A DNA stretch of 64,000 nt from Mesostigma viride. Its lineage: Eukaryota > Streptophyta > Mesostigmatophyceae > Mesostigmatales > Mesostigmataceae. The stretch is taken from the NCBI GenBank assembly GCA_009746045.1, contig RPFO01000842.1, forward strand, positions 28,501 to 92,500. The letters are read 5' to 3'. The translations under genes were made by a program, and so were the position numbers. The notes beneath the pieces were generated by a model that saw nothing but the letters and a program-made list of their open reading frames with translations, was not told where the DNA came from and ran no database searches. This document shows, one piece after another, positions 1 through 64,000 of the stretch; position 1 is the first letter of the stretch; each line of letters starts with the position of its first letter.

Positions 1-912
1 AAATTAGGTACCACCAGCGCAGCGCGGCGCAGACCTTAAAGCCTAGCTACCCGTGGCGCGGCGCCGTACAGTAAAAATAATTCCCAAAAGTTCTCGTACA
101 CGTAACAAAAATTCCTAAAAGTATTCGTACGATAATTACGCGTACAGATATTGGGGCCACTACGGTAGTAGACTAGTAGACCCCTTCTGAGAACACCGAC
201 TCCGACTTAACCAACTCCGACTAATTTAGTCGGACCAATAGTCGGACTTGAGCCGAAAAACGGGCACGGATTCCCCCTTCTGAGAACACCGACTCGGGAC
301 GGACAGCAGCAGCGCCGCGCCGCACGCTCAGGCCGCGTGAAGTGGCCTCTAACGCCGGTGGCCCGCCCCACTTCCAAGCCGGTACGGATGCCAGCATGGC
401 CAGGGCACACCCCGACTAAGCTAGTCGGACACCGACTAACCTACCCCGACTATTTTCCGCTTTTCGCGAAAATACACCCTCCGCATTGGTAGTTTTAATT
501 CGGTTCAGCCGAAAGGCCCTTCGGAATTAGACAATAGCGTTTTATTGGTTGAAAGTGCTACTGTGCCCGCCCAATTAATTAATTATTAGTTTGTTTGTTT
601 GGTTACCGAACAACCGTTGAACTGGCTGCGAAATTTAATAATTCTTTGTTTGTTGACTTTGTTCTGTATAACCCAGCCGGATGCACCGCTCTTACGGCTA
701 GGAAAAGCACATTTTTCAGCCAGAGATTTAATATTTCTTTGTTTGTTAGCGAGAAAGCTGCACACGTGACAGGAAAATAATATTTATTTACACTTTCTTT
801 GTTTGTTTGGTAGCTTCAAAAACTACAGTTCCCTTCACTCGGGAATTAGTTAATTAAAATTCTTTTGTTTTATTTATCATTTGCAGCTGGCCGGCGCCCA
901 GCCTCATAATCA
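1..912. other. Non-coding stretch, no gene seen
   Basis: No open frame here resembles a protein family. The stretch carries short motifs related to the word GTCGGA and its complement at about 195-470, and four AT-rich segments each containing TTTGTTTGTT (about 590-800), which look like a decayed minisatellite. The open frames on the minus strand are short and compositionally biased. Confidence 0.5.
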
Positions 913-1113
913 GGCGGAGCCAATTTTCGGAAGAACCGTTAGGTTCGCCAGAATTGGCGAAGCTTATAAGGCCGTACACGTGAGAAAACATAGGAATAGG
1001 GGATGAAAATCCGTCAATCCATCCATCCATCCATACATACATACATACATCCACCGAATTTGTCCCGAATTTGCAAGCATAAGGGTGAGGTTCTTCCGAA
1101 AATTGGCTCCGCC
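913..1113. mobile_element. Small MITE-like element with 25-bp inverted ends
   Basis: The 25 bases at 913-937 are the exact reverse complement of 1089-1113 (left end begins GGCGGAGCCAATTTTCGG). The 201-bp interior has a short (CATC)n/(CATA)n run and no coding capacity. I see no convincing target duplication. A diverged copy of the right end and its flank recurs at about 1335-1425, including AAGTTACAACGCACGTTACT, so this family is locally duplicated. Seen directly: inverted ends and the related copy. Inferred: a non-autonomous DNA transposon. Confidence 0.6.
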
Positions 1114-1448
1114 GTAGAGTTTCAACGGGCAAGTTGCAAACACGCACGTTACTTGATTATTTAGTAAACCTACCAATGCGGAGGGGGTAGCGGGGTAGAT
1201 TACTAGATAGAGATTAGTCGGAGTCCGACTAATTTCCCCAAAACGCGCCGCGCCAGCAATTTAGTCGGTGTTTGTAGTCGGAGTCGGTGTTCTCGGAAGG
1301 GGTCTAGTCGGTAGCTGTCTTCCGAAAATGAACTATATGTCTTCCGAAAATGGGCTCCGCCGACGAAAGTTTTAACGTGAAAGTTACAACGCACGTTACT
1401 TGATAACTAACTACTAATGCGGACGCTGTATCGGGCTATGCCAGGATA

Positions 1449-2228
1449 GGAGGGGTGACATCTCCAGGCAAAATTTCCTGGATACTAGGGGCCCGTCCCA
1501 GGGCCTGACTGCTGCAGTAAGCGCCGGCCCCTGAATTGAAATAGGGGCTGGCGAGTAAAATGAGGGTCGGCGGCGGTGGCCCCGTATTACTGGCCCCCAA
1601 TAGCGCAGCGCTACGTGGCCGAGCTGCGGCACCACGTGGCAAGATGCGGCACCACGTGGCAAGATGAGGCGCCACGTGGCTTGATGAGGCGCCACTTGGC
1701 TTGATGCCGGCATGCCTCTCCGGCGACAGGCAATTACTGGGCAAGACATATCACAGTACCCTAGTACCATCCGATCTACTTACGTCGCTACACTATCTCT
1801 GTTGGATATCACCGGCGTGGGATTCCAACTAAACTGAACTGAACTGAACTGAACTGGGCAAGACATCTGCAGACTGCATGACAGTGTAGCGCGGCGCGGC
1901 GTGAGGACGGATGCTGACACAGTTCTTTGTGTAGGCATCCGTAGGCCCGTACATAGCGGGCATCCAGGGCATGGCAAGATGGGACGCCACGTGGCATGAT
2001 GCGGCATGCCGCGCTGCTGTACAATATGGGGGCCCGAAATCTAGGGCTGGCGGCTGCATTAAAATTCGGCCCCTGGAATCTCCCCTATAGGGGCCGAAAA
2101 GATGGGGGCTAGCTAGAATTGGTGCCGGTAGCTGCACGGGCCCCTAGTATGGAAATAGGGGCCAGACATTCTGGACCGGCGGCTGCAGGATCCGGCCCAT
2201 ATTTAGCTTGGCTCAATGTCACCCCTCC
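1449..2228. mobile_element. Non-autonomous Mutator-like element (780 bp)
   Basis: The ends are perfect 13-bp inverted repeats, GGAGGGGTGACAT at 1449-1461 and its complement at 2216-2228. Both sides carry the same 10-bp direct repeat TGCCAGGATA (1439-1448 and 2229-2238). A 9-11 bp target duplication with short inverted ends is the hallmark of Mutator-like elements. No transposase is encoded. The interior is GC-rich with internal repeats such as CACGTGGC. An inverted, diverged relative lies at about 41407-42165. Confidence 0.72.
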
Positions 2229-2238
2229 TGCCAGGATA

Positions 2239-3754
2239 TTCTTTATTTCTTGGCAAGTCATCAAGACATCAACCTGATGTTGAGTCGCGTGGACAGGTGG
2301 ACTGAACCATCCTCGTGCTTGATACCCATCCTCGGGTTTGATACCCATACACCAACAGGATAATCAGCGAATCGGATGTGAAATGGTCCTTGGAAGAGAT
2401 TCTTTTTTATCACTTTTCCAACGGGGCAATCGTATTCGCCCCCGATATGACACGCAGCTGGGATGCTTGCCCAGGGCGGTTAGCTCCAGGTGACGCTACG
2501 TGTGAGGCACCCATTTTCCTCCAGTCCGGTTGCCCTTGCAATTACAGCTTCCAATTAGTTGGTGGTGGTGATTCCCGCTTCAAGGAATGTTGTCAGTTAA
2601 CCGCAGCAAGAAATCGGCAAGATCCTGGATCGCTATCACTGACTTGGTAACGCTGGCAACTTACACGTTGCGAGCCCGGGAATTTCAGTCCTAACTGGCG
2701 TGAATAAACTGAGTGACTGTGCGTGGTACCCCTTCACCTAACGATCTTCCTATTGGTAAATAAAAATACCCATTTGCCTGGAAGGAAAATGAGTGACTGA
2801 CTGACAGGCGTTCAGATTACGCAACCGTCGCGTCATTGAGTTCCGTACCTCGCGTTGTGGTCTTCTGGACAACAACAAGCTGATTGCTGACCCTCCACGT
2901 TCAGCCGGACAATTCACGTGCTGACCCTCCACGGCTGACGGAAAACAATTGTGCACGCAAGGCTACGGAAGGAATAAAGGCTACGTAAGGAATAAACGTA
3001 CACCTATTTATCCAAGGATTTATCTGGAAAAAAAAATTGTGCACGCAAGGCTACGGGAAGGCACAGGAATAGAGACGGCTTCATTACAGGGCAGTGAAAG
3101 ATTTGCTGGGATACTGGAGTCTGGATTCGCGAGAGGGCGGGTTATTATAGTAGGCAGCAACGACACTAGCCAACGCCGAACACGAATTAGATAAGCACAC
3201 GATGATAAAAATTAGATTCCCAACAATACATTGGCTCATGACTTCTTCGCAGAATCGATCTCGTCTGGCTGCACTGGATAGCTAGCTGTTTCGTCGTCGT
3301 GCACGAAGCCATAACTGAAAAACACGCTTTCTCATCTAGGGTTTGTGGTGAATTCTTTAGGTTGCCAGTAATCCTCGGCAGCTGAATGTGGTGTACTCGT
3401 ACCTGACCTGCTATTGGGAGGTCGGAAGAGTGTGAACGGGTCCCTCTACTCGAAATATGAGGGGCACGGAGTCCTTCCAGTACTGAAACCAAATTTACAC
3501 TGTCTGCACTACCTCACCGGCCATTTGTTACATCATGCTTCCCAGCTGGTACCACGACAGTTGGGACTGTCTCAACCTGGTTCCTCTTGTTGTGAATCCA
3601 AAGTATACAATACGTATGTGTGGTGTATACGATACGGAGTGGTCTGATCAGGGTGTCAGGATTTCGATGCTTCGCATCCGGAGAGCACCCCGAATCTTTT
3701 GTGTCAACTAGTAGGAGATCAGACAGCGGGTTCCCCCCTTCCCAGTTTCCCGTC
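2239..3754. other. Intergenic and 5' flank of the MBL-GAF gene
   Basis: I see no supported gene. A short direct repeat, TTGTGCACGCAAGGCTACG, occurs at about 2950 and 3038. The last few hundred bases before 3755 should contain the promoter and 5' untranslated region of the downstream metallo-hydrolase gene, but no clear core promoter element could be identified by eye. Confidence 0.4.
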
Positions 3755-6700
3755 ATGAAGGTCAAGTTTTGGGGCACCAGAGGTTCGATTACCAAGGCAG
3801 GGCCCGGCACATTAAAGTATGGCGGCAACACTAGCTGCGTCCAGGTTATCTCCGATAAAGGAACCATGCTTGTGCTTGACTGCGGAACAGGTGCGCATGG
3901 TCTCGGCATGAGCATTGCCAAGGAGGGCAAGGCTGTCAGTGGGCACATCTTGATCACGCATACTCACTGGGACCACATACAAGGAGTGCCATTTTTCACC
4001 CCACTTTTTATTCCGGGGAATAGCTTCCACATCTATGGCCCAAAGGGCATGGGCGAGAGCATGCGCGAAACGCTGCAGGGCCAAATGCAGGTACGTTCAA
4101 CCGTGGCGCTGGCTTCTGATTTAACCGTGGCTTCTCACTGGCCTCTGACGCGTCTCAGCGCACAAGAGTTTCATGCGAATGGCCCGGCACACTGGGTTGA
4201 AAAGGGCTTAGCTGTAGTTACACTAAATAGTTTGTTCATGGTTTTTCTTACTACTAATTGGAATGCTCTTTGTCCTCGGTTTCAGGGCATTGTGTGTCAT
4301 CCTTCTTACTGGCATGGGGTTCTCGAAGCTAGTGGCTGTGGGCTGGTAAAGCACCCGTATTACCCACAGACTCAGTCTGCTTAAGCCTCTTGAATGCACA
4401 ACCCTGTTCTGGCTCTTCGTGGGGGTTTGAAAGGGGCTTGCGTCGCCATACAGTGGCAAGAGTCTCCCTGGCGTAGGTGGGCACACTTTGGCATGCATCG
4501 TGTCTATGATGTGCAACGCAAATCGCTTTCTGACAGCTGGCAGGGAAATGCATTCATGGTGAAGTGCCTCCTCTCGACTTGTCCCGTAGATACTAGCCTG
4601 TATGTTAGCACTACACTGGTCTCTTTCGGTGTGTGCCTGCGTGTGCGGACGCATGCATTACATGCGTCATAAGCGCTTTCTGGGGTTGGCGAAGTATTTT
4701 ACAAAGACTTCAACATGCATGCGCATGCAGAAGTACACCTATTTAATTATTTTATATTTTTCAATTTTTTAATTATTCATTTATTCAGACCGGCCCGGAC
4801 GGTGCACCCTTGGTATCTGCACGGCATGTGCTTGTGGTTTTGCCACCTGCCCTCACCGTGTGTGCTGGCTGCAGTACACCTACTTCCCGATTTCCATGGA
4901 GGCCTTCAACGCGAACGTGGAGGTGAGTCATAGAAGGCTGCGTGCGTGGAGATAACGCGCAACGTTGTTACGTAGTTTTTTACTGGGGTATCGCCATTAG
5001 GTTGAAGCTGGAGCACCGCTTTTGAGCTGGGAGCTGACCTCGCTTCTCGCATTATGCCCAAGCTGTGTTTCGGGCCAGCCATCCGTAAGTCTTGCTTGAT
5101 CTGCGCCACCAGATACTTTTGGGGGATTCAGTATGTTCCTTTCCTCTTTGTGACGCTGGATTTGGTGTTTCGCTCGCCGCTAGTTGGCTGAGTGGCTTTT
5201 CGTTTCCTTCTCCACCCTGTTTGCTGTGCGCCATCCTGCCTGGCACACCCACAAAACCCCTCACACACAGACGAAGCGATCATTTCCACTAATGTTGATA
5301 CCGATTCCATCTCAAAGTTCGATCTTTTTCCCACAAACGAAGCTTACTATTGTGACTGTCCTTGTTGTCACTAATGTTACTACTACACGTACCATTACTT
5401 GCTGCGCATTATTACTTACTGTCTCATGATCATGTATACACTGTAATTCTATCGTTATTTGCAACGAACGCGTGTTTCTGTTCCTCACCAGTTCCATGAC
5501 CTGGTCGAAGGCACGTTCCAGATCGACGACGTCAAAGTAACGGCGCACTATATGAACCACCCGGCGCTCACCATCGGCTACCGCATCGAGGCCGACGGTG
5601 CCAGTGTGGTGTACTGCACCGACCACGAGCCGCACGACCGGGCGCTGGCGGCGGGGGGGACACCAGGTGGGAGGCCAGCCACAAAAGAGGGGGGAGTGGG
5701 GGTAGGGTATCCAGGTTTGGGGTTGGCGTTGAGGTTTGGAGGCTGGGGGTAGTGGCCTGGGGGTAGGGGAACGGGGTTTGGCAGTTGGGGTAAGGGATTG
5801 TGGGGGTCCAGAGTCCAGGGTTTGGGGTTGCAAGGTGGGGAGCACATGGTTCGGGGTTGGGACAGGGGTGGTGGAAGGGAGCAGAGGTTTGGGTGGGAGC
5901 GGCAGACAGGGGCTGGGGCGGTGGTGGTGGAACAGGGGATTGGATTGGTGGCGCAGGGGGGGCTGAGAACGTTTGGCAGCCCAGGTTTGGTGCCGTGGCA
6001 CCGTCGCACCCTTCATGTACCACAATGTTTTCCCATTTCCCTCGTATCCCCTCCTCTTATTTGACCCACCTGGACTTGATCGTTATCGCTGTTATCTTAG
6101 TTGCTGCCGTCTCCGCTCCAAGGCTTCAAGGTTTATCCTTGCATCTTCCCCTCCTTGAGGTCGACCTTTCTCGTTTTCCCAACAAGCTGCATATCCCCGG
6201 GCCTTGTCTGCCTCTGATGTCCTTGGCTCCCACCGCGTGCCACCATCATCTGCCGCAGAGCAAGGCAGCTCGGACGAAGCGCACTGCCGCTTCATGCACG
6301 GTGCCGACCTGCTAATCCATGACTGCCAGTATAGGTCGGAAGAGTATGCTGCCAAGGTCGGCTGGGGCCACTCGACCATGGAATACGTGGTCGACATGGC
6401 GCTGCATGCGCGGGTGGGTATATAGCTGTATATATACGTTATGCTGATACCATTAGCGCAAGTAAGAGCAATTGCAGGAGCCACTGGTCGACATGGCGTG
6501 GCATGCGCGGGTGAGTTAGCAAGGGTAGTGGTTGTGAGTTTTGACGACCAAGACTCACAGTTGGCACGCCAAGTAATGACTGGTTTGGTGTTCCACCAAA
6601 CCAGTCATTACTTGGCGTGCCAACTGTGAGTCTTGGTGGAACACACCAAACCAGTCATTACTTGTGGTGATAGTAATGTGGGGTAGTACAGGCAAGGAGT

Positions 6701-8073
6701 TGTATGTACATTGTGTGGTTGTATAGTCAAGGAACCACAAGTACAGGTATCAGTAATACTTTGATTAACCCATTCGAACCCCCAACCACCCGTTCCACCG
6801 AGTACGTTGCGCCAAATCGACGAACCTTCCATGCCTGTTCTTTGGCTGTCCCTCCCCTGAGAATCGCAAACCCCGTCCTTGGCCCGTAATCGCTCCTGTC
6901 TTCATAATGCCAGTATCAGCAGTAGTCTTTAGTGTTAGCATTCGTCTTCAGTGTCAGCATTCGTCTTCAGTGTTAGAATTCGTCTTCAGTGTCAGCATTC
7001 GTCTTCAGTGTCAGCATCCGTCTTCAGTGTCAGCATCCGTCTTCAGTGTCAGCATTCGTCTTCAGTGTCAGCATTCGTGTTCAGTGTCATCATTGTTTTC
7101 AGTGTCAGCATTCGTCTTCAGTGTCAGCATTCGTCTTCAGTGTCAGCATTCGTCTTCAGTGTCAGTAGTCTTGATCCTTGTCCCGCCAATACCCTCTTAC
7201 CCTGAACATTTTAAACTCAACTTACGTAGTCAACTCCCATCTTGTCCTAACTCTATGTGTCCCTCCCCACACCCACCCACCCCACTCAAATGCTTCCCCC
7301 CCGCCGCCCCCCCTCCCCCCCCCCCAAAGGTCCACAAACTCGCCCTCTTCCACCACGACCCGATGCGCACCGATGAGGGCGTCGACCTGCTTGTGGCCGA
7401 TGCTAACAAACGCGTCACCACCAAGGTAGCCGCTGCGACTGATGTCGACGATGCATTCCCCGTGGCCACCACGGTCTTTGGTGCGGCCGAGCAAGAGGAG
7501 ATCAAGGTGGAGGCCCACGGGGGTGCCGAAATCACCCTGGGCTCCGACCTGATGGGGCCGGAGATGGCGCGCAGCCGCGAGGCATGGGACATCGAGGTGC
7601 TGAGCAAGGCGCAGCGGCCCCAGTTCTCGGGGAGCAACGCGGACGTGCACCACACGGTGCTGGTGTATGTCACTGACCCGCCCGTGGTCAAGCTGCTCGA
7701 GGAGGCGTTCAAGGGGGAGAGCTACGTGACCGCGCACTGGGCGCAGAGCGTCAAGGAGTACAAAGGGGTGAGTGGAAACGCCAAGAATTACACAATGACG
7801 GGGAAGGTCGGGGTTGGGGTTTGGGGGGGGCTGGTTTGGGGGGTTGGGTGGGTGGGTGGGTGGGTGGGTGGGTGGGTGGGTGGGTGGGTGGGTGGGTGGG
7901 TGGGTGGGTGGGTGGGTGGGTGGGTGGGTGGGTGGGTGGGTGGGTGGGTGGGTGGGTGGGTGGGTGGGTGGGTGGGTGGGTGGGTGGGTGGGTGGGTGGG
8001 TGGGTGGGTGGTGGGTGGGGGTGGGTGGGTGGGTGGGTGGGTGGGTGGGGTTTGGGGCTGGGGGGGTGACGTG

Positions 8074-8104
<31 letters not shown>

Positions 8105-8379
8105 TGGGGGGATGGGGTGGGGAGTGGGGGGTGGGGTGGGGTGTGTGGGGGGTTTGGGGGTGGGGTGGGGGGTGGGTGGGCGGTGGGTTGGCGGGTGGGT
8201 GGGCGGGTGGTGGGTGGGGTGGGGGTGGGGGTGGTGGTGGGGTGGGGTGGGTGGGGGTGGGGTGGGGGGTGGGGGGGGGTGGGGTGGGGGGTGGGGTGGG
8301 GGGTGGGGTGGGGTGGGGTGGGGGGGGGTGGGGGGGGGGGTGGGGGGTGGGGGGGGGGTGGGGGTGGGGGTGGGGGGGT

Positions 8380-8412
<33 letters not shown>

Positions 8413-10142
8413 GGGGGTGGGGGTGGGGGTGGGGTGGGGGTTGGGTGGGGGGGGGGGTTGGGTGGGGGGTGGGGGGTGGGGGGGTGGGGGGGGGGGGGTG
8501 GGGGGGTGGGGGGTGGGGGGGGGGGGGGGGGTGGGGGTGGGGGGGTGGGGGGTGGGGGGTGGGTGTGGGTGTGTGGGTGGGTGGGGGGATTGGGGATTGG
8601 CGGGGGGGGGGGAGGGAGTTGGGGGTTGGGGGTTGGGGGGGGGCAGGTTGGGCAGGTTGGGCTGGGATGAGAAGGGGTTGGACATTGCTGCATGGGTGTC
8701 TCTGTGATCAAGCAAATGTCTGGTTCGAATGTCTGGATTCTTCTGTAGCCTGCTGCCTTTGCCTTCCTATATCCCTCAACGTATGTCATTGGGATGCTAG
8801 TGTTACCTTCCCCAAGTTTGAATTGCCTTGGGGTGGGAAGATAATGGCTACTTCGGTGTCAGCTGCTGCCGGTCGTGAAGCCCGTTGCCTTCCCCTTCTG
8901 CCCTCAATCCCGGTCTCCCATGCAAGACACTGCGCGCCCCCCCCCCCCTAAGACTCCTTTTCCCCCTTGACCCTCCCTTGCCCCGTCTGTCCCTCTGCCC
9001 CCCTCCATCACCCTCTGCGTTCTTCCTTCTCATCTCATGTGCGTTTTCCTTTTTCCCTCCTTGCCCCTACCTCGTCATCCTGCCTGTCTAGCCTCCCTCG
9101 TGTGCTGGCCCCTAAGCACCATCCCTCCCCATCCCCCCCCATCCCTTCCTCTCCACCCCCCCCTGCCCTTGCTCTTTCCCCAGATGCTGCAAACCCACCG
9201 CCCATCCCTGGTGGTACTAGGGAAGTCCCCCGGCGGCGTGGCAGACGCCGGCCTTAAGCTCTTCCCCGAGACCAGGGTGGCGGTGGATGGCGTCGACATC
9301 ATCGTGGTGTGCGAGGATGGCCAGCGGTCGACGGGCCACCTGGAGGTGACCCAGTGGCTGCAGGCGCCCTTCAGCCCCTTTTACGCGCGCACACGCGTGC
9401 GCTCGCTGCTCCTGCGTGTGAGCAGCAAGTGGGTGGCTGCCACGCGTCACATGCAGGAGGAGCAGCGGCTCGACACGCTGCGCAGCCTCCAGGTGCTGGA
9501 CACCGAGGCGGAGCCCAAGTACGTAGTGGTAGTACTACTATCTGTGTGAGTACTTCTACACATAGGCAAGCCCTCCGTGCAGCCTCCAGGTGCTGGACGC
9601 CGAGGCAGAGCCCAAGTACGTGGTGGTAGTGTGACTTTTGACCCAAGTACGTGGTCGTAGTGTGACGATTAACAATTGTGCTAAGCAATCAGAAAGCGTA
9701 GTATCATAGTAGTACCGCGCTTAACAATTGTGCTAAGCAATCAGAAAGCGTAGTATCATAGTAGTACCTCTACAAGTAGGTAAGCCCTCTGTCCAGCCTC
9801 CAAGAGTCAGGCACCGATGCAGGGACCAACTTCATGTCTCCTCAGGGAAAGAACTAGCCAGTTTGTGCAGCTATATAATAAGCCCTACACGCTGCACCGG
9901 CTGCAGGTGCCCATCCGCCCGCCCGTGCGCCCATCCATCCACCCACCCACCCACCCACCCACCCACCCACCCACCCACCCACCCACCCACCCACCCACCC
10001 ACCCACCCACCCACCCACCCACCCACCCACCCACCCACCCACCCACCCACCCACCCACCCACCCACCCACCCACCCACCCACCCACCCACCCACCCACCC
10101 ACCCACCTACCCACCCTCCCACCCACCCACCCACCCACCCAC

Positions 10143-10213
<71 letters not shown>

Positions 10214-11295
10214 TCTATCTGTTCCATGTTGCTAACCCTATCTATCTCCCTATCTCTCTATCTCCCTATCTATCACTTACCAGGTACGACCTGATCACGG
10301 CGCTCGCCTCCAAGCTCTTCCACACCAACATCGCACTCGTGTCCCTCGTGGACAACGAGCGGCAGTGGTTCAAGTCGGCCGCGGGGCTGGACGCGCGAGA
10401 GACGCACCGCGACATGGCCTTCTGCGCGCACGCAATCCTGCAGGAGGACGTGTTCCAGGTGAGCTGGATCTATCGGGTGTGGGTGTGTGGGTGGGGGGGA
10501 TAGCTATAGACATGTGAGATATATCCAGTAGTAGGAAGAATATGCGCGCAATCCTGCCGGATGTGTTCCAAGTTCATGCCGCTGTCGCTCAGCCAAGCCC
10601 TGTGACCATGTGTGTATACAAATGTATGGGAGCCATAGGGTTATCTTATCTTACTCTGCGGAGTTCTGTTAGTCGGCAGGAGGATGCCGTCTAGTTGTGC
10701 GCCGACCTTCTTGCCATACCCCCCCCCCCCCCCCCTTGCTTATCAAGTATCATTCACGTGCCCCTAAAGTACTCGTTATACCCCGCTCCCTCCCCCCTTG
10801 CTTCCACATTCCCGACACCATGGTCAATAGACGCACGCTTCTGGCGTATGGCCCACCTAACCCCACCCTTTGGAATTTCTTGCGCCCCCACCCACCACCC
10901 ACCCACCCACCCACCCACCCACCCACCCACCCACCCACCCACCCACCCACCCACAGATCCCTGACGCCACGATCGACAACCGGTTCGCCGAGAACCCTCT
11001 GGTGACCTCGGGCCCCCGCGTCCGTTTCTACGCGGGGGTACCCCTCAAGATGGACAACGGCCACAACGTGGGTACTCTCTGCGTGATCGACGCTCGCCCG
11101 AAGACGCTCAAGCCCAACGAGGTCGAGCTGCTCAAGCAGCTGGGGCAGACCGTGTCCGCATTCCTGCAGGCGTCCAACGAGGCCGACGATGTGCTGGCGG
11201 CCCCCTTTGTGGCAGGCCTGGCCAGCCCCGTGGCCGCCGCCGCCGCCAAACCTGCGGGGGGGGTCCCCAAGAGTACCGCCTGCTCGATCCAATGA
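3755..11295 (+). CDS. MBL-fold hydrolase / pseudo-receiver / GAF fusion protein, 8 exons
   Basis: Exons: 3755-4090, 4875-4922, 5492-5666, 6259-6413, 7330-7767, 9184-9518, 10284-10458, 10957-11295. All introns are GT-AG and the joined frame is 2001 bases (666 residues plus TGA). The start [11 protein letters not shown] is the canonical beginning of this metallo-hydrolase family; an upstream in-frame Met at 3620 only adds unlike sequence. Metal-site residues are present: HTHWDH (69-74), His151, Asp172, His224 and His247. Residues about 345-460 look like a response-regulator receiver fold (LVYVTDPP near the start, [16 protein letters not shown] at the end), but the phospho-acceptor position after PSLVVL is Gly, so it is probably not phosphorylated. 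Residues about 475-640 are a GAF domain (ending [10 protein letters not shown]). The last four residues, CSIQ, form a CaaX-like box. Known: similar fusions are bacterial signalling or hydrolase proteins. Inferred: a ligand-sensing hydrolase, substrate unknown. Confidence 0.88.
6547..6637. repeat. Perfect 44-bp-arm hairpin in intron 4
   Basis: Positions 6547-6590 are the exact reverse complement of 6594-6637, leaving only a 3-base loop (TTC). A third partial copy of one arm follows at about 6638-6663. It lies in an intron of the MBL-GAF gene and would fold into a long perfect hairpin in the pre-mRNA. It could be a snap-back duplication, a tiny fold-back transposon or a small-RNA precursor; nothing in the sequence decides between these. 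Confidence 0.85.
6911..7170. repeat. 19-bp minisatellite in intron 4
   Basis: About 13 copies of a 19-bp unit (GTCTTCAGTGTCAGCATTC) with substitutions and small length changes. The unit lacks stop codons in the plus frames, which produces a spurious frame encoding [11 protein letters not shown]-type repeats that runs into exon 5. It is entirely intronic. Confidence 0.85.
7845..8660 (+). repeat. (GGGT)n and G-tract array in intron 5
   Basis: About 150-220 bases of near-perfect GGGT (7845-8050) grade into about 600 bases made almost only of G with scattered T, including one G run of more than 25 bases (around 8390-8410). The G strand is the coding strand, so the array would be present in the pre-mRNA and is a strong G-quadruplex candidate. 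Long open frames across it encode only Gly, Trp and Val repeats and are not genes. Confidence 0.9.
9572..9767 (+). repeat. Partial duplication of exon 6 end and tandem 47-52 bp repeat
   Basis: Positions 9572-9632 repeat the 3' end of exon 6 and its splice donor (original at about 9478-9535) with a few changes, including CAGCCTCCAGGTGCTGGAC and the donor GTACGTGGTGG. Just downstream a unit containing TTAACAATTGTGCTAAGCAA occurs twice (about 9668-9714 and 9720-9767). A weaker third trace of the exon piece is at about 9795-9830. Confidence 0.8.
9938..10213. repeat. (CCCA)n followed by (CCAG)n in intron 6
   Basis: About 205 bases of the tetranucleotide CCCA, with two single-base variants near 10108-10117, switch abruptly at about 10144 to about 70 bases of CCAG. 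The array ends about 70 bases before exon 7. Every frame is open on both strands, giving spurious HPPT and VGGW repeat translations. Confidence 0.95.
10893..10952. repeat. (CCCA)n directly before exon 8
   Basis: A 60-base CCCA run forms the 3' end of intron 7 and merges with the acceptor CCACAG at 10951-10956. It therefore doubles as the pyrimidine-rich tract for splicing to exon 8. A C-only run (about 10720-10735) sits at the other end of the same intron. Confidence 0.9.
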
Positions 11296-13150
11296 GGGAG
11301 CGCGGCCCAGGGAGAGGGCCATGGTGTGGGGCCGGGGTATGTCCAGAGAGTTTCTCCACAAGATATGATGCAGCGAGGGAGTACTGTATTCGCTCTTGTT
11401 GCCGTGGCAGCTGGGGGGGGCTACGCCTTGTGTCCACCCGGTTGATGTCTTCCGTGCTGATGCTCAGGAGATGTCCTGGCGGCAAAAGCTGGGAGGAGAA
11501 GGAGACGGTGTATTTTACTTTATCATGCTCGCGGCGTTTGCAAACGAAAGCCAGCCGGCCTGTCACTTGCTGCTCAGGTCATTGTGCTGCACTTTGTCAA
11601 GGCGGTGAGGCATGGCAGAGAGGCTGGCTCTTGGAAACGTCTGAGGGATGGGGGGCTACTGTGGCGCTCGTCGCCATGTGCGAGCCTGCAGCCTGTAGTA
11701 AGGCAATCTGGCCTGTATGCCCCAAAGCCATGCCCATCAGGCATGGCAGAAAGGCATGTTATCAGGGCAACCTCATCATGGCCGCGGCTGCTTGGGAGGA
11801 TGACGCGAGGTTGGCCAGGGTTGTTTTACGGTTTTGTAAGGGTTCACGTCCATGCTGCTGTCGAGCGCATGACGGCTTTTTGGGTGTAGAGTATACAGCC
11901 ATGCGACCTCGTGTGTGTGCTGGCGTGTTGTAACAATTTATTATGCGGCACAGCAAAACCTTCCGGTGCAGGCGCGAGCTTCCAGTGGGCGTCCTTCGAG
12001 TGCTTTGAAGCCTTCAAGTGAACGCCTGTGGTCTGAGCGTTGAGGCTCCTGTGGCCCAGGCCTGGAAACGTTCTTGTGGTCGAACCCGGGGTTGCTGGTG
12101 GGCCTGCGCTGGTCCCATCGTGCGCTGGCTCCTGCCCCGATGTGCCGTGGCAAGGGATTATTGAAGCACCAAGCGCCCTTGCACCATTGTCGAAGCACCA
12201 GGGCGGCATTCGTGTAAACGGTCAGACAGGGGGAGGCTGAAGGCCTGCTGCCTGCCCTGACTACCACATTTTGGGTTGGACCTGGGGGGGGGGGGAAGAA
12301 AAATGGGGCTGGAAAAAAAAGAAAAAGGTGGTCGTGGGAATGGACAGCAATTGTGTGTGTGCGCACGCATGTGCTTGTAGTAGTAAGACCATGCCAAGAG
12401 TATTTGGGAGGGGCTTTGGAGGTGGCAGGCTGAATTCACTTGGATAGATGCGGATGTACATGGGGGGGCTTGCCTAGGATGACCCAAAGTTGGAAGTCCC
12501 TGAATTCGGCCAGCACCCAGTCACGCAGTTTCTGGAACCATCCTTTTTGTGAAATGGTGTCTCATCAGCTAGCTCAGATCTCCGTCCTGCTAGGTAGTGA
12601 TCTGGTAAGTTGGGGGATCCACCTGAGGGTTGCCACTTGATGACTGATTATGTATGGTTGGCTGGTTAAGCGCGGTTTATTTGGGGGGTGGTTGCGCATC
12701 CGCTACCAGATAGTCATACTGGATCTGCTTCATGGGTTTTATTTTTGGTAGTCAGTTATTCGCAGTGATGCTGCATTTTAAAAGGTACCTAGGGGAACCT
12801 TGTTTGTCTTGCCTTACTACTCAGCCTTGCTCGTAAATGCTTCTCTATTCAGTCTATGTAGTGCAGGCAAGCAACTCGCCTGATATACCAAATCATAAGT
12901 ACTTGCGTGTCATTAATTAATTAATAAATCAAACCCCGATGGATGGATGGATGGATGGATGGGTACACGCAATTAAATTAACCCCTCAACCGTCTCTGAC
13001 TCGTTACTAAAATGAGTCACGAGTTGCACAGTATGCCACAGGTGTCCCCATTCAGCCTAATTATTTTTTCTAGACCATACTAGGAACCAAGCATAACCAT
13101 ATTAGGGCCCACCTGGGGGTATAGTGGGTGGTCCCAGTGCTAGGCCCCCC
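11296..13150. other. 3' flank of the MBL-GAF gene, no further gene seen
   Basis: The first several hundred bases should be 3' untranslated sequence. TGTAAC occurs near 11930; TGTAA is the usual poly(A) signal of many green algae, so this is a possible end of the transcript, weakly supported. Around 12895-12915 is a short scrap resembling the 3' end of the LINE at 16.8 kb (AAGTACTTGCGTGTCAT), followed by a short (GGAT)n run near 12940-12960. No protein family is recognisable. Confidence 0.4.
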
Positions 13151-13154
13151 TGCT

Positions 13155-13164
13155 CTATAAATAG
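13155..13164 (+). promoter_or_regulatory. TATA-box-like motif
   Basis: CTATAAATAG stands alone in a GC-rich context about 610 bases upstream of the first ORF1 element. It may be a core promoter of a mobile element or of a lost gene. There is no supporting transcription evidence, so this is a motif match only. Confidence 0.25.
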
Positions 13165-13334
13165 CCCCCCCCTCAGGGGGGTACGGTGAGTGTGCGCGGT
13201 GACACCCATATAATGGATGATAGACCCCTTTCCTCGATGAGTTGCCCCTGGGGTTGGTTTTGTAGATAGATTTTTTAGTTAGGATGGGATACAAACACTA
13301 AAAATTGTAACTGCCCCATGGACCCATCAGCTGG

Positions 13335-13425
13335 TGCAAAAAATAACTGGTGACTATTTTGAGTCACTTTTGGGGGGCTAAAATAGGCACCCTAGTGCAG
13401 TTTTGAACATGGAAATGATAGGTAA
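13335..13425 (+). repeat. Direct repeat flanking ORF1 element, left copy
   Basis: This segment (containing TGACTATTTTGAGTCA and CATAGTGCAGTTTTGAACATGG-like sequence) recurs in the same orientation at about 15638-15741. The two copies bracket the ORF1-only element at 13773-15553. They could be pieces of an older element that the ORF1 element entered, or a segmental duplication. Confidence 0.6.
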
Positions 13426-13772
13426 GCATGGAGTATTGGCAAACATGCATGCTAACACTTATTCCAACCTGTGTGCCACCAATACCTGCCATAACCACTG
13501 CAGGTCCCTGACGGATATGGTTGGAGACGACTACGCGCGGGTCGCGAGTACGGGCTTCACAACCTTATCATGCATGCTGGAGCACGAATGCCTTGGATTT
13601 CACCCTAGTATTTCAGGGCCGTCGCTACAAGCCACGAGCCACGAGGTAGTCATGGCTGTCGGAGCTCATAACTTTCACGTTTGAGCACCGAATTGAGCCG
13701 TGAATATCACTATCGCTTCGTCTTTCTAAGACGCGCATGCTGATATAATTTTCCGAATCTAAAAGGCAATAT

Positions 13773-15124
13773 ATGACGAGCAAACGCCCGTCGACGCAAC
13801 GCAGTTTGGCGGATGCGCTCGCCTTTGACAATGCGGCAGCTGAGGCTGCCGCTTCGCCAGATCCGGCAGGCAGCGGTGACACTAGTCGTGCACTGGTGGT
13901 CGCCCAGCACCCTCCCGGCCTCAATGCCTCGCCATCGGCATCGCCTGACCCTAAACGCGCCCGCCCCGCCGACAAAACTGGAGGGCCACGCTTCTCGGAA
14001 CCGCGCTGTCGGCTCCAACCTTTCCAGGTCGATGATTACGACTGGACCACCATTTCTCCGAGTGATGCTATGCATCACATCTTCTTCGGGGACTACGCCT
14101 CGCTTTACGACCTGTGCCTCCATCTCCACGCCACTGGACGCCTCCTCGTCAGCGACGGCCGTCGCTGGCACAACATCACCCAGATGTTCGGGTGTCCCCG
14201 CCCCCAACTCCAGCACGCCCTCCTCAACTCTCTTCTCCAACGCTCTGACGGCGAGATCTGGGCTTCATCCATCTCCGCCCCCGCCCTCCGTTCCATCCTC
14301 ACGGAAGCCTTTCAGCAGCACGTGACCCCCCTTGCTGCCGACATAGCAGCGATCGGTGGCACGCTGACTGCTGAACTTCCTCACATTTCCACCGCCGCCG
14401 CCTCCACCTCCACTGCCATTTCCGCCTCCACTGCCGACATCAAAGCCCAGCTCCTCGACCTCGACCAACGCCTTCAAGCCACCGCCAACGCCCTTGAGAG
14501 CTTGCATGACACCGCCGGCCTCACCACCCAGGCGGTGAAGGACATCGCCGCCCAGCCGGCGCCTGCTGGCCCGGCCGGCGATGCTCCCTCCACCTGGGCG
14601 GACTTGCTTAAGCAGCACACCACCTCCACCACCTCCACCATCTCGGCACAACCCAAGCAACAAGCCCTCGACCTTCGCGAGGAAGCCGACATCGCCCGGC
14701 GTAGCCACAATGTCATCGTCAAGCACTTCGACCAGCAGGCAGGTGAGACCTCCACGTGCGCGCCATTCTTGCCCCCATGCTACTCACTGGTGAGCTGGAC
14801 ATGTCGGCTGTCCGCCTCCCCCGCGCGCGGGGGAAGGCTGGCCCGGCACCCGTGCTCCTCACCTTTAAGTACATGGCCGACAAGCTGGCGTTCCTTAAAT
14901 GCCGCAAGAAGCTCTCGGAGACTCGCTTCACGCTGGACGACGACTTGACCCTGGCCCAGCAACAGCGGAGACGCGAGCTATGGCCGACCTACCTTCAGCT
15001 CCGGCAGAGCGCAAGGGGGAAGCCGGTATACTGGAGGGGGGCGGTCATCCACGTTGACCACAAGCCCTGGCAGCCCCCTCCTGCCACCTCAGACTTGGAA
15101 TATATATACCATGCAGTAGTGTAG
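13773..15124 (+). pseudogene. Non-LTR retrotransposon ORF1, family A, copy 1 (one frameshift)
   Basis: The frame begins MTSKRPSTQRSLADAL at 13773 and continues to about 14745, then shifts to another frame that runs to TAG at 15122-15124. The middle (about residues 180-280) is rich in Ala, Ser and Thr with heptad-like Leu/Ile spacing, suggesting a coiled coil. The C-terminal part carries FTLDDDLTLAQQQRRREL and GKPVYWRGAVIHVDHKPW, which resemble the C-terminal region of L1-type ORF1 proteins (known pattern: basic helix, DLTP.Q, yWrggrl). No endonuclease or reverse transcriptase follows; the 3' noncoding tail begins straight away. A second copy is at 35.5-36.6 kb. ORF1 proteins bind element RNA for retrotransposition. 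Confidence is good for a retroelement ORF1, lower for its clade. Confidence 0.7.
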
Positions 15125-15159
15125 ATTAGTCAGGCTTAGCCTAGCATGTGGCCCACGCG

Positions 15160-15553
15160 CATGTGCGCCCATAATGGCCCCCATGGATGTTGCCTTCAGA
15201 ACTTAGCCAAGCCATGCCTATAATGGGACCCCCATGGATGTTGCATTAAGAATTTAGCCATGCTATGCCATGCAGAGAGATGCTCTCTGTCGAGAAGCCA
15301 TGTCCTAGCTCTTGTATAGCCATGATGATCTTCCTCCCCCGTGCCAGGATCCCCCCCTTAGGCGGGTTGAACCTGAGACAGCATGGTGGTGCGGGTACGT
15401 GCCCTGGTGCACGTAGAGCACGGGTAGCTTACATTCCCACCCTTGCATGAAGTAGCCTAGGATGTATTAAAAGCCATATGCCCCTTCTCAGGGATATGTG
15501 CTACATTGACTCCCAACGGAGTGATGTTGATAATTAATTAATTAATTAATTTC
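15160..15553 (+). repeat. Family A 3' tail ending in (TTAA)n
   Basis: Noncoding tail after ORF1, containing TAGCCATGATGATCTTCC and TGCCCCTTCTCAGGGATATG and ending CTCCCAACGGAGTGATGTTGA followed by (AATT)n. Three other copies are at about 16040-16456, 36670-37143 and 37144-37477. Conserved end plus microsatellite tail is typical of non-LTR element 3' ends. Confidence 0.75.
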
Positions 15554-15637
15554 AGCCTGGCCGGGGGACTGCAACTGTACCCAAGCACTACATCCAAACA
15601 CTTACATGTCTTGTTTCACCCAGGGACGCACAAGGTA

Positions 15638-16456
15638 ATGCTAAAAATAGCTGGTAACTATTTTGAGTCATGCACCAGTTTTTTGGGGGCTAGAATAAAT
15701 GTCATAGTGCAGTTTTGAACATGGAAATGATAGGTTAGCATGAAACATGCATGATTATCAAGAAGATGCATGATTATATTTATCCACCATTAATTAATTA
15801 ATTAATAATTAATAAGCATGTGACTGCGTCACGTGGGTGCCAATACAGAGTAAAGGAACCTTCAATCCTATATACACAGCGAGAAGGAGGGAGGGCGCCC
15901 TAGCTTCTCTCACTGCCGCCAGTGGGCAGGCCACAGAGCGCTCTCTCCACGGCATGGTGCATCATGCCGGGGCGCAACACTGTGGGTGCAATACAACCAG
16001 TGCAATACCGTAGGTAGGCTGACGCATAGGTTACAACCGTGGCCATGTACATGTGTACACGCCTCCTAGAGGCACTATCCCAGCTAAGCCCCGCGCTTTA
16101 TTTAATCATGTACATGTGTGCCTATGATGTGCCACACTCCAGACGATGCATAGCCTTATTTAGTAATGTTGTGCCCATGCAGGGAGTCACTCTCTGCTGA
16201 GAAGCCATGCCATAGCTCTTGTATAGCCATGATGATCTTCCCCCTCACAGGCATGCTCCCCCCTTACCCGGGCATAGCGTGATAGACTGGTCATGAGGGT
16301 GCGGGTGCCCTGGTGCACCTAGAGCAAGTGTTGTTTACATTCCCACCCTTGCAGGAAGTAGCTTAGAATGTATTATAGGCCCATATGCCCCTTCTCAGGG
16401 CTATGTGCTACATATACTCCCAACGGAGTTATGTTCCTAATTAATTAATTAATTAA
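15638..16456 (+). repeat. Right direct repeat and second family A tail copy
   Basis: Positions 15638-15741 repeat 13335-13425. Positions about 16040-16456 are a second copy of the family A 3' tail, again ending in (AATT)n at 16438-16458. No ORF1 precedes this copy, so it is probably a strongly 5'-truncated insertion. Another (TTAA)n run is at about 15788-15812. Confidence 0.65.
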
Positions 16457-16884
16457 TAGGTTATGCTACAAATGTGAGGTGGGCTCAAGACGTCGGCTAA
16501 TTAAGGCGCAAGCTGATGACCACAAGGTGCCAGAGCTAATTGAAGGTACTATAATGCTGTGCGCTAATATCGTTTCAAGTGCTGTGAAGCCTAAGCTATC
16601 CCATCATCGTTTGCCCCCAGCTAGACAACTTGCTCTATCCCGGGGAAGCCCGGGGGGGCTTCCACAGTAGAGTTCTCCACCATACATGGCACAAATAAAT
16701 GCGAAAATAATTGTACCCCCCTACCAAGTAGACCCGGTAGGGGCCAAGCCCCTAAGTAAGTAAGTAAGTACTTGCGTGTCATGCGCAAAGGCATGCCACG
16801 GAGTACTATGCTAATCTCATTAGAAAAATAATTACACAAAAGTTTAAACAAATATCGTCTGCATCATCCCCCAACCGTTAAGCA

Positions 16885-17270
16885 CTAGATGGGGATGTAA
16901 TCCTCATCCGAGCTGTCCTCTACTGTAATGGCAGACGAGGCGGTAGTGTAGCAGCTATCCTCAGGACCAATAACCTCCACCTGCGGACTTCTACCCTGGC
17001 TAGCAACGGGCCGCGGGGCCCGTGGGGAGAAAACAGGAGCATACCCCTCGGGGAGGTGCTTATCGCAGATGGCAGCCCATTTCTCCTTGTCAATCATGCG
17101 GGCGCGGAGTACGGATAGTCCCAGAAGCCCTGCATCTTCAAGCAGTTGTGTCACATAGGTCCGGGTCGCGCCGCGCCGGTGCCCGGCGCGCGCAAGTTTG
17201 CCAGTGGGTTTCGATGGGACAAGGGGACCCTGCCATAGGAGGAGGTGTCTACCTGGTTGGCCCGTCTTAA
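16885..17270 (-). pseudogene. LINE C-terminal segment beyond the inserted element
   Basis: In the uninterrupted sister copy the protein runs through TGQPGRHLLLWQGPLV without a break (about 30285-30360). Here that continuation appears only after the TTAA element, ends at the stop at 16885-16887, and closes with an acidic tail SSDEDYIPI. Function of this tail is unknown. Confidence 0.75.
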
Positions 17271-18959
17271 CCCCTAAATGGTCTTGCTGCCGATTTTCCG
17301 CCAAAAATCGAGTTCCAGCCGATGCATCGGCCCCTTCTCGGGGGACCAGATGCCGCGAAATCTATTGAGAATTAGGAAAAGTTTAGCTGAGAAGATCGAA
17401 AGTTTATAAGTTTCTTCACAGCATGGTATATGGGTTTGCATACTTCTGACAAAGTTATAGATGTGTTCTTGCCGGTCAAAGTACAAGGGGTCAGGGTACT
17501 TTTTCACGTACAACGTGCATTCCGGAAAACAACGACCTGGCCATGGCGGCTTGCGCCCACGCATGGCATTTACGTTTTCGTTCGAATTTTCTGACCAAAC
17601 TTAGGATATTGATTTTATACGTCCTAAAGATGATACAGGCCAATTTTTGGTTCGCGGGAATGCCATTTGATAGGTGTCGGCAGCGTTCTTGCTGGAAAAA
17701 ACTGCGATCAGGCCGGACGATAGAAACGTTGACAGCAATACCTTTCCGGCGTATTTTAAAGGATATATCGGTTTCTTTGTACTTTTTATGATGCATAGTA
17801 GTCGTAAACGTGCAAGGGTGGCCAGAAATCGCCGAATCCAGCGACCATGCTGCACAACTTTGGTGTGCCGAAATGCGCCATTTTGCGGCCACCGCCTGGG
17901 CCAAGGTAACGCCATCCATGCCTGGTAAAGCTTAAGCATCGTTTTCCTATCGATGTTTGACGTTTATATGTACGTTCTAGCTTGTGTAGCACATTCTTTT
18001 TGCATTATTCATGCTCTTTCTTGACCCTGGCCTGGCCCCTTTCTAAAACACCCTTCTTAGATGCTTCCCTCAGTCAGTTGACCTGCCACAGGGTGATGGT
18101 GATAAGTTTTAGAGGCTGTATGGGTTTGAATACCTCCATATATGTTTGTTATACATTTCCCATACACATATTGCATGAGTGTGAGGCAGTTGGCTGGTCT
18201 CTGTGGCATCATCAAGCACGTAACTGGTGAGTAAAAGCTTTCCATTGACAGCATGTGCCACCAGGTGTGCTGGCCATCACCTGGCAAGCTATAGCAGCTT
18301 AGGCCTAGTTTATCCTTGCTAGGGCAGGCTGAAATAGGCTCAACATCACTAGTTTGTTGGTGGCTGCCTCCTAGAATGCATGCCTTGCGTAGGGTATCCG
18401 TACCACGTTACCTACGTGCATGGACAAGGTAGCACCTGCACATAGGTGCCATGTAAGGGCAGTGTGATGATGCAGTTATGTTTCCCCATCATTGTGGAAG
18501 GGAAATGTATTGTTTGGCATGGTTGGTGGCCATATTAGTAGGTAGTATGCCCACCCCTACCCCCTTGGTTGCTTTTTACCAACGGTACCCCTAAGGGCTG
18601 TACTGGGTGTAACTGCTGGTATACCCACCCAAATGATGACCCCAATGGCTCAAACTGTTCAGCAACTAATTGTTTATCATCCCTGAAGTGGTAGGTGCCT
18701 AGCTCTTATAACATAATTCAAAATGCACATTCTACCAAAAATGAAAACGCGCGTCTTGACCCCCCTGACTTTGACGGCAGTTATATATGGCCTACCCTGC
18801 ATATATGTGAGGTTGTGATATACCAACCCGAAGGGCAACTCATGGACGTGCTTGGCCCCCAAGGACAGCCATTGGATATGGGTAGGTTGGATGGCATCTG
18901 GTTTGCAAAATTGTGAAGATCCAGCCGATTTATCGGCAGGATCTCAGACCATTTAGGGG
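17271..18959. mobile_element. TTAA-flanked DNA transposon, 1689 bp, inserted in LINE
   Basis: Perfect 14-bp inverted ends CCCCTAAATGGTCT lie at 17271-17284 and, as the complement, at 18946-18959. Each is bordered by TTAA (17267-17270 and 18960-18963). The sister LINE has a single TTAA at the same position (30284-30287), so the element duplicated TTAA on insertion. Subterminal palindromes (CCAGCCGATGCATCGG near 17315; a related one near 18920-18940) lie inside both ends. TTAA targets and CCC-starting ends are typical of piggyBac-like elements. No recognisable transposase is encoded; the longest frames (for example 17491-17919 minus) match nothing I know, so it is probably non-autonomous. Confidence 0.85.
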
Positions 18960-18963
18960 TTAA

Positions 18964-20549
18964 GCCCCCCGGCAGGGCCCACATCGGTATTCACCTGGTC
19001 TGTGCGGGCAAGATGGCCGGCAAAGAGGAGGCGGCGGTGTCGGATGGTAGTATGGGTGACAAGAGGGAGCTCGCAGTAGAGCTCGGCCCGGGTGCGGCGT
19101 TCTTGGTAGCGGACGCCGAGGATATGACGGAGCATTCGAGTGACGGTGCCGTCAAGCTGCTGGCTCAGCGCCTGGTCCAGGGTCCACGCCTCGCAGCCAT
19201 AAAGGAGGATGCTGAGGACAAGGGCCTTGAACAGAATGCGCTTGCGTCGCTCACTCAGGTAGCGACAGGTCCAGAACCTGTCGGCTGTCGAGGCGGCGGA
19301 GGGCCGCCCAGGCCTGGCCAATGCGGGTGTTGATGTCGTCGGCCGTGGAGGGAAGCCAGCTGCCAAGGAGCTTGAAGCCGGAGTCGCCGGGGGGACGGGG
19401 CTGCCGTCTAGCAAGAGGAGGGTGGGTGGGGCTATCCCAGCAGGGAAGCCGATGGCCATGACCTCCAGTTTTCTTGCTGATCATAAGCCCCACCGCCCGC
19501 GCTTCCAGTGATAAGCTGTCTAGCCACAGTTGGGCTGACTCTGGGGTTTCCACGAGTGTCGTGTCATCAGCGTAGATCAGATCGCTCAGGCGGTAGGGTG
19601 GGTCAACCCCGCCGTAGCTGGCGTACTCCGTGACCTCGATCCCCGGCGGGCGCCCCTCCACCCGGGCGAAGCGGGCTTGTGCACGCCGCATAATATAGTC
19701 CACCATAATGATGAATAGATATGGGGAGAGCACACAGCCCTGCCACACCCCGGTGTGCAGGGGAAACGCCGGAGTGACGCCGTCGGCGGTACGGACCTGG
19801 GCTTGGGACCCTTCATAGAACTGGCGGATGATCTCAACGATGTACGATGGGACACGGAACAGGTGAAGGACCACCCACAGGGCGTCCCATATAACCGTAT
19901 CGAATGCCTTGGTGTAATCCACGAAGATCAATAGCAATGGCAAGAGGCCGGGGGCCAGGCGGCCCACTTCCTCGATCAGGCGGCGCGCGGTAATAGTGAC
20001 CATAACACAATTGCGACCAACACGGAAGCCCATCTGGGACTCACCTAGGTGGGGATCGAGGCTGGCGCGCATGCGGTTCAGCAGGAGACGCATGAAGACT
20101 TTCAGCACGCAGCTTTGGAGGCATACGCCGCGGTAGTTGCCGGTATCCGCGGCGGACCCCTTGCCCTTGTACAGCATGACCCGGACAGCGGTCTTCCAAT
20201 ACGTCGGCGGGGGGAGGCCATCTCGTAGAATCCGGTTGCAAACACCCCGGAGGAAAGGCTCAAGCTCAGGCATCTTAACCACCTCCGGTGAAATATTGTC
20301 CACTCCCATGGCAGCATCATTGCGGAGGGTGGAGATGGCAGCAGCCCATTCCTGGGGAGTCCACTCGTCGTGGGGGCCGTCCACCAAGGGGCCGGAGAGC
20401 GGTGGGACCAGGTAGTCCGTCTCGCTGGTGGGCGCCTGCGGGGGCTCAATGGGGCCGCCTCGGCTGGCCGCAGGGCGTGCAGCTGCAGCGGGGTCAAGCG
20501 GGGGGGCGGGCCAGGGGCCCCTGATAGTTTGGCCTGGGAGCTGAACCAA
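18964..20549 (-). pseudogene. LINE reverse transcriptase, copy 1, frameshifted
   Basis: Reverse transcriptase core with YKGKGSAADTGNYRG, the motif FVDYTKAFDTV (first catalytic Asp), GVWQGCVLSPYLF and YADDTTL (catalytic Asp pair). It continues into the typical LINE C-terminal stretch LFKALVLSILLYGCEAWTL and RRLLFAGHLART. There is a +1 shift at about 19460, where the sister copy lacks one C, and another change of frame near 20550 joining the upstream linker. All visible catalytic residues are intact, so inactivation is recent. It would copy element RNA at a nicked target. Confidence 0.85.
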
Positions 20550-21328
20550 ATCTCAAGGCGTTCACTGGGGGTGCCTGGGATGTCAGCCCGTTGCGTTTCC
20601 CGGCGTCCGGTGAGACGGTCGAGAGAGCGCCAGGCCGCCTTGTGCTGGTTGGCGGCCGTGTGGCGATTGATTTCGGCGGCAAGTGTCTCCACCTCCTCCG
20701 CATGTGCGGCAGTATATATGCTTGAGTAAGCCGTTCCTGGTACGGGTACAGGTCCTCCCCGCGGCGGCGGGCCTGCGCTAGCGCCAGCCGGGCGCGGCAA
20801 CCACCCGGGCGGATCGCGCAGGTAGAGCGGGGCTGCATGGTCGGGCGCGGGGTTGCTTGGGGAGAAGCTTAGAGCCAAGCTCCACCGATCGCATGAACAG
20901 TTCGTAGGGTGGCGTGACTGATCTACACCGCGATCTGCGTCCAGGTACATCAAAGGTTGCGCGTCCACGAACGCAGACCTGATTGCATCGCGGCGTATAT
21001 CTCATCCGCTGACCACTTCTCCCTGCGCCCACGGACGGGGCGTAAGCAGGTCCAGCTAGTCAGGGCGGGGCCGGGGGCGGCGGCGCGCAGGGGCCTGAAG
21101 ACGTAGGCGCAAGGTTGCGGTGACCATGCGATGATCCGATGCGACACTGGGGGTGGTCAGCGTACGGGCATCGATGACGGAAGAGCGCCAGCACTTGCGC
21201 ACAAGTATGTAGTCCAAGCATACACATCGCCGCCGAGGGAGCATCGAGCCAGCCGCCCTGCGCATGGGGCCCACAAAGGTCACTAGTGCATCAGGCGGTT
21301 TTGCAAACAGCGTATTGGCAGCAGTCAA
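20550..21328 (-). pseudogene. LINE endonuclease C-terminus and linker, fragment
   Basis: 21328-21056 encodes the end of an apurinic-type endonuclease: CLDYILVRKCW and the catalytic-site motif SDHRMV. The following linker carries TAYSSIYTAAHAEEVETLAA and is frameshifted relative to both neighbours. The N-terminal half of the endonuclease is absent (5' truncation). Confidence 0.7.
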
Positions 21329-21811
21329 GTCCCCCTCAGTGATCAGTTGCTCAAGTACTGAGGGGCCAAGCCCCTACTAACGGCATCACAGTCTTATTCA
21401 AGTCCTCTCTATCGATCGTACTTACTTACTTACTTACTATTGATCATGGAAGATGGGCCAGCGGCCAGGTTGGCAAATACGTGCGTATTGTCAAAATAAA
21501 TACGGCAATACGCGTTTTTTTGGCCCCGACGTACTATACGCGTATTTTGTCAGGAATACGTGATTTGGACTTGGAAATTTTCGAGGTTCGAGCTGGGGCA
21601 GCGCTTGGCGCCTGGCCAACCGGACCGTGGCGCGGCGCCTACCTTTACCAAGATTTTCTACACTGTACTATGAGCTAGGCTTTTCGCAAGTCCAGTAATG
21701 ACTTGGCAGTTGGCGAGCTAGCTGAAATTACACGGAGAGACCGAGAGAGTGCCAGCACGATGAAAATGCCAGCTGTGCTGGGAACGTGGTATTTGTAACA
21801 CAGCCTGTATC

Positions 21812-21975
21812 CGCAGGCCAGAAATCGGGAGAATCCGGACCATGGTAGCTCGAGCCTGCCGTTATCTTGTCCGCGTTTTCGAGTCGTTCAGGATGATGAA
21901 GATGAATGGTGTTGGAAATGTGTAGCCTTGTGCATTGAAATTATGGCTGGCTTACGTGTAGAGCGACTAGATGAC
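21812..21975 (-). repeat. Dispersed repeat D, copy 1
   Basis: About 160 bases, containing GGGAGAATCCGGACCATGG and CTCGAGCCTGCCGTTATCTT, recur inverted at about 28002-28165 and partly at 56985-57115 inside an aldo/keto reductase intron. No coding capacity. Probably a short non-autonomous mobile element; its exact ends are not defined by the three copies. Confidence 0.65.
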
Positions 21976-22969
21976 CTAGACGGTGCATGGGGCCGGAAAC
22001 AGCATGCTTGATCAGGGCGTGTCAGTGTTTCGAACCTAACTGGCCGGGAGTGTCTAGCGGTGAGCACCATTGCTGCGATCGCTCTCCCACCATTTACGAG
22101 GAAATACCCGAAAATGGAAAACCACTGAAAAGGTCTAGCTAGTCAGTCATCACGTTAGCCATGCCATGATTCCAAACGTCCAAGAACTGCACACATTGCA
22201 AAGGCAAAAAGCCGGAGGACAGCACTTTCAAATGTGCGGCGGGAACCAAAAGCCCGCGTATGCCAGAAAACATCGTGTTGCTGCAGCGACGCGACGATGT
22301 GGACAACGAATCCAGTTCCAAGCTCGGAACGGCCGCAAAGGAGATCTGGCATCACAGGGTTCAGATGTGCGGAGATACTATATGCGATCCAGCCGGTCCA
22401 CGATCTGTTTGTAGAGCAGCCTTGCAAGGAATGTGCACATGCAGTAATGGGTACGTAAATTATGGTGGCAGGTTGCCAGGTAGGGAATAAGTGCAAGGAA
22501 TGTGCACATATTGCATTAAAAAATTATGGAAGGCTGGTGGGGAATAAGTGCAAGGAATGGTGCAGATTGAATTATGCCTTCCACCATAATTTACTGATCT
22601 CCATGCATAACAATGCCCCCTAAGGCCTTAACCCTAAAGGCCCATTCATAACCATGCTGCACACTGCCACGTATTCTGCTGACGTATTCTGCCATGCTCC
22701 ACGTATAATACTCGTATTTTGAGGCCGACGTATTTGACGTACCGAAGTATTGGCCAACCTGGGCCAGCGGCATTTAGCTTTTGCTTGGGTGGTTGGGTGG
22801 GACAGTACACTTTCGGGCTAGGGCAACTTGGCAGCATGCACCTAGACAACAGTCTGGTGGACTATCATGGTATCCTATAGACGACCACAACAGTTGGCAC
22901 GCGGTTTATATGGTGAACATGTGGTTGGATTCATTAATAAGACAATTAATTCATCAGAGCATGGTCATG
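21976..22969. other. Non-coding stretch with short local repeats
   Basis: No gene is recognisable. Around 22425-22560 the word GCAAGGAATG(T)GCA occurs three times in a degenerate 60-90 bp periodicity. The rest shows nothing I can name. Confidence 0.4.
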
Positions 22970-23505
22970 GGCGCCGAGGCGTGGACACTCACGGCAACAA
23001 TGCAGTAGCTTAGCTGCCATGGCAGCTAAGCTAGACGGCACGGTTTACAGGATGCTCTGACAGGTCCTGAACATAGGGTTTTCTTAGCGTAGGTCATTAG
23101 AGTCTTTGTATCAGGGTATGCCTCGTATTTCGGACGAGATTATAGGCAGCGTAGGATAGCATTTGTAGGACACCTTGCTCGCACCAGCCAGGTCGACACC
23201 GCCCTTGGTCTGGCCGGTCCCCAGCGGCTCGGCCAATCAGGGCGGCATATTTTGACCTGGCCTGGCCCCAAGAACATTCCTAAAAGGGTAGGGAAACATG
23301 CCATGAACTACTCCCAGATGTTGCTGGCCGACCAATAGCACTTGGTCCCAGCCCAGTTTGAACACCGCATCCCCTCTCTCTCCCTTCTCGACTGCCATGC
23401 AGGACAAGACGCGGTGGCAGAAGATTGTCAAGGCTCACACGTCAGCCCAGGTGTGGGCAAGCCACCTCCCCCCAAGAGGAGGAGGCGTTTTGATGAGTAG
23501 TGTAG
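22970..23505 (+). pseudogene. LINE 3' fragment (diverged, decayed)
   Basis: Short pieces in several frames match the C-terminal part of the local LINEs: GAEAWTLTA, LDGTVYRML, then FVGHLARTSQVDTALGLAGP, ending near PPKRRRRFDE before a stop at about 23500. The equivalent in the LINE at 16.8-21.4 kb is GCEAWTLDQ and FAGHLARTDQVNTDVGPAG. The polymerase itself is missing. Confidence 0.6.
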
Positions 23506-23627
23506 ATAGGCTTAATTTCTACTAAGACTAGATAGCTTAGAGTTAGGTTAGTTCGATTACGCGGCTTCCTCCACTCCACCGGCCATCCATAATGGAATAT
23601 GTGATACATGATCTCCCAACGGAGGCA

Positions 23628-24075
23628 TTAATTAATTAATTATAATTAATTAAACACGTGCTCCCGTTGGGGAGTCACGGAGCACTGAAGTGCTTTTAAT
23701 CCCTGTGTGTGCACTACAGGAGAAAGGGCAGAGACCCCCAGTCTCCTTCATGCCAAAGGCATGCCACAGCTGCAATCGGGCGCGCTAGCTAAAAGGACAG
23801 GCTAACGATCCGGCAAACTGTGGGTGCAATAAGACCCATGTAAGCGTGGCATAACAAGTATAGCGTGGGCAAGTAATCTGACCATAGCCCGGGCGTAGCA
23901 TGGCTGTACTAGGACTAGGCTAAGGCTATGGCTGGTTGTGTACCGTGCGTTGGCGGCACGTGACTAGGTATGTTGGCATAGCTAGGCAAACATTCTAGGC
24001 ATGGCCGCCTTAGCGGCAGTGACTCCAATGGTTACAATTGCTAGGGCTATTGCTATTCTAGCCCGCTGGGGGCGT
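23628..24075 (-). repeat. Family B 3' tail ending in (TTAA)n
   Basis: Noncoding 3' tail of the ORF1 element that follows at higher coordinates (minus strand). On the plus strand it begins with TTAATTAATTA then CTCCCGTTGGGGAGTCACGG. Other copies are at about 34985-35451, 39700-40173 (plus) and, truncated, 63062-63190. Like family A, it ends with CTCCCAACGG-type sequence and a TTAA microsatellite, suggesting that the two families share 3' end recognition. Confidence 0.72.
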
Positions 24076-25455
24076 CCACATCTTGTGGTTGATCATCGAT
24101 CAGGTCCCCGCCCCTCCAGTACACCTTGGGCTTCTGGGGCCTGCTGCTTATGGCGGAGGTATTCCGGCCACAGGTCGCGTCGCTACTGTTGCTGAGCGGG
24201 GGTCAGGTCGTCATCCAGCGTCCAGGTGAGGTCGTGCAACCTCTTGCGACGAGAGAGGAACCGCTGCTTATCCTCAGGGGAGGGGAAGGTGAGCAGGACT
24301 GGTGGGGGAGTCGCCTTGTTCCGTGAGTGGGGAAGGCGGTGGCACCCACGCAGTTCTACCTCCACTACCAGGCCCATGAGGGTAAGAAGCTGCATGCAGT
24401 CCTTGAACTCGTCAGCAAGAGAGGTTGACGTCTCACCTGGCTTCTGGGGGAAGCGACGTAGCACCACTCGGCACTCGCGGCGAGCGCGGTCGGTGACCTC
24501 CCGTTGCTGGGCCTGGCGGTGGTCCTCCAGCTCCTGGATCGAGCTTCGTGGCGATGGCGTCGGTGGTGGAGGCGGTCGCTGACCGCTGCCAGCAGGTCCG
24601 CGTAGGAGAGCGGCGGGAGGTCACCAGCATCCTGCCGGGGTGGCTGGGATGCAATGGTGGCCGTCTGCTCCGCTATCTTGGGGACCTGTGTGGCCAGGGC
24701 CTCGGTGTGGGCGGTGATGGCCTCAAGCTTCTTCATGAGCACGCCGCACTTGCCCTCCACCTGCATGTTAAGGCGAGAGACAAGTGCAGCATGCGTTTCC
24801 GAAGCTTGCGCCGCGGTGTGCAGCGTCGTGAACTGGGGCTGGATCGAGCTTGTGGACGACCTTGGTTTCCACATTGGAGACCCGGGCCTCCACCGTGTTG
24901 AGCGTCGTGTTCAGCGATGTCAGCTTCTCGGCCAGCGGCCAGGTCACGTGCTCCTCCAGCACTGCGTGGATGTCATCCTTGCAGAGGGAGGGAGCCGAAG
25001 GGGCTGCCGGCTGTGCGGGGGCGGGGGCGTTGAGCGCTCTGCTGATGTCGGCGAGGCTGCGCTGGTAGTAGCTGGTCAAGAGAAACAGGCGTTGGCGTGG
25101 TTCTTCATAAGTGTAGAGCCAGGACGTGTTGCGGTAGTCAATAGCCGCCCCCCCCTTCTGGGGCACGAAGAGCTTCCGTTCCTGTGTGAGGAACTGGAGG
25201 ACCTCGGCGACTTCCTGCGGCGACAGTTTCTGCCACTCAAGGAGGGAGAACCTACTGTCGCCTGGCAAGAATTGGCTCCATTTGTGGCGGTCGTGGCATG
25301 GTTTCTTGGGCTCAGGCGAGGCGCTTGGCGATGCCCGGGTCTGCTGGCGATGGGTTGGCGAGCCCAGGCGGCTGGGCAAGAACGATGGCGAGAGGGTTGG
25401 GCTGGGAGCCGGTAAGCTCCTTTTCCAAACCCCGTTTTGCTTTTTGGGTCGTCAT
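24076..25455 (-). pseudogene. Non-LTR ORF1, family B, copy 1 (frameshifted)
   Basis: Start MTTQKAKRGLEKEL at 25455 parallels the family A start MTSKRP. The reading frame then shifts near 25350 to a frame containing KWSQFLPGDSRFSLLEWQKL and again near 24860 to one with VSRLNMQVEGKCGVLMKKLE (heptad pattern, probable coiled coil). It ends in a C-terminal region with FLSRRKRLHDLTWTLDDDLT and AQQQ, homologous to family A. No reverse transcriptase follows; the 3' tail starts directly. A second copy is at 37.6-38.4 kb on the same strand. Confidence 0.65.
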
Positions 25456-25689
25456 TGCTGCTTGTCACGTGATATAACTTTGGCAATACTGCGTTTCAGC
25501 CATAACCGATTATATGGCGTGTACGTCTGAATAAAGCGTGCATCGAATGTGAGTGGTCTGAACGAATTTGGGGCTCAGACGCAAAAGATCTGAGCTCCGC
25601 CGTCAGCCATACCGCCGTCAGCCATTTTCATGTCAATTCCTCAACGGAGGCATGTTATTATTCAATTCAATTTAATGGTCATGGGTGGT

Positions 25690-26005
25690 TGCTGGGTCAG
25701 CGGGTGGAATGGGTGCTTGGTCACTAGCTGGTGGGTAGATAGATGTGTGCTTGGTCAGTGCCGGGTGGAACGTGTGCGTGGTCAGTGGGTGGAACGTGTG
25801 CTTGGTCAGTGGGTGGAACGTGTGCTTGGTCAGTATGGGGAACCCGTGCTGGGTCAGTGGGTGGAACGTGTGCTTTGTCAGTGGGTGGAACGTGTGCTTG
25901 GTCAGTGGGTGGAACGTGCGCTTGGTCAGTGGGTGGAACGTGTGCTTGGTCAGTGGGTGGAACATGTGCTTGGTCAGTGGGTGGAATGTGTGCTTGGTCA
26001 GTGGG
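25690..26005. repeat. 24-bp minisatellite
   Basis: About 12 copies of a 24-bp unit (GGTCAGTGGGTGGAACGTGT plus GCTT). Because 24 is divisible by three, all frames stay open and give 8-residue repeats (HTFHPLTK on the minus strand). This is not evidence for a gene. Confidence 0.9.
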
Positions 26006-27130
26006 CCATGCAACCCCTACCTTCTATGGCATCACATCTTGGAAAGAGACGGGCTTTCCCACACCCATCGATCCCCTCACTATAGAAAAGAAGCACTCCC
26101 TCGAAGGGAACCTGGCCAGTGAGGGCCATGCTGATGACAACGCCCAGAAATTGACCCAGCTCACGCATGGTCACCGGGTGCCACTCACGCGCGCCGGGCT
26201 TGCCAGCCCCCTTGAGCTCAGCATTATTAGTCGTTGGCCTCCTTGACAACCTTGGCCATGACATCACGTTGGGACCAGAAAATTAAGGGAGAATGAGCCC
26301 CATGCAGTGGCGAGAACTTAAGCTCGTCAGAGGAAAGGTTTTGATAGCATGCAGTACCTGTCAGGCGCGCGGCAGCACCGGAGTCTCGGGAAAAGGAAGC
26401 GCATCTGGCTTGCCGAAACCGTATTTCCACAATGTCGGCTGGCTCCTCGTCATGGCAGGCCTGCGTGTCGTCAGGTAAATCCTAATCGTCGAGCTCAGCA
26501 TCACGGCTCGGCAACGGACCCTCCGCGCCTTGCACGTTAACACAGTCGACATCGGATCGAAGCGTCCGAGTCTGACAACGCTCTCGCGGGCCGTCGCCTG
26601 GGTCTCACGGCGCCTTTTCGGGGCGTGGCTGATGGCTGGGTTCTACTTCGAGTTGCCGTCAGCACGCTGCACCGGCTTGCGTCGCTTGATCGGCATGGGC
26701 AGCTCGATATGTATCCTCAGATTTGTCGTCGTCGTCCTCGCCGGCGTAAGAATCACTACCCTGGCCCTGCGCTCGCTATCATCGTCACTGCAATCTGCTG
26801 TAAGGACCTTAATTCCTGGCTGCGCATTCTTTTACCAAAGCTTCACAATCATCTGAGCTGCAAGAATATATGAATTAAAATCTGCTAACGGGTGAATGGG
26901 TACGTCAGCTTGGCGTCCGGAAAATAGCACCGTGCACCATCTCCGGACGGCTTCACCGTCACTACCTTGCCCGGCAAACGTACCTGGCTGTGTTTTTCCC
27001 CATACTGCTCTATCGCCCAGTCTGACACGAAAATTTCCACAGGCATGGCACTGCGATGAAAATGCCCTTCTTTAGCTTCTAAGGGCGTATATCTGCATGC
27101 ATTTCGCACGCCATGTCTACGTCCGCGCAT
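26006..27130 (-). pseudogene. Decayed piggyBac-like transposase
   Basis: Minus-strand pieces in several frames: an N-terminal part with SDWAIEQYGEKHSQVRLPGK (27130-26885), a charged Arg/Asp/Ser-rich middle, and a part with FWSQRDVMAKVVKEAND (about 26290-26230) running into WHPVTMRELGQFLGVVISMA (about 26190-26130). The last motif resembles the start of the piggyBac DDE domain (known pattern: t..El..flGl.i.mG). Stops and shifts break it, and the catalytic Asp residues are not visible. The assignment rests on pattern resemblance only. Confidence 0.4.
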
Positions 27131-27157
27131 GCCCCCCTAAGTTTTTCATTTTTGTAC

Positions 27158-27817
27158 GTTTTTTCATTTTAACCAGGGCCTGGTTAAAATACGGTGCTGA
27201 GCTATGATTGGGCTACGAGCGGTTACAAAAGAAACCTGAACATTGTAACGGTTCGTAGCCCAATCATGGCTCAGCACCGTATTTTAACCATGCAGGGAAA
27301 GGCCGAGGCCACAGCCTGCTCGTTGCCCGAGCCATTTTCCCTGGTTAAAAGAAGGTGCTGAGCTATGATTGGGCTACGAACGGTTACAAAAGAGGTGCTG
27401 AGCTATGATTGGGCTACGAACGGTTACAATGTTCAGGTATTCCGCTCCCAGCTGTGGCAACAGAAAATGGCTGGGCTGCGACCTGGCTACGACCTGGCTG
27501 TAGCCACGGCCTAGCGTTGGCTAGGGAAAATAGCTTGGGCTAGCTACGAGCAGGCTGCGGCCTCGGCCTTTCCCTGGTTAAAATACGGTGCTGAGCAATG
27601 ATTGGGCTATGAACGGTTACAATGTTCAGGTCCCTTTTGTAACCGTTCGTATAGCCCAATCATAGCTCAGCACTGTATTTTAACCAGGGAAAGGCCGATC
27701 GAGGCCGCAGCCTGCTCGTAGCCCATGCAAGCTATTTTCCCTAGCCAACGCTAGGCCGTGGCTACAGCCAGGTCGTAGCCAGGTCGCAGCCCAGCCATTT
27801 TCTGTTGCCACAGCTGG
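27158..27817. mobile_element. Compound fold-back element cluster
   Basis: Nested inverted repeats. Arms 27448 to about 27630 and about 27634 to 27817 are near-perfect complements (start CCAGCTGTGGCAACAG). A shorter palindrome (27178-27290, containing GGTGCTGAGCTATGATTGGG) is a second copy of the same central hairpin, and single arms recur at about 27355-27430. Boundaries often read TTAACCAGGG or its complement, so a TTAA-targeting MITE family is likely. It sits next to the decayed piggyBac-like gene. Confidence 0.75.
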
Positions 27818-28001
27818 TATGATGTCGCGGCCTGGCTGCTACCGGCCGGAAGGAACCAAACTTAGCTGATACCTCCATGGATTAGTCTAGTAGTTGAACC
27901 AAATGCCAGTTTGCACGGTTTAATTTCCAGCTGTGGGTTGCATCACTTGTTTGGCATAATTGATCAATTTTTGTAAAACTGCATGACTATACGTTATTGC
28001 A

Positions 28002-28165
28002 CGTAAGCCATGCAGCCATAATTTCAATGCACAAGGCTACACATTTCCATCACCATTCATATTCATCATCCTGAACGACTCAATTAACACGCGGACAAGA
28101 TAACGGCAGGCTCGAGCTACATACATACCATGGTCCGGATTCTCCCGATTTCTGCATGGCCTGCG
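28002..28165 (+). repeat. Dispersed repeat D, copy 2
   Basis: Reverse-complement partner of 21812-21975. Relative to that copy, it carries TGCATG where the partner has TG at two places (around 28011 and 28155). Confidence 0.65.
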
Positions 28166-28262
28166 TTAATTGGTTGTCTCCTTGATGTTATTGCAGTGTC
28201 AGTGGGAAGAAATTCAGCAATTTGTTGCCTACCACAATTTCTTTGGTGTTTATGCATATGTA

Positions 28263-30850
28263 GTTACTATAAGCCTTAGGCTTCTCCCCAAGCAACCCCG
28301 CGCCCGACCAGCCCCGCTAGCTCTACCTGCGCGACGCCTGGGTGGTTGCCGCCCGGCTGGCGCTATAGCGCAGGCCCGCCGCCGCGGGGAGGACCTGTAC
28401 CTGTACCAGCAGGAACGGCTTACTCAAGCATATATACTGCCGCACATGCGGAGGAGGTGGAGACACTTGCCGCCGAAATCAATCGCCACACGGCTGCCAA
28501 CCAGCACAAGGCGGCCTGGCGCGATCTCTCGACCGTCTCACCGGACGGCGGGAAACGCAACGGGCTGACATCCCAGGCACCCCTGGCAGTGAACGCCTTG
28601 AGATTTGGTTCAGCTCCCAGGCCAAACTATCGGGGGGCCCTGGCCCTCCCCCCCCGCTTGACCCCGCTGCAGCTGCATGCACGCCCTGCGGCCAGCCGAG
28701 GCGGCCCCATTGAGCCCCCGCAGGCGCCCACCAGTGAGACGGACTATAATTATACCTGGTCCCACCGCTCTCCGGCCCCCTGGTGGACGGCCCCCACGAC
28801 GAGTGGACTCCCCAGGAATGGCCGGCTGCTGCCATCTCCACCCTCCGCAATGATGCTGCCATGGGAGTGGACAATATTTCACCGGAGGTCACTGGTTAAG
28901 ATGCCTGAGCTTGAGCCTTTCCTCCGGGGTGTTTGCAACCGGATTCTACTATACGAGATGGCCTCCCCCCGCCGACGTATTGGAAGATTCACCGCTGTCC
29001 GGGTCATGCTGTACAAGGGCAAGGGGTCCGCCGCGGATTATTACCGGCAACTACCGCGGCGTATGCCTCCAAAGCTGCGTGCTGAAAGTCTTCATGCGTC
29101 TCCTAGCTGCTGAACCGCAATGATGCGTGCCAGCCTCGATCCCCACCTAGGTGAGTCCCAGATGCGGGCTTCCGTGTTAATATTGGTCGCAATTGTGTTA
29201 TGGTCACCATTACCGCGCGCCGCCTGATCGAGGAAGTGGGCCGCCTGGCCCCCGGCCTCTTGCCATTGCTATTGATCTTCGTGGATTACACCAAGGCATT
29301 CGATACGGTTATATGCCAGGGACGCCCTGTGGGTGGTCCTTCACCTGTTCCGTGTCCCATCGTACATCGTTCGTTGAGATCATCCGCCATGCATGCAGTT
29401 CTATGATGAAGGGTCCCAAGCCCAGGTCCGTACCGCCGACGGCGTCACTCCGGCGTTCCCCCTGCACACCGGGGTGTGGCATGCAGGGCTGTGTGCTCTC
29501 CCCATATCTATTCATCAATTTGTGGTGGACTATATTATGCGGCGTGCACAAGCCCGCTTCGCCCGGGTGGAGGCCGGGCGCCCGCCGGGGATCAAGGTCA
29601 CGGAGTACGCCAGCTACGGCGGGGTTGACCCACCCTACCGCCTGAGCGATCTGATCTACGCTGATGACACGACACTCGTGAAAAACCCGAGTCAGCCCAA
29701 CTCTGGCTAGACAGCTTATATCACTGGAAGCGCGGGCAGTGGGGCTTATGGTCAGCAAGAAAATGGAGGTCATGGCCATCGGCTTCCCTGCTGGGATAGC
29801 CCCACCCACCCGGCTCCTCTTGCTGGACGGCAGCCCCGTCCCCCGACTTGCTTCAAGCTCCTTGCATGGCAGCTGGCTTCGATCCTCCGCCACGGCCGAC
29901 GACATCAGTTCACCCGCATTGGCCAGGCCTGGGCGGCCCTCCGCCGCCTCGACAGGTCCTGGACCTAGCTGCCGTTACCTGAGTGAGCGACGCAAGCGCA
30001 TTTTGTTCAAGGCCCTTGTCCTCAGCATCCTCCTTTATGGCTGCGAGGCGTGGACCCTGGACCAGGCGCTTGAGCCAGCAGCTTGACGGCGCCGTCACTC
30101 GAATGCTCCGTCATATCCTCGGCGTCCGCTACCAAGAACGCCGCACCCGGGCCGAGCTCTACTACTGTACTGCGAGCTCCCTCTTGTCACCCATACCATC
30201 CGACACCGCCGCCTCCTCTTTGCCGGCCATCTTGCCCGCATGCACAGACCAGGTGAATACCGATGTGGGCCCTGCCGGGGGGCTTAAGACGGGCCAACCA
30301 GGTAGACACCTCCTCCTATGGCAGGGTCCCCTTGTCCCATCGCAACCCACTGGCAAACTTGCGCGCGCCGGACACCGGCGCGGCGCGGCGCGGCGCGGCG
30401 CGACCCGGACCTATGTGACACTGTCAACTTCTTGAAGATGCAGGGCTTCTGGGACTATCTGTACTCCGCGCCCGCATGATTGACAAGGAGAAATGGGCTG
30501 CCATATCTGCGATAAGCACCTTCCTGAGGGGTATGCTCCTGTTTTCTCCCCACGGGCCCGGCCCGCGGCCCGTTAATTGCTAGCCAGGGTAGAAGTCCGC
30601 AGGTGGAGGTTATTGGCCCTGAGGATAGCCGCTACACTACTGTACCGCCTCGTCTGCCATTACTGAGTATAGAGGACAGCTCGGATGAGGATTACATCCC
30701 CATCTAGTGGTTGGTTGGGGAATGATGCAGACGATTTTTGTTTATTAAACTTTTGTGTAATTATTTTTTTCCTTCTAATGAGATTAGCATAGTACTCCGT
30801 GGCATGCCTTTAATTGCGCATGACACGCAAGTACTTACTTATTATACTTA
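28263..30850 (+). mobile_element. LINE copy 2, 5'-truncated, many small indels
   Basis: Plus-strand sister of the LINE at 16.8-21.4 kb, starting in the linker before the polymerase (28263) and ending at the shared 3' end with TACTTACTT near 30835. The polymerase motifs IFVDYTKAFDTV (about 29276) and LSDLIYADDTTLV (about 29645) are recognisable but lie in different frames, because numerous 2-8 bp insertions break the frame. Nucleotide identity with copy 1 stays high between the indels. It keeps the uninterrupted TTAA site (30284-30287) that is occupied in copy 1. Confidence 0.85.
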
Positions 30851-32039
30851 TATAAGCCTTAATGATAAACCTAACTAGAATAAAATATGCACTTCCAATG
30901 TCCACATTGCGTGACTGTGCATATTGCATGTTTTATGGGGCTTTGGCCGGTCTCTATAGTCAAGGGGTGTTTTCCCAACCCCCACTAGTAGGTACCAAAC
31001 TCCGCCACAATTCATGACAACCCATAATAAAATAACCCAAGACATGTATTAACTAAAACCTGACATATACAGTGTAGGATGCAAAATAGGCATACTTTAA
31101 GTTTGCTCAAGTTTTTGGCATACATGCATGGCCAACTGAGCAAACTCTTGCATGGCCACCAACTCCAGTATTTGTGCTATGTACTTGGATGTCGTTTCCA
31201 CTCAATGCCATGAAAAACAGCAAGAACCGTGACATCTCGGTTGAGAATACGACCAAATCGCACTTCAGTAAGCCATGTCATCGCTATTTTTAGCACCAAA
31301 AAGCTTGAGAATTATGTCAACATGATTTCCCCCCCCTACTTGTGCTAATTGGATGTCGTTCCCACTCATTGCCATCAAAAGCAGCAAGAAATCCAACATC
31401 CCGGTTGAGAATACGACCAAAATCGCACTTTAAGCCATTTTATCGCTAGCTTTAGCACAAAAACGGTTGAGAAGTTGCCAAAGTATGTCAACATGATTTT
31501 TTCCCCACTTTTGTCCTACTTGGGTGTCTCTTCGACTCAATGCCATCAAAAGTAGCAAGCTAGAAACCCATCATCTCAGTTTTGCACAAATATAGGGTCG
31601 TGGATTTGTGCAAAACCCGGTGGATCCCCGCTGCATGGGTTCGAAACCTCGTGGGGACAGTGCCTGAGCAGGGATTATTTGGGAGGATCCGCCGCGAGGC
31701 ACCGGTCGGACCTAACTAATCGCCTCGCGAGGTAGATGTCGAACCTTTCCGGGATTAATATCGAATCAGCAATTCGATATCAAATCAGTAATTCGATGCG
31801 GAAGTAAAACCCTAGTTATAGGGAGCTGCTTCGCCCCAACGCACAAGGTTTTAAGTTGTACAAGCTCTTGCTTATACTTTTTATATGCGCAAAAAAGTTT
31901 TAAGTTAAGTTTGCTAAGATAAACGCATATTCTTACATCCTGCGCAGGATGTAAGAATATGCGTTTACCTTAGCAAAAACGTAGCACTAGCTTAAGTATA
32001 CAACTGACACCTTGTGGAAGAACTGCAACGCCTTCAGCC
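30851..32039. repeat. About 165-bp tandem repeat and flanks
   Basis: Units start at about 31187, 31352 and 31517, each containing ACTCAATGCCAT and CGGTTGAGAATACGACCAAA; the third is cut off near 31590. No protein is recognisable. An inverted pair reading CTTACATCCTGCGCAGGATG-type sequence is at about 31918-31967. Confidence 0.6.
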
Positions 32040-33384
32040 TGGTGCTCAAGTCCCCTCTGCATGCACCTTGTGCTGGTGAACTTCATCAAAGCCTTCGATT
32101 CGGTTTTCTGGCCTGCACTGTGGGACATCCTGGCTCTGTTCCTGATGATCCCCCGCCTCGATCCTTGTTGCTGTCATCCGCAAGGCCTGTATGAAGGGTC
32201 CACCACTTCGGTGCGCATGTCTTCCTACGGGACCACGCCACCATGCCCTTTACACAAGCTAGGGGGTGTGGCAGCCTGGCTGCGTGCTGTCGCCCTACCT
32301 GCATGTTCATTATTGTGGTCGAATACGTAATGATTCAGGCGCGCAAGCGGTTTGCCCGCATAATTGTGGGTAGGGAACCAGGGGTGCAGGTCGCCAACCC
32401 TTTCTGCATGGCATGGCGGGGCGGACACGGAGATCCGGTTAGCAGACATTATCTATGCAGACGACACCACCCTCTTCGAGGGCACTGAGCATGAGCAGAC
32501 GTACGTGGCTAGTTGGCTGCCTGGCAATCCGGAGGCCCGTGCGGTGGGGCTAAAATGAGGTCAGCAAGAAGACAGAGGCTCTGGCGATTGGGCTCACTCT
32601 GAGCCACCGCCCGACCTCTTTCTCCTTGACGGCTCTCGAGTCCTGTATAGGGACCGCGTCAAGTTGCTGCATGGGCCGACTCCTCCCCAGCTGCGAGGCC
32701 GATGTGGACGTACCACCGTATCTCCCTCGCCTGCCCACGCTTTACGCCCATACCGGGCCCTGTGGCGCAAGCCCTTGCATGGGCAAGATAGAGAAACAGG
32801 ACCTGTTTCAAGGTCCTAGTACGTCCTCCATGCAGCTGTTCTTACGTACGGGGCCGAGACGTGGACCCTCACTGCCGACCTGGCCAGAAAGCTAGACGGC
32901 GCGGTCACCAACATGCTAGCTGCGATCCATTTTCCGTGTAGGCTACTACGCTGCCCATGTTCGCAATGAGGACCTATACCTCGGCATGCCATATATCACC
33001 AGCACCAATAAGCAGCGGCGCCTGCGGTTAGTAGGGCACTCAGTTAGCTCGCACCAATCAGGTCAAGACACCTCACGTACGTGGCCCCCCCGTGGGGCTG
33101 CGCCCCGCTCAGCTAGCTGCAGCTGGCCGGCACCTCCTTACGTGGGCTGGGCCCCGCCATGCTCGACGCCGCAAGGCCCGCACCTTCAAAGAACAGCTAG
33201 TAGAGGATATGCGGGGGGGCTTGGCCTCTCCGTGATTTGGAACAAGATGATGGACAAGGCCAAGTGGGCCCAGGTCATAGAGGACAAAGACCCCCCCCCC
33301 CCCCGTGGGGAAGCGCCCGCGTTTGCAAACACGCGGGAAGCACGCCAGACAGGTCCCATTAAGGGTATAGAGAGCTTAGACTAG
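32040..33384 (+). pseudogene. LINE copy 3, diverged reverse transcriptase fragment
   Basis: Polymerase pieces in shifting frames: VNFIKAFDSVFWPALWD (about 32070), CVLSPY-like region near 32285, RLADIIYADDTTLFEGTE (about 32440), then ETWTLTADLARKLDGAVTNM (about 32860) and MPYITSTNKQRRLRLVGH (about 32986). The end reads [14 protein letters not shown] and stops at 33384. It is more distant from copies 1 and 2 than they are from each other and is 5' truncated before the first catalytic motif. Confidence 0.75.
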
Positions 33385-33440
33385 AGTTGGCTTGATGTTA
33401 TATAGATAGGTTATAGAACGGTAGCATTGCGTACGTGTCC

Positions 33441-34284
33441 CCATCCATCCATCCATCCATCCATCCATCCATCCATCCATCCATCCATCCATCCATCCAT
33501 CCATCCATCCATCCATCCATCCATCCATCCATCCATCCATCCATCCATCCATCCATCCATCCATCCATCCATCCATCCATCCATCCATCCATCCATCCAT
33601 CCATCCATCCATCCATCCATCCATCCATCCATCCATCCATCCATCCATCCATCCATCCATCCATCCATCCATCCATCCATCCATCCATCCATCCATCCAT
33701 CCATCCATCCATCCATCCATCCATCCATCCATCCATCCATCCATCCATCCATCCATCCATCCATCCATCCATCCATCCATCCATCCATCCATCCATCCAT
33801 CCATCCATCCATCCATCCATCCATCCATCCATCCATCCATCCATCCATCCATCCATCCATCCATCCATCCATCCATCCATCCATCCATCCATCCGGCCAT
33901 CCATCCATCCATCCATCCATCCATCCATCCATCCATCCATCCATCCATCCATCCATCCATCCATCCATCCATCCATCCATCCATCCATCCATCCATCCAT
34001 CCATCCATCCATCCATCCATCCATCCATCCATCCATCCATCCATCCATCCATCCATCCATCCATCCATCCATCCATCCATCCATCCATCCATCCATCCAT
34101 CCATCCATCCATCCATCCATCCATCCATCCATCCATCCATCCATCCATCCATCCATCCATCCATCCATCCATCCATCCATCCATCCATCCATCCATCCAT
34201 CCATCCATCCATCCATCCATCCATCCATCCATCCATCCATCCATCCATCCATCCATCCATCCATCCATCCATCCATCCATCCAT
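33441..34284. repeat. (CATC)n tetranucleotide array, about 840 bp
   Basis: About 210 uninterrupted copies of CATC with one irregularity, ATCCGGCCATCC at about 33891-33902. It starts about 60 bases after the LINE fragment. All six frames are open (SIHP and MDGW repeats), which is an artefact of the unit. Confidence 0.97.
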
Positions 34285-34327
34285 ATGCGCACCAATCTGC
34301 GAGCGAAGCGAGCACCGTACTATTCCA

Positions 34328-34443
34328 GCGGGCAGCGGGCAGCGGGCAGCGGGCAGCGGGCAGCGGGCAGCGGGCAGCGGGCAGCGGGCAGCGGGCAGCG
34401 GGCAGCGGGCAGCGGGCTGCGGGCTGCGGGCTGTGGGCAGCGG
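34328..34443. repeat. 7-bp GGGCAGC tandem array
   Basis: About 16 copies of GGGCAGC, the last few changed to GGGCTGC or similar. It follows the CATC array after about 40 bases. Confidence 0.9.
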
Positions 34444-34825
34444 GGCGAAGTACTGCCAAAAAAAGGGACCCTGCATGCTTTGGGCTGGGCGGAGCCAGCG
34501 GGTTACTCTATAGTTAATTCATTAATTACAGTAGGCACAGGCGCCTGGGCCTACATAGCCGGGCACCTGGCTGGCCCGCACAGATTGATCAGGTAGACAC
34601 ATCATGCAGATAGACTAGTAGTTGGCACCAAGCCGGCCGCCCATGCAGCCTGGGCGTTATATGTCCTCACCTGGCGTGCCCCGGCCAGCCCGTGCGCGGC
34701 AGGGCCGCCAGCCGTGGACTTTTCGTGATAGACTCGGCATGGACATATGTGCTACTCTATATAAAAGTGCAAACCATTAAGGGTATGTTAAGTACACTCT
34801 GATATGTAAGTAATATTATATTTTT

Positions 34826-34980
34826 AAATGCATATTTTCATTGAGAATGATAGAGAACGGAAGTGAGAGTGGCATGCAACAAAAGGAAGTTAAACCCCGA
34901 AAAGAAGAACCCGGTAAAGACAAAATACTAAGAATCTTCTGACACGGGCATGCAAGGATCAAACCTGAGCCTGCTGAGTG
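34826..34980 (-). repeat. 3' end of the retroelement seen at 38.5-39.6 kb
   Basis: Reverse complement of the last part of the sequence downstream of 39349 (shared words CATTGAGAATGATAGA and GGCATGCAACA). It is noncoding and truncated. It shows that the element at 38.5-39.6 kb is a dispersed family ending near TATATTTAA. Confidence 0.6.
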
Positions 34981-34984
34981 ACGG

Positions 34985-35500
34985 TCATTAAATAAACTTG
35001 TGCTCCCGTTGGGGAGTCGATTGCACGGTCCACGGAGCACCTGCGGAGTGCCTTTTATCCCTGTATGTGCACAACAGGAAGAAAGGGCAGAGGCGCCATT
35101 TCTCCTTCATGCCAGAGGCATGCCACAGCAGCAATCGGACATGACAGACGATCGATCCGGCAAGTGCTGTGGGTGTGCACAATAAGACCCGTGTGAGCAT
35201 ATCACAGTAACAAGGAGCGTGGGCAAGTAATCTCATCACACGGCCGGCCGGGACGTAGCATGGCTGTCTGTACAAGGGCTAAGCTAAGGCTATGGCTGGT
35301 TGTGTACCGTGCGTTAGCGGTGTGCACACGCTAGGTATGGTGGCACGGCTACTACTAAGGCAAACATTTTAGGCATGGCTGCCATGGCGGCAGTGGCTCA
35401 CCAATGATTACAAGACTGCTAGGGCTATTGTAGCCCGCAGGGGGCGTCCAATTAATTAACTCGTGCTCCTGTTGGGGAGTCACGTGGAGCATTAACCCCC
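34985..35500 (-). repeat. Family B 3' tail copy
   Basis: Matches the tail at 23628-24075 (GCTCCCGTTGGGGAGTC at its start) up to GGGGGCGTCCA at about 35441-35451, the end of ORF1 coding sequence. A second partial tail start follows at 35452-35500 (CTCCTGTTGGGGAGTCACG). Confidence 0.7.
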
Positions 35501-35554
35501 GGGGCGATGGATGGATGGATGCATGGATGGGCACAAGCGTGCACCTCACGTCCC

Positions 35555-36643
35555 ACAAACGCGGCCGCTGGCCTGGTAATGGCCAGCTTGCCGACCCCGC
35601 CGAGGCTCTCCCAATCATTCACCGCATGATGAATCGCCCCAAGCTCCAACGCTTGAATCGCCCTCTGCTCCCTCCTTGGACGCTCCGAAACCGCGATCTG
35701 GGCTTCCCCACCGGCCCCCCCCACCGTTTCCCACCGAAGACACCATCCGCACCCTCCTCAAGGAAGCTTTCGAGCAGCACGTGACCCCCCTTGCCGCAGA
35801 TGTGGCGGCAATTGGAGGCGGCACGCTGGCTGCTGAGCTTCCCACCATCCACACCGCCACCGCCACCCTCCTCGCCTCCACCCCCCCCCCCTCCGCCTCC
35901 ACCGACTCCATCACCGCCCAGCTCCGCGACATCGACCAGCGCCTCAAGGATAATGCAATCGCTATCGAGGTCTTGCAGAACACAGCAGGCATCACCGCCC
36001 AGGCAGTGAAGGACATTGCCGCCAAGCCAGCCCCGGCTGCATGGCCTGGCCGGTGATGCTCCTCCCATCACGACCTGGGCGGACATGCTTAACCCATGGG
36101 TTAAGCAACATACCACCTCCACCACCTCCGCCGTCGCAGCCCAGCTCCAGCGGCAGACGCTTGACCTCCGCGAGGAGGCCGAGCTCGCCAAGCGCAGCCT
36201 CAACGCCATACTCAAGAACTTCGACATGGAAGAAGGTGAGAATTCCGAGAAGCTTGCACGGGCGTTTGAGAGCAAAATCCTTGCACGCATGGGCCTTCTT
36301 GGTGAGATCAAGCTGACCGCCCACCGCCTCCCCCGCGCGCGGGGTAAGGCAGGGCCGGGCGCCTCCGCTTAATTCTTCTCATCTTTGAGACGGCCCAGCG
36401 GACAAGATTTCGTTTCTCAGACGCCGCAAGCGGCTCGAGAAGACTCACTTCACCGTGGACGACGACTTGACCCTGGCACAGCAACAACGGCGACGGGAGC
36501 TATGGCAGACCTACCTCCAGCTCCGGCAGACCAAGGCGGGCCAGCCGGTGTACTGGAAGGGGGCGGCCATCTACGTCGGCCACAAGCCCTGGCACGCGAC
36601 CCCCTCGACCACCGCGGCCCCAGCGACTCCAGCCCCAGCCTAG
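35555..36643 (+). pseudogene. Non-LTR ORF1, family A, copy 2 (5' truncated, frameshifted)
   Basis: Homologous to 14200-15100 of copy 1. EAFEQHVTPLAADVAAIGGG (about 35760), the coiled-coil-like stretch and AQAVKDIAAKPAPAAWPGR are in one frame. LDLREEAELAKRSLNAILKN lies in another, and the C-terminal DDDLTLAQQQRRRELWQTYL with GQPVYWKGAAIYVGHKPW in a third, ending at TAG 36641-36643. A 12-bp palindromic insert TTAA-CCCATGGG-TTAA at 36089-36104 replaces the single TTAA of copy 1. The N-terminal third is missing. Again the 3' tail follows directly with no polymerase. Confidence 0.68.
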
Positions 36644-36669
36644 GGGAATACAGCAGCAGTAGTGTAGAA

Positions 36670-37477
36670 TAGTTAGACAGTGGCCTTGTACATGCCCGCC
36701 TACTACAGGCACTATACCAGCTGAGGCCTAGCCTTTTTAGTCATGTACATGTGTGCCTCCTACAGGCACTATACCAGCTGAGCCACGAGCATTATTTAAC
36801 CATGTACATGTGTGCCTATGACGTGCCACACTCCAGATGATGCCTAGTTTTGTTTAGTTATGCTGTGCCCATGCAGAGAGCTGCTCTCTGCTGAGATGCC
36901 ACGCTCTAGTTTTGTATAGCCATGATGATCTTCCCCCACATGGCATGCTCCCCCTTATAGCTGGGCATAGCGTGATAGACCATGAGGGTGCAGGTGCCCT
37001 GGTGCGCCTAGAGCAAGGGTAGCTTACATTCCCACCCTTGCATGAAGTAGCCTAGAATGTATTAAAAGCCATATGCCCCTTCTCAGGGATATGTGCTACA
37101 TTTACTCTCAGTGATGTTCCTAATTAATTAATTAATTAATTAATGTGTGCCTATGATGAGCCACCCTCCAGATGATGCCTAGCTTTATTTAATTATGCAG
37201 TGCCCATGCAGGGAGTCCCTCCCTGCTGAGAAGCCATGCCCTAGCTCTCGTATAGCCATGATGATCTTCCCCCACATGGCATGCTCCCCCTTAACTGGGC
37301 ACAGCGTGATAGACCATGAGGGTGCAGGTGCCCTGGTGCACCTAGAGCAGGGGTAGCTTACATTCCCACCCTTGCATAAAGTAGCCTAGAATGTATTAAA
37401 AGCCATATGCCCCTTCTCAGGGATATGTGCTACATTTACTCCCAACGGAGTGATGTTGATAATTAATTAATTAATTA
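36670..37477 (+). repeat. Two tandem family A 3' tails
   Basis: Two head-to-tail copies of the tail (36670-37143 and 37144-37477), each ending in (AATT)n. The first belongs to the ORF1 copy just upstream. The second may be a truncated insertion into the TTAA tail of the first, consistent with insertion at tail-like sequence. Confidence 0.7.
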
Positions 37478-37554
37478 ATGGGTACAAGCAATCCTACCGG
37501 TCTACTAAGCTATCTACAAGCTAGCTAAAAAAACAGTCCTACTCGATCTATAGC

Positions 37555-38428
37555 TATGGTGCCCGCGACCCTAGGAGCGGCGTCCACAGTCTTGTGGAGT
37601 TGATCATCAGGTCCCCGCCCCTCCAGTACACCTTGGGCTTCCGGGGGTCCTGCTTGTGGCGGAGGTATTCCGGCCACAGGCCGAGTCGCTGCTGCTGCTG
37701 AGCGGGGTTCAGGTCGTCGTCCAGCGTCCAGGTGAGGTCGTGCAACCTCTTGTGACGAGAAAGCAACCGCTGCTTGTCCTCATGCAGGGGAGGGGAACGT
37801 GCATGAGCAGGACTGGTGGGGGAGCTGCCTTGTCCCGTGAGCGGGGAAGGCGGTGGCACCCGCGCAGTTCTACCTCACCTACCAGGCCCACTGAGGGTAA
37901 GGAGCTGGTCCTTGAGCTCGTCAGCAAGGGTCATCTGGTGGCTGACGTCTCCCCTGCATGGCTTCTGGGGGAAACGACGCAGCACCACTCGGCACTCGCG
38001 GAGAGCGCGGTCGGTGGGCCGTCGATCCCATTGTTTTGCTTGGCGAAGGCCCTCAAGCTCCTGGAGTTTCGTGGCGATGGCGTCAGTGGTTGAGGCGGTC
38101 GCTGACCGCAGCAGGTCCGCGTAGGAGTGCGGCGAGAGGCTATCATCTGCCGGCCAGGTGGGCTGGGCTGAGATCAGGTGGCCGTCTGCGCTGCAATCGC
38201 CGGAACCTGCGGGGCCAGGGCGTCGGTTTGGGCGGTGATGGCTTCGTGATTCTTGACGAGCAGGCCGCACTTGCCCTCCACCTGATTTAGGCGAGAGACA
38301 AGTGCAGCATGCGCCTCAGATATGCCTGCGCCGCGGTCTGCAGCGCCGTGAACTGAGGTTGGAGCTTAATTGTGGGCGACCTTGGTTTCCAGTTTCGGCA
38401 CATTAGAGACCCGAGCCTCCACCGCACA
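37555..38428 (-). pseudogene. Non-LTR ORF1, family B, copy 2 (5' truncated)
   Basis: Aligns with 24076-24890. It has the C-terminal region with LLSRHKRLHDLTWTLDDDLN and KVYWRGGDLMINSTRLWTP, a coiled-coil-like part upstream, and several frame changes. It ends near 38428 at the junction with an unrelated plus-strand retroelement fragment. No 3' tail of its own is seen; it abuts the (TTAA)n of the family A tail. Confidence 0.65.
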
Positions 38429-38504
38429 CGGTATAGAACAAGAGATATATGTAGTAGTAGTTGTATATATTTAACCGATGAAAAACAACAAAAGACCTAC
38501 GCGG

Positions 38505-39349
38505 GTATACTACACTGTGCCGACTGGATGGGTCTGCATGCGAGCTTGAACGATCAGGGGAAGGCTTGGCTTCACTCCGTTTCCCTTGAGGGGAGCGTGG
38601 GGTCCGCATTCCTGCGCGCCCTCCCCATGAGCCCTTTGTTCACGCTGGTTCCGGCCCTTTACGCCATCGCTCTCCGCCACCAGCTCTTTGCCCCGCAACC
38701 TCTCATCACGGCGGGTGCGTCCTGCCGGGCAGCTGCGGGCTTGCTCTGGATACTACTGGGACGCACTACATCGTGTGCATGGGTGGCCAGCAGAACCAGA
38801 ACTGGTTCCTCTATCTCCATACCGCTCTCCTCCGGGCACCTGGTGTGTGCCATGGTTCGGTCGGTCTTTCCCCACTCCACCAGCAAGTGCGAGGACGCGG
38901 ATGGGGCCGCCCTCTACTCACCCAACCACCGCCCCGACATTACCGTGCTTGACTACGACGGGCAGGGTTGCCACCTGCTCATCGATGTCTCCGTGGCTCG
39001 GCCGCTTTCCGGTCGCCACATCCTCCGGGCGGCTGTGGATGCCGGCGCTGCTGCCGCTGTGGCTGAGCGCGACAAGTTTGCCTCCTACGACAATGTGGGG
39101 CCCCACCGGGTCATCCCCTTTGTCCTTGAGGAGTTCGGGGCCATGGGCCCCAAGACAGCGGAGTTTTTCCACGAGTGCTGCCAGCGCCGTGAAGACCGCC
39201 TCGACCTCGAGGGTCAGACCGCCCCGTGGTCGGCCCGCACGTGGTCCTCGTATTGGCGGCAGCGCCTGTCACTCGCCCTCACTCGCACCGTGGCTGATGT
39301 GTTATTCCGCCGCACCCGGGCCGACTTTGTCGCGACCCATGCGGTCTAG
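38505..39349 (+). pseudogene. Retroelement C-terminus with restriction-like endonuclease signature
   Basis: Encodes a stretch with HRPDITVLDYDG then CHLLIDVSVARP, followed by an Ala-rich helix, AERDKFASYDN, VIPFVLEEFGAMGPKTAEFF and WRQRLSLALTRTVADVLF. The paired PD...D.S pattern is typical of the PD-(D/E)xK-like domain found after the reverse transcriptase in several algal and protist non-LTR elements (established pattern, recalled not searched). The polymerase itself is absent and a frame change is likely near 38760-38860. The frame ends at TAG 39347-39349; its 3' noncoding part runs to about 39562. Confidence 0.55.
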
Positions 39350-39589
39350 ATCCCTTCCAGGCCTGCATGGTGGGCCGGCAGCGCTGTTGCTGTGTGCAGT
39401 TTTGTGATGTATAGTTCGTTGTACCTTGTGCAGCTGGCGTGATCCTTGGATGTCTGTGTCAGATTACTATTAATTTCTTCAGGGTTATTCTCCCAGTTAT
39501 TGGGTTTTTCCTTATGTTGCATGCCTATCTCACCTCCGTAATCTATCATTCTCAATGAATATATTTAACCGTACGTAAACCGACTGACC

Positions 39590-40173
39590 CACCAAGCTAG
39601 GGGAGGGGCTGGCAGGCCTACCATGAGAAGTACTTGACTTGATTCTTAACCGGCAATATTTCGCATATACAGGGTCAAGCTGGCCATCCCGCTTGGTCAT
39701 GCATCCAACCACAAGATGTGGACGCCCCCTGCGGGCTAGAATAGCCCTAGCTTGTATCCATTGGTAGTAACTGGCAGCCGCCATGGCAGCCAATCCTAGA
39801 ATGTTTGCCTAGCTGTGCCACCATGCCTAGTCACGTGCACCGCTAACACACGGTCCACAACCAGCCATAGCCTTAGCTTAGCCCCCTTGTACAGCCATGC
39901 TACGTCCTGGCTTCGATCAGATTACTTGCCCACGCTCCTTGTTATGATATGCTCACATGGGTCTTATTGCACCCACAGAACTTGCCGGATCATCTATCGT
40001 GTCCAATTGCAGCTGTGGCATGCCTCTGGCATGAAGGAGAAAGGGGGTCCCTGCCCTTTAATTCTTCCTGTTGTGCACATACAGGGATTTAAAGCACTTC
40101 GGTGCTCTGTGACTCCCCAACGGGATCCACGAGTAAACGTTTAATTAATTAATTAATTAATTAATTAATTAAT
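39590..40173 (+). repeat. Family B 3' tail, plus orientation
   Basis: From AACCACAAGATGTGGACGCC (about 39704, the last ORF1 codons) to CCCCAACGGGATCCACGAG and a long (TTAA)n at 40141-40173. A 5'-truncated insertion of the family B element. Confidence 0.7.
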
Positions 40174-40231
40174 TAGTCGGGGTAAAATTGCCTCTTTTTT
40201 AGCAAATTTAGCAAATTAGCAAATTAGCGGA

Positions 40232-40760
40232 AGGCGGGGGCCGAGATTAATTAAGAGGTACCTTGAAATTAAATAAGACGCATACCTCTATCGAGATATA
40301 TGTTTGGAGGCAAGTTTCTATTGGCGTTAATTTGTACTATTGTACGACAACTGTCAAGGGTGACGGCATGTACTGAAATCGCGGATACTTTCTAGATCGA
40401 TTGCGCATTCGACGGTTAAAAGGCAGAGCTGCGGTTGAAAGTACTGTACGTGGGGGGGACGGTGTTACAACGGGGGGGGGACGCATTTATGGGGGGGGGG
40501 ACGGTGTTACAACGGGGGGACGGTGTTACAACGGGGGACGGTGTTACAACGGGGGGCGAGATTAATTAAGAGGTAAGTTACCTTGAAATTAAATAAGACG
40601 CACGCCTCTATCGAGATATATGTATGGAGGCGAGTTTCTATTGGCGTAAATTTGTAGTATTGTACGAAAACTGTCAAGGGTGACGGAAAGTACTGAAATC
40701 GCGGAAGTGTCGCGGGGACGTTTCTACTTTCTAGATCGATAGCGCATTCGACGGTTAAGA
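40232..40760. repeat. Duplicated 200-bp block with G-rich 18-21 bp repeats between
   Basis: 40232-40450 and about 40558-40760 are about 90 percent alike by eye (shared CTCTATCGAGATATATGT, GACGGTTAA). Between them at 40451-40557 lie four copies of GGGACGGTGTTACAACGGG. No gene recognised. Confidence 0.75.
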
Positions 40761-41406
40761 GGCAGAGGTGCGGTCGACTGGCAGTACTGTACGACGGTGT
40801 TGGACGGAATTTCCGGTTAGCGATGCGGTATAAAGCTTTGCATGTCACGTTGTCGGATCTTAGCCCTTGCGTCGCGCTATGCTGTGGTGAACTTATTCTC
40901 CGCCGTCAGATTGCACCGTCGATGAGCGTCGATGCTCGTCGATGAACCCAACGCAAGCCATGTGACGGAAAGAAGTAAAAATTGGTGCGGCGGCCTCTAA
41001 GCCTGAGTTTGGTAAAGTACGGAACTTGTAGCCCGGCGACTCCGCGTCGAGCAGTCCGCAGGTAGTCCGCCGGCGTTAATTTGTTAATTTTGTTAATTTG
41101 TAAACTGGGGACAACCTAGTCAGTAAAAAAAATTAACCATAGAGTACAAATTAAGCTCAGACTGACTGTCTTCAAATGCGTCGTAGCTGGGCAGCATGCA
41201 TGCCTGGTTCCAATTCGCTGACCTTGCAGCGTGCTCGCAATAAATGCATGTGCACAGCTTTAGAAAGTGTGGCCCTATATAGCCAGCTGGGGTGCATGCA
41301 TGGAACCAGTCCTACTGGAAAACTAGTAGGTATTTACACGTACAACTGGGATGGCACGCTGATCATGTGTGCGCGCGTACTGCATGCACATACATCAGCG
41401 AGTAGC
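40761..41406. other. Non-coding stretch, nothing recognised
   Basis: No open frame with family resemblance. Some short self-complementary words (for example GATGAGCGTCGATGCTCGTCG near 40920) but no coherent structure. Confidence 0.35.
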
Positions 41407-42165
41407 TTAGGAGTGACATACAGCCAAGCTAAATCGGGGCCGAATCCTGCAGCCGCCGGTCCATAATGTCTGGCCCCTATTTCCATAGTAGGGACCCGTG
41501 CCTAGCAACCGGCACCTATGCTAGCTGGCCCCCATCTTTTCGGCCCATTTAGGGGAGAATCAAGGGGCCGTTTTTTATGCAGCCGTCAACCCCTAGAGTT
41601 TGGGCCTCTATATGCTACAGCCGACGCGGCATGCCGCATCATTCCACGTGGCGCCGCATCTTGCCAGAGGGTATATGCTCGCAGAGGGCTTGCAGCAGGT
41701 TCCGTACTGCTTAGGCCAGGAACCATGCATCAGCAAGCATCATACGAGCATGTAACACAACGTTTGGCTGTCGACGCACACCAAAAGTGTGTGTTGCCCC
41801 TGTGTCGCCCCTATCTAGTCTTGCGCGGCTTCGCTACCAGTCGCCTCGTCCAGCCGACATTCACAGTGGTAGCCCGGTAGGTACGCAGCCGGTACGCAGC
41901 ACCTCACCACAAGACGCTTGACGGCACCATTTAGGCAGCATGCGCATTACACAATCCGCATCCTCACGCCAAGCCGCGCTACTGGCGCTCTTGCCACGTA
42001 GCGCCGCGCTGTTGGAGGCCTGAGTGATAGGGGGCCACCGCCGCCGGCCCTCGTTTTGCATTCCAGCCCCTATTTCCATTTAGGGGCCGGCGCGTACCGC
42101 AGCAGTCGGGCCCTGGGATGGGCCCCTAATACCCAGGAAATTTTGCCTGAGGATGTCACTCCGCC
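41407..42165. mobile_element. Second Mutator-like MITE copy, inverted
   Basis: Ends GGAGTGACAT (41410-41419) and its complement (42153-42162) match the ends of the element at 1449-2228, and the interior aligns in opposite orientation (for example GGGGCCGAATCCTGCAGCCG near 41436). The central parts have diverged. No clear target duplication remains. Confidence 0.6.
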
Positions 42166-43063
42166 TACAAGCTTACACTCGGGTGCGGAATTTCGGTCAA
42201 CCTCGGCTGTAAAAGAATTGCACAGCAACAGAGTGTCAGTTTGAATGAGCTGACAACATGGTTGCTCGAGACGAATGCAAGCTGGATAAGAAAGGTTTAG
42301 AGCTGAAATCCCAGTTCGAAGGCGGAGTTTGTGCTCGGTGGTAGGTATGCCTGCCATTCCTGCGGAAGCGCGTGGGGGCCGCTGGGCGTTTTGTTGGTGG
42401 CCGTGATCAGCCCATGGAAGGCTGGCTCCTGCAAGTCAAGCACAAGGGGACACAACGTGACATGCGCGTCTTAAGTATCCCGTGTCCTGGATTGCCTTGC
42501 AGAAATGCAGCGGCAATCCATGTCCAACACAAAGCGATGTAGCGCTTGCTTGGTGAAGGGGCCAAAAATGCTTAAGGGTTTTGCCTGGCCTCCGGGTCGC
42601 ACAGATAGCGTTTGCTAAGACCTGCAAGGATCACACACCCTCAGGCTGAAGCAAAAAAAGATAGATAGTAAGCAAGACCTTCATAATGCAGTTGATCAGA
42701 TTAAGGCAGGCCAGGCTGCTGCCATGTGTCTACAGTCTGACCAGGGTGCCAACATCGAAAGCAAGGTATGGAAAGCAAGGTGTAGGTGCAGGCAAATATC
42801 TCATCAACGGCGCATGCAGGTCAGCAATCTAGTTGGTCTACAGGCATCGGACACTGCATGACCAACGTGCATATGAGGCACTCCCACTTGAAAACATCGT
42901 AATCTGGTGGGCTACGCCCTGTTTCGCCTCAACATTGCTTTCAAATTTGGCTCCCTTATTGACAGCATCTAGCGCTTCCAGTTTCCTTAACTGCGCCATA
43001 ACCATTCAAGCATAACCACCGCGCCGGCAAGCCCAAGTGGTGCACATAGTTTGCCTTGCAGCC
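42166..43063. other. Non-coding or unresolved 3' part of HNH gene
   Basis: The HNH gene (minus strand) has its last identified exon at 45848-45931, and further exons could lie here beyond the 26-bp array. I could not identify any by homology. A short minus-strand frame starting MAQLRKLEALDAVNKGAK near 43000 is the only segment with protein-like composition, and its assignment is open. Confidence 0.3.
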
Positions 43064-45690
43064 AACCTTGTGATGGGCAGTACTTTGACAACCGTGTGAT
43101 GGACAATACTTTGACAACCGTGTGATGGACAGTACTTTGACAACCGTGTGATGGACAGTACTTTGACAACTGTGTGATGGACAGTACTTTGACAACCGTG
43201 TGATGGGCAGTACTTTGACAACCGTGTGATGGACAGTACTTTGACAACCGTGTGATGGACAGTACTTTGACAACCGTGTGATGGGCAGTACTTTGACAAC
43301 CGTGTGATGGACAGTACTTTGACAACCGTGTGATGGACAGTACTTTGACAACCGTGTGATGGACAGTACTTTGACAACCGTGTGATGGACAGTACTTTGA
43401 CAACCGTGTGATGGGCAGTACTTTGACAACCGTGTGATGGACAGTACTTTGACAACCGTGTGATGGACAATACTTTGACAACCGTGTGATGGGCAGTACT
43501 TTGACAACCGTGTGATGGGCAGTACTTTGACAACCGTGTGATGGACAGTACTTTGACAACCGTGTGATGGACAATACTTTGACAACCGTGTGATGGACAG
43601 TACTTTGACAACCGTGTGATGGACAGTACTTTGACAACCGTGTGATGGACAGTACTTTGACAACCTCATGATGGACAGTACTTTGACAACCGTGTGATGG
43701 GCAGTACTTTGACAACCGTGTGATGGACAGTACTTTGACAACCGTGTGATGGACAGTACTTTGACAACCGTGTGATGGACAGTACTTTGACAACCGTGTG
43801 ATGGACAGTACTTTGACAACCTCATGATGGCCAGTACTTTGACAACCGTGTGATGGGCAGTACTTTGACAACCGTGTGATGGGCAATACTTTGACAACCG
43901 TGTGATGGACAGTACTTTGACAACCTCATGATGGCCAGTACTTTGACAACCTCGTGATGGACAGTACTTTGACAACCGTGTGATGGACAGTACTTTGACA
44001 ACCGTGTGATGGACAGTACTTTGACAACCGTGTGATGGGCAGTACTTTGACAACCGTGTGATGGACAGTACTTTGACAACCGTGTGATGGACAGTACTTT
44101 GACAACCGTGTGATGGGCAGTACTTTGACAACCGTGTGATGGACAGTACTTTGACAACCGTGTGATGGACAGTACTTTGACAACCGTGTGATGGACAGTA
44201 CTTTGACAACCGTGTGATGGGCAGTACTTTGACAACCTCATGATGGCCAGTACTTTGACAACCGTGTGATGGGCAGTACTTTGACAACCGTGTGATGGGC
44301 AATACTTTGACAACCGTGTGATGGACAGTACTTTGACAACCTCATGATGGCCAGTACTTTGACAACCTCGTGATGGACAGTACTTTGACAACCGTGTGAT
44401 GGACAGTACTTTGACAACCGTGTGATGGACAGTACTTTGACAACCGTGTGATGGGCAGTACTTTGACAACCGTGTGATGGACAGTACTTTGACAACCGTG
44501 TGATGGACAGTACTTTGACAACCGTGTGATGGACAGTACTTTGACAACCGTGTGATGGACAGTACTTTGACAACCGTGTGATGGACAGTACTTTGACAAC
44601 CGTGTGATGGGCAGTACTTTGACAACCGTGTGATGGACAGTACTTTGACAACCGTGTGATGGGCAGTACTTTGACAACCGTGTGATGGACAGTACTTTGA
44701 CAACCGTGTGATGGGCAGTACTTTGACAACCGTGTGATGGGCAGTACTTTGACAACCGTGTGATGGACAGTACTTTGACAACCGTGTGATGGACAGTACT
44801 TTGACAACCGTGTGATGGACAGTACTTTGACAACCGTGTGATGGGCAGTACTTTGACAACCGTGTGATGGACAGTACTTTGACAACCGTGTGATGGACAG
44901 TACTTTGACAACCGTGTGATGGACAGTACTTTGACAACCGTGTGATGGGCAGTACTTTGACAACCGTGTGATGGGCAGTACTTTGACAACCGTATGATGG
45001 GCAGTACTTTGACAACCGTGTGATGGACAATACTTTGACAACCGTGTGATGGACAGTACTTTGACAACCGTGTGATGGACAGTACTTTGACAACCGTGTG
45101 ATGGACAGTACTTTGACAACCGTGTGATGGACAATACTTTGACAACCGTGTGATGGGCAGTACTTTGACAACCGTGTGATGGACAGTACTTTGACAACCG
45201 TGTGATGGGCAGTACTTTGACAACCGTGTGATGGACAGTACTTTGACAACCGTGTGATGGCCAGTACTTTGACAACCGTGTGATGGACAGTACTTTGACA
45301 ACCGTGTGATGGGCAGTACTTTGACAACCGTGTGATGGGCAGTACTTTGACAACCGTGTGATGGGCAGTACTTTGACAACCGTGTGATGGGCAGTACTTT
45401 GACAACCGTGTGATGGGCAGTACTTTGACAACCGTGTGATGGGCAGTACTTTGACAACCGTGTGATGGACAATACTTTGACAACCGTGTGATGGGCAGTA
45501 CTTTGACAACCGTGTGATGGACAGTACTTTGACAACCGTGTGATGGACAGTACTTTGACAACCGTGTGATGGGCAGTACTTTGACAACCGTGTGATGGAC
45601 AGTACTTTGACAACCGTGTGATGGACAGTACTTTGACAACCGTGTGATGGGCAGTACTTTGACAACAGTGTGATGGACAGTACTTGGTGC
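43064..45690. repeat. 26-bp satellite-like array, about 100 copies
   Basis: Unit contains TACTTTGACAACCGTGTGAT followed by GGACAG. Variants are confined to a few positions (GAC/GGC/GCC; CAGT/CAAT; CCGTGTG/CCTCATG). A block of 16 units (416 bp) with a distinctive variant order starts at about 43821 and again at about 44237, showing higher-order duplication. None of the three minus frames has a stop, which yields very long spurious frames with a 26-residue period. It lies just 3' of the last identified HNH exon. Confidence 0.95.
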
Positions 45691-45847
45691 TAGATGCCTT
45701 GCGTGACCTCCTTCAGATTAAACACACACACATACACTCTCACTTCTCGCATGCATCATGTTCTCAAGCGCCAGACACTATTTTCGTACCTCCCTGTGTG
45801 CGCAACATCCTGATTCCTGCCTGCTGTTGTGACGGACCCATGATTAC

Positions 45848-53702
<7,855 letters not shown>

Positions 53703-54114
53703 TGGCCGCGAGCTGCGTACCTACGTGTGCCTGTTCGCTCGTTAGGCAGAAGGCCTGTCCAGTTGTCGCCAGGACGTGCCTTGAGGAGATTACCCTGAAT
53801 TTCCGTACAAGTCCGTGCAAACTGGACGTCCATAGTCGCGCACAGGGCATTTCACGATAATGCCGTGGTAAACAGGTTACGCCCGTTATCTCCCGTCATA
53901 TCTGTTTTACCCGCTGGAAATTACCAAGTGCATTGAGCACAGGCAGCTCATGGCAACTGGCAAATTAGCCTGCTTTTCGTGCTAAATTTTAAAACCAGTT
54001 AGTTCGCGAGCATCACCGCGGCGTTGGAATTTCATCGGCATCTTGGGGTGTAACAATTCCTCTGCTTTCAGTACATCAGAAGACAAGAATTCGCCACCGA
54101 ATTAGGCAAGCGAA

Positions 54115-54860
54115 ATGGAGGCAAGCGTGGGAGGACTCTTGGCAATTGGAGCCGCATCCATCGCCACATTCTACCTAGTCAGCTACACAGAGCAGAAAAG
54201 GGTGAGGAAATTTTTTATAGATGTATGATGGAATACTTCAGAAAACTCAGGAACACTTCAGGAAGGCACAGGGCGGTGCTGCTTCTGGTTGTATAATTGC
54301 AGGCGTACTTTGCTCAGGGCTGTGTTTTGTGGGCGAAACCTTTTCTGATCGGGGCTGAACTTACTCGGAGGCACTGATCGCTAGCGAGAGTCTGTCTCAT
54401 TCTGAAATGTAATAAACCATTTCTATGCACATCCGCGGTATTTTGATAGCAGTCATGGATGGATATACCCAGGGGCGTTTCTGCCTGGTTCTCGAAGGAA
54501 GCGCCAGCCTTAGTGACAGCTATACACTTTTTTGTTCTCTCCTGTTTCGAAAGATGCACTACGTCATTCCCCGCCGCCAGTTCCCGACTGCACGCTTTGC
54601 CTTTACTTCTATCTGTTTGCGTCCATCTTGTTGTCCCTATGAGTTCTTCCCTCATAGACGTCTCCATTCGTCAATCCCCCGCCTTCTTTGTCGTGTCTTT
54701 GAATTCTTCCGTGTCGAACGTTCGCATGCTTCCCACATGCGTTGCGTCCGTGTAGCAAAACGAGATCCTCGGCATTGACTATCCACCACTGCCCGAGCCG
54801 GAGCCAGAACCAGCCAAGAAGAAGCGCCCCCCCCAGAAGAAGAAAGGAAAGAAGAACTGA
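54115..54860 (+). CDS. Small single-pass membrane protein with Lys-rich tail, 2 exons
   Basis: Exon 1 54115-54201 and exon 2 54756-54860, joined in phase at GT-AG (donor GTGAGG, acceptor TGTAG), encode 63 residues ending in TGA. Residues about 5-24 (VGGLLAIGAASIATFYLV) form one hydrophobic segment; then come YTEQKRQNEILGIDYPPLP, an alternating Pro-Glu run and a basic tail (KKKRPPQKKKGKKN). I do not recognise the family. The layout (short N-terminal anchor, acidic-Pro hinge, polybasic end) resembles small endoplasmic reticulum or mitochondrial membrane accessory proteins, but no role can be assigned. It is divergently placed, about 410 bases from the presumed HNH start. Possible alternative: chance open exons, made less likely by good splice sites and coherent composition. 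Confidence 0.6.
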
Positions 54861-56260
54861 GGAGAAGGGCCAATAAGTAGGAATGGGGGGGACACGGCAG
54901 CATTTCACTTCATGGAACTCCCCCGGCCGTAGAATAAACGCAAAGGCACTGGGAGCTAAGAAGCTTGCGAGAAGGGGGGCAGTCAGTCAGCCGGCACACT
55001 GTCTGCCTGTTGTTGACGACAAATCTACAATATTTTATTTCTTCATATCAATGGCCTGTAGATTAGACTAAGCACAGCTGCATGGAGTGGCATATATTGT
55101 AGTCAAACCTGGGATTACCACAAGCTGAAGGGATAGTCAGAATGGCACCAGAGCTTGCAAGCCCAGTGAGGACCATACCCGCTTATACACCCTTAGAAAC
55201 GGGCTTGATTGCAGCGTGCCCTGATCTGCCAGGCCAGGCCTCACCTGCCAATTGGATTGCCAGACCAAGTTTTGACGCATGGCCCCGTTGGGGAGCCATG
55301 GTTAATCTGCTGTATGTTTTTATCACGAGGCAACCGGTGCATGCCAAAAATTGATCTTTTTGGGGGTGCGCAATGTCATGCGTATGGGCTTTCCGATACT
55401 GTGCGTTCAAGGGTTAGGATAAAATAAGGTCATTGGATTGTGGTTTGCGCATGTGTGCGCACGAAGCCCATGAAACATGCGCCAAGACATAGCAATTTGC
55501 AGTCCTTACTTTTTCCGGCCGGTGGATAGCTCTGTCCCATAGAACTGCCTGTGCAAGGTCTTTCCTTGTGCCAGTTCCTTGTGCCAGTTCTTTCTTGTTT
55601 TGCTTTAATTTCCATTATTTTGTCCAATGATGGCAATGATTCGATCTCTGTGGATCAAAATTAAGAGAGGTTACTTACCATCAACTCGTACTCGCGGTAA
55701 ACAAAGGATGTCAATTTTCTGAAAAACTAATACTAACTGTATATAGTAGATCGCCATGCGTCCAGGCATAGTTGTCTCACTTCATAGCAGTAGTAGTAGT
55801 ACTAGCTATCTACTGTACAAAGGAGATGAATAAAGTAATTACAATATGTGTGGCGCAGCCCATGTATGTCCCAGGCCTAGGGCCCACGTAATATTACTTT
55901 GATCGACCGTCCTGGGCACTGCTGTTCAACGCTTCGCAGGGGTGATCCCCGGAGATTTGGGGTCAGTTCGCTGAATAAAGATTAACTTCTGATGCACAAG
56001 CTGCTGTCGGTAGGACTCTAGGCGGCCCCATGCGAAGGCCCACTTTAGGTGCAGGCAGGGCACAGTTGGCAAGGTACTATGAAATGTATCGCCCTGGCCG
56101 GGCAGCTTCCAAGCCAATACAACATCGTACTCCCGGTGTTGTCGGCATGCATTGTCAACCCCCCCAAAGTATGTCGCAGCATTCTGGTTACTGTGTGCTG
56201 CCCAGCATGGGGCCCACATGCCACAATGGACTGACAGTGGATGCTCCCGCTGACCAGTCT
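54861..56260. other. Convergent intergenic region, no gene seen
   Basis: Lies between the 3' ends of the small membrane-protein gene (plus) and the aldo/keto reductase gene (minus). Contains presumptive 3' untranslated sequence, such as AATAAA-like words near 54933 and TTACAATAT near 55840 (minus TGTAAT). No recognisable protein. Confidence 0.4.
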
Positions 56261-59200
56261 CTAGAGGTCATCATTCACCGGTTTGCCATCCAGTGCATCG
56301 ATGGCGCTGATGTCATCAAGCGGCATCTCAAATGCTAGGTCCATGTTCTCCACCATCCGGCCTTCGTGCCGAGAGCGAGGAATGACCAGCTGGCCCTTTG
56401 CAAGTGCCCATCGCAGCACGACCTGGACAGGAGCATGATCGACAGGTGCATTCACCAGATCAAGAAAGAACGTCAATAAGCAACCCCAGCCACCCACAGA
56501 AGACCTCGGTAGCTCTCAAACTACACACGAATAGACAGCAAGTAAGAGGCAACCGAGGTTGTCTGCTTCTGAAAACCACACCTCTATACGAGGTCCATGG
56601 CTCATGCCATAGCACTGACACCTCGACTGCATTATCCCACATGCAAGTCCAGCTGTGGTGGCAATGTCTGCTACCTATATCTGCTACCGACCCAACAGAA
56701 ATCCTCCAGTACAGCTGATCACTGACATGCACCGCTGGCAGTGCTATGAAATTGGGCTACGCAGCAGGCAGCCACCACAGCAGCTGCCGCTTCGAAAGGC
56801 AGCCCCTGATGGGTTCCGCTTTCCCATGTTGGTGGCTTGCTGCCAAACCCATCCAGGCCAATCTCGAAGGCAAGAACATCTAGATAGTAGGCAACCACAT
56901 CTAGTAGGCAACCAACAGCAGAGGTCGACATCGTTCACATGCATGGAAGGATCGCCCATCTACTTATAAGTCGCAATACAAGGTAGTGGACTGCAAGCAT
57001 ACATACATTTCCACTTCCGTTCATTTATATCATCTAAACGACTCGCCAAAGACTAATGAGATAACAGCAGGCTCGAGATAGCATGGTCCGGATTCTCCCG
57101 ATACATGGCCTGCACTGGCTGTCTCATGGATACCTACACAGTGTCTGACGGGTACTTCATGGCAAGCTCCTTTTCCATACGGACACTCCTTGGAGCCATG
57201 AACATCACGTCAAGGACAAGCACTTGGCGATACATGACACAAGGAACATTGGGGCAGCAGATCCCCCCAGAAAGACACGCCCCTAATATCACCGCCATCT
57301 TGCCCCTATGACAGCAACGATCAATCTAGCCATTGAGCCTTTGCTTACGATGCCACCCCACTATCCCACACCAGCATCACCATGCCACACTTCTGCAATT
57401 CGTGCGGCCACGCCCTCACCTGAGCCGGGCTCTTCCCCAGCCTCCGGCCGATGCTCTGGATGACCGGGTTATTCAGCACCTGGCCCGGTGGCAGGGAATC
57501 AAGGCAGGGCGAAACAAGGGTTCGATACCATGGGGTCCACGAAACACACAGCAAGAGTGACCCTAAACAAGAGCGAGAGTTGTCGGGGAATCGTGCCCTT
57601 CCATTCCTATTCCAAACCCCTTCCTAGATTGTTTATCACGGCCTGAATCACATTAATCATGGCCATACCCTTGAGTGCCTAGGCATGCCATTTTGAACCT
57701 TCTTCCAAATCTTACTGTCAACTGCATTCTTATCTCAGTCGCATTCTGATCTCAGACTTGACAAGAGTTGCCCACAGATGTCGATCTAGTTGTTGCCCTC
57801 AAGAGTTTTGGACCTTGTTTTTGACCTTTTCGAAGCGCGTAAAGTGTGAATGCCAGCGTATATCTTATCATGCGTCAGCGCGTCATGTCTGACAGCAACC
57901 TGAAGCTAGGCAGCGAGAGTGCCCACTGTCAAGCAAAGGGCCCTCCCTCCCTCCCTCCCTCCCTCCCTCCCTCCCTCCCTCCTCCCTCCCTCCCTCCCTC
58001 CCTCCCTCCCTCCCTCCCTCCCTCCCTCCCTCCCTCCCTCCCTCCCTCCCTCCCTCCCTCCCTCCCTCCCTCCCTCCCTCCCTCCCTCCCTCCCTCCCTC
58101 CCTCCCTCCCTCCCTCCCTCCCTCCCTCCCTCCCTCCCTCCCTCCCTCCCTCCCTCCCTCCCTCCCTCCCTCCTCCTCCCTCCCTCCCTCCCTCCCTCCC
58201 TCCCTCCCTCCCTCCCTCCCTCCCTCCCTCCCTCCCTCCCTCCCTCCCTCCCTCCCTCCCTCCCTCCCTCCCTCCCTCCCTCCCTCCCTCCATCCCATTC
58301 CGTCCGATGAGAGGGGACAGTTCTGTTTACCAGGAACCGTTGTGGGGTCTACAAGGGGTCAAATAGTTAGAACGCAGCTCACAACAACTAGCAGGGCAGC
58401 AACGCCCACCATTTGCTTCATGCCCTTCATGCCGTTCATGTCCACGCGCGGACGTCATTGCTCCTTTTTCACTTGCTCAGCCACTCGCAAAAATATCACA
58501 GTTTACCTTTTTTTATTAACAAAATATGTTGACACAATTACGCACTCACTTACCTCATCTTCACTTGCCACATACTCACCTACTCACGCGCTCATGAACT
58601 CCCTTGACCAGCTCACCTACCCACCCACTCACACGGTCATGAACTCCCTTGACCAGCTCACCTACCCACCAACCCACGCGCTCATGAAATCCCTTGACCA
58701 GCTCACATACTCACCTGCCTCCCTTCCTTTCTGAAGTCCATGACGCCCAGCTATTAATGCACAATTCGCTGGGTAGCCCTGTAGGAAAATGCACCCTGGA
58801 AGCCTTCTGAAAGAATGCAACAAAGACGCACCGGGTTGACCAGCCGCCCCCGCATCGCCCACTGGCTCCCGAGCGTGCTGTAGCCGATGTAAGCGATGCC
58901 GCGCTCTAAGCACCATTGCTGGGATAGGGACGCGTGCACATTATGTACGTTTGGTTAGTTACGTCGCTGGCATGCGGGAGATGGTCCGTATAGTGGACGT
59001 GTGCGTAGTATGTACGCTTGGTTAGTGACATAGCTGGCGAATGGCTCCAGGACGTTTTCGCTGGCGCCCGAAATATGGGCACTACGCGGGCGTGGTGGTG
59101 CATGCATTTGTGACGTTGCTGGCATCCAAAACGTGGCCAAATACATTCCTTTATTTCTTCACTCACGTGCAGCTGTTGGGGGAGTCACGGGGGAAAACAG

Positions 59201-62200
59201 TTCAATATAGATTGTGGGCATTAGAAGAAAGCAGGCGGCGTGGATATTCGTTCAATATAGATTGCGGGCGTTAGAAGAAAGCAGGCGGCGCGGATATTCG
59301 TTCAATATAGATTGGGGGCATTAGAAGAAAGCAGGCGGCCTGGATATTCGTTCAATATAGATTGCGGGCGTTAGAAGAAAGCAGGCGGCGTGGATATTCG
59401 TTCAATATAGATTGGGGGCGTTAGAAGAAAGCAGGCGGCGTGGATATTCGTTCAATATAGATTGTGGGCGTCAGAAGAAAGCAGGCGGCCTGGATATTCG
59501 TTCAATATAGATTGCGGGCGTTAGAAGAAAGCAGGCGGCGTGGATATTCGTTCAATATAGATTGCGGGCGTTAGAAGAAAGCAGGCGGCGTGGATATTCG
59601 TTCAATATAGATTGCGGGCGTTAGAAGAAAGCAGGCGGCGTGGATATTCGTTCAATATAGATTGCGGGCGTTAGAAGAAAGCAGGCGGCGTGGATATTCG
59701 TTCAATATAGATTGCGGGCGTTAGAAGAAAGCAGGCGGCGTGGATATTCCAGGACGACTACAGTGCAGAAGACAGCGGAAGGAAATGGTAAGAGCAGGTA
59801 ACAGTCGATGCAAGCTCGGCGAATAAACTGACGAGCTGTTCATTGGCCACATGGCTGGCGCGCAGAACAGAGACAGGTGTGATGTGCAGACGAGCCCGGG
59901 GATGAGATGCCGTGCCAAGATACATGCATGCCGTCCTACATGGATGGCGTGCGCACAAAGTAAACACGCGCATGTCCTGTGCGGGCGCTGCCGCTGCGAA
60001 AGGGGAGCCTGTTTCTCTGCCTAAATGTGATCGGGTTTCGATATTCCAGCAGGAAACTCCGGACCGCACAGGCGTCATGCCTATTCCACACGCACTGTGG
60101 CACAAGCGCCTCACTTTCTGACGAGCAGGTTGTCAAACCAGACGCCAACACAACAAGTACTGCATGATGCACACGTACTAACTAACACCCAAATACAATG
60201 CACTGCCAGACATGAGATCATTTCTTGTGATTGGCAAAACCACTTATAAGAAATGAGATGAGGACACATGCATGGGAGAAGCCGGCGCAACGCACCCGCT
60301 TGTACCTGTCGCTCCGGAGAGGGTCCGAATACCTGAGCGAATGGCGACCACGGCATACCCAGCCCCCAGCCCACGCAGGCGAGCCATTCAGCCCGCACCC
60401 AGCCCACACCCCGAGACGTGCATAGAACCAAATGTTATGCACCGCAGGCTTGTACAAGGGAGCTATTCAACAACTATACTACCATATCAAATACTATTCA
60501 ACTACCATTTCTACTACCATCATCTCATAATGAGTCCGCTTCATGTGATCAGGGAGCGAAGGTGGCTAGAAGAACGAAAAGAACCAGCCGCCTCGTGAAC
60601 AACTCATGGCATCCGCTCAAGTCATGGCAGCCGCGTCCAGCGAAAATCAACCACATACAAAGGCACCAATGACATCAAAGACGTACAGCACAGGAGACTT
60701 TCAGGTATTATAGAGGCAGTATAGACGCAACTAGGCTTAATGGGTGTGGGCGCAAAGCACCCGCAGTATCTGTGCTGTATGCATGCAGGAAAGCACCCGC
60801 AGTATCTGTAGGGCACGCATGTAGGGCACGCATGTAGGACACACTCGATACCAGCGATGTGCCATGAGAGTCCCAAGGCAATGCCTTTGAACCACCTGCA
60901 AAATGTACCTTGATGGCCCCAGGAATGGACGCCGTTACCATCATGCATGCCTAGATTTCTCTCCCCACCCCCATTTGTCCCCCTGCCCCCCCCCCCCCCC
61001 CCCTTTCACACCATCACCTGCAGCTTCCGATCACCCCTTTCCACCCCTATTCCTCTCCCAATGCACGCTCCTACCTCCCTGCCCACTGCCTCAGTGAGCG
61101 CGACGCTCAGGTCCACGTGGCCAACGCAGCAAGTGCTCAGCCAAGCCAATGGACGCTAGAAAGGTAATCCCCAAACGATAGGAGGGTCGCTCCTGGTCTT
61201 CATGAAGAGAAAGTAACGCCTACCGCGATTGGTTTCTGTGCAGATTGAAATGTCCACGTACCCCCACACCCAGTTTTCTTGTTGCGGGAGTGGCTCCCCC
61301 CTAACCCCTTTTCCCTTCCCCATTTCCCTATCTGGTTCCCCGACCCTGTTATCCGTAATCTCCAACTCTCAATTCGCAAAAAACAAAAACACCAAAAGAC
61401 CACGGGGGGGGGGGGGGGGGGGGGGGGGGACGTGGGGGCATTGCTCCCCCTATCCCCCCTTTTCCAACACATCGTTGGCACGAATGAATCATCGCCGTAC
61501 CTTTCCACAACCGACACCGGTATGCGCTGCACCTTCTCCAACGTGTCCAAGTCCTCCAGACCAAAGTTGGACACCTGGCGCGACCACATGCGCCGCCATA
61601 TGACCGGTTAGGGCCGGTCCACAGACAGGGCAGGTCGAGAGATAGGGCAGGACAATGGACAGGGCAGGTCAAGAGATAGGGCCGGTCAGCAGAAAGGGCA
61701 AATCAATAGGGCGGTTACACAGATAGGGATGAATGAGCAGCGATCCGTTAGTGCGGATCTAAGGAGAGGAAGAGGTTGTGTTAGGACCCAGAAGGAAGGA
61801 TCCTGGGTTCCACCCCCCTAGAATAACAAAGGCAAGCTACACGGGTCAATGCCCCACGCTTGCCTGATACATATGTGCATCTAGATGCCCCCACTGCAGA
61901 GGCATGGGACTAGTAAGACGGCCCACTGACAATGGTCTATGGATTGCTCTGTTGGAGTCCATATCACTATCCCGGAAGCTCTACTCAGCAAGCACAGCAA
62001 ACCCATTGCAGGTTTGATGATAGTAGAATAAATAGAAGATGCAATACTACTATAGTTGATCGGAGTACGCAACAACAAGATCGCATAACAAGATCGCTTT
62101 CAACAGGTACAACATTTTCCTAATCCAACCCCCTTTTTCTGAAGGGGTTGCCTTGCAAGGCCGTACTAGCAAGATCGCATTATTTTCGTAGCTGTGTAGT

Positions 62201-63761
62201 GTGTAAGGAAAAAGCCTTCCCAGGTAAACGCTATACCATACAGGAGAATATATTTAGTTCTGCGATGGTGCAGTAGTACATCATGTAGTTTTATCTCTAC
62301 GGCCTAATGGAGCCCAGTCTGTCCAGTCCAAAAGTCAGTGGTGATTTCCTGTATCAAGCCAACCACTCCCCCCATCGCAAGGAAAAACCACACCTCCCTT
62401 TGCCTGGCCATGTGCTTTGAGTGGATGATAGTAACGGAACACAGTTCTTGACATGCCTAAGATAATTAGTGTGCTGTGGGTGGATGATAGTGACGGAACA
62501 CAGTTCTTGACATGCCTAAGATAATTAGTGTGCTGTGGGTGGATGATAGTGACGGAACACAGTTCTTGACATGCTTGACATAAATAGTCAGCAAGAAGAC
62601 AGTTCTGAACATGCCTAAGATAAAGAGTCAGCATGGACAAGATGGCTAGGACAGTTAGTAAGCACCTACAGTCTATGTGATCCCTAGGACAAGTGTATGT
62701 GAGCAACTGAGGATAAACAACTGTCAAGACGACACGGTGCCTTGGAGCCATTGGGCATGGAGCCTAGGACAACTTAGATAGGAGCGGTACTAACCGACCT
62801 ATTAACTACCTATCTATTTTATACTATACATAGGGATACATCATAGTAGTAATGGAGATTACCCCGATTGCGCGCAGGACACGGGCGTCGACGAGATCTT
62901 CCAACGCGCGCCAGCTGGCGTTTGTGTGAAGAAGTGAGGGGCAGGGGGGGGGGACGGGGTGGGGGTGGGGGGGCAGGAAGGGGGAAGGGGACAGGCAGAA
63001 ACCCACACACGCGCAGTGAGGATTCTCCTCGTGACAGCACAAGACTTACACAGACAAACAGCATTAATTAATTTATTAAACTCGTGCTCCCGTTGGGGAG
63101 TCACGGAGCACCGGAGTGCTTTTAATCCCTGTAGGTGCACAACAGGAAGAAAGGGCAGCAACCCCCTTTCTCCACACGTACAAACAGCATGCCAGTAGAC
63201 ATGCTCTATGGCCAGTCGTTACAGCGCCTGATTCATCCACAAACTCCCTCGCTTTCGCCGAGCTAGGGCATTCTTGTCCGACAAAACCAGCCACACACAA
63301 AAAGACAAAACGCAAAAGCACGCAAAAAGTAAACATGCCATCTGGTGCAAGCACGATGGCCACCCGTGCTTCCTCCCTATATGCCATCCCCCAACCTCTC
63401 CTGCCAGCCCCCCTCCTGTCCTGCAAAACTCCCACCTAATCTGCGAAATTTGCTTATCAATGCATCAGGAAATATCCTCCTAGGATTATTGCCGGTGCGT
63501 CATGACGCAAACGACGATCCCCCGTGTACTGCCACCCACCCACCTGGCCTGCGCCCCGCCCACCTGTCCTGCCCCCCTCCCCCCCTCCCCCCTCCCCTCT
63601 CACCTGTCCTGCCACGTGCCGGCCGGCCGGTTGATGCACAAGTCCCCCCAGCAGGCCGGGTAGTGGATGAGCACCAGGTCCAGGTAGGACGTCCGCAGCT
63701 CCTTGAGCATGACACGCACACGCTCGATGGTGGTGTCGTACCCCAGGTTCTCAGGGTGGAC
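56261..63761 (-). CDS. Aldo/keto reductase, last seven exons (5' end outside window)
   Basis: Exons on the minus strand: 63761-63604, 62914-62863, 61574-61501, 60332-60296, 58918-58832, 57479-57420, 56422-56261. They join in frame (630 bases, 209 residues plus TAG) with GT-AG borders. Landmarks in order: VHPENLGYDTTIERVRVMLK, YLDLVLIHYP (active-site His), SWRALEDLVDARVLRAIG, VSNFGLEDLDTLEKVQRIPV, QWCLERGIAYIGYSTLGS, NPVIQSIGRRLGKSPAQ and VVLRWALAKGQLVIPRS with ENMDLAFEMP (cofactor-binding C-terminal part). Known: the family reduces carbonyl substrates with NADPH on a TIM barrel. The exons with the catalytic Asp and Tyr lie beyond 63761. The substrate cannot be told. Introns are packed with tandem arrays and element fragments. 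Confidence 0.9.
56985..57115 (-). repeat. Dispersed repeat D, partial copy 3
   Basis: Shares AGCAGGCTCGAG, ATGGTCCGGATTCTCCCGAT and CATGGCCTGC with the copies at 21.8 and 28.1 kb. Lies in the last intron of the aldo/keto reductase gene. Confidence 0.6.
57942..58290. repeat. (CCCT)n array in aldo/keto reductase intron
   Basis: About 350 bases of CCCT with three 1-base slips (near 57979, 58172, 58175). The coding-strand sequence is AGGG, a quadruplex candidate. Open frames of Pro-Ser-Leu or Glu-Gly-Gly-Arg repeats are artefacts. Confidence 0.95.
58550..58720. repeat. 54-bp imperfect tandem repeat
   Basis: Three copies of a unit around CTCATGAACTCCCTTGACCA and GCTCACCTACCCACC. Intronic, next to the exon at 58832. 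Confidence 0.8.
59200..59750. repeat. 50-bp minisatellite, about 11 copies
   Basis: Unit begins TTCAATATAGATTGCGGGCG and ends TGGATATTCG. Copies differ at one or two positions (TGTGGGC, GGGGGC, GGCC for GGCG), indicating recent expansion. In the intron between the exons at 58832 and 60296. Confidence 0.93.
62413..62580. repeat. 59-bp tandem repeat, nearly three copies
   Basis: Unit contains GTGGATGATAGTGACGGAAC and CTTGACATGCCTAAGATAAT. The last copy is truncated. Intronic, between exons at 61574 and 62863. Confidence 0.85.
63062..63190 (-). repeat. Truncated family B 3' tail in intron
   Basis: Starts with a TTAATTAATT run and CTCCCGTTGGGGAGTCACGG, as in the copy at 23.6 kb, and stops about 130 bases in. 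A heavily 5'-truncated retroelement insertion inside the aldo/keto reductase gene. Confidence 0.7.
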
Positions 63762-64000
63762 CTGGGGGAAGAAGTGGCAAGGAGGGGGGGGGAGGGGGGG
63801 GGAGGTGGGGAGGGTAAGGGGGAGTGCCAGTGTGGAGTGTGGGGCATTCCGGGGGGGAGGGCGGGGGGGCAACGGGGGTGGAGTGGGGGTTAGGGTTTGC
63901 GCAGGGTCGGGAATGGAGTGTAAAGAAGATGAAGGGGTGGTTGTGCTCGTGCTGCGCATCGTCCTGGTTGCGCATAGCTTGATTAGCAGGGAAAACTGCA

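Follow-up and report, generated by a model that had tools for sequence, protein, structure and literature searches.

Most four-base insertions in repeats of the alga Mesostigma viride follow one target-dictated rule

Introduction

Short-range template-switch mutations, as described in PMC7954356, resemble the insertions reported here in that both add the reverse complement of neighboring bases and one out-and-back event suffices to make the added piece. The median copied length given in that source is 12 nt, whereas the scars in the alga copy 2 to 4 nt and have their switch points locked at two bases per side. Foldback insertions at yeast double-strand breaks are also short, templated and inverted, and are sealed by end joining. 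However, those described in PMC11724301 are mostly 5 to 34 bp long and use pre-existing inverted microhomology, and the alga's rule requires none. According to the same source, yeast insertions of 1 to 4 bp may arise likewise and are hard to separate from other NHEJ mechanisms. A further difference from the template switches of PMC7954356 is that 4-bp insertions of a single form make up a major share of the alga's indels.

The insertions were studied in a window of 64,000 nucleotides (GenBank assembly GCA_009746045.1, contig RPFO01000842.1, positions 28,501 to 92,500) and in copies of its repeats. P nucleotides arise when hairpins are opened, as happens in V(D)J joining and with hairpin-forming transposons. 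Scars with a 2-nt target match the expected 2-bp duplication plus two palindromic nucleotides, but those with 3- or 4-nt targets (30 of 105) have the opposite filler order, and no mobile segment is visible. Topoisomerase II produces direct duplications by fill-in of 4-bp ends; the gain of 4 bp is the same, but direct-only copies number just 6 of 126 in the alga. We know of no genome described with such an insertion pattern, and a limited literature search found no published description of one.

Results

The main insertion length class follows one exact rule, dictated by the target. We aligned 30 LINE loci from the 440-Mb assembly, one of which is window copy B, together with two window segments. 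The loci were the best of 1,623 first-pass candidates, of which 40 were scored, and so form a non-random sample. Indels were polarised as deviations from the majority of the aligned sequences, and counts were restricted to clean-flanked clusters. Clean events comprised 265 pure insertions and 26 pure deletions, a ratio of about ten to one. Exactly 4 bp were gained in 126 of the 265, a count that excludes events present in more than six sequences; other passes over the alignment used cut-offs of more than 12 sequences or more than 40%. In 105 of the 126, a target S of 2, 3 or 4 nt had become the first two bases of S, then rc(S), then the last two bases of S, with a net gain that is always 4 bp. 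The target was 2 nt long in 75 cases, 3 nt in 16 and 4 nt in 14. Random 4-mers at the identical sites would yield 5.0 of 126 (binomial p ~1e-124), so insertions of this form exceed chance by a wide margin in the tabulated indels, a test that the sequence-only reading had proposed. That reading gave the form as XY to XY.rc(XY).XY, a 2-bp duplication with its complement between. This describes the S=2 scars well, but it is a special case that leaves out S=3 and S=4.

Other copying modes explained far fewer of the 126 insertions (complement 25, reverse 12, direct with a=b=2 1). When S was permitted to reach 8, lengths of 2 to 4 sufficed, with a constant reach of two bases per side. Each rule-obeying scar can be drawn as a pair of overlapping mini-hairpins, which have 2-bp stems and loops of 0, 1 or 2 nt. 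Rule-fitting palindromes such as TGCATGCA double as direct repeats. Self-complementary dinucleotides were absent from the S=2 class (0 of 84 assignments against a background share of 26%; p ~1e-11) and appeared instead among the 2-bp insertions, as TATA, ATAT and CGCG. Most of these 2-bp insertions form a palindromic class related to the 4-bp rule, with 57 of the 69 in the LINE against 17.4 expected.

The 21 exceptions were mostly near misses. A single filler base was wrong in 18, where about 4 would be expected at the random rate. Six of the 21 were plain 4-bp tandem duplications. A few CTG/CAG fillers were also off the rule. There was a preference for CCAG/CTGG (10 observed, 1.3 expected), which hints at a sequence-preferring enzyme over random damage. 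The bases flanking S showed a weak preference for C before and G after.

The same rule was found outside the LINE. In other repeats, 35 of 42 4-bp insertions obeyed it against 1.4 expected, in an unpolarised set in which a few rows are a single event seen in overlapping contexts. Repeat E fitted less well (9 of 16 against 0.5 expected), with looser flanks used. The proportions in which the insertion was the reverse complement of adjoining sequence, as in the template-switch class, were 105/126, 35/42 and 9/16.

Pairwise alignment of the window copies, unpolarised and with 28 of 150 gaps discarded for poor flanks, left 122 well-flanked gaps; 39 were of 4 bp, and 23 of these make XY.rc(XY).XY. 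Fifteen of the 16 sites listed in the sequence-only reading were recovered at, or a few bases from, the positions given. They are 28318, 29103, 28675, 29480, 29387 (an 8-bp double event) and 20832 in the LINE; 24096, 24536, 24841, 37780, 37800, 37953 and 38365 in ORF1 family B; and 28011 and 28155 in repeat D. The sixteenth, at 36037, lies in ORF1 family A; the alignment there (81% identity) shows separate gaps of 3 and 1 bp and does not confirm it. The CGTT-type duplication near 29370 is present and off-pattern, as had been said. Scars and repeat copies are listed in Table 1.

Table 1. Repeat copies and insertion scars in the window
Feature	Position	Strand	Remark
LINE copy B	28277..30287	+	most private insertions among copies examined
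LINE copy A	18960..20871	-	few private substitutions; RT frame open
RT domain PF00078 in LINE copy A	19254-20552		
LINE 3' tail copy	16753..17274	-	aligned to 30280-30850
Scar S=CT	28317..28322	+	CT.AG.CT
Scar S=CA/TG	28674..28681	+	TGCATGCA; also direct TGCA duplication
Scar S=GTG	28888..28894	+	GT.CAC.TG
Scar S=ATA	29037..29043	+	AT.TAT.TA
Scar S=CT	29103..29108	+	CT.AG.CT
Scar S=CAT	29118..29124	+	CA.ATG.AT
Scar S=TGG	29314..29320	+	TG.CCA.GG
Double scar, CA	29388..29397	+	CA to CATGCATGCA; +8
Scar S=CA	29479..29485	+	GCATGCA
Scar S=TG	29863..29868	+	TG.CA.TG
Scar S=CT	29965..29970	+	CT.AG.CT
Scar S=CA	30238..30244	+	GCATGCA
Scar S=ACA	30420..30426	+	AC.TGT.CA
Scar S=CC	30558..30563	+	CC.GG.CC
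Scar S=TT	30573..30578	+	TT.AA.TT
Scar S=TT	30810..30815	+	TT.AA.TT
Scar S=CA	20834..20839	-	LINE copy A
Scar S=TC	24096..24101	+	TC.GA.TC; ORF1 family B
Scar S=GA	24537..24542	+	GA.TC.GA
Scar S=GCA	24585..24591	+	GC.TGC.CA
Scar S=GA	24842..24847	+	GA.TC.GA
Scar S=CA	37781..37786	+	CA.TG.CA
Scar S=TG	37800..37805	+	TG.CA.TG
Scar S=TG	37955..37960	+	TG.CA.TG
Scar S=TT	38366..38371	+	TT.AA.TT
Scar S=CA	28009..28014	+	repeat D
Scar S=TG	28153..28158	+	repeat D
Scar S=ACCA	16286..16293	+	AC.TGGT.CA; repeat F
Scar S=TGC	39772..39778	+	TG.GCA.GC; repeat E
Scar S=TT	40058..40063	+	TT.AA.TT; repeat E
Scar S=AG	31558..31563	+	AG.CT.AG; repeat H
Scar S=CA	27289..27294	+	inverted-repeat element G

The LINE copies have subfamily substitutions in common but seldom insertions, and most insertion clusters were confined to single copies. 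Across the 32 LINE sequences there were 326 private insertion clusters and 364 private substitution clusters, and the two were correlated (Spearman rho 0.75). Because the insertions are mostly private and track private substitutions, a measure of age, these data suggest that they arise in place over time, after a copy lands. Two near-identical contigs (L029 and L030; 99.6% identity over 2.7 kb) have nine insertions in common. They differ by one substitution and five clean indels, namely three homopolymer steps, one complex change and one CG to CGCG step that would belong to the 2-bp class; none of the five fits the 4-bp rule. These contigs represent a single place that was assembled twice or else a recent duplication.

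Discussion

We favor error-prone joining of DNA ends as the cause of the insertions, with a probability slightly above one half. Such an event would start at a short-stagger break or a stalled end. Each 3' end would then be extended by foldback or strand switch, copying the bases that span the break in inverted orientation, and the two complementary tails would anneal and be sealed. With self-complementary dinucleotides the tails would pair over four bases rather than two, which would account for the appearance of these targets in the 2-bp class and not in the 4-bp S=2 class. Foldback inverted insertions at breaks are a known reaction (PMC11724301). According to PMC11292364, two terminal base pairs are enough for human Pol theta to begin stem-loop synthesis, which makes a Pol theta-type enzyme a candidate polymerase. 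Against end joining, we found no step-by-step chemistry that yields S=2, 3 and 4 together, and the CCAG/CTGG preference, the six tandem duplications and the poorer fit of repeat E also count against it. A simple fill-in duplication was rejected, since direct-only copies are rare (6 of 126, or 1 of 126 with a=b=2). We hold it possible, though rather doubtful, that a dedicated or strongly enzyme-shaped mutator with a preference for CCAG/CTGG acts on the alga's repeats. It would open the DNA, flip 2 to 4 bp, refill two bases on each side and reseal; by shifting transposon frames by 4 bp, it would act like repeat-induced point mutation but through insertions.

A replication template switch without a double-strand break is an unlikely source. 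In this four-point model, the nascent strand jumps to the opposite strand at a point 0 to 2 nt ahead, copies in reverse as far as 2 nt behind, and returns. From the form of the rule, every rule-obeying scar can be expressed as one such event in which the two jumps have equal offsets, and PMC7954356 reports widespread short template switches in great apes. However, the median of 12 nt copied in that great-ape set contrasts with 2 to 4 nt here. The alga's reach is fixed at two bases, its rule includes no microhomology, and all LINE insertions together nearly match the private substitutions in number. We consider it improbable that the scars are footprints left by the excision of DNA transposons that have short (2 to 4 bp) target duplications and hairpin flanks. 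CT.AG.CT is the expected remnant of a 2-bp duplication plus two P nucleotides, and the off-rule fillers TA.CTG.TA at 30638 and TA.CAGTCTG.TA in sequence L010 look like Tc1/mariner footprints. However, the gain stays at 4 while S varies from 2 to 4, so the constant duplication length of an excision model is missing. The filler at S=3 and S=4 is ordered as rc(S), unlike palindromic additions at each end, and the plain P-nucleotide model was rejected on this order. According to PMC4561436, Stowaway/mariner elements leave behind a small duplication together with short stretches from the element's end, whereas the filler here is set by the target (rc in 105 of 126). Nor did the insertions found in LINE copies include any with 2- to 4-bp duplications that would represent the element before excision; the six of at least 15 bp had overlaps of 5, 6, 7, 9, 12 and 15 bp.

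Reverse-transcription errors during retrotransposition would suit two facts: the family with the clearest pattern is a LINE, and insertions are mostly private to copies. This explanation is very improbable and was rejected, because private insertions correlate with private substitutions (rho 0.75) and the rule also holds in repeats outside the LINE, which may or may not be retrotransposons. Break repair or template-switch synthesis of fixed geometry fits better than either transposon footprints or errors of reverse transcription. A sequencing, polishing or assembly artefact is scarcely credible. In the assembly sequences, insertion load climbs with private substitutions, and the two near-identical contigs have their nine insertions in common and differ mostly by homopolymer steps; the published assembly nearest in size is described as combining 113x PacBio and 162x Illumina coverage with optical maps (PMC6947507). 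The sequence-only reading had offered break-and-repair, cut-and-excise or an artefact. Its artefact option is thus unsupported; cut-and-excise is disfavored by the range of S, the target-dependent filler and the ~5- to 15-bp direct repeats at long insertions in LINE copies; and break-and-repair is the class that we prefer.

The scars offer a clean in vivo signature of end or fork handling at two-base resolution, and possibly of a mutator that inactivates transposons. The 4-bp frameshifts may also affect how repeats are annotated and pseudogenes called in this genome.

An Rfam scan of the window at gathering thresholds gave 0 matches, a single search of IMG/VR using the RT protein turned up no relatives, and the host gene at 3500-6000 had only distant paralogues (best 80%). 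For the metallo-hydrolase gene, at least 120 hits were obtained, and those that carry an organism name are bacterial. In the window as a whole, words of the S=2 form numbered 324 against 192 expected, with an excess in the complement control too (262 against 177). Those of the S=3 and S=4 forms reached just 1.14x and 1.17x expectation, below some controls (complement and reverse S=3 words were both at 1.40x). When binned at 2 kb, this S=2 excess ranged from below 1 to 3.6, with peaks at 32-34 and 40-42 kb and values of about 1.1-1.2 over LINE copy A. Tandem arrays with 26- and 50-bp units lack indels, yet their distinct substitution variants number just 7 and 6, so that this absence carries little weight. 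The core of the 24-bp array is in register, with 2% indels across its full length. In element G, inverted repeats are nested and entangled.

A single formula for 4-bp insertions

Reading of the sequence alone had listed 16 positions at which a dinucleotide XY had become XY-rc(XY)-XY, where rc is the reverse complement. Aligning the window copies of the repeats bore out 15 of them, and the site at 36037 was not borne out. LINE copies A and B of the window are 98.5% identical, with 43 gap events, the majority of them insertions in B. Several 4-bp window insertions that depart from the dinucleotide form fit XYZ to XY-rc(XYZ)-YZ or XYZW to XY-rc(XYZW)-ZW. All three forms are one formula: a target S of 2, 3, or 4 nt becomes its first two bases, then rc(S), then its last two bases, with a constant gain of 4 bp. 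A strict window test, in which clusters with mismatches in the flanks counted as failures, fitted this rule to 17 of 32 net +4 clusters. Direct, reverse, and complement copies of S in place of rc(S) fitted 1, 1, and 6.

Coordinates of features in the window and of one LINE locus elsewhere (rc(S) or the filler is set off by hyphens)
Feature	Position	Strand	Detail
LINE copy A	18960..20871	-	
LINE copy B	28277..30287	+	also locus L001
S=3 example	29037		ATA to AT-TAT-TA
S=4 example	16286		ACCA to AC-TGGT-CA
TA-site insertion	28745		
TA-site insertion	28947		
TA-site insertion	28118		
TA-site insertion	30160		
TA-site insertion	30638		TA-CTG-TA
TA-site insertion	40574		
TA-site insertion	L010, near reference 3260		TA-CAGTCTG-TA
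RT open frame	19254-20552	-	
Host gene pieces	3596-4381 and 46674-47498		metallo-hydrolase domain (bacterial relatives) and HNH endonuclease domain
Nested inverted repeats	27179-27820		
Tandem arrays	43063-45685, 59200-59749		26 and 50 bp units

The rule in LINE copies and other repeats

We searched the genome (439,911,974 bp in 2243 contigs) and compared 30 LINE loci and two window segments, each with the majority of the loci. In the first LINE segment, the rule held for 76 of the 88 pure +4 insertions. The extended alignment covered 81,317 aligned bases with 667 substitutions. Pure insertions numbered 265, with a length of 4 bp in 126 cases, 2 bp in 69, and 3 bp in 36. Pure deletions numbered 26, and no deletion was 4 bp long. 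The rule accounted for 105 of the 126 pure +4 insertions, against 5.0 expected, and targets of 2 to 4 nt sufficed although lengths up to 8 were permitted. The repeat left behind was always at least 2 bp for S=2, exactly 1 bp for S=3, and absent in 12 of 14 cases for S=4. Of the 21 misfits, 18 differ from the rule by one filler base (about 4 expected at the random rate). The change ATG to AT-CAG-TG, which misses the rule by one base, carries the identical wrong base in three copies (L003, L027, and L028).

None of the 84 S=2 assignments has a self-complementary XY, versus a 26% share of such dinucleotides. The self-complementary cases turn up in the +2 class, as TATA, ATAT, CGCG, and CG to CCGG. 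The CCGG change from CpG, itself self-complementary and retaining a single base on either side, occurs about 10 times among the LINE 2-bp insertions. Insertions of 3 bp conform less closely to an inverted copy, at 15 of 24 against 9 for the complement control.

Among non-LINE repeats, in genome loci and the window, 35 of 42 insertions, all unpolarized, obeyed the rule (1.4 expected; complement 6, reverse 2, direct 0). Repeat E, sampled as 20 genome copies and 3 in the window, had 37 insertions and 8 deletions, with 9 of 16 fitting (0.5 expected). This lower share accompanies greater divergence in the alignments, which carry 356 substitutions over 10,039 bases. The context CCAG/CTGG held 10 of 75 LINE S=2 scars, as we call these insertions, versus 1.3 expected, and was also the commonest in the other repeats (7 of 29). 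The flanks of S otherwise show a weak C before and a weak G after.

Timing of the insertions

Of 344 distinct insertion clusters, 326 are private to one copy, and private insertions track private substitutions (rho 0.75). Subfamily substitutions are common to copies; L006 and L007, for example, share 11 substitution clusters and 0 insertions. The insertion fraction varies among copies more than a uniform clock allows (chi-square 77, 31 df), and the over-hit copies include L015 and window copy B. Eleven +4 insertions were seen in two or three loci, through common descent or repeated hits, three of them in the pair L029 and L030.

These two loci are 99.6% identical across 2.7 kb and have 9 insertions in common; they represent either one locus that entered the assembly twice or a recent duplication. 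Their differences amount to one substitution and five clean indels. Three of the indels are homopolymer steps, another is a complex change, and the last, CG to CGCG, would fall in the +2 class. None of the five fits the +4 rule. Therefore, in this one pair, the differences between near-identical contigs are mostly unlike the +4 scars.

Mobile elements and mechanism

Insertions of at least 15 bp within LINE copies gave six rows, with reference overlaps of 5, 6, 9, 7, 12, and 15 bp and none of 2 to 4 bp. The 5- and 6-bp rows, with AGTTA... termini, are both read as 5-bp duplications, and the 7- and 12-bp rows are LINE tail pieces. In L004 and L022 the insertions end in the inverted termini AGTTA...GGAACCTTTTT and are flanked by what look like 5-bp target duplications. 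Those in L027 and L028 have CGCAAAGGTGAAAAC-type ends, and the L028 insertion shows a direct repeat of some 9 bp. Insertions of 5, 8, and 9 bp at TA sites are probably a separate, minor class; the two written out in the table resemble Tc1/mariner excision footprints.

Any mechanism must make the reverse complement of an S that spans the break, retain two bases of S on each side, and allow S of 2 to 4 nt with a constant gain of 4 bp. It must also place self-complementary dinucleotides in the +2 class and not in the +4 class, and let scars build up as copies grow older. Foldback or template-switch synthesis at DNA ends, followed by end joining, would fit the inverted copy, the self-complementary split, and the age dependence. 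Human Pol theta, according to PMC11292364, can start synthesis from two base pairs, and such a start would make two retained bases per side natural. No published account of such an insertion spectrum was found among the literature matches listed.

Other features of the window

The best match of the RT open frame is a Mesostigma viride protein (62% identity); the top four range from 58 to 62%, and two are named Mesvir1. Long low-complexity runs adjoin the metallo-hydrolase and HNH endonuclease gene pieces. The nested inverted repeats have numerous genome matches in both orientations. The tandem arrays are without indels, unlike the dispersed repeats, a weak observation as their variants are few.
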